Position numbers and translations under genes: made by a program. The notes under the pieces are model-generated. The model was not told the origin of the DNA, did no database searches, and was given only the letters and a program-made list of their open reading frames with translations. A stretch of 45,691 bases of DNA, from contig JAKAEO010000006.1 in NCBI GenBank assembly GCA_021818285.1, forward strand, positions 1-45,691, written 5' to 3'. Numbering within the stretch: the first letter of the stretch is position 1; the number at the start of each line of letters is the position of its first letter. Positions 1 to 45,691 of the stretch are shown piece after piece. This DNA is from Myxococcales bacterium. GTDB lineage: Bacteria > Myxococcota > Myxococcia > Myxococcales > Anaeromyxobacteraceae.

Positions 1-1337
1 CCGAGGTCGCGGTCCTCGGCGGCGGCCAGCTCGCGCAGCGCCGGCGCCACGGCGACCGGGTAGGCGGGCGCCTCCTGGAGGTCGCGCAGGTGGGGCGGCA
101 GGCGCGCCAGCTCCGCGGCGGCCCGCGCCCGGATGACGGCGAGCGGCTCGGGCGGCCCCACCCGGCGCCCGCGGCGCATCACCGGCCGGACCAGCGGCTC
201 GCCCTCCTGCGGGTCCCCCTCCACGGTGACGACGTCGCCGATCATGGTGCCGCCGGGGGCGCCGCGGCGGTGGAGCTGCTTGCGCCCCGGCCAGGTGGCC
301 TTGCCCTCGGAGCGCTTCCGCCGCGGCCGGCCCTGGTACTCCTGCAGCTTGTAGATGACGTCGAGCGACGGGGCGTCGGCCGAGGTGTCCATGCGCGTCC
401 CGACGCCGAAGGCGTCGATGGGCGCGCCGGCGGCCAGCAGGGCGCGGAGGGCGTACTCGTCCAGGTTGCCGCTGGCGAAGATCCGGACCTCGCCCAGCTC
501 CGCCTCGTCGAGGATGCGCCGCACCCGGCGGGCGTGCTCGGCGAGGTCGCCGCTGTCGATGCGGACGCCGCGCACGGCGATGCCGCTCTCCCGCAGCCGG
601 GGCGCCAGGCGGGCCACCGCCCGCGCCCCCTCCTCGGTGTCGTAGGTGTCGATGAGGAGGGTGACGTTCCCGGTCTGGACCCGGGCGAAGCGCTCGAAGG
701 CCTGGCTCTCGGAGGCGTGGGCCTCGACGAAGGAGTGGGCCATGGTCCCGTAGACCGGGATCCCGAAGCGCGGCGCCGCCAGCACCGCCGAGGAGCCGGC
801 GAAGCCGGCCAGGTAGCTGGCGCGGGCGGCGAGCAGGCCGGCCTCGGCGCCGTGGGCCCGCCGCAGCCCGAAGTCCACCAGGGTCCGGCCCGGCGCGGCC
901 AGCACGCACCGCGCCGCCTTGGAGGCGATGAGGGTCTGGAAGTGGATCAGGTTGATGAGCCGGGTCTCGACGAGCTGGGCCTCGGGCATGGGCGCGGTGA
1001 TCCGCACCATGGGCTCGCCGGCGAAGAGCACCGTGCCCTCCGGCACCGCGTCCACGTCGCCGGTGAAGCGCAGCTCCTCCAGCCGGCCGGCGAAGTCGGG
1101 GGCGAAGTGGCCGCTCTCGCGCACCCAGGCCAGCTCCTCGCCGGTGAACCGCAGCCCCTCCAGCCAGGCGACCAGCTGCTCCAGCCCGGCGGCGAGGAGG
1201 AAGCCGCGCTCCGGCGGCAGCCGCCGCACCGAGAGCTCGAAGACCGCCGTCCCGGTGATCCCGTGGCGGTAGTAGGCCTCCAGCATGGTGAGCTGGTAGA
1301 GGTCGGTGTGCAGGGCGCTGCGCTCGAGGTCGATCAT
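1..1337 (-). CDS. pncB: Nicotinate phosphoribosyltransferase (3' part beyond the window)
   Basis: The enzyme makes nicotinate mononucleotide from nicotinate and PRPP in the Preiss-Handler NAD salvage route. I translated the reverse complement: the start is MIDLERSALHTDLYQLTM, where the DLYQLTM stretch is typical of the family. Further motifs are IRIDSGDL-type VRIDSGDLAEHAR and DAFGVGTRMDTS, the phosphate-binding FGVGT loop. About 445 codons are visible and the reading frame is still open at base 1, so the C-terminus is missing. The ATG at 1337-1335 overlaps the TGA of pncA by four bases (ATGA), so the two are translationally coupled and catalyse consecutive steps. Seen: motifs and overlap. 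Known: pathway role of the family. Confidence 0.93.
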   Translation of the reverse strand, partial: MIDLERSALHTDLYQLTMLEAYYRHGITGTAVFELSVRRLPPERGFLLAAGLEQLVAWLEGLRFTGEELAWVRESGHFAPDFAGRLEELRFTGDVDAVPEGTVLFAGEPMVRITAPMPEAQLVETRLINLIHFQTLIASKAARCVLAAPGRTLVDFGLRRAHGAEAGLLAARASYLAGFAGSSAVLAAPRFGIPVYGTMAHSFVEAHASESQAFERFARVQTGNVTLLIDTYDTEEGARAVARLAPRLRESGIAVRGVRIDSGDLAEHARRVRRILDEAELGEVRIFASGNLDEYALRALLAAGAPIDAFGVGTRMDTSADAPSLDVIYKLQEYQGRPRRKRSEGKATWPGRKQLHRRGAPGGTMIGDVVTVEGDPQEGEPLVRPVMRRGRRVGPPEPLAVIRARAAAELARLPPHLRDLQEAPAYPVAVAPALRELAAAEDRDL

Positions 1338-1933
1338 GGGGAGAGGTCGGCGAGGGCGGCGGGCCGGGCGCCCGCGCGGCGCATCTCCTCCAGCGCCCGG
1401 GCGCCGTCGCCGGGCCGGACCTCGACGGCGCGGACGGCGTCGGCGAGCAGCAGCACCTCGTACCCCAGCCGCCGCGCGTCGCGGACCGTCTCGAGCACGC
1501 AGTAGTCGGTGGCCAGCCCGCCCACCAGGAGCCGCCGCGCCCCGGCGGCGCGCAGCCGGGCGTCGAGGTCGGTGCCCTGGAAGCCGCTGTAGGCGTCGCG
1601 GTCGGGGTCGGTGGCCTTGGAGACGACGTCGGCGCCCCCCGGGAGCAGCAGGCCGGGGGCGAAGGCGGCGCCGGCCGAGCCGGCCACGCAGTGGGGCGGC
1701 CAGGGGCCGCCGCGGGCGCGGAAGGAGCAGTGGCCGGGCGGGTGCCAGTCGCGGGTGGCGTAGACCGGCAGGCCGCGCGACGCCGCGGCGGCCAGCCAGC
1801 GGTTCAGGACCGGCACCACCTCGTCGCCGCGCGGCACCGCCAGGCTGCCGCCGGGGAGGAAGTCGACCTGCACGTCGACGACGACCAGGGCGTCGCCGGT
1901 CCGGAGCGCGAGTCGCTGGTCCTGGTCCGCCAC
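1334..1933 (-). CDS. pncA: Nicotinamidase (isochorismatase-like fold)
   Basis: This 199-residue cytosolic hydrolase converts nicotinamide to nicotinate and ammonia, feeding the pncB product immediately downstream. The catalytic triad is visible: Asp20 in VVVDVQVDFLPGG, Lys106 in VVSKATD, and Cys145 in GLATDYCV. Metal ligands Asp62 and His64 in TRDWHPPGH and His81 in WPPHCV are also in place. Length is normal for the family. The stop overlaps the pncB start. The gene begins the operon, with about 160 bp of upstream non-coding DNA separating it from the phosphoesterase gene that points the same way. Nothing is unusual in it. Confidence 0.93.
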   Translation of the reverse strand: MADQDQRLALRTGDALVVVDVQVDFLPGGSLAVPRGDEVVPVLNRWLAAAASRGLPVYATRDWHPPGHCSFRARGGPWPPHCVAGSAGAAFAPGLLLPGGADVVSKATDPDRDAYSGFQGTDLDARLRAAGARRLLVGGLATDYCVLETVRDARRLGYEVLLLADAVRAVEVRPGDGARALEEMRRAGARPAALADLSP

Positions 1934-1998
1934 CGGGGCCTCCCGTCCGGGTGAGAGGCCACCATAGCGCGGGAGGGCGGGAAACGCAGAAGGGGAAA

Positions 1999-2074
1999 GG
2001 GTCCCGCCGGGGCGGGGGACGCGAGACCGCCCGCGCCCGCCGGCGCTGCGGCCGGCGAGCGCGGGACGGGACCC
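1999..2074 (-). terminator. GC-rich hairpin downstream of the phosphoesterase gene
   Basis: GGGTCCCG at 1999-2006 pairs with CGGGACCC at 2067-2074, and the interior contains further self-complementary GC blocks (CCGGCG/CGCCGG type). It lies just after the stop of the minus-strand phosphoesterase gene and before pncA. There is no clear T-run, so terminator activity is an inference from position and stem strength. Confidence 0.4.
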
Positions 2075-2092
2075 CCCCGCGGGCCTCCGGGA

Positions 2093-3616
2093 TCAGCGCC
2101 GCAGGCCGGTGGCCGGGTCGAGGTGGAGCTTCCCGGCCCGGGGGCCGTCCGGCCCGAAGTCGAACATGCCCAGCAGGGAGCCGGCCTTCTCGTCGAAGGA
2201 GGAGTTGCCGATCCGCCCGGTCTCCCAGTTGTCCTCGATGAAGCGCAGGATCGACGACTGGTCGCTCACCGTGTGGTCGACGTAGTTCACCCGCGCGTAC
2301 CGGGAGACGACGAGCAGGGGCTGGCGCGGGCCGTAGCCGCAGCGGTCCTGGAACCCGCCGAGGGTGCGCCGCGGATCGGCCCGCCCGCCGCAGCCCGTCG
2401 GGGCGATCGCGTCCAGGGCGAGGTCCTGGGACTGGTTGACGACGGGCCCGGCGACGTGATCGTACCAACCGTCCGAGTCGTCGTAGGCGATGACGACGGC
2501 CAGGTCCTCCCAGAAGGGCGAGTCCTGGAGCCGGTTGATGGTCTCGACCAGGAACTCCTGCTCGTCGAGCGGATCGGAGTAGCCGGCGTGCCCGTCCTGG
2601 TAGGCCGGGGCCTTGAGGAAGGAGACGGCCGGCAGGTTCCCGGCCTCCACCGCCGCCCAGAAGTCGGCGAGGTCGTACTGGTGGTTCGCCTGGTCGGTGC
2701 GGCCGACCATCTCGACCGAGGTCGGCGGCAGGTGGCCCGGGTTGGCGGTGGTGGCGAAGTACTGGAACGGCTGGTGGTGCGGGATGTAGTCCTTGCTCAC
2801 CACGCCCGCCTTGTTGGCGTGCGCGGCGGTGCAGTCGCGGAAGCCGCCCTGGAACCAGCCCCAGGTGATCCCCTTGCGCTCCAGCAGGTCGCCGACGTTC
2901 AGGTTGGCGGGATCGATCGAGGTGGTGGTGTCGCGGCTGCTGCACAGGTCGCCGGTCGGCTGCGGGTCGCCCACGATCGTCCCGTTGGCCGTGACCGCGC
3001 CGCTGGTCCGGGCGAACCCGTGCGTTTGGCCGGAGACCAGGTTCAGTGCGCCCGGCGTGGACGGGCCGAAGGTGGTGGAGAAGGAGTCGTCGCTCATGGC
3101 GTAGGCCTGGGCGTAGTTCCACAGCGCGGTGACGGTGTTGCCGTCGTAGAAGCCCATCACCTGCCCGCCGGGCTCGCCGCCGGGGCCGTTGCCCCGCCCG
3201 ACCTTCTCGACGAACAGGTCCATCAGGCCGGCGTCGTAGGCCTGCTGCTCGTGGCGGTAGCCGTGGTCCTGGTCGGCGGTCTGGAACTGGGACCGCGACA
3301 GCCGGAAGGGCTGCACCGCGTTGGGGTTGTGGGGAGCGAGCAGCGAGTCGCCCAGGCCGTCGACCGAGGGCGTGCCGCGCCGGGCGTGGAAGGGCGGCTC
3401 CCCCGGGGGGTTCGCCGCGACGGGGTAGGTGGCGAAGTAGTGATCGAAGGAGACGTTCTCCTGGAAGATCACCACCAGGTGGCGGATGGGCGTCCGGGTG
3501 ACGCCGCCCTCGTCGTCGCGGCCGCCGGCGCCGCCTCCGGGTCCTCCCTCCGCGAGGGTCGCCTGCGAGATCGCCAGGCCCAGCAGGGCCGTCACCACAC
3601 GTGCGGATCGACTCAT
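2093..3616 (-). CDS. Secreted phosphoesterase (phospholipase C / acid phosphatase family)
   Basis: A 507-residue member of the PF04185 phosphoesterase family (non-haemolytic phospholipase C, AcpA-like), which hydrolyses phosphodiesters or phosphomonoesters outside the cytoplasm. Residues 1-22 form a signal peptide (MSRSARVV, hydrophobic core, then A-x-A-like TLAEGG). The family signature ENVSFDHYFATYP occurs near residue 53, and later metal or active-site blocks include STTFGPSTPGALNLVSGQT and AYDDSDGWYDHV. Length is usual for bacterial members. It is a single gene, divergent from the DUF1847 gene, with 170 bp between them. The substrate cannot be told from sequence. Seen: motifs and signal peptide. 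Inference: export and phosphate scavenging. Confidence 0.85.
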   Translation of the reverse strand: MSRSARVVTALLGLAISQATLAEGGPGGGAGGRDDEGGVTRTPIRHLVVIFQENVSFDHYFATYPVAANPPGEPPFHARRGTPSVDGLGDSLLAPHNPNAVQPFRLSRSQFQTADQDHGYRHEQQAYDAGLMDLFVEKVGRGNGPGGEPGGQVMGFYDGNTVTALWNYAQAYAMSDDSFSTTFGPSTPGALNLVSGQTHGFARTSGAVTANGTIVGDPQPTGDLCSSRDTTTSIDPANLNVGDLLERKGITWGWFQGGFRDCTAAHANKAGVVSKDYIPHHQPFQYFATTANPGHLPPTSVEMVGRTDQANHQYDLADFWAAVEAGNLPAVSFLKAPAYQDGHAGYSDPLDEQEFLVETINRLQDSPFWEDLAVVIAYDDSDGWYDHVAGPVVNQSQDLALDAIAPTGCGGRADPRRTLGGFQDRCGYGPRQPLLVVSRYARVNYVDHTVSDQSSILRFIEDNWETGRIGNSSFDEKAGSLLGMFDFGPDGPRAGKLHLDPATGLRR

Positions 3617-3789
3617 GTCCGTGAACCTCCGTGAAGCCGGGAAAGGCCCGGCGCACGGTTCCTAGGGCGGCGCCGGAGGGCGCGGCGTTGCGCTTCGGTG
3701 ACGTTCTCGGATCGGGCCCGCGCCGCCGCCCCGGGCGCGCGCGCCCCGGGGCGCCGAACCCTCCCGCCGATCGGCGGCTCCCAGCCGGC

Positions 3790-4404
3790 GTGGCGACCAA
3801 CGACCCGCCGTACGGCTGCCTGCACTGCGCCACCGCCGCGAGCTTCAAGGGCGAGACGGCGCGCATGCCGAGGACCTGCCCGACGCGGACCCACCCGGAG
3901 CTCGCCGGCGACCCGGCCCCCTACCTCGAGCCCGATCGCCAGGCGCTGATGCGGGCGGCGGACCGGGTCCCCTTCGCCGAGGAGGGCCGGCTGCGCAACC
4001 GGGTCGAGGAGCTGGTGGCCTTCGCCCGGGCGCGCGGGGTGCGCCGCGTCGGCGTCGCCTTCTGCGTGAGCCTGATCCGCGAGGCCCAGGCGCTGGGGAA
4101 GACGCTCCGGGCCGAGGGGCTGGAGCCGGAGCTGGTCTGCTGCCGCGTCGGCGCCGTGGACTACTCGGCGATCGACCTCCCCAAGGCCCACCCGGACCGG
4201 TTCGCCGCCATCTGCAACCCGGTGGCGCAGGCGCGCCTGCTGAACGCCGCGAAGGTGGAGCTGGTGGCCCAGGTCGGGCTCTGCATCGGCCACGACCTGA
4301 TCCTGCAGGAGGAGTGCGAGGCGCCGGTCACCACGCTGGTGGTGAAGGACCGGGCGCTCGACCACCACCCGGTGGAGGCGCTGCGGGCGGCCGCGGCGCG
4401 CTAG
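3790..4404 (+). CDS. DUF1847 family cysteine-containing protein
   Basis: About 204 residues with the DUF1847 layout: an N-terminal Cys cluster (YGCLHC, later RTCPTR), then an alpha/beta part with RRVGVAFCVSLIREA, ELVCCRVGAVDY, AICNPVAQARLLN and VGLCIGHDLIL, rich in conserved Cys. The family is thought to bind metal but its reaction is unknown. I chose the GTG at 3790 because family similarity begins there; the upstream open frame looks non-coding, and no strong Shine-Dalgarno is visible. The stop overlaps, in a CTAG tetranucleotide, the stop of the convergent NifX-like gene. The pairing hints at a shared metal-related role, which is inference. Confidence 0.75.
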   Translation: MATNDPPYGCLHCATAASFKGETARMPRTCPTRTHPELAGDPAPYLEPDRQALMRAADRVPFAEEGRLRNRVEELVAFARARGVRRVGVAFCVSLIREAQALGKTLRAEGLEPELVCCRVGAVDYSAIDLPKAHPDRFAAICNPVAQARLLNAAKVELVAQVGLCIGHDLILQEECEAPVTTLVVKDRALDHHPVEALRAAAAR

Positions 4405-4799
4405 TGCAGCCGCTCGACGTGGTCTTCGATGGTCCCGTCGAGGACGCGGCGCACCGCCAGCTCGATGGTCGGCTCGTCGGTGACGATGGGCCGGATGCCG
4501 GCGCGCCGGGCGCTCTCGTAGGCGCCGGCGCCCATCCCCCGCGCCAGCAGGAAGTCGCAGTCGCGGATGGCGTCGAGCATCTGCGCGTGGCGGCCCTGGG
4601 AGGCCGGGTCGAGGCCGTGGCGCTCCCCCGGGGCGTGGGCGTGGTGCGGCCCGGCGCCGAACTGGGCGTGGCCGAGCTTGTCGCGCCGCTCCCGGCGCAC
4701 GATGGCCCCGTCCTCCACCTCGACGACCTCGTAGTAGGGCGCGCGCCCGAAGTGCTGGCTGATGGTGATCCCGTCGTTGCTCACCGCCGCGATCTTCAT
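4401..4799 (-). CDS. NifX/NafY-type iron-molybdenum-cofactor-like protein
   Basis: A 132-residue protein of the dinitrogenase iron-molybdenum cofactor family (PF02579), RNase H-like small proteins that bind metal clusters. The start MKIAAVSNDGITISQHFGRA carries the diagnostic S-x-H-F-G-R-A segment, and the fold continues through FLLARGMGAGAYESARRAG. A His-rich insert (HHAHAPGERHG near residue 50) could add metal ligands. The ATG at 4799 is preceded by a strong ribosome site (GGAGGGG). There are no nif genes in the window, so a role in nitrogenase assembly is not supported; stand-alone members occur widely in anaerobes. It is convergent with the DUF1847 gene, sharing CTAG. Confidence 0.82.
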   Translation of the reverse strand: MKIAAVSNDGITISQHFGRAPYYEVVEVEDGAIVRRERRDKLGHAQFGAGPHHAHAPGERHGLDPASQGRHAQMLDAIRDCDFLLARGMGAGAYESARRAGIRPIVTDEPTIELAVRRVLDGTIEDHVERLH

Positions 4800-4911
4800 G
4801 TCCCCTCCAGGTGAACGGACCCTCCGGGGGGCCCGGACGGTGGGAGCCAGCCGGCCCGGGCCTGGTTCGGCGTCCGGACGCCCCACCGGCGTGAAACGCG
4901 CCGCCTCGCCG

Positions 4912-4934
4912 CCGTGACACGCGGCGCGTCACGG
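4912..4934. promoter_or_regulatory. Inverted repeat in a divergent intergenic region
   Basis: CCGTGAC (4912-4918) and GTCACGG (4928-4934) form a perfect 7-bp inverted repeat with a 9-nt loop. Outside it, CCGCCT (4901-4906) and AGGCGG (4935-4940) extend the symmetry. It lies between the divergent NifX-like gene and the DUF6125-type gene, so an operator or a leader structure are both possible; no regulator gene is adjacent. Confidence 0.35.
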
Positions 4935-5030
4935 AGGCGGAAAATGCGCAGCTGGCGCCGCCTCCGACCCCCTTTCCGGCGGCGGCGGCTCTAACATGGC
5001 GCGGCCGTCCACCCCGCCGCGAGGAGACCC

Positions 5031-5588
5031 ATGGCCGACATCGCCGGTCCCGACGACGTGCTCGCCCAGCTGCGCGCCCAGGACAAGGAGGAGCTGCTCC
5101 GGCTGCTCCTCGACGACGCCAAGAACTGGCTCGCCCACGACGGCCTCTGGTTCCAGGCCATCGAGGCCACCCACGGCATGGAGGCGGCCATCGAGGCCGA
5201 CCGGGCCGCCTGGGAGCGCTTCACCGTCATCGAGGCCAACCGGATCATGGAGCGGCTCGGGATGAAGCCGGGCGGCGGCATCCCGGCGCTGCTCGAGGCG
5301 CTGCGGCACCGGCTCTACGCCCGGCTCAACGTGCAGGAGGCGACCGAGGTCACCGACCGCCGCGCCGTCTTCACCATGCGCGACTGCCGCGTCCAGTCGG
5401 CGCGGCGGCGCAAGGGGCTGCCCGACTTCCCCTGCAAGAGCGTCGGGGTCGTCGAGTACTCGGGCTTCGCCCGGACCATCGACCCGCGCATCCGGACCCG
5501 CTGCATCGCCTGCCCGCCCGACGACCACCCGGACGACCGCTGGTGCACCTGGGAGTTCACCCTGCCGGAAGGGGCGGGCACGCCGTGA
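5031..5588 (+). CDS. DUF6125-like / L-2-amino-thiazoline-4-carboxylate hydrolase-like protein
   Basis: A 185-residue soluble protein. The N-terminal half is helical (ELLRLLLDDAKNWLAHDGLWFQAIEATHG), and the C-terminal half carries five cysteines (MRDCRV, FPCKSVG, TRCIACPPDDHPDDRWC) that suggest a metal or Fe-S site. This layout, with DGLWF followed by an acidic E-x-x-G pattern, is that of the DUF6125 group, related to the ATC hydrolase-like family; the assignment is from memory of the family and not certain. ATG at 5031 follows GAGGAGACCC, a good ribosome site. The stop overlaps the GTG of the methyltransferase gene in GTGA, so they form a two-gene operon. Confidence 0.6.
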   Translation: MADIAGPDDVLAQLRAQDKEELLRLLLDDAKNWLAHDGLWFQAIEATHGMEAAIEADRAAWERFTVIEANRIMERLGMKPGGGIPALLEALRHRLYARLNVQEATEVTDRRAVFTMRDCRVQSARRRKGLPDFPCKSVGVVEYSGFARTIDPRIRTRCIACPPDDHPDDRWCTWEFTLPEGAGTP

Positions 5589-6199
5589 GCGACTTCGACG
5601 CCAAGGCCCGGACCTGGGACGAGGACGCCGCCAAGCGGGAGCGGGCCGCGAGCGTGGCCGAGGCCATCGCCGCGCGGGTTCCGGAGCTCGCCGGGAAGCG
5701 GATCCTGGAGTACGGTGCCGGCACCGGGCTGCTCGGCCTGGCGCTCCGGCCGCGGGTCGCCGAGGTGACGCTGGCCGACAGCTCGCGCGAGATGCTGGCG
5801 GTGGCCCGGGAGAAGATCGCCGCCGGCGGCCTCGCCAACGTGCGGACGCTGGAGCTGGACCTCGCCGCCGGCGCCGCCCCGGAGCTGCGCTTCGACCTGG
5901 TCTGCACGCTGATGACGCTGCACCACATCCCCGACCTCGACGGGATCCTGGCGGCCTTCCACCGGCTGCTGCCGCCGGGCGGGTGGCTCTGCGCCGCCGA
6001 CCTCGACCGGGAGGACGGCTCCTTCCACGGCCCCGGCTTCACCGGCCACAACGGCTTCGACCGGGCCGACCTCCAGGCCCGCCTGGAGCGGGCCGGCTTC
6101 CGCGGCGTGCGCTTCTCGACGCCCCACGTGGTGGAGCGCGAGACCCCGGCCGGCCGGAAGCGGTTCCCGGTGTTCCTGGCGGTCGCCGAGAGGGCCTGA
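5585..6199 (+). CDS. SAM-dependent class I methyltransferase
   Basis: A 204-residue methyltransferase of the Methyltransf_11/UbiE type. Motif I is ILEYGAGTGLLGLAL (near residues 40-54), the acidic end of beta 2 is TLADSSREML, and motif IV is FDLVCTLMTLHHIPD. No extra substrate domain is seen, so the acceptor is unknown. The GTG start at 5585 overlaps the stop of the previous gene by four bases; starting there gives VSDFDAKARTWDEDAAKRER, which is the usual N-terminus of this subgroup. Coupling with the Cys-rich upstream protein suggests a shared small-molecule pathway, but this is inference. Confidence 0.85.
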   Translation: MSDFDAKARTWDEDAAKRERAASVAEAIAARVPELAGKRILEYGAGTGLLGLALRPRVAEVTLADSSREMLAVAREKIAAGGLANVRTLELDLAAGAAPELRFDLVCTLMTLHHIPDLDGILAAFHRLLPPGGWLCAADLDREDGSFHGPGFTGHNGFDRADLQARLERAGFRGVRFSTPHVVERETPAGRKRFPVFLAVAERA

Positions 6200-6226
6200 A
6201 GCCGGGCCGGCGTCCCGGCTCGCCCG

Positions 6227-7009
6227 TCAGCCGCGCCGGGCCGGCGGGATGCGCGGCGCCGGCCCCAGGTGCGTCCCCGAGTCGAGCAGCAGCAGCTCCC
6301 CGGTCACGGTGCGCGCGCCGTCGGCGAGCCAGAGGACGGCCTCGGCCACGTCCTCGGGCGTGCAGGCGGTGGCCAGCGGCGCGCGGGACTCGTAGGCGGC
6401 CCTGAGCTCCGCGTAGGCCTCCTCGCCGATGCCCTTCGGGAACCACCGCGAGGTGACGAGGCCGGGGCAGACGGCGTTGACGCGCACCTCGGGGGCCATG
6501 GCCCGCGCCAGGTGCAGGGTCATGGCGTTGATCGCCCCCTTGGAGGCGACGTAGGGGACCGACGAGCCGATGCCCAGGGCGCCGGCGATCGACGAGACGT
6601 TCACCACCGCGCCGCGCGCCGCCTTGAGGTGGGGCGCCGCGGCGCGGATCATCTGGAAGGTGCCGACGGCGTTCACCGCGAAGATGCGCTGGAAGGCGGC
6701 GGCGTCCAGCCGGTCCCAGTCGGCGCCGGCGAAGGTGGTGACCCCGGCGTTGTTCACCAGCGCGTCCACCCGGCCCCACCGCTCCACCGCCGCCGCGACC
6801 AGGCGCCTGCAGGCGGCGTCGTCGGCCACGTCGCCCTGCACCACCAGGGCGTCGGCGCCGGCCTCGCGGCAGGCGGCGGCGGTCTCGCCGGCCTCCGCCT
6901 CGCTGGTGGCGTAGTTGACGAGGAGGTCCCAGCCGCGGCGGGCGAAGGCCAGCGCCGTGGCGGCGCCGACCCCCGTGGCTGATCCGGTGACGATGGCGAG
7001 CCGTCGCAT
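6227..7009 (-). CDS. Short-chain dehydrogenase/reductase (3-oxoacyl-ACP reductase-like)
   Basis: A 260-residue classical SDR. The nucleotide-binding Gly motif TGSATGVG is at residues 8-15, NNAG follows near 87, the catalytic Ser is in VVNVSSIAG, and the Tyr-Lys pair is in YVASKGA. The C-terminus GELLLLDSGTHLG is the usual SDR substrate-loop end. The Ala and Ser after the first Gly, with no Arg cluster following, leave the cofactor preference (NADH or NADPH) open. It is convergent with the methyltransferase gene, with only 27 bp between stops, and lies 75 bp downstream of the GST gene on the same strand, so it may share that transcript. Confidence 0.9.
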   Translation of the reverse strand: MRRLAIVTGSATGVGAATALAFARRGWDLLVNYATSEAEAGETAAACREAGADALVVQGDVADDAACRRLVAAAVERWGRVDALVNNAGVTTFAGADWDRLDAAAFQRIFAVNAVGTFQMIRAAAPHLKAARGAVVNVSSIAGALGIGSSVPYVASKGAINAMTLHLARAMAPEVRVNAVCPGLVTSRWFPKGIGEEAYAELRAAYESRAPLATACTPEDVAEAVLWLADGARTVTGELLLLDSGTHLGPAPRIPPARRG

Positions 7010-7084
7010 GGGGGCGGAGTCTACCGCACTCGCGGGCCCTGCCCCAGGCGCGGGCGGCGCGCGGCGCTCCGCCGGCGGCGAGGC

Positions 7085-9252
<2,168 letters not shown>

Positions 9253-9471
9253 GCCGTTCCCCGCGGTCGTCCCCTCCCGGCGGCCGTCCCCGCCGCCGCG
9301 GGTGGAGGCCGACGCCGGGGGCCCTCCTTCGGGCGTCCGGCCGAGCCGGAACCTGTCGGGGTCCGCCCCACAAGAGCAACGGCGCGGCATGTACAGCGGC
9401 CTTGCGAACGCGGAACGCTGTCACCGCGGGTCCCGGCTCGGCGCCGGAGGGCCGGACCCCCGGGGGACGCC
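9253..9471. other. Non-coding gap upstream of the beta-helix gene
   Basis: This stretch lies between the aldo/keto reductase stop and the next ATG. It is GC-rich with several short self-complementary blocks and one less GC-rich patch around 9370-9420, which is the likeliest promoter location. I see no open frame with coding character and no recognisable RNA. Confidence 0.3.
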
Positions 9472-12400
9472 ATGGAAACGCGTCGCGTCGGAAGCGCCTC
9501 CTGGGCGGCCCTCGCGGCCCTCCTCTCCTCGGCGGCACCGGCGGCCGGCGCCGCGGCGGCGGCGACGCCGGTCTCCGCCGACGTCACCGCGGACACCACC
9601 TGGACCAAGGCGGGCAGCCCGTACGTGGTCTCGGCGAACGTCGCCGTCGCCGCGGGGGTGACGCTCACCCTCGCGCCCGGCGCCGTGGTCCAGTTCGCGC
9701 AAGACGTCGCGCTCACCGTCCGGGGCACGCTGTCGGCGGCCGGCACCGCGGCCGACCCCATCACCTTCACCGGGACGGCCGCGACCGCCGGGTGGTGGAC
9801 CGGGCTGGTCTTCGCCGGCGCCTCCGGTGCGCCCACCGCCGGGTCGGTGCTGGACCACGTCCTCGTCCAGTACGCCGGCTGGAACGGCGCCAGCGTGGAC
9901 GCGAGCTACTCGCGCATCACCGTTTCGAACTCCTCGATCCAGGACGGCATCGGCGACGGGATCCACGGTGGCCCGCAGGGCGTCGCGGACGTCTCGGCCA
10001 CCGGCTTCTCGCGGAACACGGGCCACGCCATCCGCTTCGACGACGGCTCGGTGAACCCGGTCCTCTCGGGCCTCACCGCCACCGCGAACGGCACCGACGC
10101 CGTCGCCTTCGGCGCCGGACAGCTCTCCGGGCCGCACCTCTGGGCGGCGGCGGGCCTCCCCTACCACGTGCTCGGCGACCTGGTGGTGGCGACCGGGGGC
10201 GCGCTCACCGTCGCCCCCGGGGTCAGGGTGAACTTCGAGCACGCCGTCGGGATCACCGCCAACGGCCCCATCGTCGCGCTCGGGCTCCCGCAGGCGCCCA
10301 TCCTGTTCACGGCGAGTAACATGGCGGCGAGCGCGCACTGGGCCGGGCTGACCATCGCCGGGACGTCGGGGGCGCCCAACCTCGGCTCCGACCTCGCTTG
10401 GGTCACCGTGGAGAACGGCGGCTGGCTCACCGCCGACGTGGCGCTGCGCTACGCCCAGCTCCGGCTGCGGAACGCCACCGTGAAGGGGAGCAGCCAGGAC
10501 GGCCTGCGCGCCGGGGTGGGCTCGACGCTGGAGGTGAGCGGGACGGCCTTCGCCTCCAACGCCGGGTACGCCGTCGTCCTCGACGACGCCTCGATCGACC
10601 CCTCGCTGGCCGCCCTGACCTTCACCGGGAACGGCCACGACGGCGTCGCGGTCGGCGCCGGAACGGTGGCGGCGGACCAGCGGTGGGAGGCCGCCGCCGG
10701 GACCTACTTCGTCCGCGGCAACGTCACCGTGGGCCCGGGCGCGAGCCTCACCGTGGAGCCCGGGGTCACCGTGGCGCTCGACCCGACCATCGGGTTCACG
10801 GTGAACGGAACGCTGCTGGCCGGCGGGACGGCCGCTGCGCCCATCCGCTTCACCAGCTCGAACGGCCTGCCCGGCGGCTGGGACGGGATCCACATCGCCG
10901 GGAGCACCGCGGCGGGCGCGCCGCAGAACGCCGGGTCGGTCCTCGACCAGGTGATCCTCGAGAACGGCGGCTGGAACGGGTCCATCCTGGCCCTGGACCA
11001 CGCCCGGGCGACGGTGACGAACGCCGTCGTCCAGGGCAGCAGCAGCGACGGCGTCCGGGTGTCGAACGCCGCGGGCACCGTCATCGACCTGGCCCAGATC
11101 GCCGGCAACGGCGGCGGCGCCAATTACGGGGTCCGCAACGACACGCCCACGGCCGGGGCCACCGCGCCGTACGGTGGGAGCGTCGCCGCCACCCACGTCT
11201 GGTGGGGGAGCGCGAGCGGTCCGCTCGACACGGCCTGCAACCCCGCCGGAGGCGGGAGCCGGGTGACGGCCGGGGTCGAGTACCTGCCCTTCCTCGCCGC
11301 CGCCACCGACACCGCGGGCGCGGCGGCGCCGGTCGCGGCGCTCTCCGTCAGCCTGTCGCCGCAGCGCTGGTATGCACCGGCCGACGGCGTCACCCGCGTC
11401 TGGGTGCAGCTCACGGTGCGGACCGGCGACGGCCTGCCGGCGCCCGGGCGAACGGTGCGGATGTCGAGCAGCCTGGGGACGGTCGTGGACGGCGGGGTCT
11501 CCGACGTCGCCGGGCAGACCCTCGCATACCTCACCTCCACCCAGGTGGGCGAGGCGGTGCTGACCGCCACGCTCGAAGGGGCGGCGACCTGCCAGCCGGT
11601 CCACTCCGCCACCAGCCGGGTCACCTTCACCACCGTGCCCGACGACCCGTACCTGGGCGCCGCGGCGCCGTACCTGACGGGCGACATCGAGATCGGGCCC
11701 GAGCCGATCACCACCGGCGTGCCCGGCTACGTCCGGGCGAAGTTCACGAACCCGGGCACCGCGGCGGTCAAGATCGACGCCTCCTTCGGCATCGCCCAGC
11801 TCGGCATCGGGCTCACCTTCGGCCCCGTCGGCGCGACCAGCATCACCGTCCCGGCGTTGGGCTCCGGCTGGGCCCAGGTGCCCTGGACGCCGCTGGTTCC
11901 GGGCCACCAGTGCGTGCAGCTCCAGTACACCGTCGCCGCGGTGCCGGCGGCGGGCAAGGTCGTCCAGGCGGCGGGCGCGGACCCGACCGCCCAGCACAAC
12001 GTCGACGCCAAGGGCGGCGCCCTGTGCTCGCTGGGCGAGGGGAACTCGCTCGACAAGGCCCGGCGGATCACCAACGCCGGGCAGAAGGTGGGGGGCAAGG
12101 TCACCGAGACCACCAGCGTCCAGTGGGCGGCCTTCGGGTACATCCTGGACTTCAACTACGACACCTACGGCGTCTCCATCCTCGCCCTCCAGGGCGATCC
12201 GCCGACCCTCGACTACCGGCGGTACGCCATGGTCGAGACCTTCCCCTTCACGCCCATGACGGCGACCGCCGCGGTCCCCCAGGCGCTGGCCGACGCCACC
12301 AACGCCGTGGTCGCCGCCGCGCTCGACGTGCGCGGGAAGATGAAGGCAACGCAGGACTCGCTGGACCGCAGGGGAGGGGCCTCGGCCGCCGGGGACCAGT

Positions 12401-13506
12401 TCTGGGCTTCGCAGCAGACGGCCGCCTACATCCACTACAAGCACGCGCTGGGCACCGCCTTCGGCGTCCTCGCCGACAAGATCGACGCCTACGTCGCCGC
12501 TGCGCAGGCGGCCGGCATCCCGGACCTCACCATGACCCCGGCCATGGCCGCGGCCTGGATCGCCGAGCTGCAGACCACCGGGTGGGACGCTCCCGCGATC
12601 CAGGCGGGAAACGTTCTGCGCCTCTCGGCCGCCGACATGGAGCAGCTGCGGCGGGACGTCATCGCCGCCGGGCCGGACCCGCTCGTCGGCGACGCCCTGG
12701 CCAGCATGCAGGCGCTGTCCGGCCCCTACCGCGACCTGGGCCAGGCCCTGCTCGGCGCGCAGGTCTTCCAGCCGACGCCCGGGCTCACCGTCGGCGGCGG
12801 GACGGGCCTCGTGGGGGGGCCCGGCCACCCGCTGGCGACGGTCCCCGCCCCGAGCAACCTCGTCCGCCTCTACCCCACCGCCTCCACCTTCACCGTCGGG
12901 AACCCTCTCACCTCGACCGCGACCATCGACCTGGTGCCGCGCCCCGTCGACCTCGCCCCCGACTGGTCGGCGCAGGTGACGCCGGCCCGCGTGACGCTGG
13001 GTCCGGGCCAGCAGGCCACCGCGACCCTGACCCTCCGGCCCGGCGGGCCGGTGCCGCAGGGCTCCCGGCCGCGCGTCGCCGTCGAGGCGTTCTCCGGGGG
13101 CGCGCTCCTCGGCGGCGTGGTCACCGACGTGGTGGCGCCGGGCTTCGTCGCCATGCCGGACACCTGCGACGCCGCCGCGAGCCTGGGCGAAGGCGCCACC
13201 TGCACCTGCTCGCTGGAGTGCGGTGGGGCGATGATGTGCGTGCCCACCGGCACCACCAGCCAGTGCCTGGTGCAGTGCGACACCACCAGCCCGACCTGCC
13301 CGCACGCCAGCCAGACCTGCACGGCGGTCGCGAGCGGGACCAACGCCGGAGTGTGCACCCCCGCCTGGTCCTCCTCGGGCGCCCAGGGCGGCTCCAGCAA
13401 GGGGTGCGGCTGCTCCACCGGCACGGCCGACGCCGCCTGGCCGCTCCTCCTGTTCCTGGCCTGGCCGCTGCGCCGGCGCCGGCCCGGGCGCCGCAGCGCG
13501 ACGTAG
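9472..13506 (+). CDS. Large exported beta-helix protein with Ig-like domain and MYXO-CTERM tail
   Basis: A 1344-residue exported protein. Residues 1-28 form a signal peptide (basic start, Ala/Leu core, ending AAGAAAA). Residues about 30-620 are a right-handed beta-helix with three long repeats, each marked by an L-x-x-V-x-V-E-x-G-G-W-like block (LDHVLVQYAGWNG, LAWVTVENGGWL, LDQVILENGGWNG) about 181 residues apart. A bacterial Ig-like (invasin/Big_1-type) domain follows (VWVQLTVRTGDGLPAPGRTV). Next comes a mixed region with CARDB-like LTLAPGQ-type sequence, then a Cys-rich module near residue 1225. The C-terminus KGCGCSTGTADAAW, a Leu-rich segment and RRRRPGRR are a MYXO-CTERM sorting signal, so the protein is probably surface-anchored. 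Function is unknown; adhesion or polysaccharide binding is possible. Confidence 0.85.
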   Translation: METRRVGSASWAALAALLSSAAPAAGAAAAATPVSADVTADTTWTKAGSPYVVSANVAVAAGVTLTLAPGAVVQFAQDVALTVRGTLSAAGTAADPITFTGTAATAGWWTGLVFAGASGAPTAGSVLDHVLVQYAGWNGASVDASYSRITVSNSSIQDGIGDGIHGGPQGVADVSATGFSRNTGHAIRFDDGSVNPVLSGLTATANGTDAVAFGAGQLSGPHLWAAAGLPYHVLGDLVVATGGALTVAPGVRVNFEHAVGITANGPIVALGLPQAPILFTASNMAASAHWAGLTIAGTSGAPNLGSDLAWVTVENGGWLTADVALRYAQLRLRNATVKGSSQDGLRAGVGSTLEVSGTAFASNAGYAVVLDDASIDPSLAALTFTGNGHDGVAVGAGTVAADQRWEAAAGTYFVRGNVTVGPGASLTVEPGVTVALDPTIGFTVNGTLLAGGTAAAPIRFTSSNGLPGGWDGIHIAGSTAAGAPQNAGSVLDQVILENGGWNGSILALDHARATVTNAVVQGSSSDGVRVSNAAGTVIDLAQIAGNGGGANYGVRNDTPTAGATAPYGGSVAATHVWWGSASGPLDTACNPAGGGSRVTAGVEYLPFLAAATDTAGAAAPVAALSVSLSPQRWYAPADGVTRVWVQLTVRTGDGLPAPGRTVRMSSSLGTVVDGGVSDVAGQTLAYLTSTQVGEAVLTATLEGAATCQPVHSATSRVTFTTVPDDPYLGAAAPYLTGDIEIGPEPITTGVPGYVRAKFTNPGTAAVKIDASFGIAQLGIGLTFGPVGATSITVPALGSGWAQVPWTPLVPGHQCVQLQYTVAAVPAAGKVVQAAGADPTAQHNVDAKGGALCSLGEGNSLDKARRITNAGQKVGGKVTETTSVQWAAFGYILDFNYDTYGVSILALQGDPPTLDYRRYAMVETFPFTPMTATAAVPQALADATNAVVAAALDVRGKMKATQDSLDRRGGASAAGDQFWASQQTAAYIHYKHALGTAFGVLADKIDAYVAAAQAAGIPDLTMTPAMAAAWIAELQTTGWDAPAIQAGNVLRLSAADMEQLRRDVIAAGPDPLVGDALASMQALSGPYRDLGQALLGAQVFQPTPGLTVGGGTGLVGGPGHPLATVPAPSNLVRLYPTASTFTVGNPLTSTATIDLVPRPVDLAPDWSAQVTPARVTLGPGQQATATLTLRPGGPVPQGSRPRVAVEAFSGGALLGGVVTDVVAPGFVAMPDTCDAAASLGEGATCTCSLECGGAMMCVPTGTTSQCLVQCDTTSPTCPHASQTCTAVASGTNAGVCTPAWSSSGAQGGSSKGCGCSTGTADAAWPLLLFLAWPLRRRRPGRRSAT

Positions 13507-13513
13507 CCGCCGT

Positions 13514-13555
13514 GGCGCCGCTCCGGCCCGGCCACCCGGGGCCTGGAGCGGCGCC
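13514..13555. terminator. Strong hairpin after the beta-helix gene
   Basis: GGCGCCGCTCC (13514-13524) pairs perfectly with GGAGCGGCGCC (13545-13555), and the inner bases GGCCC/GGGCC extend the stem. It lies directly after the stop of the beta-helix gene and before the MFS gene. There is no U-tract, which is common for such genomes. Confidence 0.5.
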
Positions 13556-13581
13556 CGCGCCGGTGTAGGCTGGGCGCCGCC

Positions 13582-14871
13582 ATGCCGACCCTCCGCGACG
13601 CTCCTCCGGACCCCCGCTTCGTCCGCGCCCGCCGCGGCGTGTTCGCCGTGGTGCTGGCGAGCTACGTGCTGTCCTTCTTCCACCGGACCGCGCCCGCGGC
13701 CATCGCCGGGGAGCTGGTCCGGGCCTTCTCCATCTCCGGCGCGGTGCTGGGGACGGTGGCCGCCACCTACTTCTACGTCTACATGGTGCTGCAGATCCCG
13801 GTGGGCGTGCTCGCCGACACGCTGGGGCCGCGGCGGATCCTGGCGTGGGGCTCGCTGGTCGCCGCGGCCGGGTCGCTGATCTTCGCGCTGGCGCCGAGCT
13901 GGGAGGTGGCGGCGGCGGGTCGGACGCTGGTGGGCGTGGGCGTGTCGGTGGCCTTCATCGGCATCCTCAAGGTGAGCGCCGTCTGGTTCCCGGCGAACCG
14001 CTTCGCCACCCTGAACGGCTACACCATGCTGGCGGGGAACCTGGGCGCGGTGGCCGCCGGGGCGCCGCTGGCCTGGGCGGTCGGCCTGGCCTCCTGGCGC
14101 GCGGTCTTCGCCGGCCTGGCCGTGCTCTCCGCGGCCATCGGCGTGGCCATCTGGGTGGGGGTGCGGGACGCGCCCGAGGAGCTGGGCTTCGCGCCGGTGC
14201 ACGCGCCCTCGGCGGGCGGCGCCGCGGCCGGGCGCTGGACCGGCGCCCTCCGCGGCGTGGCGCGGAACCCGGCCACCTGGCCCGGCTTCTTCGTCAACGT
14301 CGGCATCGGCGGGAGCTACCTGTCCTTCGCCGGCCTCTGGGCGGTCCCCTGGCTCACCGAGACCCGCGGGATGCCGAGGGTCAGGGCCGCGGAGCACGGC
14401 AGCGCGCTGCTCCTGGGCGTGGCGCTCGGCTCGGTCGTCATCGGCATGGTCTCCGACCGGCTGGGGAGCCGCCGGGGCGTGATGCGCGCCTACGCCTGGC
14501 TCTACGCGCTCTCCTGGCTGCCCTGGCTGCTCGAGGTGCGCTGGCCGCTCCCCGCCACCCTGGCCTGGTTCGGGCTCATGGGGCTGCTCATCCCCGGGTT
14601 CACCCTCACCTGGACCGTCGCCAAGGAGGTGAACCGCCCCGAGCACTCCGGGATCGCCACCTCGGTGGTGAACGTCGGCGTCTTCCTCGGCACCGGGCTG
14701 CTGCAGCCGCTGACCGGCTGGCTCCTCGACCGGGGCCGGGCGGCCGGGGACGTGGCCGGCGCCTGGCGGGACGCCATCCTGCTGCTGGCCGGCTTCGCGC
14801 TGCTCGGCGCGGTGAGCACGCAGTTCGTCCGGGAGCGGCCGCCGGCGGCCCGAGCCCCGCCGCGCCCCTAG
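13582..14871 (+). CDS. MFS transporter
   Basis: A 429-residue major facilitator with 12 predicted membrane segments. The first helix pair is VFAVVLASYVLSFFHRTAPAA; the A-motif loop between helices 2 and 3 reads GVLADTLGPRRIL, and the equivalent loop in the second half reads GMVSDRLGSRRGVM. The FFHR-x-x-P start and VSVAFIGILKVSAVWFP helix 5 region resemble the anion/organic acid and nitrate/sialate branches of MFS_1. Substrate is not assignable. The stop TAG shares CTAG with the stop of the convergent lipoprotein gene. Confidence 0.88.
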   Translation: MPTLRDAPPDPRFVRARRGVFAVVLASYVLSFFHRTAPAAIAGELVRAFSISGAVLGTVAATYFYVYMVLQIPVGVLADTLGPRRILAWGSLVAAAGSLIFALAPSWEVAAAGRTLVGVGVSVAFIGILKVSAVWFPANRFATLNGYTMLAGNLGAVAAGAPLAWAVGLASWRAVFAGLAVLSAAIGVAIWVGVRDAPEELGFAPVHAPSAGGAAAGRWTGALRGVARNPATWPGFFVNVGIGGSYLSFAGLWAVPWLTETRGMPRVRAAEHGSALLLGVALGSVVIGMVSDRLGSRRGVMRAYAWLYALSWLPWLLEVRWPLPATLAWFGLMGLLIPGFTLTWTVAKEVNRPEHSGIATSVVNVGVFLGTGLLQPLTGWLLDRGRAAGDVAGAWRDAILLLAGFALLGAVSTQFVRERPPAARAPPRP

Positions 14872-15491
14872 TCCGGCCGCTCCACCTCGACCGACTCCAC
14901 CCAGACGTTCTCGCAGGCGCCCGAGCCCACGTCGTCGCGGCGCAGGCTGGTGCGGGAGCTGAAGACCACGCGTCCGGCGGGATCGTGGATCTCCACGTCC
15001 ACCAGCTGGCCGCGAAGCGTCACCAGGTCGCCGACCCGGATGCGGGACAGGGACTCGGCCACGTCCTCGAAGGCGGGGATGAGGTGGTTGTTGGCGACGT
15101 GCGACGGGATCCTGCCCACCGCGCCGACCGGGGTGGCGGCGTCGGCCCAGTAGCTCAGGTACCGTCCGGAGAGGTGGAACTTCAAGTGCGCGAGCACGGC
15201 GGGGTCGGCGACGGGACCCCAGACCAGCGCCAGGTCCATGGGCACGACGAAGTCCCACTGGTCGAGGAGCTTCCGGCTGATGTCGGCCGCGTAGCCGGTG
15301 ATCCGGTAGGTGGCCCGGGGCGCGAGCCGGATCCGGTGGTGCCGGGCCTCGAACTCGATGGGCGGCGCGTCCGCGACCTCGATCTGCTCGGGCTCTCGCG
15401 CGGCCCGCGCGGCATCGACGTGGGTTCGCCAGTCGCGGCAGCCCGCCGGGACCAGGAGGAGGAGGAGGAGGAGCCGCTGGCGCCGGCGCAC
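14868..15491 (-). CDS. Hypothetical lipoprotein
   Basis: A 207-residue exported protein of unrecognised family. The start MRRRQRLLLLLLLVPAGC is a lipoprotein signal with lipobox VPAGC, so Cys18 is the probable lipidation site; the next residues are RDW. The mature part contains a two-domain-like beta-rich stretch (YRITGYAADISRKLL, HLKFHLSGRYLSYWADAATP, IRVGDLVTLRGQLVDVEIHDP) that resembles nothing I can name, though the last part suggests an OB-like domain. No transmembrane segment follows. It is convergent with the MFS gene with a four-base stop overlap. Confidence 0.75.
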   Translation of the reverse strand: MRRRQRLLLLLLLVPAGCRDWRTHVDAARAAREPEQIEVADAPPIEFEARHHRIRLAPRATYRITGYAADISRKLLDQWDFVVPMDLALVWGPVADPAVLAHLKFHLSGRYLSYWADAATPVGAVGRIPSHVANNHLIPAFEDVAESLSRIRVGDLVTLRGQLVDVEIHDPAGRVVFSSRTSLRRDDVGSGACENVWVESVEVERPD

Positions 15492-15601
15492 GGCGCCCAG
15501 TATGGCAGGGCCGGAGGGGTTCCGCCGCCTCGCCCTTCGCCTCGGGGGGCCGGCGCCGTCCTTTCCGGCCCGCGGATGGGGCCGGACGTCGGGAGGAGAT
15601 C

Positions 15602-16126
15602 ATGGTCCAGCAGGTCGAGCCGGCGGGCGCGCCGCCGCGAGAGGTCGCGATCCTGGCCGGGGGCTGCTTCTGGGGCATGCAGGAGCTCCTGCGCGAGGTC
15701 CCCGGCGTCCTCGAGACCGAGGCCGGCTACACCGGCGGCTGGCTCGCCAACCCGCGCTACGAGGACACCCACGACTCGAGGTCGGGCCACGCCGAGGCGG
15801 TCCGGATCGTCTTCGACCCGAGCCGGCTCTCCTACGCGGACCTCCTCGAGAAGTGGTTCTTCCGCATGCACGACCCGACGACGCCGGACCGGCAGGGGAA
15901 CGACGTCGGGACCCAGTACCGCAGCGCCATCTTCCACGAGAGCGAGGCCCAGCGGGCGACGGCCGAGGCGGTGAAGGCCCGCGTCCAGGCCTCCGGCCAC
16001 TGGAAGGGGAAGATCGTCACCGAGATCGTGGAGGCCTCCACCTGGTACCGGGCCGAGGAGTACCACCAGGACTACCTGGTGAAGCACCCGGGCGGCTACA
16101 GCTGCCACTACCTCCGACCCTGGTGA
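15602..16126 (+). CDS. msrA: Peptide methionine-S-sulfoxide reductase
   Basis: A 174-residue MsrA, which reduces the S epimer of methionine sulfoxide using thioredoxin. The catalytic GCFWG motif is at residues 21-25 (Cys22), followed by GVLETEAGYTGG, the GHAEAV block and the C-terminal EEYHQDYLVKHPGGYSCHY, whose last Cys is a likely resolving residue. No signal peptide, so it is cytosolic. GGGAGGAGATC just before the ATG is a strong ribosome site. A thioredoxin gene follows 94 bp downstream in the same direction and could supply electrons. Confidence 0.95.
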   Translation: MVQQVEPAGAPPREVAILAGGCFWGMQELLREVPGVLETEAGYTGGWLANPRYEDTHDSRSGHAEAVRIVFDPSRLSYADLLEKWFFRMHDPTTPDRQGNDVGTQYRSAIFHESEAQRATAEAVKARVQASGHWKGKIVTEIVEASTWYRAEEYHQDYLVKHPGGYSCHYLRPW

Positions 16127-16220
16127 GCGGGCCGGGGCGGCGCCGCCCTCGCCGCCGCGCCGCCTCGGTCGACGGCGAACCGCCGCGCCGCGGCCCGGCT
16201 CCAACGGCCCGGAGGCGCGC

Positions 16221-16601
16221 ATGGGACTCCTCGCCAAGCTCTTCGGGCCCAGGGCCCCCCGGGTGCAGCCGGTCCACGTCGACGACGGCAACTTCGTCGC
16301 CGAGGTGGTCCGCTCCGAGCTGCCGGTGGTGCTCGACGTCTGGAGCCCGGGCTGCGGGCCGTGCCAGATGCTGGAGCCCATCGTCATGGACCTCGCCTCG
16401 GACTACCAGGGGCGCGTCAAGGTGGCCGAGATGAACGCCGCCGAGGCGCAGCGCTACTCGGCGAAGCTGGGCGTCATGGGCACGCCCACCGTCCTCTTCC
16501 TGAGGAAGGGGCGGGAGGTGCACCGCGTCGTCGGCTTCGTCGGCTCCCGCTACCTGCGGGAGGTCGTCGAGGCAGAGTTCCTGGGCGCGCCGGCGGCCTG
16601 A
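16221..16601 (+). CDS. Thioredoxin-family protein
   Basis: A 126-residue thioredoxin. The redox motif CGPC is at Cys45-Cys48 in VWSPGCGPCQMLEP, and the cis-Pro loop GVMGTPTVLFLRKG follows at about residue 88. The N-terminus (MGLLAKLFGPRAPRVQ) is about 15 residues longer than in classical thioredoxins and is amphipathic, but it is not a signal peptide. GGAGGC precedes the ATG. Co-orientation with msrA makes it a plausible reductant for that enzyme. It is convergent with the FAD/Fe-S dehydrogenase gene. Confidence 0.93.
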   Translation: MGLLAKLFGPRAPRVQPVHVDDGNFVAEVVRSELPVVLDVWSPGCGPCQMLEPIVMDLASDYQGRVKVAEMNAAEAQRYSAKLGVMGTPTVLFLRKGREVHRVVGFVGSRYLREVVEAEFLGAPAA

Positions 16602-16611
16602 GGGGCGCGGC

Positions 16612-19539
16612 TCACCGCCGCCGGGCGCCGCTCTCCACGGCCGCGTGCAGCACCTCGGCCACGTGGACCGAGGCGCGCGCCGCGCCGTCCTGGATCTGGT
16701 GGCGGCAGCTGGTGCCGTCGGCGACCACGACCGTGTCCGCGTCGGCCGCGCGCACCGCCGGCAGCAGCCCGGCCTCGGCCATCTTCATCGACACCGGGTA
16801 GTGCTCGGCGTGGTAGCCGAAGGCGCCGGCCATCCCGCAGCAGCTCGAGGCGATCGCGGAGACCTCGAGGCCGGGGACGAGCCGGAGCACCGCCTCGGTG
16901 GGCGCGAGCGCCCCGAGGGCCTTCTGGTGGCAGTGGCCGTGGACCAGCGCCTTCTTCCAGGCCACCGGCCCGAGCGCGAGCCTCATCCGCCCGGCGGCGT
17001 GCTCGGCGGCGACGAGCTCCTCGAAGAGCAGCGCCTTCCCCGCCACCGCCTCGGCGGCGGGACCCGGCAGCACCGCCAGCGCCTCGTCCCGGAGGGTGAG
17101 CAGGCAGGAGGGCTCGAGCCCGACGATGGGGATCCCGCGCCGGGCGAAGGGGAGCGCCGCCTCGACGAGCCGGCGGAGCTCCTCCCGCGCCTGGTCCACC
17201 AGCCCCGAGGCGAGGAAGGTCCGGCCGCAGCAGAGCGGCCGCCCGCCGTCCGGCGGCAGGAGCGCGTGGACGGCGTAGCCGGCGGCGTTCAGGGTCGACA
17301 CCGCGGCGCGGAGCGCGCCCGGCTCGAACCAGCGGCCGAAGGTGTCGGCGAAGAGGGCCACCTCCCCGGCCGGCGCCTCCACCGGGAACTCGGCGTCGCG
17401 GAAGGGCCGGGGGTGCCAGGCGGGGAGCGGCCGGTGGCGGCTGAAGCCGGTGAGCCACTCGCCCAGGACGGCGAGGGGGCGGAACCGGTTGCGGAGGTTC
17501 AGGAGCCGGCCGAGGCGCGAGGCCCAGGGCGCGTAGCGCGGCATCCAGGAGACCAGCCGGTCCCGCAGCGAGAGTCCGTGCGCCCGCTGGTGCTGGTGGA
17601 GCACCTCGATCTTCATCCGCGCCATGTCGACGCCGGTGGGGCACTCCCGCTTGCACGCCTTGCAGCTCACGCAGAGCGACAGGGCCTCCTTCATCTCCGG
17701 GGAGGTGAGGGCGTCGTCGCCGAGCTGGCCGGTGAGGGCGAGCCGGAGGACGTTGGCGCGGCCGCGGGTGACGTGCTCCTCGTCGAGCGTGGCCCGGTAG
17801 GACGGGCACATCACGCCGGCGTCCCGCTTCCGGCAGGTGCCGTTGTTGTTGCACATCTCCACCGCGCCGAGGAACCCGCCCCAGGCCGACCAGTCCAGCC
17901 CCGTCCGGAGCGGCAGCGGCGCGTAGCCGGGCTTGAAGCGGAACAGGGTGCGGTCGTCCATCCGGGCCGCGTCGACGATCTTCCCGGGGTTCAGCCGGTT
18001 GGAGGGGTCGAAGGCCCGCTTCACCTCCCGGAAGGCAGACACCAGCCGGTCGCCGAACAGCGCCGCGTTGAACTCGGATCGGACCAGGCCGTCGCCGTGC
18101 TCGCCGGAGTGCGAGCCCTTGTACTCGCGCACCACCGCGAAGGCCTCCTCGGCGATGGCCCGCATCTTCCGGACGTCCAGCTCCAGCTTGAGGTTCAGGA
18201 CCGGGCGGACGTGGAGGCAGCCCTCCGAGGCGTGGGCGTACCAGGTCCCGGTGGTGCCGTGGCGGGCGAAGACCGCCGTGAGCCGCTCGGTGTAGTCGGG
18301 CAGGTGCCGCAGCGGCACCGCGCAGTCCTCGATGAAGGAGACCGGCTTGGCGTCGCCCTTCATCGACATCATGATGTTCAGGCCGGCCTTGCGCACCTCC
18401 CAGATCTGCGACTGGAGCGCCGGCTCGGGGACCTCGACCACGCACTCCCCCAGCCCGAGGTCGCGGGTGAGCTCGACGAGGCGCTTCAGGTTGGCGAGCT
18501 CGGCCTCGCGCTCCTCGCCGGCGAACTCCACGAACAGCAGGGCCTCCGGCTCCCCGCGGATGAACCGGTCCATCGTCGCCCGGAACATGGGGATGCCCCG
18601 GCCCAGCTCGATCATCGTCCGGTCGACGAGCTCCACCGCCGCCGGCCGCAGGCCCACGATGGCCTCGGTGCACTCCATCGCCCGCCGGAAGGTGGCGAAG
18701 TGGACGACGCCGAGCACCTTGTGGCGGGGCAGCGGCTGCAGCGCCAGCTCGATGCGGCGGAAGACCGCCAGCGTCCCCTCCGAGCCGACGAGGAGCCGGG
18801 CCAGGTTCGGGCGCTCGCCGCCCAGGGCGTCGAGGTTGTAGCCGGAGACGCGCCGCTGGATCCGGGGGAAGCGCGCCGCGATCTCGTCCGCCTCGCGGCG
18901 GTGGATGGCCTCGAGGGCCTCCAGCAGCGCCCGGGGGGCCTTCGCCCCGCCCTCGTCCAGGCGCACCGCCGTGCCGTCGGCCAGGAGGGCGTCCACGGCC
19001 CGGACGTTGTGCACCATGTTGCCGTACCGGAGCGAGCGGGTGCCGCAGCTGTTGTTGCCGGCCATGCCGCCGATGGTCGCCATCGCCGAGGTGGAGACGT
19101 CGACCGGGAAGAAGAGCCCGGAGGGCCGGAGGCGCGCGTTCAGCCGGTCCAGGACGATGCCGGGCTGGACCACGGCGGTGCGCCCCTCCACGTCCACGGA
19201 GACCACCCCGTCGAGGTGCTTGGTGCAGTCGACCACCAGCGCCTCGGCGACGGTCTGCCCGCACTGCGAGGTGCCGCCGCCGCGCGCCAGGAGCGGGACG
19301 CCCTCGTCGGCCGCGACCTGGACGGCGGCGACGAGGTCCTCCTCGTCGCGAGGCACCACCACCCCGAGCGGCTCGACCTGGTAGATGGAGGTGTCGGTGC
19401 TGTAGCGGCCGCGGGAGAAGGCGTCGAAGAGCACCTCCCCCCGCACGGCGCGGCGGAGGCGGTCCGCCAGCGCGGGATCCCCCGGCCGGCGGCGCGGACC
19501 GGGCGGCCCCGCCGCCGCCTCGCGCGCCCGCGACGTCAT
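16612..19539 (-). CDS. FAD-linked 2-hydroxyacid (D-lactate-type) dehydrogenase with Fe-S and CCG domains
   Basis: A 975-residue fusion oxidising a 2-hydroxy acid and passing electrons to the respiratory chain. The N-terminal PCMH-type FAD domain has ARGGGTSQCGQTV and GGMAGNNSCGTRS. An FAD-oxidase C domain follows (RFDPSNRLNPGKIVD-like: AFDPSNRLNPGKI). A segment CNNNGTCRKRDAGVMCPSY and a 4Fe-4S motif CVSCKACKRECP come next. Last is a GlpC/HdrB-like region with PLCCGRTF and SSCCGMAGAFG. This layout matches Dld-II/YdiJ-type enzymes (D-lactate, D-2-hydroxyglutarate or glycolate). The ATG at 19539 overlaps the stop of the upstream gene in ATGA, so it is the last gene of the TRAP operon. The exact substrate is not decided by sequence. 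Confidence 0.88.
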   Translation of the reverse strand: MTSRAREAAAGPPGPRRRPGDPALADRLRRAVRGEVLFDAFSRGRYSTDTSIYQVEPLGVVVPRDEEDLVAAVQVAADEGVPLLARGGGTSQCGQTVAEALVVDCTKHLDGVVSVDVEGRTAVVQPGIVLDRLNARLRPSGLFFPVDVSTSAMATIGGMAGNNSCGTRSLRYGNMVHNVRAVDALLADGTAVRLDEGGAKAPRALLEALEAIHRREADEIAARFPRIQRRVSGYNLDALGGERPNLARLLVGSEGTLAVFRRIELALQPLPRHKVLGVVHFATFRRAMECTEAIVGLRPAAVELVDRTMIELGRGIPMFRATMDRFIRGEPEALLFVEFAGEEREAELANLKRLVELTRDLGLGECVVEVPEPALQSQIWEVRKAGLNIMMSMKGDAKPVSFIEDCAVPLRHLPDYTERLTAVFARHGTTGTWYAHASEGCLHVRPVLNLKLELDVRKMRAIAEEAFAVVREYKGSHSGEHGDGLVRSEFNAALFGDRLVSAFREVKRAFDPSNRLNPGKIVDAARMDDRTLFRFKPGYAPLPLRTGLDWSAWGGFLGAVEMCNNNGTCRKRDAGVMCPSYRATLDEEHVTRGRANVLRLALTGQLGDDALTSPEMKEALSLCVSCKACKRECPTGVDMARMKIEVLHQHQRAHGLSLRDRLVSWMPRYAPWASRLGRLLNLRNRFRPLAVLGEWLTGFSRHRPLPAWHPRPFRDAEFPVEAPAGEVALFADTFGRWFEPGALRAAVSTLNAAGYAVHALLPPDGGRPLCCGRTFLASGLVDQAREELRRLVEAALPFARRGIPIVGLEPSCLLTLRDEALAVLPGPAAEAVAGKALLFEELVAAEHAAGRMRLALGPVAWKKALVHGHCHQKALGALAPTEAVLRLVPGLEVSAIASSCCGMAGAFGYHAEHYPVSMKMAEAGLLPAVRAADADTVVVADGTSCRHQIQDGAARASVHVAEVLHAAVESGARRR

Positions 19540-20279
19540 CGGGGCGGTCGCTCCGGGTCCGGGCGCGCCGCGGGGCGCTCGCCGCCGGACCGGGCCTCCT
19601 CGAGCAGCCGCCCGGCCCGCTGGGTGTTGAAGACGCCGCAGGAGCAGAAGCGCGCCATGTAGGCGGCGGCCTGGGCCGGCGTGCGCCGGTTCTCCTTCAC
19701 CCAGTCCAGCATCTTCCGGGCGAAGGCGGCCGAGACCATGCCGTGGCCGCACATGGTGGAGAGCTCCAGGGTCCGCGCCTCGGGGAGCTTGTCGAGCCGC
19801 CCGCGGAAGCCGATGGAGTACTCCACGCTGTGCCGGGGGAGGCCGGCCTCCCGGCAGCAGCGGTGCGCCTCGTCCATGGGCGCGGCGATGTTGATGGACA
19901 CGCCCAGGTCGGCCCGGGCGAGCGCCTCCACGAAGGCGCGCAGGTTCTCGTAGCGGTCGAAGACCGCGGCCACCGTCGAGGGGCCGTCGATCCCCGCGAG
20001 GACCGCCTCGGGATCGGGCCGGTGCTCGCGCCGCCAGTGGTTGGCGGGCGAGAGGTCCCGCCGCGGCCGCAGCCAGCCGCCGTGGGTGGCGTCGCCGATG
20101 TTCACCGGGTCGTGCTCCAGGGCGAGCCGGAGGAAGGCGCGGTACTTCTCGACCAGGCCGTCGTCGTTGACCCCCTTCGCGGCCATCGCGAAGACGATGA
20201 AGTCGTCGGTGACCGGCGGGGATTCCTCGCCCGGATCGCGGGCGTAGTGCTCGCTGAAGCGGTGGAGCGTGTTGGTCAT
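19536..20279 (-). CDS. Uncharacterised cysteine-containing protein in the TRAP/dehydrogenase operon
   Basis: A 247-residue soluble protein that I do not recognise. Visible features are conserved-looking cysteines in three places, HRCCREAG (near 144), STMCGHGM (near 178) and ARFCSCGVFN (near 215), that could bind an Fe-S cluster or other metal. There is also a His/Asp-rich middle (NIGDATHGGWLRP). The N-terminus is polar, with no signal peptide and no membrane segment. It sits between the 2[4Fe-4S] protein (11 bp upstream) and the FAD dehydrogenase (4-bp overlap), so it is probably co-expressed and may be part of the dehydrogenase complex. That role is inference from position only. Confidence 0.7.
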   Translation of the reverse strand: MTNTLHRFSEHYARDPGEESPPVTDDFIVFAMAAKGVNDDGLVEKYRAFLRLALEHDPVNIGDATHGGWLRPRRDLSPANHWRREHRPDPEAVLAGIDGPSTVAAVFDRYENLRAFVEALARADLGVSINIAAPMDEAHRCCREAGLPRHSVEYSIGFRGRLDKLPEARTLELSTMCGHGMVSAAFARKMLDWVKENRRTPAQAAAYMARFCSCGVFNTQRAGRLLEEARSGGERPAARPDPERPPR

Positions 20280-20289
20280 GGCGGGGCTC

Positions 20290-21126
20290 TCAGGCGGGCC
20301 GGGCGGGGGCGGCGGCGGACCGGGCCGGGACCGTCACGCGGCCCAGGCCGAGGTTGGTCTTGCCGCGGTAGGCGGGGTAGCCCTCCCGCAGGAGGAGGGC
20401 CTGCAGCGGCTCGCTGCCGTCGGGGTGGCAGCGCGTCGAGACCCCCACCGCGACCACGGTGTCGATCCGCCTCGAGACCGCGCCCACGCAGGCCAGCACC
20501 GCCGGGACGCGGTCGAAGGGCACCTTGATCTCGACGATGGCCGAGAGGACCTTCTCGTCCAGGATGTCCGGGCGGATGGTGCCGCGCGCCGTGTCGGCCA
20601 TCAGCGTGGTGACGGGGTTCATCGGCTCGAAGGCGACGGGCAGCGCGGCGAGCGCCGTGGTCATCCGCTCGATGTCGCGGAAGCGCGTGCCCACCCCGGG
20701 CCGGCCGAACTCGATGACGAAGCCCGCCTCGCCGTCCCGCACCCGGCCGGTGACGTCGTTGGTCTTCACCTCGGCGGTGCCGCGGCCGTGGATGCCGGTG
20801 GACTCGTGGGGCACCTGCGGGTCGGAAAAGGCGCGCCGGACGATGCGGGGCCAGGCCAGCTCCTCGGGGACGATGGCGTCGGTGGGGCAGACGTCGGGCT
20901 CGGGGTCGAAGCGGAAGCGGGCCCACTTCGCCACCCGCCGGACGGCGCGCACGACCACCGGGTTCATGTGCTCCTTCGACATCCCGCGGTGGCAGGTGAA
21001 GCACTCGACGCAGGCGTCCGCGTCCACCACCGCGCGGTTCAGGGCGGGGGAGACGGCGATGGCCCCCATGGGACAGACGGGGACGCAGTTGGCGCACCCT
21101 ACGCACTTCCCGGTGTCGATCCGCAT
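20290..21126 (-). CDS. 2[4Fe-4S] ferredoxin-like protein with a long C-terminal domain
   Basis: A 278-residue protein. The N-terminal ferredoxin fold has a first cluster motif CVGCANCVPVCP at residues 8-19 and a second one, CVECFTC, whose fourth Cys appears to be in DVCPTDAI, separated by an unusual insert of about 35 residues. The remaining roughly 200 residues form an alpha/beta domain I do not recognise (MTTALAALPVAFEPMNPVTT, ILDEKVLSAIVEIKVP, VAVGVSTRCHPDG). It begins 13 bp after the DctM stop and precedes the unknown Cys protein. It is likely an electron carrier between the FAD/Fe-S dehydrogenase and the membrane, or a sensor of the substrate; both are inference. Confidence 0.8.
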   Translation of the reverse strand: MRIDTGKCVGCANCVPVCPMGAIAVSPALNRAVVDADACVECFTCHRGMSKEHMNPVVVRAVRRVAKWARFRFDPEPDVCPTDAIVPEELAWPRIVRRAFSDPQVPHESTGIHGRGTAEVKTNDVTGRVRDGEAGFVIEFGRPGVGTRFRDIERMTTALAALPVAFEPMNPVTTLMADTARGTIRPDILDEKVLSAIVEIKVPFDRVPAVLACVGAVSRRIDTVVAVGVSTRCHPDGSEPLQALLLREGYPAYRGKTNLGLGRVTVPARSAAAPARPA

Positions 21127-21139
21127 CCGGCGCCCCCGC

Positions 21140-22420
21140 TCAGCCTCCGTAGACGAGGTGCACGAGCCCCATGCCCGTCACCGGCACGTAGGTCACGAGC
21201 AACGTCAGGAAGACGAGCACCATCGTGTACCAGAGGCCGGTCCGGAAGACCTCCCACATCGAGACGTTGGCGATGGTGGAGGTGGTCATCAGGACCGTCG
21301 CCACCGGCGGGGTCTGCTGGCCGACGCCCAGGTTCACCGTGACCATCAGGCCGAAGTGGATGGGGTCGATGCCCAGGTGCCGGATGAGCGGCAGGACGAT
21401 GGGGACGATGAGGATGATGGCGGCGGCGCTGTGGAGGAAGCAGCCGGCGACGAAGAAGGCGAGGTTGAGGAGGAGCAGGATCAGGATCCTGTTCTGGGTG
21501 AGGCCCAGCATGGCCCGGGCGAGCTGCTGGGGCACGCCCTCGTTGGTGAGGTACCAGCCGAGCACCGCCGAGGTGGAGACGATCAGCATGATGACCGCCG
21601 TCTGCATGGCGGAGTCGACCACCGTCTTCCAGAAGTCCTTCCAGCCCAGCTCGCGGTAGACCAGGACGCCGATGAGCACCGCCGCCAGCGCCGCCAGGCC
21701 GCCCACCTCGGTGGCCGTGGCGATGCCCCCGAAGATGCCGCCCCAGATGACGATGGGGATGAGGAGGGCGAAGACCCCGAGCTTGAGCGCGGTCCAGAGC
21801 GCCGCGAGCGAGAAGGCGGCCTCGGCCGGGTAGTTGCGGGTCCGGGCGAAATAGTAGGAGAGGGCCATCATCAGGACGCCGCCGAGGATGCCGGGGACGA
21901 TCCCGGCGATGAAGAGCTTCACCACCGAGGTGTCCGCCATGGCCGCGTAGATGATCATGGGGATGCTGGGCGGGATGATGATCGCCAGCGTGGCGGCGTT
22001 CGAGACCACCCCGGCGCTGAAGGCCTTGGGGTAGCCCTTCTTCTCCATGGCGGGGATGACCACCTGGCCGATGGCCGCGGCGCCGGCCACGGCCGAGCCG
22101 GAGATCTCCCCGAAGAACATCGACGCCACGATGGTCATCATCGCCAGGCCGCCGCGGATGAAGCCCACCAGGGCGCTGGCGAGGTTGATGAGCCGCGTGG
22201 AGATGCCCGAGGTGGTCATCAGGCCGCCGGCGAAGATGAAGAGCGGGATCGCCAGCAGGGGGAACTTGGAGCCGCCGCCGAAGATCATCAGCGGGATGGC
22301 GGCGAGCGGGGCGGTGCCCTGGATCGCCACCACCACGATGGTGGCGATGGCGAGGACGAAGCCGATCCCGACGTTCAGCGCCGACAGCAGCAGCACCAGC
22401 GCGAGGACGAGCCAGCCCAT
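21140..22420 (-). CDS. dctM: TRAP transporter large permease, DctM subunit
   Basis: A 426-residue membrane protein, about 12 segments, of the TRAP DctM family, which uses a sodium or proton gradient to import an organic acid. Typical blocks are FPLLAIPLFIFAGGLM, GSAVAGAAAIGQVVIPAM, and IIIPPSIPMIIYA, followed by NLGVGQQTPPVATVLM near the C-terminus. Length is normal. The ATG at 22420 immediately follows the DctQ stop. It is third in a six-gene operon, DctP-DctQ-DctM-ferredoxin-unknown-dehydrogenase. Confidence 0.95.
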   Translation of the reverse strand: MGWLVLALVLLLSALNVGIGFVLAIATIVVVAIQGTAPLAAIPLMIFGGGSKFPLLAIPLFIFAGGLMTTSGISTRLINLASALVGFIRGGLAMMTIVASMFFGEISGSAVAGAAAIGQVVIPAMEKKGYPKAFSAGVVSNAATLAIIIPPSIPMIIYAAMADTSVVKLFIAGIVPGILGGVLMMALSYYFARTRNYPAEAAFSLAALWTALKLGVFALLIPIVIWGGIFGGIATATEVGGLAALAAVLIGVLVYRELGWKDFWKTVVDSAMQTAVIMLIVSTSAVLGWYLTNEGVPQQLARAMLGLTQNRILILLLLNLAFFVAGCFLHSAAAIILIVPIVLPLIRHLGIDPIHFGLMVTVNLGVGQQTPPVATVLMTTSTIANVSMWEVFRTGLWYTMVLVFLTLLVTYVPVTGMGLVHLVYGG

Positions 22421-23011
22421 CTATTGTGCCTCCTCCATCGGGCGCGCGCGCGCGTCCGAAGGGCTGCGGCCGGGGGTGAGCGCCTGGACGAGCTGGATGA
22501 CCCCGATGAGGAACATGAGCCCCCCGGTGATGGGCATCACGCTGTAGATCCATGCCATCCGGACGCCGGGCAAGGAGACGGCGGTCTCGTCGGCCATCCC
22601 CACGATGAGCTGCCAGCCGGAGACGAGCAGGACCAGCGAGAAGCTCATCACGCAGAGGATGCCGACCACCTCGACGATCCGCTGCCCCCGGGGCGAGAGC
22701 TTCTCCACCAGCGTCTCGAAGCTGATGTGCTTGCGCTTGGCGAGCGCCAGGACCGACCCGTACATCGTCAGCCAGATGAGGACGTACCCGGCGAACTCGT
22801 CGTACCAGGAGAGCGCGTCGTCGAGGACGTACCGGTAGAAGATGCCCACCAGCACCAGGGCGGTCATCGCCAGGAGCAGCAGGCCCGAGAAGACCTGCAG
22901 CGCGAGGACCAGCCGCTCGTAGAGCTGCCGCAGCCGCAGGGCCGGCGCGGAGGCCGGGGGCGCGCCCGGGGCGGGCCCCGGCTGCGCGGGAGGAGCGTTT
23001 CCGGGAGCCAT
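22421..23011 (-). CDS. dctQ: TRAP transporter small permease, DctQ subunit
   Basis: A 196-residue membrane protein with four predicted segments and the DctQ signature WYDEFAGYVLIWLTMYGSVLALAKRKHISFE, of which the first 20 residues show the usual E-x-x-x-Y-x-x-I/L-W pattern. The first 25 residues are a Pro/Ala-rich cytosolic extension (MAPGNAPPAQPGPAPGAPP) longer than usual; an alternative start further in would trim it, but a GGAG ribosome site supports the ATG at 23011. The C-terminal tail ends in Arg-rich sequence. It pairs with DctM, whose start follows directly. Confidence 0.92.
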   Translation of the reverse strand: MAPGNAPPAQPGPAPGAPPASAPALRLRQLYERLVLALQVFSGLLLLAMTALVLVGIFYRYVLDDALSWYDEFAGYVLIWLTMYGSVLALAKRKHISFETLVEKLSPRGQRIVEVVGILCVMSFSLVLLVSGWQLIVGMADETAVSLPGVRMAWIYSVMPITGGLMFLIGVIQLVQALTPGRSPSDARARPMEEAQ

Positions 23012-23016
23012 GCGGG

Positions 23017-24018
23017 CTAGGGCTTCCGCAGCTCGAGGATCCGGTCGATCAGCTCCTTGCCGCCCGGGACCTCCTTGCCGAAGTCCGCGTAGACCGGCGC
23101 CGAGGCCTTCACGAAGGCCTCCTTGTCCACCTGGTTCACCTGCATCTTCGGCCCGATCTTGTCGAGGATCTCCTTGTCGAGCCGCGCCCCCTCCGTGCGG
23201 GAGTAGTCGCCGATCTCGACGGCGATCCGGGCCAGGACCTTCTGCGCGTCGGGAGGGACGCTCTTCCAGAACCTCTCCGACACCACCAGGTAGGCGGGCG
23301 TGTAGACGTGGTCGGAGAGGGACAGGTACTTCTGCACCTCCTGGAACTTCCCGCCGTAGATCTGCGCGAACGGGTTCTCCTGGCCGTCCATGACGCCGGC
23401 CTGCAGGGCCGCGAAGACCTCGCCGTAGGCCAGCGGCGTGGGATTCGCGCCGTAGGCCCGGAACATCTTCACGCGCCACACGCCGCCGGGGACCCGGAGC
23501 TTGATGCCCTTGAGGTCCTCGGGCTTCACGATGGGCCGCACGTTGTTGGTGATGACGCGGAAGCCGTTCTCCCAGATGCCGAGGACGCGCAGCCCCTTCT
23601 GCGGGAGCGGGTCGAGGAGGATCGAGTCGACCTTCGGATCCTCGAAGGCGCGCTTGGCGTGGGCCCGGTCCTTGAAGAGGTAGGGCATCTCGAAGACGCC
23701 GAACTTCGGGTCCACCGTGCTCATGATGGTGGAGGGCGCGAACATCTCCAGCACGCCCACCTTGATGCCCTTGAGCATGTCCTCGTCGGAGCCGAGCTGG
23801 CTCGAGTGGAAGACCCGGACCTCGTACCGGCCCTTCAGGGCCTCGTTCACGCGCCGGGCGTACTCGTCGGCGGTGATGGCGAAGAGCGAGCCGGGGTAGC
23901 CGACGTGGCCGAGCCGGATGATCTTGGGATCGGCGGCGGCGCGGCCGGGGAGGGAGACCGCGAGGGCCGCGGCGAGGACGAGGCGGGTGGCGAGGCGGAG
24001 ACTGCGCGTGCGGATCAT
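23017..24018 (-). CDS. dctP: TRAP transporter substrate-binding protein, DctP family
   Basis: A 333-residue periplasmic binding protein. Residues 1-28 are a signal peptide ending SLPGRAAAD. The DctP blocks are present: VRVFHSSQLGSDEDML, KGIKLRVPGG with the Arg that binds the substrate carboxylate, YGEVFAALQAGVMDGQENP, and YTPAYLVVSERFW. Length is standard. AAGGAG lies eight bases before the ATG. It is the first gene of the operon, divergent from the aminotransferase. The Arg implies an organic acid ligand; the operon context points to a hydroxy acid, which is inference. Confidence 0.93.
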   Translation of the reverse strand: MIRTRSLRLATRLVLAAALAVSLPGRAAADPKIIRLGHVGYPGSLFAITADEYARRVNEALKGRYEVRVFHSSQLGSDEDMLKGIKVGVLEMFAPSTIMSTVDPKFGVFEMPYLFKDRAHAKRAFEDPKVDSILLDPLPQKGLRVLGIWENGFRVITNNVRPIVKPEDLKGIKLRVPGGVWRVKMFRAYGANPTPLAYGEVFAALQAGVMDGQENPFAQIYGGKFQEVQKYLSLSDHVYTPAYLVVSERFWKSVPPDAQKVLARIAVEIGDYSRTEGARLDKEILDKIGPKMQVNQVDKEAFVKASAPVYADFGKEVPGGKELIDRILELRKP

Positions 24019-24098
24019 GCTGCGCTCCTTGGTTGCGAGGCGGACGGCTTTGCCCACACCGGCAAGGCGCTGCGCAAGCGACGACGCGATGATTGCGT

Positions 24099-24111
24099 CC
24101 CGATTATCGGG
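24099..24111. promoter_or_regulatory. Palindromic site in the dctP/aminotransferase divergent promoter
   Basis: CCCGAT-T-ATCGGG is a perfect 6-bp palindrome with a one-base centre. Nearby, TTGCC (24050-24054) and GGCAA (24061-24065) form a second short inverted repeat. Both lie in the 235-bp divergent region and could be operators that co-regulate the transporter operon and the aminotransferase. No regulator gene is nearby. Confidence 0.35.
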
Positions 24112-24253
24112 CGGTGCGCGCGGACCGCAAGGCGCGGTGCGCCATGCGATCACCCGGGGTGCGACGGTGGATCGCGCCCGGTCCCGGGCCGGTGCGGATA
24201 TGCTGGAACGGACCCGGATCCGGCTGGCCCCCCCCCTTTCGAAGGAGCGCGAC

Positions 24254-25426
24254 ATGCCCTCCCCCCGACGCGGACGCCACTTCCTCCAGATCCCGGGGCC
24301 CACCAACGTCCCCGACCGCGTGCTGCGCGCGATGGACCGGCCCACCATCGACCACCGCGGCCCGGACTTCGCCCGGATGATGGGCGAGATCGCCGAGGGG
24401 CTGCGGCCGGTCTTCGGCACGGCCGGGCCGGTGATCATCTACCCCTCCTCCGGCACCGGCGCCTGGGAGGCGGCGATCGTCAACACCCTCGCGCCGCGCG
24501 ACCGGGTGCTGATGTTCGAGACCGGCCAGTTCGCCACGCTCTGGCGCAAGGTGGCGGAGCGCCTCGGGCTGGTGGTGGACTTCGTCCCGGGCGACTGGCG
24601 GCGCGGGGTGGACCCGGCCGTGGTCGAGCAGAAGCTCCGCGAGGACCGGGCCGGCGCCGTGCGCGCGGTGATGGTCGTCCACAACGAGACCTCGACGGGC
24701 GCCGCGAGCCGCATCCCGCTCATCCGCCAGGCCATCGACCGGGCCGGCCACGGCGCCCTGTTCATGGTGGACACCATCTCGTCGCTCGCCTCGATCGACT
24801 ACCGCCACGACGCCTGGGGGGTGGACGTCACCGTGGGCTGCTCGCAGAAGGGGCTGATGCTGCCGCCCGGCCTGGGTCTCAACGCCCTGGGCCCGAAGGC
24901 GATCGCCGCCGCGAAGGCGGGCGGGATGGCGCGCTCCTACTGGGACTGGGACGAGATGCTGAAGAACAACGCCAAGGGCTTCTTCCCGTACACGCCGGCG
25001 ACCAACCTGCTCTACGGCCTGCGCGAGGCGCTGGCCATGCTCCACGAGGAGGGGCTCCCCGCCGTCTTCGCCCGCCACGCCCGCCACGCCGAGGCGACCC
25101 GCCGGGCGGTGCGGGCCTGGGGGCTCGAGATCCTCTGCGCCGAGCCGGAGGAGTACTCGAACGTGCTCACCGCCGTGGTCATGCCCGGGGAGAAGGGCGC
25201 CGACGCCTTCCGGCAGGTGGTGCTGGAGCGCTTCGACATGTCGCTCGGCACCGGCCTGGGGAAGGTCGCCGACAAGATCTTCCGCATCGGCCACCTCGGC
25301 GACTTCAACGACCTGATGCTCGTCGGCACCCTGGGCGGGGTGGAGATGGGGCTCGCGGCGGCGGGCGTACCCCACAAGCCCGGCGGGACGCTGGAGGCGA
25401 TGAGGTTCCTCGCCGCCGCCCGGTGA
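24254..25426 (+). CDS. Serine/alanine-glyoxylate aminotransferase (class V)
   Basis: A 390-residue PLP enzyme that transfers an amino group from serine or alanine to glyoxylate. It starts RGRHFLQIPGPTNVPDRVL, the typical N-terminus of SgaA/AGT-like proteins. Active-site blocks are SSGTGAWEAA, VHNETSTGA, the Asp in MVDTISSLAS, and the Schiff-base Lys in GCSQKGLMLPPG. The C-terminal part has DFNDLMLVGTLGGVEMGL. AAGGAG precedes the ATG. It is divergent from the TRAP/dehydrogenase operon. If that operon oxidises glycolate, this enzyme would convert the resulting glyoxylate to glycine; that link is inference. Confidence 0.9.
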   Translation: MPSPRRGRHFLQIPGPTNVPDRVLRAMDRPTIDHRGPDFARMMGEIAEGLRPVFGTAGPVIIYPSSGTGAWEAAIVNTLAPRDRVLMFETGQFATLWRKVAERLGLVVDFVPGDWRRGVDPAVVEQKLREDRAGAVRAVMVVHNETSTGAASRIPLIRQAIDRAGHGALFMVDTISSLASIDYRHDAWGVDVTVGCSQKGLMLPPGLGLNALGPKAIAAAKAGGMARSYWDWDEMLKNNAKGFFPYTPATNLLYGLREALAMLHEEGLPAVFARHARHAEATRRAVRAWGLEILCAEPEEYSNVLTAVVMPGEKGADAFRQVVLERFDMSLGTGLGKVADKIFRIGHLGDFNDLMLVGTLGGVEMGLAAAGVPHKPGGTLEAMRFLAAAR

Positions 25427-25450
25427 CCGCGGACCGCGCCGGGCGGCCCC

Positions 25451-26938
25451 CTACCGGCCCGGCCGGCCCGCCAGCTCCCGCAGCCGCTCCACGAGCCTGA
25501 CCATCGCCAGCGTGTCGCGCTCGCAGTAGGCGAGCAGCTGGCCGCGCAGCCGCGCGCGCTCCTCCGCCGCGAGGGACCTCTCGTCGAGCAGCAGCGCCTC
25601 GAGCACTGCCGAGGCGGTGCCGCCCTCGCCGATGTCGAGGTCGGCGTAGCCCAGGCCCGGGCAGAGCGCCGGCACGACGCTCTTCAGGCCGAAGGAGCCG
25701 CCGAAGTCCGGGTGGTAGACGTGGTCACGCACGATGGGCAGCAGGTCCACGAGCCGCCGGGCGACCTCCTCCAGGGCCTCGCGCCGGGCCGGCACCGCCG
25801 CGGCCAGGTGCTCGAGGCAGCGCCGCTCGAAGGCGGCGTTGTAGGCGAGCACCGTCCCCGCGCCGGCGCAGGCGCGCACCACCGCCCCGGCGACCGCGGG
25901 GCGCGGGTCGCCCGGCCCCTCGGCGAGGAACTCGTGGTGCTCGAGCCGGCCGCCCGGGCCGGCGACGTGGCAGCTCAGCTGCACGGCCACCTGCTCGTAG
26001 GGGTGGCAGCCGTCCCAGGCCGGGACCGCCGGCATCACCGTCTCGAAGTCGAGGAAGGCGACGGGCGGTTCGAGCCGTGCCAGCGCCCCGGCCAGCCCGG
26101 GCTCCACCACCGTCTCCCCGCTGCGGACGCTGCGCGCCTGGCGCGCGGCGACCGCCGGGAGGGCGACGTCCTCCGGCAGGTCGCGGATGGTCTGGTGACC
26201 GCCGGCGACGAGGTCGGCGGCGCGCCTGCCGATCCGGTAGAGCGTGGAGACGTGGTGCGGCGGGAGCGCCGGCCAGCAGCGCGCCAGGAAGGGGCACTCG
26301 TACGGATCGCTGCAGCGGTCGCCGATCGCCGCCTCCGGCAGGGGGCCCGCCAGCGCCGCCCGGAGGGCGCGGAGCTGGTCCGGGATGGCGGGGAGGAGCG
26401 CCTCGGCCTCCGCGGTGACGTCGTCGCGGGCGAAGAGGTTGGACAGGTCCGGGAAGCGGCAGGCCCGGTCGAGGTGCATCACCTCGGCCCGGCGGACGTC
26501 GAGCCCACAGGCCCGCAGGGCGTGGAGCTGGACGGCGACGTCGGGGAGGTGGGCGGCCTTCACGTCGAGCGTGGACTTCACCTCGGCCAGGGTCCAGCCG
26601 GCGCGCCCGCGCTCCAGGACGTCGACGGCGACGAAGAGGTCGCCGGTGACGAAGGCGGCCTCGAAGATCGCCGGGGCGCCGCCGGCGACGGCCCGCCGCG
26701 TCCGCTCGACCCGCTCCCGCACCGCCCGGTGGTCGCCGTCGACGAGGATCCCGCCGGGGAAGCGCTCCCGCGCCAGCGCGCCCACCCGGTGGCCGCGGTC
26801 GAAGACCGCCTGGAGCGCCGGGCCGGCGACCAGCTCCGGCGCGTCGGGCTCGTGGGCGCGCCACCAGAGCTGCCGGGGGCACTGGAGGCCGTAGCAGTAG
26901 CGGGACTTGGAGAGGCCGGTGCCGGGCGAGCGGGTCAC
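25451..26938 (-). CDS. DUF2779 protein: Cas4/RecB-like nuclease fused to a DnaQ-like exonuclease
   Basis: A 495-residue DUF2779 protein. The N-terminal half is a PD-(D/E)XK nuclease with an Fe-S cluster: a Cys in KSRYCYGLQCPRQLWW near the start, the core AVDVLERGRAGWTLAEVKS (catalytic Asp, then E-x-K), and the remaining Cys in CSDPYECPFLARCW. The C-terminal half is a DEDD exonuclease: AFLDFETVMPAVP (DxE), YNAAFE and YCERDTLAMV (Y-x3-D). GTG at 26938 is the start (VTRSPGTGLSKSRY). It is divergent from pdxA. Its cellular job is not established; DNA or RNA end processing is probable. It is not next to CRISPR or other defence genes here. Confidence 0.88.
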   Translation of the reverse strand: MTRSPGTGLSKSRYCYGLQCPRQLWWRAHEPDAPELVAGPALQAVFDRGHRVGALARERFPGGILVDGDHRAVRERVERTRRAVAGGAPAIFEAAFVTGDLFVAVDVLERGRAGWTLAEVKSTLDVKAAHLPDVAVQLHALRACGLDVRRAEVMHLDRACRFPDLSNLFARDDVTAEAEALLPAIPDQLRALRAALAGPLPEAAIGDRCSDPYECPFLARCWPALPPHHVSTLYRIGRRAADLVAGGHQTIRDLPEDVALPAVAARQARSVRSGETVVEPGLAGALARLEPPVAFLDFETVMPAVPAWDGCHPYEQVAVQLSCHVAGPGGRLEHHEFLAEGPGDPRPAVAGAVVRACAGAGTVLAYNAAFERRCLEHLAAAVPARREALEEVARRLVDLLPIVRDHVYHPDFGGSFGLKSVVPALCPGLGYADLDIGEGGTASAVLEALLLDERSLAAEERARLRGQLLAYCERDTLAMVRLVERLRELAGRPGR

Positions 26939-27055
26939 GAGGACAGGATACGTGGCGGGACGGACACCGGGTGGCGGCGACCGGGAGCGGTGGCTTCGGC
27001 GCCGGGCGGAGGCTATGGTCGGCCGTCGAGGCCGCGCGGCCCCGGGGAGCGAGAC

Positions 27056-28093
27056 GTGTCCATTCCGACGCTGGCGGTGACCATCGGCGACGTGGCCGGC
27101 ATCGGCCCGGAGATCACCGCCAAGACGCTGCTGCTCCACCCGGAGCTCCGCGAGCTCTGCGTGCCGGTGGTGCTGGGGGACGCCGCCTCGATGCGGCGGG
27201 GGGCGGAGGCGGCCGGCCTCGACCCGGGCGCGGTGCGCACCATCGCCGACCCGGAGCGGGCCGCCAACGACCCCGGGGCCATCGAGGTGCTCCAGGTCGG
27301 GCCGTCCCTGGAGCACGTCCCCACCGGCCGGATCCACCCCGACGCCGGCGACGGCTCCTACCGGTTCGTGGTCGCCGCCTGCGACCTGGCCAGGGCCGGG
27401 AAGGTGCACGGCATCGTCACCGCGCCGCTCCACAAGGCGGCGATGCACGCCGGCGGCCACCCGCACCCCGGCCACACCGAGCTGCTGGCCGAGCAGTTCG
27501 GCGTCCGGGACTACTCGCTGGTGCTCTCGGCGGGCGACCTCTACTTCTTCCACCTGACCACGCACGTCTCGATGCGCCGGGCGCTCGAGCTCATCACGCC
27601 GGAGCGGACCGGCGCGGTCCTCGACCTGGCCGCCGCCTTCTGCCGGGCCCTGGGCAGGCCGCGGGAGCCCATCGCCCTGGCCGGCCTCAACCCGCACGCC
27701 GGGGAGGACCGGCTCTTCGGCGACGAGGAGGCGACGGTGCTCGGGCCGGCGGTGGAGGCCGCCCGGGCGCGGGGCGTCCAGGCCTTCGGCCCGCTGCCGG
27801 GCGACGTCCTCATCCCCCAGGCGGTGCGCGGCAAGTGGAACGTGGTGATCTGCTGCTACCACGACCAGGGCCACGCGCCGTTCAAGGCGGTGTACGGCGA
27901 CCAGGGTGTGAACATCACCGTGGGCCTGCCGGTGGTCCGGGTCTCGGTGGACCACGGCACCGCCTTCGACATCGCCGGCCGCGGGATCGCCCGGGAGGAC
28001 AGCCTGGTCCTCGCCACCCGCCGCGCGGCGGCGCTGGCGCCCGGCTGGAGCGGGGTCTGGGAGGCGGCCCGGGCGGCGGGCGCGGGCCGGTGA
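27056..28093 (+). CDS. pdxA: 4-hydroxythreonine-4-phosphate dehydrogenase family
   Basis: A 345-residue PdxA, which oxidises 4-phosphohydroxy-L-threonine in vitamin B6 synthesis. It has the N-terminal TIGDVAGIGPEI block, TAPLHKAAMHAGG, the metal-binding His in GHTELLAEQ, CYHDQGHAPFKAV and DHGTAFDIAG. The start is the GTG at 27056. Members of the PdxA2 branch instead act on D-threonate or D-erythronate 4-phosphate and are often linked to transporters; no DUF1537 kinase is seen here, so the biosynthetic role is favoured but not proven. A strong hairpin follows the stop. Confidence 0.9.
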   Translation: MSIPTLAVTIGDVAGIGPEITAKTLLLHPELRELCVPVVLGDAASMRRGAEAAGLDPGAVRTIADPERAANDPGAIEVLQVGPSLEHVPTGRIHPDAGDGSYRFVVAACDLARAGKVHGIVTAPLHKAAMHAGGHPHPGHTELLAEQFGVRDYSLVLSAGDLYFFHLTTHVSMRRALELITPERTGAVLDLAAAFCRALGRPREPIALAGLNPHAGEDRLFGDEEATVLGPAVEAARARGVQAFGPLPGDVLIPQAVRGKWNVVICCYHDQGHAPFKAVYGDQGVNITVGLPVVRVSVDHGTAFDIAGRGIAREDSLVLATRRAAALAPGWSGVWEAARAAGAGR

Positions 28094-28108
28094 CCGCCCA
28101 CCGGCGGT

Positions 28109-28139
28109 CGTGGCGGGTATCGACGCCCCACCCGCCACG
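28109..28139. terminator. Perfect 10-bp hairpin between convergent genes
   Basis: CGTGGCGGGT (28109-28118) and ACCCGCCACG (28130-28139) are exact reverse complements with an 11-nt loop. It lies in the 55-bp gap between the stops of pdxA and the convergent WYL gene, so it probably ends transcription in both directions, although no T-run follows. Confidence 0.6.
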
Positions 28140-28148
28140 GGCCGGAGC

Positions 28149-29111
28149 TCAGGTCCGGTACAGCGCCTCGAGCGCGGCGACCCTCGCCTCGAGCCCCTCC
28201 CTCGCCTCCGGCGGCTCCTCGATCGACGCGAGCCCGCCCCAGCCGAGCACCCAGCCGTAGAGGTAGTTGCCCGGCGCCACGCGGGTGGTCGCGGCGACGC
28301 TCCCGTCGGCCTCCGTCGCCGCGTCGGGCCAGCGCTCCTTCGCGAGCGCGGCGGCCACGCCGGTGAAGCGCAGCCTCACCTCCCGCTCGCTCCCCGACTG
28401 GAAGTAGAGGTGGCGCGTCCGGTAGCGGCCCAGGTCCGGGCCGCGGTGCTCGCCGAAGCGGCGCGTGCCGACGACGACCGACGAGATCCGATCGAGCCGG
28501 TAGAGGTGCTCCTCCGCCTTCTCCACGTTCCAGGCGGCGAGGTACCAGTTGCCGTCCTGCGGGAAGAGCAGCCGCGGCTCCAGCGTGCGCCGGGCCGACG
28601 CGCCCACGTTCTCGGCGCGGTACTCGACGGTCACCTCGAGCCGTCGCTCGATGGCCTCCTGGAGCGAGCTCGCCCACTCGCCGGGCGGGTCCACGTCGAA
28701 GCCGGTCCCGCGGGCGAGCCGCTCCGCGTCCTGGCGCAGCGACTCGGGCACGGCGCGGCGCAGCTTCCGGATCGCCGACGCGACCGCGCTCCCGCCCGTC
28801 CTCTCGTGCGGCCGGAGCGCCGCGAGGAGCGCCGCCCCCTCGCGGAGCGAGAGCGGCGGCGGCGCCACGAACTTGGAGGCGCTGTCCACGATGACCCGGC
28901 CGTCCTCGACCGAGATGGAGACGAAGTCCTCGGGCATGGACGGCCCGATGTCGAGCGCGCCCACCGCCGTGACGTCGTCGAGCAGCTCCTGCTCGCTCCG
29001 GGCGCCGGTGAGCTTCGCGGCCCGGGCGACGGGCAGGCCCGCCGGCCCGGCGCGGAAGGCGGCGGGGAGGAGCAGGAGGACCCGGCGGAGCCGGCCCAGG
29101 AAGGGCTTCAT
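28149..29111 (-). CDS. WYL-domain regulator, PafC-like
   Basis: A 320-residue member of the PafC/YafY group. The N-terminal third is a degenerate winged helix without a clear DNA-binding helix (VARAAKLTGARSEQELLDDV). The WYL domain covers about residues 140-230 with TVEYRAENVGASARRTLEPRLLFPQDGNWYLAAWN and LDRISSVVVG. A C-terminal WCX part follows. PafB and PafC form heterodimers that control the RecA-independent DNA damage response in actinobacteria, and single-stranded DNA binding by WYL is known in that family. Its ATG overlaps the stop of the neighbouring WYL gene in ATGA, matching the paired arrangement. Confidence 0.85.
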   Translation of the reverse strand: MKPFLGRLRRVLLLLPAAFRAGPAGLPVARAAKLTGARSEQELLDDVTAVGALDIGPSMPEDFVSISVEDGRVIVDSASKFVAPPPLSLREGAALLAALRPHERTGGSAVASAIRKLRRAVPESLRQDAERLARGTGFDVDPPGEWASSLQEAIERRLEVTVEYRAENVGASARRTLEPRLLFPQDGNWYLAAWNVEKAEEHLYRLDRISSVVVGTRRFGEHRGPDLGRYRTRHLYFQSGSEREVRLRFTGVAAALAKERWPDAATEADGSVAATTRVAPGNYLYGWVLGWGGLASIEEPPEAREGLEARVAALEALYRT

Positions 29112-30115
29112 GGCACCCGCTCCAGCTTCCCGCGCAGGTCCGCCAGCAGCCGGCGCGCCAGGGCGCGGCCGTCGGCCGGCTCGAGCAGCTCGGCCTCCGG
29201 TCCCCAGGCGAGCGCCTGGCGCACCAGCCCGGCGAGGTTTCGCACCGTGAGCCGGGCGGTGCGGGAGCCGTCGGGCTCCGTGGTCAGCCGGGCGCCCGGC
29301 AGCAGCCTCGGCGCCACCGCCGCGAGCGAGCCCCGGAAGCGCACCGCCGCCTCGCGCGGCGGGTGGACGAGGTACTCCCAGGGCTCCTGGCGCGACCAGG
29401 CGCGGATCTCGAAGCTCGCCGGGATCTCGTAGTCGGGCTTGCGCGGGTCCCCGGGGACCAGCTTCATGGCCTCGACGCGCCGGAGGTAGAAGACGCGCGG
29501 GGCGCCGCGCAGGTGGCAGTGGCCGGCGAAGATCCACTCGCCGCGGCGCCAGGCGTAGCCGTGCAGGTCGAGGAGCCGCTCGGTGACCTCGCCCCCCGGG
29601 CGCCGGTAGCGGAGCCGCATCCGGTGGCGCCGCTCGAGCGCCGCGGCGAGCGTGTCGAGGTGCTTGCGCACCGGCGACGGCTCGGAGGAGACGCCGTCCG
29701 TCTCCAGCGTCGCCGCGCGCGGCGGGAGCCCCCTCGCGCCGACGACCAGCTTGCGGAGCGCGACCTCCAGGTCGTCGCGCAGCGGGTGGTCGTGGCCGCG
29801 GAGCGCCGACTGGCCGGCGAGCCAGACGGCGGCGGCCTCCTGCGGCGAGAACTCCAGCCTGGGGAGGAAGGCCGCGCCGGTGTCCACGACGTAGGCGCCC
29901 GCCTCGCCGAGCTCGCCCGCGTGGCGCACCGGGATGCCCAGCGCCTCCAGATCCGCCTTGTCGCGGGTGAACTTCTTCTCCTTGGCCGCCGCCGAGCCCG
30001 CGTACTCGTCCGGGAAGGCGTCGTAGACGTCCTCGCGCGTGACCGGCCGTCCCTGGTCCGCGAACCAGGCGGCGAGCCGCAGGAGACGCGCTTCGGCCGA
30101 GGCGCGGGAGGGCAT
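29108..30115 (-). CDS. WYL-domain transcriptional regulator, PafB-like
   Basis: A 335-residue regulator. The N-terminal winged helix is intact here (SRASAEARLLRLAAWFADQGRPVTREDVYDAF, then AAAKEKKFTRDKADLEALGI), so this is the DNA-binding partner of the pair. The WYL domain (about residues 150-225) reads RHRMRLRYRRPGGEVTERLLDLHGYAWRRGEWIFAGHC, followed by VFYLRRVEAMKLV and a WCX domain. I chose the ATG at 30115 (MPSRASAEARLL), where family similarity begins. The next gene, PafC-like, overlaps by four bases. Upstream is a 250-bp region shared with the divergent alkaline phosphatase gene. Confidence 0.88.
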   Translation of the reverse strand: MPSRASAEARLLRLAAWFADQGRPVTREDVYDAFPDEYAGSAAAKEKKFTRDKADLEALGIPVRHAGELGEAGAYVVDTGAAFLPRLEFSPQEAAAVWLAGQSALRGHDHPLRDDLEVALRKLVVGARGLPPRAATLETDGVSSEPSPVRKHLDTLAAALERRHRMRLRYRRPGGEVTERLLDLHGYAWRRGEWIFAGHCHLRGAPRVFYLRRVEAMKLVPGDPRKPDYEIPASFEIRAWSRQEPWEYLVHPPREAAVRFRGSLAAVAPRLLPGARLTTEPDGSRTARLTVRNLAGLVRQALAWGPEAELLEPADGRALARRLLADLRGKLERVP

Positions 30116-30368
30116 GGGCGACCCCGAGTGTAGCCGAACCGCGCCGGGGAGCGAGGCGGTCGAGGGCCGGGCTCCGGCGCTCCAGGGAGGCCGGCCGGCC
30201 CGCGCGCGTGGAGCGCGACCTGGGCGAGCCGCCCTTCGAGGTGCGGCCACACGCCGCACTCCGATGCGCAAATCGGACGCGTCCCGCCCTCTCCCCGACA
30301 CACGCGCCTCCTACGGTGCGTCCACCGCACCACCGAAGTGCCCTCGCACCAACGAAAGGACGCACACC

Positions 30369-31514
30369 ATGAGGAAGACGAAGCTCGCGGCGGTGGCCCT
30401 CGCCGCCCTGTCCCTGCTGTCGCCCGCCAGCTCCCGGGCGGACGGCGCCCGCAACGTCATCGTGATGGTCCCGGACGGAATGGGGCTCGCCGACGTCACG
30501 GCGACCCGGATCTACAAGGGCGGCCTCGCCGGCTCGCCGCTCAGCTTCGAGACCCTGGAGCACATCGGCTACCAGCGGACCTACTCCCTGAACAGCGCCA
30601 TCACCGACTCGGCGCCCGCCGCCTCGGCGTGGGCCTGCGGCGAGAAGTTCAACAACGGCGAGATCTGCCTCCACAGGGACGGCCGCCCGGTGAAGCCCAG
30701 CGTGCTCGAGCTGGCCCGCAGGGCGGGGAAGGCCACCGCGCTCGTCGCCACCTCCACCATCACCCACGCCACGCCCGCCTCCTTCGGCGCGCACGTGGTC
30801 AACCGGAGCTGCGAGAACGAGATCGCCCGGCAGTACGTCGAGACCACGCACGTGGACGTGCTCCTCGGGGCCGGCACGGGCAAGTTCAACGCCGCCCGGC
30901 CCGACGCCTGCGGGACGATGGGGAACTTCGCGCAGGAGGCCCGGAACGCGGGCTACGCCCACGTGACCACGAGGGAGGAGCTGGAGCGGGCCGTGGCCGC
31001 CGGTCACCGGCTGGTCCTCGGCCTCTTCGCCGGGGACGGCGGGATGACGCCCGAGTACCTGCGCACGGCCGCGACCACCGAGCCGCGCCTGCCCGAGATG
31101 ACGCGGGCCGCCCTCCGGATCCTGGAGCGCAACCACAGCGGCTTCTTCGCCATGATCGAGGGTTCGCAGGTGGACTGGGCCAACCACGCCGACAACTACG
31201 ACTACCAGCTCGGCGAGATGCTGGCCTTCGACGAGGCGGTCGCGGTCGTCCGGGCCTGGATCGACGCCGACCCCGAGCGCAAGGAAGACACGCTGCTCGT
31301 CGTCGTCGCGGACCACGACACCGGCGGCTTCGCCGTCAACGGCCCGCAGTCGGCGCTCCTCCACGCCGGGCAGAAGGTGGAACCCGGGTGGACGACCGGC
31401 GAGCACACCGGGGTCGACACCATCATCTGGAGCCAGGGTCCGCAGAGCCGGCGGCTGGCGCGCGCCGTCGACAACACCGACGTCTACGACGTGATCGTGA
31501 AGGCGCTGGACTGA
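30369..31514 (+). CDS. Secreted alkaline phosphatase
   Basis: A 381-residue alkaline phosphatase, hydrolysing phosphomonoesters outside the cytoplasm with Zn and Mg ions. Signal peptide residues 1-24 (KTKLAAVALAALSLLSPASSRA). Asp36 in VIVMVPDGMGLAD is the first metal ligand, and the nucleophile is Ser81 in ITDSAPAASAWACG. Later ligands are in MIEGSQVDWANHADN, VVVADHDTGGFAV and TGEHTGVDTIIW. GAAAGGA is placed eight bases before the ATG. Length is shorter than E. coli PhoA but usual for this branch. A large hairpin follows the stop. Confidence 0.93.
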   Translation: MRKTKLAAVALAALSLLSPASSRADGARNVIVMVPDGMGLADVTATRIYKGGLAGSPLSFETLEHIGYQRTYSLNSAITDSAPAASAWACGEKFNNGEICLHRDGRPVKPSVLELARRAGKATALVATSTITHATPASFGAHVVNRSCENEIARQYVETTHVDVLLGAGTGKFNAARPDACGTMGNFAQEARNAGYAHVTTREELERAVAAGHRLVLGLFAGDGGMTPEYLRTAATTEPRLPEMTRAALRILERNHSGFFAMIEGSQVDWANHADNYDYQLGEMLAFDEAVAVVRAWIDADPERKEDTLLVVVADHDTGGFAVNGPQSALLHAGQKVEPGWTTGEHTGVDTIIWSQGPQSRRLARAVDNTDVYDVIVKALD

Positions 31515-31531
31515 CCTCGAACGGCCTCGCA

Positions 31532-31578
31532 CCAGGCCCGCTCCGGACACGGGAGCCCGTGCCGGGAGCGGGACCTGG
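31532..31578. terminator. Long imperfect hairpin between convergent genes
   Basis: CCAGG (31532-31536) pairs with CCTGG (31574-31578), followed inward by CCCGCTCC/GGAGCGGG and CACGGG/CCCGTG, with single-base bulges. It occupies most of the 77-bp gap between the alkaline phosphatase stop and the stop of the convergent YbjN-like gene, and is a likely bidirectional terminator. Confidence 0.6.
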
Positions 31579-31591
31579 GGAGGCGAACCGC

Positions 31592-32068
31592 TCAGGCCTG
31601 GGCGCGGGGCGCCTCGGCGCGGAGCCGCTGGTGGAACTCGCGGGCGGCCCACCGGAGCGAGCGGATGCACAGCTCGACCTGCCGCCCGTTCAGCGGACGG
31701 CCGCCCAGGAACAGCTCGGCCTGGAACTCGTACCACTTGCACCCGGGGTCGAGGCAGAACTTGGCCACCTTGGCCTCGGACTGCACGTCGTGGCCGGCGC
31801 GGAGGATGGCGTCGACGTGCGGGACCGGGTCGTCGAAGAGGTAGCCGACGCAGATGGCGACGAAGTCCGGGTCGGCCTCGTTGAGCCGCACCTGGAAGCG
31901 GGTGCCCTCGGCCTTGAAGTCGATCCGCCGGTGGCCGCCGGACGGCTCGAGGGGGTGAGGCCGGTAGCCCTCCTCCGCCAGCAGGTCGGCGATGCGGTCG
32001 GCGAACGAGCGGGAGGGCTCGGCTGCGTCGGCCGGGAGCGTGGCGGGAGTGGTCGTCGCGTCGTCCAT
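31592..32068 (-). CDS. YbjN-like / hypothetical protein
   Basis: A 158-residue soluble protein. The middle (SFADRIADLLAEEGYRP, then RRIDFKAEGTRFQVRLNEADPDFVAICVGYLF) looks like the YbjN or type III secretion chaperone-like fold, where a helix is followed by a short antiparallel sheet; I judge this from pattern only. A Cys-containing stretch FCLDPGCKWYEFQAELFL follows. No signal or membrane segment. It lies 51 bp downstream of the receiver-domain gene on the same strand and may share its transcript. Function unknown. Confidence 0.7.
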   Translation of the reverse strand: MDDATTTPATLPADAAEPSRSFADRIADLLAEEGYRPHPLEPSGGHRRIDFKAEGTRFQVRLNEADPDFVAICVGYLFDDPVPHVDAILRAGHDVQSEAKVAKFCLDPGCKWYEFQAELFLGGRPLNGRQVELCIRSLRWAAREFHQRLRAEAPRAQA

Positions 32069-32119
32069 GGGAAGAGAGTACCCGCGGGACGGACACGGCC
32101 GGGTCCGGGGCTGGCCTGG

Positions 32120-32521
32120 TCAGCCGGCGGGGCGGGCGGCGTCCGCCGGGCCCGGTCCCGATTCCCCGAGCGCGGCTCGGACCGCGCGGATCAGTTCCTG
32201 CAGCGCGAACGGCTTCTGCACGTGCGCGAAGGCCGCCGGTGCGGAGCCGGCGGGCAGCCCCGAGATGACGATGACCGGGATCTTCCGGAGCGACGGATCG
32301 CGCTGCAGCGCCTCGATCAGCTGTTCGCCGTGAAGCCGCCGCATCAGCAGGTCGAGAAGCATGAGGTCGGGCTCCCACTGGGCCGCCAGCTCGAGGCCGC
32401 GATCGCCGTCGCCCGCCGTCCGGACCTGGAACCCGGCGAGCTCCAGCGCGTAGGCCAGCGTCTCGCGCGTGTCCGCGTCGTCCTCGACGAGCAGGAGGCG
32501 CTTTCCGGGCTGTCCATCCAT
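32120..32521 (-). CDS. Stand-alone response-regulator receiver domain
   Basis: A 133-residue CheY-type receiver with no output domain. The acidic pair is in LLLVEDDADTRE, the phospho-accepting Asp in PDLMLLDLLMRR, the switch Ser in PVIVISGLPAG and the Lys in AHVQKPFALQEL. I start at the ATG at 32521 (MDGQPGKRLLL), preceded by GGGGGAG, instead of an upstream ATG whose extension has no family similarity. No histidine kinase is in the window, so it is an orphan regulator. Two 22-bp direct repeats lie 45-90 bp upstream and could be its control sites. Confidence 0.88.
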   Translation of the reverse strand: MDGQPGKRLLLVEDDADTRETLAYALELAGFQVRTAGDGDRGLELAAQWEPDLMLLDLLMRRLHGEQLIEALQRDPSLRKIPVIVISGLPAGSAPAAFAHVQKPFALQELIRAVRAALGESGPGPADAARPAG

Positions 32522-32566
32522 GGGCGCTCCCCCGAGTCTTCTCGCATCCGTCCGGCCGGACACGGT

Positions 32567-32610
32567 AGGGAGCGCGCGTTGCATCTTCAGGGAGCGCGCG
32601 TTTCAACTTC
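32567..32610. repeat. Two tandem 22-bp direct repeats upstream of the receiver gene
   Basis: The unit begins AGGGAGCGCGCGTT and continues GCATCTTC in the first copy (32567-32588) and TCAACTTC in the second (32589-32610). They match at 20 of 22 positions, with a period of exactly two helical turns. On the minus strand they lie just upstream of the receiver gene start, so transcription-factor binding at both is plausible. Confidence 0.45.
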
Positions 32611-32752
32611 GTGGCGAGGCATCCGCGCTCGTGGCCGCGTGGCTCCTCTCGCTGCCGCGCCCGCGGGCTGTCCTCCTGAGGCCGGGCCTTGCGGGACACA
32701 CCCGGGAGCCGCCCCGCCCGCTGAACCCCGCACCGGTCACCACCGCCGTCCG

Positions 32753-32781
32753 TTGACCAGCGGACGGATGTCCGCTATAAC
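32753..32781 (+). promoter_or_regulatory. Sigma-70-type promoter with an operator-like inverted repeat in the spacer
   Basis: TTGACC (32753-32758) and TATAAC (32776-32781) are separated by exactly 17 bp, near consensus. The spacer contains AGCGGAC-GGAT-GTCCGCT (32759-32776), a perfect 7-bp inverted repeat, which would place a repressor directly on the polymerase site. The predicted start of transcription is near 32788, just before the ATG at 32791. Confidence 0.6.
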
Positions 32782-32880
32782 GGAACAACCATGGAGATGG
32801 GACGAGGGACGCGGCCCCGTGACTCCCAGCCAACTCCGGCTCCGGCCGGCTCGGTGGCAAGGCCGCGCAATGGTGAGCCC

Positions 32881-33249
32881 GTGACCGACCAAGCCGAAGT
32901 GGTGCCCGACCGTCCCCGCCCGTGCTTCCGGGAGGGGCCTCCGGCCGACGACACCTGCGAGATGACGCGCGTCGTCCGCCGGCGCGGCACGCGGTTCGAG
33001 GTCTGGACGTGTACCGACCCCCAGCCGACGATCAGGGTGAAGCTCGACGCCAACCGGTTCCCGGTCGAGGACGCGAAGCGATGGTGGCCCGGCTGCGCCA
33101 GCGCCTGGTACGACGCGCTCTACCATCCAGACCACTCGTGCACCCCGGGGCGCACCCAGTTCGTGGTGTACGACGGCGAAGGGGGCCGGCGGAAGCGCGG
33201 TCGGACGCGAGGCGGAGCGACGCGGGAGGCGCGCCCGCCACCGCGCTAG
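32881..33249 (+). CDS. Small hypothetical Cys/Trp-rich protein
   Basis: About 122 residues from a GTG at 32881 (start TDQAEVVPDRPRPCF); an in-frame ATG at 32791 would add 30 low-complexity residues and give a nearly leaderless message. The core shows five cysteines and several tryptophans (RFEVWTCTDPQPTI, RWWPGCASAWYDALYHPDHSC), then VVYDGEGG and a basic Arg-rich tail. The tail suggests nucleic acid contact and the Cys suggest a metal site, but I recognise no family. It is preceded by a good promoter, which supports it being a real gene. Confidence 0.5.
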   Translation: MTDQAEVVPDRPRPCFREGPPADDTCEMTRVVRRRGTRFEVWTCTDPQPTIRVKLDANRFPVEDAKRWWPGCASAWYDALYHPDHSCTPGRTQFVVYDGEGGRRKRGRTRGGATREARPPPR

Positions 33250-33268
33250 CGACGCGAAGGGTCATCCT

Positions 33269-33289
33269 GACCTCCTGAACAAGGAGGTC
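33269..33289. terminator. 8-bp hairpin after the small hypothetical gene
   Basis: GACCTCCT (33269-33276) pairs exactly with AGGAGGTC (33282-33289) around a five-base loop. It follows the stop of the small gene by 20 bp, so it may end that transcript. No U-tract follows. Confidence 0.45.
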
Positions 33290-33479
33290 GACCAGGGCGC
33301 GATGGGCCGGCGAACTTGACCTGCCTCCAGAACGTGGACGGAATCAGACCCTAAACCACCGTTCGTGATTCGCGATCAGCGGCAAGGCCGCGGAGCGCAG
33401 GGAGAAAGTTGAAAGGGAAGGTCAACCCATCGATCGTGGCGGTTGCGAGGCCACACACGCCGATGGAGGAGCCCTTCCC

Positions 33480-33620
33480 GTGGACAACATACCCCGACTG
33501 GATCGGGCCGCGCGACGGCGGCTGATCCACCGAGGCCGAAAGACCAAGGACCTTCACACCGCCCTCCGGTTCGTCATGATCGCCAAGCTCGGACAAGGAC
33601 TCTCCAGGCAGCAGGTCGCA
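33480..33620 (+). pseudogene. IS630-like transposase N-terminal fragment
   Basis: The frame from the GTG at 33480 encodes RLDRAARRRLIHRGRKTKD, then LHTALRFVMIAKLGQGLSRQQVA, which matches the first helix-turn-helix part of IS630-type transposases. After about 46 codons the similarity stops and the rest of the frame reads as non-coding sequence. No DDE residues are present. I treat it as a truncated insertion-sequence remnant. The 33290-33479 stretch upstream holds no gene. Confidence 0.45.
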
Positions 33621-33754
33621 CACGGCAAGTCGCCTCACGCGCGCGCTCTGCGAGTTCCGCACAGAATCCCGCGCGAGCCTCTCCCACTCCATCCGGGCCG
33701 AGCACCGCGGCAGGCGGCCCGGCCTCCAGGGGCGCACCCGTCCCTGGAGCGGGT

Positions 33755-33961
33755 TCAGGCTGCCGCACGGGCCAATGCCTCGGCGCGCTCCAGCAAACCG
33801 CGCAGCTCGGCATTGGGCTCGCGAGAGCGATCGCCGCGATTCACGGCGCGGCGAAGCTGACTCACCGCCTGGGCCAGGCCGGTACCGGTGGCCCCACGCT
33901 GCGCGAGGACGGCTTCCAAGCTGCGGACGCGGCCCTTCAGCTCGCGGAATGTGTCGTTCAC
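33755..33961 (-). CDS. Small hypothetical protein, possibly coiled coil
   Basis: About 68 residues from a GTG at 33961 (VNDTFRELKGRVRSLEAVLAQ), predicted to be almost entirely helical with heptad-like Leu spacing. An in-frame ATG at 33991 would add ten residues. It follows the IS21-like fragment on the same strand by 30 bp, so it may be debris of the same element or an accessory gene of it. I recognise no family and confidence that it is expressed is low. Confidence 0.35.
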   Translation of the reverse strand: MNDTFRELKGRVRSLEAVLAQRGATGTGLAQAVSQLRRAVNRGDRSREPNAELRGLLERAEALARAAA

Positions 33962-33991
33962 GGCGGCCCCCCCCGGCTTGGTGAAGAACAC

Positions 33992-34267
33992 CTATAGGCT
34001 CGTTTCCCCTCCGGTACCAGGACCCATCGGGCCGGGGAGCTCTTCGGCGTCGCCCTGCGCCGCCAGCGCCGCCGAGACGAACTCGTCGGTGAGCGCCTCG
34101 ACCCAGTGCCCCGGCTCGACGCCGCGCGCCCGCGCCGCCGCCAGGTAGCGCCGCTCCGTCTTCAGGTCGAGGCCCAGTTGCTGCGCGACCTGCCTCTTGG
34201 TCACGCCCGGCAGCCACTGCCTCAGGACCTCCTTGACCTCCAGCATCGTGACCTCGCGAAACGCCAT
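33992..34267 (-). pseudogene. Truncated IS21-type transposase (IstA N-terminal region)
   Basis: The 91 codons begin MAFREVTMLEVKEVLRQWLPG and continue TKRQVAQQLGLDLKTERRYLAAAR, the helix-turn-helix start of IS21-family IstA proteins. A full IstA is around 400-500 residues; here the frame stops after an unrelated tail and the integrase-type catalytic domain is absent, as is istB. Upstream, two related repeats at 34323-34378 look like the multiple terminal repeats that IS21 elements carry next to istA. Confidence 0.55.
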
Positions 34268-34322
34268 CGCCGCCGCCTCCCGTCCGTGGAGGGGAGCAAC
34301 TCGGCCGGTTGGTCACGCCGAT

Positions 34323-34378
34323 GAGGGAGGGAATGACTCTGGGAAGCCCCCAGGTCCGAGGGAGGAATGATTCTGAAG
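34323..34378. repeat. Paired IS21-type terminal repeats
   Basis: GAGGGAGGGAATGACTCTGG (start of 34323-34346) and GAGGGAGGAATGATTCTGAA (start of 34358-34378) are two imperfect copies in the same direction. They sit immediately upstream of the truncated istA-like gene, as the L-end repeats of IS21 elements do, and about 45 bp from the tRNA remnant. Confidence 0.4.
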
Positions 34379-34425
34379 ATCTCACGCGCCCGGGGCCCCT
34401 AGATCCTGGAAACCGACACGGCTTC

Positions 34426-34470
34426 TGGCGCGCCCCGGAGGACGGAACCCCATGGCCTTCGGATCCGTGG
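34426..34470 (-). pseudogene. Degenerate tRNA 3' remnant (older attachment site)
   Basis: Read on the minus strand, this ends in GGGGCGCG-CCA and includes a T-arm-like GGGGTTCCGTCCTC and GGATCCGAAGGCC. It aligns over its whole length with the cleaner tRNA-Arg 3' half at 37755-37799, starting with an identical CTTCTGGCGCGCCC on the plus strand. The T-loop has lost one base (TTCCGT in place of TTCAAAT), so it cannot be functional. It marks the left edge of the MORC/Fic segment. Confidence 0.6.
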
Positions 34471-34500
34471 CCACCGTGCCATCCTGGGCTAGACTGCGGC

Positions 34501-36288
34501 GTGGCCAAGGCTTCGGCGCGCAAGCTCGTCCTCCGCCCCGCGGACCCCTTCGACCTCATCCGCTGGCTGGCCCGATCCCAGTCGGATCCGCGCAAGGCGG
34601 TGGCGGAGCTGGTGCAGAACTCGGTCGACGCGCGTGCGCGAAACGTCGCCATCGAGCGCCGGCGGCTGCGCGGCGGCCCCGCCCTGGTGGTGCGCGACGA
34701 CGGGGAGGGGGTGCTGCCCGGGCTCGGCCGCGAGGAGGCTCTCCGCTTCATCGCCACCAACATCGGCAGCTCCCAGAAGCGCAAGCTCAGCCCCGACGAG
34801 CGCCGGCGGCTCGTGGTCACCGGCCAGTACGGCGTCGGGCTCCTGGGGTTCTGGTCCATCGGGCACGGGATGGAGATCCGGTCGCGCGTGGCGGGCTCGG
34901 GGCTGCACGTCCTGCGGCTCGTCGAGGACGAGGCTCAGGTCGCGCTCGACGAGCTGCCCGTCGACATCGGCGCGCCGCAGACCTTCACCGAGATCGTGGT
35001 GACCCAGCTGCACGACACCGCCTCGCGGGCGCTCTCCGGGCGTCGGCTGGCGGAGTACCTCTCGGCGGAGCTCAGGGGCCCCATCCTCGCCTCCGGGGTG
35101 AAGGTGGAGATCCGCGACGCGATGGCGAGGGGGCTCGCGCAGAAGCGCTTCCCGGTGGCGCCGCGACCCTTCACCGGGGAGCGCCTCGAGCTCCCCGCCG
35201 AGCTGCCGGTGGAGGGCCATCCGCCGGTGCGGTTGGAGCTGTACCTGGCACGGGGAGCCGAACGGCCGGCGATCCAGGTGAGCTGCGCCGGGACGCTGGT
35301 GGCCGACGACGTCGCGGAGCTGCACGCCCTGGATCTCGCCGTGCCTCCCTGGGTGGGGCGGGAGCTCGCGGGGCTCATCGAGTTCCCCGGCTTCACCGTG
35401 CCCCCCGGATCGCGGCGCGGCGTCGTGCCCGACGGCGCCGCCGAGGCGTTCGCCGGTGCCCTGAGCGCGCTCCGTCCGCTCGTCGAAGCCGAGCTGCGCC
35501 GCCTGGAGCGTCAGCGCCGCGCGGACGCCGATCGCCAGGTCGTCGAGGATCTGCGCCGCGCCCTCCGCGGTCTGCGCGCGCGCATGCCGCAGTACGATCT
35601 GCCTGCGGTACTTGGCGGCCGAGGCGAGGAGGGCCCGGGCCGGCGCGGGGCGGCGGAGCCGGCGGAGGCGGACGCCGACGTGGCTTCCATCGCGCAGCCC
35701 GAGCTCTTCCCCGGCGGCCCGCTGGCCGCGGCGCGCATCGTGCCCGATCCCGTCGAGGTCGCGCCTGGCCACGAACGCCGCGCCCGCGCGGAGGCGCTCG
35801 ACGCGGACGGCCGGCGCATCCGCGAGGGCGTGAGCTATCGCTGGTCTCTGGAGGGAGCCGGCTTCGCGGTGACCGGGGAGGGCCCCCGCCCTGCGGTGAG
35901 CGCGGACGCCGCGATCCGGCCGGGAGCGACGGCGCGCCTGCGCGTCGAGGCGGAGAAGGACGGGAGGCAGGCGGTCGCGGAGGCGACCGTGGAGGCCGTC
36001 GAGCCGCCGCGGGACGAGGCCGGGTTCGGCATCCCCGAGCCCGAACTCGTCGATGCGCCCGGCGAAACCTGGAGGAGCCGATTCGACGGCACGCGCTGGC
36101 AGGTGAACCAGATGCACGAGGACTACCTGGCGCTGAAGGGCGAGTCCCGGTCGCGCCTGCGCTACCTCCTCGCGCTCCTCGCCAAGGACCTGGCGCAGCA
36201 CGCACACCGGGTGCCCGGCGCCGTGGAGGCGTCGGAGGACGTGGTGGCGATCCTCGCGCTGGTCGAGCGGAACTTGCGCGGGGCGTGA
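34501..36288 (+). CDS. MORC/HSP90-like GHKL ATPase with Ig-like middle domain
   Basis: A 595-residue protein from the GTG at 34501. The ATPase domain shows the N-box AVAELVQNSVDARA (residues 33-46), G1 RDDGEGVLPG (65-74) and G2 GQYGVGLLGFWSIG (108-121), the pattern of MORC, HSP90 and MutL ATPases without kinase His. A transducer-like S5 part follows to about residue 330. Residues about 400-500 look like an Ig-type beta sandwich (VSYRWSLEGAGFAVTGEGP). The C-terminal 70 residues are helical (YLALKGESRSRLRYLLALLA). MORC-like ATPases are known from prokaryotic conflict systems. It lies between two tRNA remnants with a Fic gene 200 bp downstream, so it is probably island cargo. Partner and target unknown. 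Confidence 0.75.
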   Translation: MAKASARKLVLRPADPFDLIRWLARSQSDPRKAVAELVQNSVDARARNVAIERRRLRGGPALVVRDDGEGVLPGLGREEALRFIATNIGSSQKRKLSPDERRRLVVTGQYGVGLLGFWSIGHGMEIRSRVAGSGLHVLRLVEDEAQVALDELPVDIGAPQTFTEIVVTQLHDTASRALSGRRLAEYLSAELRGPILASGVKVEIRDAMARGLAQKRFPVAPRPFTGERLELPAELPVEGHPPVRLELYLARGAERPAIQVSCAGTLVADDVAELHALDLAVPPWVGRELAGLIEFPGFTVPPGSRRGVVPDGAAEAFAGALSALRPLVEAELRRLERQRRADADRQVVEDLRRALRGLRARMPQYDLPAVLGGRGEEGPGRRGAAEPAEADADVASIAQPELFPGGPLAAARIVPDPVEVAPGHERRARAEALDADGRRIREGVSYRWSLEGAGFAVTGEGPRPAVSADAAIRPGATARLRVEAEKDGRQAVAEATVEAVEPPRDEAGFGIPEPELVDAPGETWRSRFDGTRWQVNQMHEDYLALKGESRSRLRYLLALLAKDLAQHAHRVPGAVEASEDVVAILALVERNLRGA

Positions 36289-36490
36289 AGCGCGACGCCG
36301 TCAGGCCGCCCGGGTAAGAGAATCGGCCACCCGGAGTCCGACGATGCCCAAGGCCGCGCCGCAGAGGGCGCCCACATGACCGCAGGCACCGGCACGAGGT
36401 CATGTCTCCCGCAGGTCGAATGTCACAAGGAAAGCGGGCTTTACTTTTACGGAGCGCTGGGAAAGGATCCGACCTCAAGGAGGAGCGGCC
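36289..36490. other. Gap between the GHKL ATPase and Fic genes
   Basis: No gene is confidently seen. On the minus strand, 36301-36400 reads ACGHVGALCGAALGIVGLRV followed by a stop, which looks like the last membrane helix of a rhomboid-type protein and may be a relic. A less GC-rich patch, CTTTACTTTTACGG near 36440, is the likely Fic promoter. Confidence 0.3.
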
Positions 36491-37684
36491 GTGGCGAGGA
36501 CCGTGGGTGAGACCCGGAAAAGCTCGGTCGCCGGCGAGACCATCGCCGCTTTCGTCCCGCTGTCGCTCCCGCCGTCCGGGCCACCGCTCGCGGTGGAGTC
36601 GCTCCGCGAGGTGCTTTCGCGGGCGGAGCACTCGCTGTCCAGGCTCGACCTGGCCGGCGAGATGGTGCCCTCCCTCGACTGGTTCATCTACGCCTTCGTC
36701 CGCAAGGAGGCCGTGGTGTCCTCGCAGATCGAAGGCACGGAGGCCACCCTCGACGACCTGCTGACGTTCGAGGCGACCCCGGGGGGGACGAGACCCGGCG
36801 CCGACGTGGAGGAAGTCTGCAACTACCTCGACGCGCTCGCGTGGGCGCGGCGCGAGTTGGCGCGGCCGAAGGGGTTGCCGCTCTCCATGCGGCTCGTCCA
36901 CGGCGTCCACCGGCGCCTGATGAAGGGCGTCCGCGGCGCCTCGAAGCAGCCGGGCGAGGTGAGGCGAATCCAGAACTGGGTGGGCGGCACGCGTCCGGGA
37001 AACGCGGCATACGTGCCGCCGCCGCCCGAGGAGGTGCCCCGGCTCCTCGGCGAGCTGGAGCGGTACTTCCACGCCCAGGATTCGCTGCCGCCACTCGTGC
37101 GCGCAGGGCTCGTGCACGTGCAGTTCGAGTCCATCCATCCGTACCTGGATGGCAACGGCCGCGTGGGACGTCTCCTGATCGCCCTGCTCCTCGAGCACTG
37201 GAAGCTCCTCGGCTCCCCCCTGCTCTACCTGAGCCTCTACTTCAAGCGGCGGCGGCCCGACTACTACCGGCTGCTGAACGAGGTGAGGAGGGCCGGGGAC
37301 TGGGAGGGCTGGAGCTCGTTCTTCCTCGAGGGCGTGGCGGAGATCGCGGAGGAATCGGCCGCAGCCGCACGCGACCTCTACCGCCTCGTGGCGCGCGATC
37401 GGGAGCGCGTCGTCACCAGGAAGGGCTCATCGCTCACCGCCGTCAGGCTCCTCGACCTCCTGCCCCGCCGGCCGATCGTCACAATCCCTGGCCTGGTAGA
37501 GCTCCTCGACACGACCAAGCCCACGGCCGCGAAGAGCGTTGCCCTGCTGGAGTCGCTGGGCATCCTGCACGAGATGACCGGGCGGAAGAGGGACCGGACG
37601 TACCGCTACGCCCGCTACCTCGATCGTCTTCGGGTGGGGACCGAGCTCGAAGGTCGGACGCACCGAGGCTCGCCAACCGCCTGA
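36491..37684 (+). CDS. Fic-family AMP-transferase with N-terminal inhibitory helix
   Basis: A 397-residue Fic protein, expected to transfer AMP from ATP to a protein hydroxyl. The catalytic loop HPYLDGNGRVGR is at residues 216-227 with His, Asp and Gly residues intact. The inhibitory motif SSQIEGTEA (S-x-x-x-E-G, residues 77-82) shows it is a class II, self-inhibited Fic. The Fic_N region comes first and the C-terminal 90 residues form a winged helix (LVELLDTTKPTAAKSVALLE). The GTG start follows AAGGAGGAG. No separate antitoxin is adjacent, in keeping with class II. It lies within the tRNA-flanked island and may target a host or phage protein (inference). Confidence 0.88.
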   Translation: MARTVGETRKSSVAGETIAAFVPLSLPPSGPPLAVESLREVLSRAEHSLSRLDLAGEMVPSLDWFIYAFVRKEAVVSSQIEGTEATLDDLLTFEATPGGTRPGADVEEVCNYLDALAWARRELARPKGLPLSMRLVHGVHRRLMKGVRGASKQPGEVRRIQNWVGGTRPGNAAYVPPPPEEVPRLLGELERYFHAQDSLPPLVRAGLVHVQFESIHPYLDGNGRVGRLLIALLLEHWKLLGSPLLYLSLYFKRRRPDYYRLLNEVRRAGDWEGWSSFFLEGVAEIAEESAAAARDLYRLVARDRERVVTRKGSSLTAVRLLDLLPRRPIVTIPGLVELLDTTKPTAAKSVALLESLGILHEMTGRKRDRTYRYARYLDRLRVGTELEGRTHRGSPTA

Positions 37685-37717
37685 AATCTAAAGGCCAAAA
37701 CGCACCCACAGTAAATA

Positions 37718-37744
37718 GCCCCGCGAGCTAAATGCCCGCGGGGC
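37718..37744. terminator. Hairpin terminator beside the tRNA-Arg remnant
   Basis: GCCCCGCG (37718-37725) pairs with CGCGGGGC (37737-37744); the loop centre is GCTAAATGC. On the minus strand it follows the CCA end of the tRNA fragment by about ten bases, the usual place of a tRNA terminator, and is followed by TATTTACT. It is a homologue of the hairpin at 45642-45672 (loop TAAGT in place of TAAAT). Confidence 0.65.
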
Positions 37745-37754
37745 CATCACCTTC

Positions 37755-37799
37755 TGGCGCGCCCTAGAGGATTTGAACCTCTGGCCTTCGGATTCGTAG
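37755..37799 (-). pseudogene. tRNA-Arg(ACG) 3' half, displaced by island integration
   Basis: On the minus strand this reads anticodon loop CTACGAA, stem TCCGA, variable AGGCC, T-arm AGAGG-TTCAAAT-CCTCT, acceptor AGGGCGC, G, CCA. Structure fits the 3' half of tRNA-Arg with anticodon ACG. Upstream (GACGT) does not pair with TCCGA, so the gene is cut at the anticodon loop, the normal crossover site of tyrosine integrases. An intact copy is not in the window. This marks an island border and is not a working tRNA. Confidence 0.75.
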
Positions 37800-37982
37800 A
37801 CGTCATTTGTCATACGGGCAGGTGGGCGGACTTGCGGTGACTTTCAGGAACCTCCGGCGGTTGGCGCGATCGCGATGACCACGGCGGGGTACCCGGGGGA
37901 ACGCGAGTGCACGCGAAGATGGATGAGATCTGGATGAAGTCATCCGCCCGCGGCCACTAACCCGACCCGAGAAACAGGTGAG
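37800..37982. other. Gap after the tRNA remnant, holding a 21-bp direct repeat
   Basis: No gene is seen. The frame ending MDEIWMKSSARGH and a stop at about 37960 is short and shares six codons with a tail at 45514, so this may be the last part of an eroded integrase gene. The rest is non-coding. Confidence 0.35.
37921..37941. repeat. Left copy of a perfect 21-bp direct repeat
   Basis: GGATGAGATCTGGATGAAGT plus C, identical to 45514-45534 on the same strand. The two copies bracket the DUF429 gene, toxin-antitoxin pair and nuclease operon. They could be the traces of an element's recombination sites or of two copies of an integrase 3' end. Confidence 0.6.
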
Positions 37983-38738
37983 CTAGATCGTCACTGGTGG
38001 TGACAGGCAGAGCTTCTCGAGTGACCCTCGGTGCGGAAGCGCAATCCACCCCTCCACGCGCGCTGCTTCCCTTTCACCTGCCTCGGGCCTCAGCGTCAGT
38101 TCCCTGGCTGCCGCCCTCGCGATGAGGCTCGCGACCAGCGCGTCGAAGGCGTCGTCGCAGGTGGCGAGGAGCTCCTCGTCACGGGCCGAGATGGTGAGCC
38201 AAGGAGTGCGCTTCCTGAGGGACGTGAGGAGTTCCTCGAGGGAACGTACGTTCTCTCGGCCCTTGTAGGCCTTGTGCCGCAGTCCCCACTGGAAGAGCGC
38301 AGCTGCGGGATAGACCTCCTGGACGCGTCCTCCGGACCGATCGCTCACCTCGAGGCGATCGAGAAGCCAGGCGCAACGGCTCGCAGGGATGGCAATTGCA
38401 TCGGAGGAGACGCTGAGCGGGGTGAGCTTCTCGGTGACCTGGTGAACCCTCTCGTCCGTGACCCGAAGCCGGAGCCTGCGGCGGGATGCCTTCTCCCAGG
38501 CTTCGACCGGCCACTTCCGGCCTGCATGATGTGCGCTGATGGCCTCCACGAAGCAGGACGGCCAGCCGAACGGCGCGTCGATCCCGACGACATCAGCTGC
38601 GCGCGCCCGATGCAGAATCTCCTCATCGTCCAACCCAGTTGACACCCACTGCACGGTTGCAGCGTCGCGTGTCCACTCGATGGCGCAGCCACCAGTGTCC
38701 CTGGGTTCGGCTGCGAGGTCGATCCCCAGCGTCGTCAT
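37983..38738 (-). CDS. DUF429 family protein (RNase H-fold, predicted nuclease)
   Basis: A 251-residue DUF429 protein. It begins MTTLGIDLAAEPRDTGGCAI, with the first catalytic Asp after beta 1, then ADVVGIDAPFGWPS and, near residue 190, ATCDDAFDALVASLIARAA, the acidic triad of this fold. The family is predicted to be a nuclease but its substrate is unknown. It lies 54 bp downstream of the antitoxin gene on the same strand, so it may be part of the toxin-antitoxin transcript. It is the left-most gene inside the 21-bp direct repeats. Confidence 0.8.
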   Translation of the reverse strand: MTTLGIDLAAEPRDTGGCAIEWTRDAATVQWVSTGLDDEEILHRARAADVVGIDAPFGWPSCFVEAISAHHAGRKWPVEAWEKASRRRLRLRVTDERVHQVTEKLTPLSVSSDAIAIPASRCAWLLDRLEVSDRSGGRVQEVYPAAALFQWGLRHKAYKGRENVRSLEELLTSLRKRTPWLTISARDEELLATCDDAFDALVASLIARAAARELTLRPEAGEREAARVEGWIALPHRGSLEKLCLSPPVTI

Positions 38739-38792
38739 TGCCGATTCAGCGATGCTGGGAGCTGCAGGGTCAAGCGTTCGGGCCGTCGCAGG

Positions 38793-39107
38793 TCACCCGA
38801 GCAGCGCCTCGGGGTGGTTCTTCGCGACCGTCAGGAGCTTCAGGGCGGCGTCGGAGGGGTGACGGGCGTTCGTTTCCCAGGCCTGGACCGTGCGAGGGCT
38901 CACGTTGAGGATCCGGGCGAAGGCTGCCTGAGACACCCGAAGGTGGGAACGCACTGCGACCACTTCCTTGGCGCCCATCGGGGCGGGCGGCCTCAGCTCG
39001 ACATCGCGAACGGTCAGCTGTCGGGCGCCACGGTGGTAGGCGATGGCATCTTCCAGGCCCGCATTCAGCTTTGCGAACGCCGTGGACTTGGTGGACTTGC
39101 GCTTCAT
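38793..39107 (-). CDS. HigA-type antitoxin (Xre helix-turn-helix)
   Basis: A 104-residue antitoxin. The C-terminal DNA-binding domain reads VVAVRSHLRVSQAAFARILN, followed by VSPRTVQAWETNARHPSDAALKLL, a clear Xre helix-turn-helix of the HigA/MqsA type. The N-terminus (MKRKSTKSTAFAKLNAGLEDAI) resembles the toxin-binding part of RelB/HigA-like proteins. Its ATG overlaps the toxin stop by four bases. It is expected to neutralise the toxin and to repress the shared promoter by binding the repeats at 39463-39494. Confidence 0.88.
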   Translation of the reverse strand: MKRKSTKSTAFAKLNAGLEDAIAYHRGARQLTVRDVELRPPAPMGAKEVVAVRSHLRVSQAAFARILNVSPRTVQAWETNARHPSDAALKLLTVAKNHPEALLG

Positions 39108-39457
39108 GACGTCTCCTCCTTCAATTGTTTCACCATTGCCGCGATGACTCGACGTTCTGCAGGCGAGAGGTCGGACTTCTCCCGCTTTCCAAATATGGCA
39201 AGCAGGTGAGTCACCGCCCGATGGGGAAGGTCCAGGTAGTACACCCGCACGCCGCCGCTCTTGCCCCGCCCGACCCGTCGCTGGCCAAGCCGTACCTTTC
39301 GCAGCCCGCCTGTACCTGGAACGAGATCGCCAGTCTGCGGGTCAGCGAGGATGCCTTGCTCCAGCGCGACCAGGTCATCGTGGCCCAGCTCGCGGGTCCG
39401 CTCGAGTCGCCGGCGATCCTCGCTGAAGCCAGCCGATTCTACGAACTTGCGTCTCAC
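39104..39457 (-). CDS. HigB/RelE-superfamily toxin
   Basis: A 117-residue toxin. The GTG at 39457 begins RRKFVESAGFSEDRRRLERT. The RelE-fold core shows PGTGGLRKVRLGQRRVGRGK, then GGVRVYYLDLPHRAVTHLLAIFGKREKSDLSP, the pattern of HigB-type mRNA interferases (DUF4258-free RelE/ParE branch), which cut mRNA on the ribosome. The order toxin first, antitoxin second is that of higBA. The promoter region is shared with the divergent helicase operon, so expression of the two may be linked. Confidence 0.85.
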   Translation of the reverse strand: MRRKFVESAGFSEDRRRLERTRELGHDDLVALEQGILADPQTGDLVPGTGGLRKVRLGQRRVGRGKSGGVRVYYLDLPHRAVTHLLAIFGKREKSDLSPAERRVIAAMVKQLKEETS

Positions 39458-39462
39458 CGAAA

Positions 39463-39494
39463 CATACTACCACGTAGGCATACTACCAGGTAGT
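39463..39494. promoter_or_regulatory. Two 16-bp operator repeats between the toxin gene and the nuclease operon
   Basis: CATACTACCACGTAGG (39463-39478) and CATACTACCAGGTAGT (39479-39494) are adjacent direct repeats, each with internal symmetry (CTACCNNGTAG; ACTACC-AGGTAGT). They lie six bases upstream of the toxin start and about 80 bp upstream of the helicase start, so an antitoxin bound here could affect both directions. Confidence 0.6.
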
Positions 39495-39573
39495 GCTGCA
39501 GCGGTCCCTTGGGGACCGGCTGCGAGGGCCCGGCTTCCCGGGGGGACAGCGTCGGCATGGTAGGCTCACCGAG

Positions 39574-42500
39574 ATGGCGAGCCCTCCGGGCCTCTATGAC
39601 CTGTTGATGACTCGGGGGCTCGAGCGGGCGCTGGCGGAGCTCCCTGAGGGTCTTTCCGTTGCGCGGGAGGGCATAGAACCCAGCGCGATCCATGAGCGCC
39701 TGGCGAGGTACTTCGCGTCGGAGCTCGAGTCCGCGCTCCGCTCCCTTCGAGGCAAGGACGCTGGCCCAGGCGAGCAGGTTGAAGTGGTCAACGCCCTCCT
39801 TAGCGACCTCGCCAAGCGCGTCCCTCACTCGGGCCCTGGCGCCGACGGGGAAGTTCTGGCGCCTCCGAGTGCTCTACTAGCGATTCACGCGCCCCCTGCT
39901 CCGCCGGAAAGGCCAACAGCACCCCTGGGAGTAAGCACGCTCCTCACCCAGGCGAAGCACGAACCCCGGCTCGGCGCAGAACTAGCAAAGGAAGTGGCCT
40001 CCGCCGACGGCGTCGACATGCTCGTCAGCTTCATCAAGTGGCGCGGCTGGCGACGGGTGAGAGATGCCTTCGAGGTCTTTGCGCGTGCCGGGAAACGCAT
40101 GCGCGTGCTGACGACGACCTACATGGGTGCGAGCGACAAGGAGGCTCTGGACGCCATCGCCCGGCTTCCCGGCGCAGAGGTGCGTGTCTCCTTCGATACG
40201 CGGCGTACCCGGCTTCACGCCAAGGCCTGGCTATTCCACCGCGAAAGCCGGTTCAGCTCCGTCTACGTCGGGTCCGCCAATCTCTCGGCGGCGGCCCTCG
40301 GCGAGGGAGTGGAGTGGAGCCTCAAGGCGAGCGAGGCCGATGCTCCTCACATTGTCGAGAAATTCCGGGGAGCCTTTGCTTCGCTGTGGGAGGACGGCGA
40401 GTTCGAGCACTACAACCCCGACGACCCCAGTCAAGCCGGGAGACTCGCTGCGGCGCTCAAGGCCGAACGCGGCGGAACACGTGAAGACGCGCCGTTCTTT
40501 GATCTTCGGCCCTACGAATACCAAGCAGCCATCCTCGAACGGTTGCGGGTCGAGCGCGAGACCCACGACCGGTGGCGAAACCTGGTCGTGGCTGCCACCG
40601 GGACCGGCAAGACGATGGTCGCCGCCTTCGACTATCGCGCGCAGGTTCCAGCGTCGGGAGTGCGTCCTCGGCTTCTCTACGTTGCTCACCGCGAGGAGAT
40701 CCTGGAGCAAGCGCTCAAGACCTTCCGGCACGTCTTGCGTGATCACGCCTTCGGCGAGCTCCTGACCGGGCGAAGCAGCCCGACGTCGCACGAGCACCTG
40801 TTCGCGACGATCCAATCGCTGTCGCGAAGGGACCTCGTCTCGGCCATGGGAGCGGCCTACTGGGACTACATCATCGTCGACGAGTTTCACCATGCTGCCG
40901 CGGAGACGTATCAGCACTTCCTCTCTGCAGCGCAACCCAAGGTCCTTCTCGGCCTCACGGCGACCCCAGAGCGTGCGGACGGCCTTGACGTCCTGCACTG
41001 GTTTGGCGGGCACGCTGCGGCCGAGATCCGGCTATGGGACGCGCTGGAGAAGCAGATACTCGTCCCATTCGAGTACTACGGCATCGCAGATGGGGTCGAC
41101 CTGGCCCAGGTTCGCTGGGCACGCGGTGGCTACGACCTGAGCGAGCTCTCGAATCTCTATTCCGGCCACGACGAGCGCGCGCGGCTCATCGTCGACAAAC
41201 TCCGCAGCATCCACGGCCATCCGGAGACCGCACGCGGTCTCGGCTTCTGCGTGAGCGTGGAGCATGCGCGCTTCATGGCACGCCGCTTCAGCGAAGCCGG
41301 TATCCCATCGATCTCGCTAGACGGCGAGACCGACGAGGCACTGCGTGCAGATGCGCCCCGGAGGCTCGCCAACGGGAAGGTCGCCTTCATCTTCACCTGC
41401 GATCTCTACAACGAGGGCGTGGACCTCCCGATGGTGGATACGCTGCTCATGCTCCGGCCGACGGAGAGCGCGACGCTCTTCCTGCAACAGCTCGGCCGCG
41501 GGCTTCGGCTTCACCCCGGGAAGGAGTCCACGCTCGTCCTGGATTTCATCGGCCAGCCGCACGAGCGGTTCCGCTTCGACAGGAAGCTCTCTGCGGCTAC
41601 AGGCCTTCCGCGGGGAGACCTCAAGGGGGCCGTGGAGAACGACTTCCCGACACTGCCCTCGGGCTGCCACCTGCATCTCGAACGGACGGCACGTCAAATC
41701 ATTCTCGACAACCTCAAGCAGGCAATTCGAGGCGGCTCCATCAGGCTCTCCGCGGAGCTGCGTGACCTCCTCCGGGAACGTGGCAGCGTGACTCTTGGCC
41801 AGTTCCTCGAGGCGACCGGCAGACCCCTGGAGGACGTCTATGCAGGCGGCGTCGGAGGCTGGACGACGCTTCGCAGGCTTGCGGGGGGCCTACCGGAGGG
41901 TGGAACGGACCAGGAGCGGAGACTGAGCGTAGGGCTTGGGAAGTTCAATCATGTCGACGAGCCTGCCAGGCTCCGGCTCTACCGTGCGCTGGCGGCGAAC
42001 CGCACCCTCGCCCTCCAAGAGGCGTCCGAGCTCGATCGCCGCAGGTTGCTGATGTTCGCCCTTCGACTCACGGATGGAACGGCCAGCTCCATCGAGGGTC
42101 TCTTGGAGCCGTTCTGGCAGAGCAGCGCACTGCGCCAGGAGTTGGTGGAGCTTTGCGAGGTGCTCGATCAGCGGATCGCGGTCGTCGGCGCGGAGGCAGA
42201 TCTTCCGGCGGAATGGCCCCTGGCCGTCCACCGGACGTACACGCGAGACGAAATCCTGGCCGCAGTCGGAGCGTCGAACGTAAGCAAGCGGAAGCACTTC
42301 CGCGAGGGCGTCCTTCGCCTACGCGACGCAAAGGCCGAGGTCTTCTTTGTGACCTTGGACAAGTCCTCCGGGCACTTTTCTCCCACGACCACCTACGAGG
42401 ACTACGCCATCAGCGCTGGGCTGTTCCATTGGCAGTCCCAAAGCACGACGAGCGATACATCTGAAGGCGGTCGCCGGTACATCACCGGAGCCAGAGACGG

Positions 42501-42672
42501 ATGGCGGTTTCTGCTCTTCGTGCGTGCAACCACGAGCGACGCGTACACGTTTCTTGGCCCGGTCACCTACTCCAGCCACCGCGGAAGCCGGCCCATGAGC
42601 ATCACCTGGAAGCTCGACGTCCCGATTCCACCGGCATTCCTGACGGAGTACGCGACGCTGCGCAGCGCGTAG
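39574..42672 (+). CDS. HKD nuclease-SF2 helicase-DUF3427 fusion protein
   Basis: A 1032-residue protein. Residues about 110-300 are a phospholipase D-fold nuclease with one HKD motif: LHAKAWLF at 212, then GSANLSAAALGEGVEWSLK. The SF2 helicase follows: Walker A AATGTGKTMVAA (about 340), DEFHHAAAE (about 435), LGLTATPERADG, and motif VI QQLGRGLRLHPG (about 637). The last 220 residues are a DUF3427 domain (FREGVLRLRDAKAEVFFVTL, YEDYAISAGLFHWQSQS). The ATG at 39574 is chosen because the preceding in-frame sequence is not conserved-looking and MASPPGLYDLLMTRGL is the typical family start. It is the first of four co-directional genes and is probably a DNA-translocating nuclease. Codons are less GC-extreme than in the left part. 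Confidence 0.88.
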   Translation: MASPPGLYDLLMTRGLERALAELPEGLSVAREGIEPSAIHERLARYFASELESALRSLRGKDAGPGEQVEVVNALLSDLAKRVPHSGPGADGEVLAPPSALLAIHAPPAPPERPTAPLGVSTLLTQAKHEPRLGAELAKEVASADGVDMLVSFIKWRGWRRVRDAFEVFARAGKRMRVLTTTYMGASDKEALDAIARLPGAEVRVSFDTRRTRLHAKAWLFHRESRFSSVYVGSANLSAAALGEGVEWSLKASEADAPHIVEKFRGAFASLWEDGEFEHYNPDDPSQAGRLAAALKAERGGTREDAPFFDLRPYEYQAAILERLRVERETHDRWRNLVVAATGTGKTMVAAFDYRAQVPASGVRPRLLYVAHREEILEQALKTFRHVLRDHAFGELLTGRSSPTSHEHLFATIQSLSRRDLVSAMGAAYWDYIIVDEFHHAAAETYQHFLSAAQPKVLLGLTATPERADGLDVLHWFGGHAAAEIRLWDALEKQILVPFEYYGIADGVDLAQVRWARGGYDLSELSNLYSGHDERARLIVDKLRSIHGHPETARGLGFCVSVEHARFMARRFSEAGIPSISLDGETDEALRADAPRRLANGKVAFIFTCDLYNEGVDLPMVDTLLMLRPTESATLFLQQLGRGLRLHPGKESTLVLDFIGQPHERFRFDRKLSAATGLPRGDLKGAVENDFPTLPSGCHLHLERTARQIILDNLKQAIRGGSIRLSAELRDLLRERGSVTLGQFLEATGRPLEDVYAGGVGGWTTLRRLAGGLPEGGTDQERRLSVGLGKFNHVDEPARLRLYRALAANRTLALQEASELDRRRLLMFALRLTDGTASSIEGLLEPFWQSSALRQELVELCEVLDQRIAVVGAEADLPAEWPLAVHRTYTRDEILAAVGASNVSKRKHFREGVLRLRDAKAEVFFVTLDKSSGHFSPTTTYEDYAISAGLFHWQSQSTTSDTSEGGRRYITGARDGWRFLLFVRATTSDAYTFLGPVTYSSHRGSRPMSITWKLDVPIPPAFLTEYATLRSA

Positions 42673-42714
42673 TGGACGCGTAGGCTGACCTCACCTGCGG
42701 TACCATGTTCGAGA

Positions 42715-43662
42715 GTGCGCGGATACCTGGCGACTACAGACTACGACTGGTTCAGCTTCCTTCAGGGACGCCAACCCCTCGAAGAGGTGAACTTCTGGCA
42801 GCCATCTGCACACGGCTTCAGGGCTCCGGCGGGAACGCCCTTCCTTTTCAAGCTCAAGGCTCCTTACAACGCCATCGGGGGATTTGGGATCTTCGCTCGG
42901 TATGAGGAGGCGTCCCCGGCGCTCGCCTGGGAGGCGTTCGGCGAGAAGAACGGCGCGCCGACCTTCGGGGAGATGTGGAACCGAATCGGAAGGTACGCAA
43001 GACGGCCTGGCGACCCTTCTCACCGCATCGGCTGCATCATGGTGGCGGACCCTGTGTTCCTGCCGCGGGAGCGGTGGATCTCCCAGCCCCAGGACTGGAA
43101 GCCAAACATCGTCTCCGGCGCTGGCATCGACCTTGCCAGCGGAGAGGGGCTGCGGATCTGGGAGGCGTGCTTGGCTCACGGACGCCACTTCCCACAGGCG
43201 CCGCTCGCCGCCGAGGCGTCGGAGCGAGGCGCCGGCGATGTCCCGGCGCCGCGCTTCGGAACGCCACAGCTGGTCCGCCCGCGCCTCGGGCAAGGTACAT
43301 TCCGGGTGGCAGTCACCGCGGCATACGACGGGGCCTGCGCCGTGAGCGGCGAGCACTCGCTCCCCGCTTTGGAGGCGGCGCACATCCGGCCCTATACGTC
43401 CGATGGGCCCCACGACGTGCCGAACGGCCTCCTGCTGCGCGCCGACATCCATCGGCTCTTCGACAAGGGCTACGTGACGGTCACGCCCGATCACCGCTTC
43501 GTCGTTAGCCAGCGCCTCGCCAAGGAGTGGGAGAACGGCAAGATCTACTACGAGCGAAACGGGAGGCCGATCACCCTCCCGAGGCGGCCCTCGGACGGCC
43601 CGGACCCAGAGCTCCTGCGCTGGCACAACGAGCATGTCTTCGAGAAGGGGATCGCGGCCTGA
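42715..43662 (+). CDS. HNH endonuclease with N-terminal PUA/EVE-like domain
   Basis: A 315-residue protein. The N-terminal domain (RGYLATTDYDWFSFL, VNFWQPSAHGF, PFLFKLKAPYNAIGGFGIFA, SPALAWEAFGEKNGAP) has the pattern of a small beta-barrel reader; I think it is EVE/PUA-like, but this is an inference from the N-F-W and G-x-F-F/L-F-K-L signature. The C-terminal nuclease is HNH_2: CAVSGEHSLPALEAAHIRPY (207-226), NGLLLRADIHRLFDKGYVT. I start at the GTG at 42715; an ATG ten bases upstream is out of frame. It lies 42 bp after the helicase stop. Confidence 0.82.
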   Translation: MRGYLATTDYDWFSFLQGRQPLEEVNFWQPSAHGFRAPAGTPFLFKLKAPYNAIGGFGIFARYEEASPALAWEAFGEKNGAPTFGEMWNRIGRYARRPGDPSHRIGCIMVADPVFLPRERWISQPQDWKPNIVSGAGIDLASGEGLRIWEACLAHGRHFPQAPLAAEASERGAGDVPAPRFGTPQLVRPRLGQGTFRVAVTAAYDGACAVSGEHSLPALEAAHIRPYTSDGPHDVPNGLLLRADIHRLFDKGYVTVTPDHRFVVSQRLAKEWENGKIYYERNGRPITLPRRPSDGPDPELLRWHNEHVFEKGIAA

Positions 43663-43664
43663 GC

Positions 43665-44513
43665 ATGGAGGTCCGGACCGTCACCACATCGGACCGTTCT
43701 CTGCTTCACGCCGTCCGCTCGACGCTGGTGGCTGCCGAAGAGGCCTTCCTGTGCGTGGCCTTCGTCCAGGAGCGCGGCCTGCATCTCCTGGAGCGGGAGC
43801 TCGAGGGGATGCAGCGCCGCAAGGCCGCCTTCCGCCTACTGGTCACGACGACCTTCCAGACGACAAGCTCCGCAGCGCTAACCATGGCGAGCGGTCTCGG
43901 CCTAGAGGTCCGCGTTCTGAACCCGGGCTCGGGCCGTACCTTTCACCCCAAGCTCTACCTGGGAGTCGCACGCGAGGCGGCGAGCGCGGTCATCGGCTCG
44001 GCCAACCTCACCGGCGGGCTCGCCACGAACTACGAGGCCGCTGTCGAGCTCACCGGAAGGCGCGGCGACTCACCCATTGCACAAGCGTGGGAGTGGGCGG
44101 AAGCGCTCTGGTCAGACAGGCGGGTCCAGCCATGGATCCCGACCGCGGGAGAGGTGGCGGAGGAGACCTTCGAGCCTCAGCTCTACGGACTTCTGCGGTC
44201 GGAGGTGAAGCGGGACCCGGTCTTCCTCACCCTCGGCCCCTCTGCCCGGAGGAACCGGGTGGCGGATCTCTCTCCTGTCGAGATCCACATCGAGACCGAG
44301 CGCTCACGCTCCCGCAGTGGCGGGCCCGTGCGGGTCCCTGCCTGGATGTTCAACTTGGCCTGGGAGCGCCTCAGGACGCACGGCAGCCTCACCAACTCCG
44401 AGCTGCTCAACGACCTCCGGGTGCACCGGTCCAGCGCCGTGTGCGCGATCCTGGCGCGACTGCCACCAGTGCGCGCCACGAACGGGAACGGGATCACCCT
44501 CCGATGGCGATGA
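43665..44513 (+). CDS. Phospholipase D-fold (HKD) nuclease
   Basis: A 282-residue protein with a single HKD motif: HPKLYLGVAREAASAVIGSA (His94, Lys96; S112 region), followed by NLTGGLATNYEAAVEL. PLD nucleases of this kind act as dimers that put two motifs together. The N-terminal half is an alpha/beta fold (LVAAEEAFLCVAFVQERGLHLL, FRLLVTTTFQTTSSAALTMA). The last 60 residues (FNLAWERLRTHGSLTNSELLNDLRVHRS) look like a winged helix for DNA contact. The ATG is two bases after the HNH stop, and the stop overlaps the next gene, so translation is coupled. Confidence 0.85.
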   Translation: MEVRTVTTSDRSLLHAVRSTLVAAEEAFLCVAFVQERGLHLLERELEGMQRRKAAFRLLVTTTFQTTSSAALTMASGLGLEVRVLNPGSGRTFHPKLYLGVAREAASAVIGSANLTGGLATNYEAAVELTGRRGDSPIAQAWEWAEALWSDRRVQPWIPTAGEVAEETFEPQLYGLLRSEVKRDPVFLTLGPSARRNRVADLSPVEIHIETERSRSRSGGPVRVPAWMFNLAWERLRTHGSLTNSELLNDLRVHRSSAVCAILARLPPVRATNGNGITLRWR

Positions 44514-45442
44514 GCTTCGACGAGTTCTGCAGTCGTCTTGAGAACCTCCGGGTGGACCGGTCCGGCGGCCTGGTGAAGCCCTACAAGCCCCTCCTCGTCG
44601 CCGCTGTCGTCATCCTCGTCCACAAGGGGAAGCAGCCCACACGCAACATCCTCCTCGACGGAGGACTCCGCAGCGCCTTCCAACAGCTCCTCGACGCTCT
44701 CTACCCACGATGGCCGCACCAGGCGAAACCGGAGTACCCATTCCGGCACCTGGAGAACGACGGGATCTGGGAACTGATCCCTATTGAGGGGGCATCGACC
44801 GCGCTCCGAGCCGCCAAGGACGCGAAGGTGGAGGCCTGGGACGTCCTCAGTCATGTTCGATGCGCCCGGCTCGATGAGGCGGTGTTCCAGCGGCTGGCTT
44901 CGAGCTTCCAAGACCGCTTCCGTGTACTTCGACTGCTTGCACGGCGGTACTTCCCGACAGAGACCTCCGGCAAGCTCTGGGACTACCTCGGCGAGGGTGA
45001 CCTTCCCCAAGTCCCCGCGCCCGTGGCTGCCGAAGGTGACCAACTCACCGAGCGGGCACTTGAGGAGCACATCGAGTCGCACTGGGATGAGACCCCGTTT
45101 GCCAAGGCAGGAGTCGAGCTTGCCCGGCGCGAAGTACACGGTTGGCCTTGTCGCCAGGTCTTCACTCCCGTGAACGCTATCGACCTCCTCGGATTCGAGA
45201 CTGCCGCCCGCCGGTGGTGGGTCTTCGAGCTTAAGCGCGGGCGGTCAGTGGACGCCGTCGTCGGCCAGGTGAGCCGGTATCTCGGCTGGATAGCTGAAGA
45301 GCGGCGTGGTCACCGTGAGTCCGCGGTTGGCGCCATCATCGTGAAGCACTCCGACCCTAAGCTCCGCTACGCCGTGAAGGCCAACGAGCGCCTGAGCCTC
45401 TGGGAATTCGACGACCGGCTTGCCGTAACGCGCGTCGCCTGA
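44504..45442 (+). CDS. PD-(D/E)XK nuclease with sulfur-binding-domain-like N-terminus
   Basis: A 312-residue protein. Residues 1-100 (LRVDRSGGLVKPYKPLLVAA, then PEYPFRHLENDGIWELIP at 76-93) resemble the sulfur-binding domain of phosphorothioate-dependent McrA-type enzymes, which has PHKPLL and HPEYPFWRLQNDG-like signatures; the Tyr-Pro pair that lines the sulfur pocket is kept. I recall this from the family and have not aligned it. The C-terminal domain is PD-(D/E)XK: Asp227 in AIDLLGFE, Glu242 and Lys244 in WWVFELKRGRSVDAVVGQVSRYLGW (NucS-like). Start ATG 44504, or 44510 (ATGA overlap with the upstream stop). It ends the operon; its 3' end is involved in a 47-bp tandem duplication. Confidence 0.8.
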   Translation: MAMSFDEFCSRLENLRVDRSGGLVKPYKPLLVAAVVILVHKGKQPTRNILLDGGLRSAFQQLLDALYPRWPHQAKPEYPFRHLENDGIWELIPIEGASTALRAAKDAKVEAWDVLSHVRCARLDEAVFQRLASSFQDRFRVLRLLARRYFPTETSGKLWDYLGEGDLPQVPAPVAAEGDQLTERALEEHIESHWDETPFAKAGVELARREVHGWPCRQVFTPVNAIDLLGFETAARRWWVFELKRGRSVDAVVGQVSRYLGWIAEERRGHRESAVGAIIVKHSDPKLRYAVKANERLSLWEFDDRLAVTRVA

Positions 45443-45492
45443 GCCTCTGGGAATTCGACGACCGGCTTGCCGTAACGCGCGTCGCCTGAGCC
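45389..45492. repeat. 47-bp perfect tandem duplication at the 3' end of the last gene
   Basis: Copies 45389-45435 and 45436-45482 are identical, beginning CGCCTGAGCCTCTGGGAATT, and a third partial copy of ten bases (CGCCTGAGCC) follows to 45492. The gene's TGA falls at the start of copy two, so the duplication lies outside the coding frame and the protein end is unchanged. Length 47 is not a multiple of three. The ten-base ends suggest slippage between short repeats. Confidence 0.9.
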
Positions 45493-45641
45493 GGTTGGGA
45501 GGGCGGACTTCTTGGATGAGATCTGGATGAAGTCGCCGAGCGGGGCGCGCGGAAGTGGCTGATACCACGGCGAATCAACCGAATATTCGCTCATCCGCAA
45601 AGGGATTTCGTATCCGAAGGCCGAACCGGACCTAAAGTGAA
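45493..45641. other. Non-coding tail with a short reading frame
   Basis: No gene is confidently seen. A frame reading RADFLDEIWMKSPSGARGSG and then TGA (45505-45562) looks like the end of an integrase or other protein whose body is missing; its LDEIWMK is encoded by the direct repeat. Confidence 0.3.
45514..45534. repeat. Right copy of a perfect 21-bp direct repeat
   Basis: Identical to 37921-37941 and in the same direction. In both places the repeat is read in the same phase as DEIWMK followed by a short tail and a stop (KSPSGARGSG here, KSSARGH on the left). The shared GGGCGGACTT lies three bases before this copy's CTT and 88 bases before the left copy, which points to a past deletion or recombination. 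Confidence 0.6.
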
Positions 45642-45672
45642 AGGCCCCGCAGGCTAAGTGCTTGCGGGGCCT
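45642..45672. terminator. Strong terminator hairpin near the right edge
   Basis: AGGCCCCGCA (45642-45651) pairs perfectly with TGCGGGGCCT (45663-45672), extended inward by GGC/GCT pairs around a TAAGT loop. On the plus strand it is followed by CTCGTTTT, so it can end the nuclease operon. On the minus strand it is in the position of a terminator behind whatever ends with CCA at 45684-45682. It is a homologue of the hairpin at 37718-37744. Confidence 0.7.
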
Positions 45673-45691
45673 CTCGTTTTCTGGCAGATCG

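Follow-up and report, generated by a model that had tools for sequence, protein, structure and literature searches.

Genes and boundaries in the window

The window is the whole stretch of DNA analyzed here, one entire contig (C17; 45,691 nt) of a 318-contig assembly from a member of the Anaeromyxobacteraceae; the host is a soil bacterium. Its right-hand part carries two 3′ halves of tRNA-Arg(ACG), read as attachment-site (att) remnants A and B, which adjoin a left segment with ATPase and Fic genes and a second island (island 1, 37800 to ~45685):

34423–34470, minus: remnant B, older, decayed tRNA-Arg(ACG) 3′ half (37/48 ungapped identities)
34503–36288, plus: HATPase_c_3-type (GHKL) ATPase gene (PF13589, E 7.6e-12)
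36491–37684, plus: SoFic-like Fic protein gene (PADLOC SoFic, E 2.7e-110)
37718–37749, minus: terminator hairpin following remnant A (−32.4 kcal/mol in 60 nt)
37752–37799, minus: remnant A, younger, perfect tRNA-Arg(ACG) 3′ half, left boundary of island 1 (48/48 identical to C14:1730-1777)
37800–37945, no strand: left-end module of island 1 (78% identity across 132 nt with the end of an element on contig C217, adjoining a truncated remnant)
37921–37940, plus: putative integrase arm site, left, GGATGAGATCTGGATGAAGT (exact 20-mer)
37983–38738, minus: DUF429 protein gene, candidate defence, PDC-S44-like (PF04250 E 6.5e-24; PADLOC E 3.2e-8)
38793–39457, minus: toxin-antitoxin-like pair, an HTH/NadS/MqsA-type antitoxin (38793–39107) and a small partner (39104–39457)
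39493–42672, plus: type IV restriction-like PLD-helicase-DUF3427 protein (PADLOC mREase_IV E 4e-232)
42715–43662, plus: HNH nuclease (PF13391 E 1.4e-13)
43665–44513, plus: PLD-like nuclease (weak PLDc_2 match)
44504–45442, plus: PDDEXK-type (YhcG_C-like) nuclease (PADLOC PDC-S02 E 1.9e-17)
45514–45533, plus: putative integrase arm site, right, GGATGAGATCTGGATGAAGT (exact 20-mer)
45641–45672, minus: island 1 terminator, tRNA-proximal end (−30.4 kcal/mol)
45671–45691, minus: start of an apparent third att copy (45671–45685 = C14:1722-1736, beside the intact tRNA)

The G+C content drops from 73–76% (window 1–32.7 kb) to 65–66% in island 1. PADLOC matches in the window comprise SoFic, mREase_IV, PDC-S02, and PDC-S44, and the cargo is predicted to have an anti-phage (defence) function; no transfer gene was seen among the proteins scanned from the window. 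Homologs of both members of the toxin-antitoxin-like pair occur together in G015, beside a remnant, and homologs of the type IV restriction-like protein lie near the same tRNA in G004, G019, G009, and G022. A single HNH homolog is present in 10 of the 24 family genomes, eight of which have it on a contig with this tRNA or a remnant, and homologs of the PLD-like nuclease follow HNH in G001, G013, G019, and G020. Most genomes with the HNH gene carry it behind this tRNA, which turns the uncharacterized genes of the arrays (the GHKL ATPase, the DUF429 protein, and a 1516-aa WYL protein) into defence candidates.

In the left segment, the ATPase ORF opens at 34309, and a start near 34503 (GTG) is one reading of it; at E ≤ 1e-10, none of the 23 other family genomes yielded a homolog. 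The Fic protein has a homolog (79% aa identity) in G015, where it lies between two stacked remnants and is directly preceded by the exact 20-mer end site (L074:10895). The two genes also differ in G+C (75% for the ATPase vs. 69% for Fic). The earlier note had taken them for the cargo of one older insertion, which these observations leave unestablished. The extent of the left island is uncertain because remnant B is accompanied by no terminator or recognizable element end. Window 1–34 kb, although free of further remnants, likewise seems accessory, at least in part. Window 20.3–24.7 kb proved unsuitable as a native-flank marker, since G001 and almost all others lack it; the G002 flank with the malic enzyme served instead. 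In the present assembly the native flank is on contig C27, which breaks off within HypF.

The intact tRNA-Arg(ACG) and its displaced halves

ARAGORN found no complete tRNA in the window, and Rfam at permissive thresholds returned nothing relevant there because half tRNAs are too short. The only intact tRNA-Arg(ACG) detected in the genome lies on a separate contig (C14:1733-1809, minus), where a tyrosine recombinase (integrase) gene ends 96 bp from it, the Islander-type arrangement of an integrase beside the attachment site; no integrase is present in island 1 or in the window's left island. Remnant A matches the 3′ half of this tRNA plus 3 nt past its 3′ end, which bears out the clean minus-strand half described in the earlier note and moves its start from 37755 to 37752. 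The hairpin at 37718–37749 is probably the old tRNA terminator, displaced together with the remnant: 37718–37799 shares 88% identity with the intact tRNA site of Anaeromyxobacter sp. PSR-1, a cultured relative of similar layout. At the other end of the island, 45641–45680 is 95% identical to sequence beside the PSR-1 tRNA.

The exact 20-mer GGATGAGATCTGGATGAAGT occurs three times in the genome and only at element ends, namely at both ends of island 1 and beside the C14 integrase gene, from which we infer that these sites act as integrase arm sites. The attL of island 1 is complete, and its attR is cut by the contig end. Because the island keeps both ends and arm-like sites and lacks an integrase, it is best read as a mobilizable island with ends that the C14 element's integrase could still recognize. 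Mobilization would be in cis or in trans, and the common 20-mer sites make use of the neighbor's recombinase plausible.

Here and in most of the relatives, the blocks of identity extend across the tRNA from its anticodon loop to its 3′ end, starting at one of the crossover sublocations known for Islander-type islands, which are the anticodon loop, T loop, and T/acceptor junction. Remnants in the relatives end at the anticodon loop, where element ends follow; integrases at this tRNA end beside it, and defence-type cargo is common to these sites. The intact tRNA and a same-direction displaced fragment, found here on separate contigs, occur on a single sequence in G004 and G005. G004 has the order restriction-like gene and HNH, remnant, 6.2 kb, tRNA. 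The site appears nearly empty in G002, of the same genus, with no integrase or remnant; core genes lie 3.3–10.6 kb behind the tRNA, the 3.3 kb between being unassigned. This one site gathers anti-phage-type genes that differ from relative to relative, as in a defence hotspot, and several genomes have homologs at this tRNA. A relative with both fragments but no cargo, which the earlier note named as a counterexample, was not found among those compared.

Stacked islands and alternative explanations

We interpret the locus as a tandem array of genomic islands inserted into tRNA-Arg(ACG) by tyrosine recombinases, with crossover in the anticodon loop (probability about 0.87); remnants A and B are displaced attachment-site remnants. 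In such a process each incoming circle would bring both a tRNA 3′ half and, behind it, a terminator of its own, and recombination would restore the tRNA from these parts while shoving the previous 3′ half and old terminator to the far end of the island. Repeated rounds would stack islands, the remnant farthest from the tRNA being the oldest. Tandem accretion calls for at least two same-direction att copies, and these are present at 34423 and 37752, with the start of an apparent third at 45671. The repeated integration at one tRNA-Arg site proposed previously is supported, as are the relative ages of its boundaries, the left one being older and the right one younger.

Were remnant B a chance resemblance or a fragment moved by other means, 37752 would be the sole true remnant and there would be one island boundary in the window. 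Several features are compatible with this: neither a terminator nor an arm site or element end could be recognized beside 34423, its att profile score is modest (13.6 bits, with E 0.0022 for the window and 0.024 for the larger set), and 33.3–34.3 kb is a mosaic of short pieces resembling repeated sequences of relatives. However, its 37/48 identities (83% with gaps; BLAST E 4e-5 genome-wide) exceed the best match to the tRNA 3′ half, 31/48, in 14 Mb of order-3 Markov sequence modeled on the window. The next-best place in the window after the remnants reaches 26/48, and all other matches of at least 30/48 in ~470 kb of loci scanned are tRNA-Arg genes or recognizable remnants. Remnant B lies 3.3 kb from remnant A and shares its direction (tRNA sense on the minus strand), register, and tRNA end position; it retains the ACG anticodon (plus-strand CGT), and of its 11 substitutions 9 change A/T to G/C, the direction expected when sequence decays in a G+C-rich genome. 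The Fic gene that comes next on its right is flanked by two remnants in G015 as well. We therefore consider a single boundary improbable, and the degenerate same-direction copy of the earlier note stands, its start corrected from 34426 to 34423. Far less probable still is that the fragments are themselves functional, as tRNA-derived RNAs or processing sites for neighboring genes, rather than integration scars. Remnant A does have an intact T-arm and a terminator; on the other hand, the 5′ half and promoter are missing, the T-arm of remnant B no longer pairs, and the relatives' fragments stop at the recombination point, where element ends begin. Origin of remnant B from another isoacceptor was rejected (tRNA-Arg(CCG) 30/48 vs. 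tRNA-Arg(ACG) 37/48). The att profile revealed no further remnant above background left of 34423, in window 1–34 kb, and a plus-strand tRNA resemblance at 45609–45622 was not significant (E 0.5).

A different question is how many layers the array holds. The last bases after 45685 read AGATCG, which, from these six bases, is probably the start of an Illumina adapter. The contigs C17 and C14 are not physically joined, and the order C17 to C14 is our reading of the matching ends. The right end of the window falls in an apparent third att copy, and C14 adds another, integrase-bearing element, so the site may hold three or more layers. Alternatively, in some cells of a strain mixture the right end could join the intact tRNA directly, the C14 element being an alternative occupant, with two layers per cell. 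We regard this as a real but less favored possibility. It would fit the 318-contig assembly, C14 being the only other exact att copy found, and the contig stopping exactly where the two would have common sequence. Nothing speaks directly against it, as a collapsed third copy would look identical; G004, however, has a three-layer layout with related cargo. On either account, the tRNA-Arg(ACG) that the earlier note placed right of the window does exist outside it, flanked by an integrase and by sequence that the window's right end matches, but on its own contig, a direct join not being established.

Known systems and the origin of the tRNA 3′ half

That tRNA-targeted islands accrete in tandem is a well-established general mechanism. 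The Islander catalogue already lists tandem arrays, 125 of them with two or more islands, and accepts tandems only if every island has its own integrase (PMC4383910). The array described here resembles Islander islands in having the intact tRNA at one end, a displaced 3′ fragment at the other, a tyrosine integrase by the tRNA, and an attachment site centered on the anticodon (Islander class A); it differs in that the islands in the window lack an integrase. Within what was searched, the host group and the tRNA locus are both new. The tandem ssrA islands of Dehalococcoides likewise pile up behind a single RNA gene, with a short direct repeat of the gene's 3′ end at the limits of each island; they form a high plasticity region, and some lack an integrase and were proposed to be cis-mobilizable (PMC3146451). 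Those islands involve a serine recombinase, tmRNA, and dehalogenase genes, whereas the present ones involve a tyrosine recombinase, tRNA-Arg, and defence-type genes. Island 1 is also similar to the CIMEs of the accretion model (ICESt1/ICESt3 type), elements without integration genes that keep attL and attR in tandem with a same-site element, except that the window showed no conjugation genes and mobilization is here only putative (PMC5704250). The defence hotspots of E. coli (PMC10121019) and Pseudomonas (PMC10250203) share the fixed chromosomal site and varying anti-phage-type gene sets, but here the layers at one tRNA can be ordered via their remnants, and cargo function is predicted only.

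This hotspot is undescribed in the literature searched on Anaeromyxobacter islands or integrases. It maps an integration site in the Anaeromyxobacteraceae at which defence-type genes enter and turn over, and its stacked remnants let insertions be placed in time order. Every integration would swap the whole 3′ half and terminator; therefore, we tentatively propose, at somewhat less than even odds, that mobile defence elements rather than the chromosome supply the T-arm, 3′ acceptor strand, and terminator of tRNA-Arg(ACG), and that integrase-less islands are moved by a neighbor's integrase via common arm sites. If true, stacked remnants would be a fossil record of former tRNA alleles. In genus g6, the intact tRNAs carry the T-stem allele AGAGG in G012 and ACTGG in G007 and G015, and the remnants in G007 and G015 carry AGAGG; such T-stem alleles, with the element-borne terminators, suggest the extent to which parasites can rewrite a tRNA gene.

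Displaced tRNA-Arg(ACG) 3' halves and their probable order

The window is the entire contig C17 (45,691 bp) of an Anaeromyxobacteraceae assembly (3.5 Mb, 318 contigs, 87% complete), and a window-wide tRNA search found no complete tRNA in it. The features that bear on the insertion site are as follows (C14 is another contig of the same genome).

37752-37799, minus strand: mismatch-free 48-nt copy of the tRNA-Arg(ACG) 3' half plus 3 nt past its end
34423-34470, minus strand: partial match to the same tRNA-Arg(ACG) 48 nt
C14:1733-1809, minus strand: intact tRNA-Arg(ACG)
C14, L003:543-1640 (L003, the locus examined there): tyrosine recombinase gene (PF00589, E 7.5e-26)

The two 3' copies claimed in the earlier note are borne out, at 48/48 and 37/48 positions and with orientation and register alike; simulated order-3 sequence, 14 Mb in all, yields at most 31 matches to the 48 nt, and the window's runner-up place reaches 26. 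Nine of the 11 differences at 34423-34470 replace A/T by G/C, and both T-stem pairing and T-loop consensus, read off the sequence, are gone, indicating a decayed, non-functional copy. The tandem array at a tRNA hotspot is real and well supported.

The insertion mechanism proposed here is the one already established for tyrosine recombinases that target tRNAs (Islander class A, with anticodon-centred sites; PMC4383910); by comparison, the identity blocks here run from the anticodon loop to the 3' end, and the integrase position, end sites and terminators likewise correspond. Each insertion would swap the incoming 3' half and terminator into the tRNA and displace the old ones, so that distance from the tRNA would give insertion order. 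The order proposed in the earlier note, older on the left and younger on the right, is supported, as is an intact tRNA outside the window, located on C14. In genus g6, the T-stem of intact tRNAs reads AGAGG in G012 and ACTGG in G007 and G015, while remnants of G007 and G015 carry AGAGG, seemingly a visible consequence of 3'-half swapping. The arrangement of islands that lack an integrase but keep intact ends, next to one that has an integrase, fits both the cis-mobilisable element/accretion model (PMC5704250) and the tandem Dehalococcoides ssrA islands (PMC3146451). Arrays of this kind are already known; the new members belong to a group in which the literature searched describes no such site, and they are of somewhat more interest as a mapped defence-type hotspot and ordered insertion record than as a mechanism.

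Integrase, end sites and the right end of the contig

The C14 recombinase gene is preceded by an HTH_17 excisionase-like gene and ends 96 bp from the tRNA 3' end, with GGATGAGATCTGGATGAAGT and a terminator hairpin in between. This exact 20-mer occurs at three sites genome-wide (C14 by the integrase, window 37921-37940 and window 45514-45533), and the sole further place resembling it has 3 mismatches; it therefore marks the 37.8-45.7 kb island at both ends and the C14 element at its integrase end. Given the doubled GGATGA it contains and where it lies, the 20-mer may be an integrase arm site.

C17 appears to break off within a third attachment-site copy, because 45671-45685 equals C14:1722-1736 (the bases adjoining the intact tRNA and the start of its 3' end), 45641-45680 (40 nt) is 95% identical to sequence adjoining the intact tRNA of strain PSR-1, and the window's final six bases, AGATCG, match the start of the common Illumina adapter and are probably adapter sequence. 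This copy would belong either, in some cells, to the intact tRNA itself or to a further remnant, behind which the C14 element would follow. Nearby, a perfect 47-bp tandem duplication at 45389-45482, in which the PDDEXK nuclease gene ends, is either genuine or an assembly artefact near the contig end. On a further contig of this genome, C217:18068-18360 (L027:13068-13360) holds a truncated tRNA-Arg 3' half (35 nt, 97%) and, 126 bp away, a 78% homolog of the left end of the 37.8-45.7 kb island, with an integrase-like gene ~4.5 kb further inward; this is either another island of the same kind or a piece of the same array.

The site and its cargo in relatives

With the tRNA as query against 60 related genomes, partial copies over the same stretch were found, besides intact genes, in G001, G004, G005, G007 and G015, most stopping at the anticodon loop's 5' edge (...TTCGGATTCGTAG). 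Those of G004 and G005 lie 6.2 kb and 76 kb, respectively, from the intact tRNA; G015 has two 6.4 kb apart on one contig and one on another. A related integrase ORF, ending at most ~120 bp from the tRNA 3' end or reading into the tRNA, accompanies 8 of 15 intact-tRNA loci (one of them truncated, another interrupted where its contig ends), and one further locus has a short integrase fragment. A strong hairpin stands immediately 3' of every intact tRNA; because its sequence varies among genomes and among layers of the C17/C14 genome, the terminator seems to be element-borne. In a Myxococcales MAG, a more distantly related integrase (54% identical) adjoins tRNA-Arg(CCG), whose own displaced copy (45 nt) lies 3.8 kb off; this is the same design at a sister tRNA. 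These three features occupy 3178-7053 of L096 (MAG BP8.bin42), and the integrase family has apparently reached a second arginine tRNA. At L061 (G009) and at L068 and L070 (G013, G020), the change on one acceptor-stem strand is matched on the other, even though the element is expected to supply the 3' strand; this suggests elements fitted to their host lineage.

The cargo recurs as well. Ten of 24 family genomes have one HNH homolog each, and in 8 of these carriers (the C17 genome counted) it shares a contig with tRNA-Arg(ACG) or a remnant. Separations are 10.5 and 11.4 kb (two complete 5-Mb genomes), 3.9 and 12.6 kb (another two), 58 kb (two more) and, measured from a remnant in G001, 2.8 kb. 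G004 and G019 have the restriction-like gene then HNH, in window order, 10 to 17 kb 3' of the tRNA, separated from it in G004 by a remnant and a 6.2 kb island. The G004 HNH homolog (L105, G004:C1:4467556-4468506) has an internal TGA stop and is decaying cargo of an older layer. The integrase closest to the C14 one (78%), from Anaeromyxobacter terrae and A. soli, has HNH-PLD genes right behind it. In G001, whose flank is 94-96% identical to that of the C17 genome, a block with 92% identity to window 32739-33315 leads straight into HNH-PLD-PDDEXK genes, with ATPase, Fic, DUF429 and restriction-like gene all absent in between.

The data do not establish the earlier note's proposal that a single insertion carried both the ATPase and Fic genes. 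Two stacked remnants of G015 enclose a Fic homolog (79% aa) together with the toxin-antitoxin-like pair, and the exact 20-mer, an end site, stands immediately before Fic; in the window, ATPase and Fic also differ in G+C (75% vs 69%). No ATPase homolog was found elsewhere in the family. A further boundary, since lost, may have lain between the two genes.

A near-empty site and the left flank

Behind the tRNA of G002, of the same genus, neither integrase nor remnant was found; HypF lies at 3.3 kb and a malic enzyme gene at 10.6 kb, whereas the same malic enzyme lies at 92 kb in G004 and 106 kb in G019. Though the latter two belong to another genus, the comparison supports a large-scale build-up at the tRNA. 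The C17 genome's own flank, on contig C27, is collinear with G002 until the contig ends within HypF. By the same comparison, a large part of C17 left of 34 kb may be accessory; no counterpart of window 20.3-24.7 kb was found in G001.

At window 25451-32699, a DUF2779 gene and the gene for a 1516-aa WYL/PafC-HTH protein may be earlier cargo of this hotspot; their homologs lie near tRNA-Arg(ACG) or its remnants in G005, G015 and G021, and in G004 and G019 homologs of the WYL part lie close to the malic enzyme gene. The stretch 33316-34422 is a mosaic of short pieces resembling various places in relatives, one of which (33351-33455) has three copies in G011, and looks like insertion sequence debris. 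Farther left, 9609-11052 contains diverged internal repeats (~66% identity over 480 nt) inside long overlapping ORFs on both strands.
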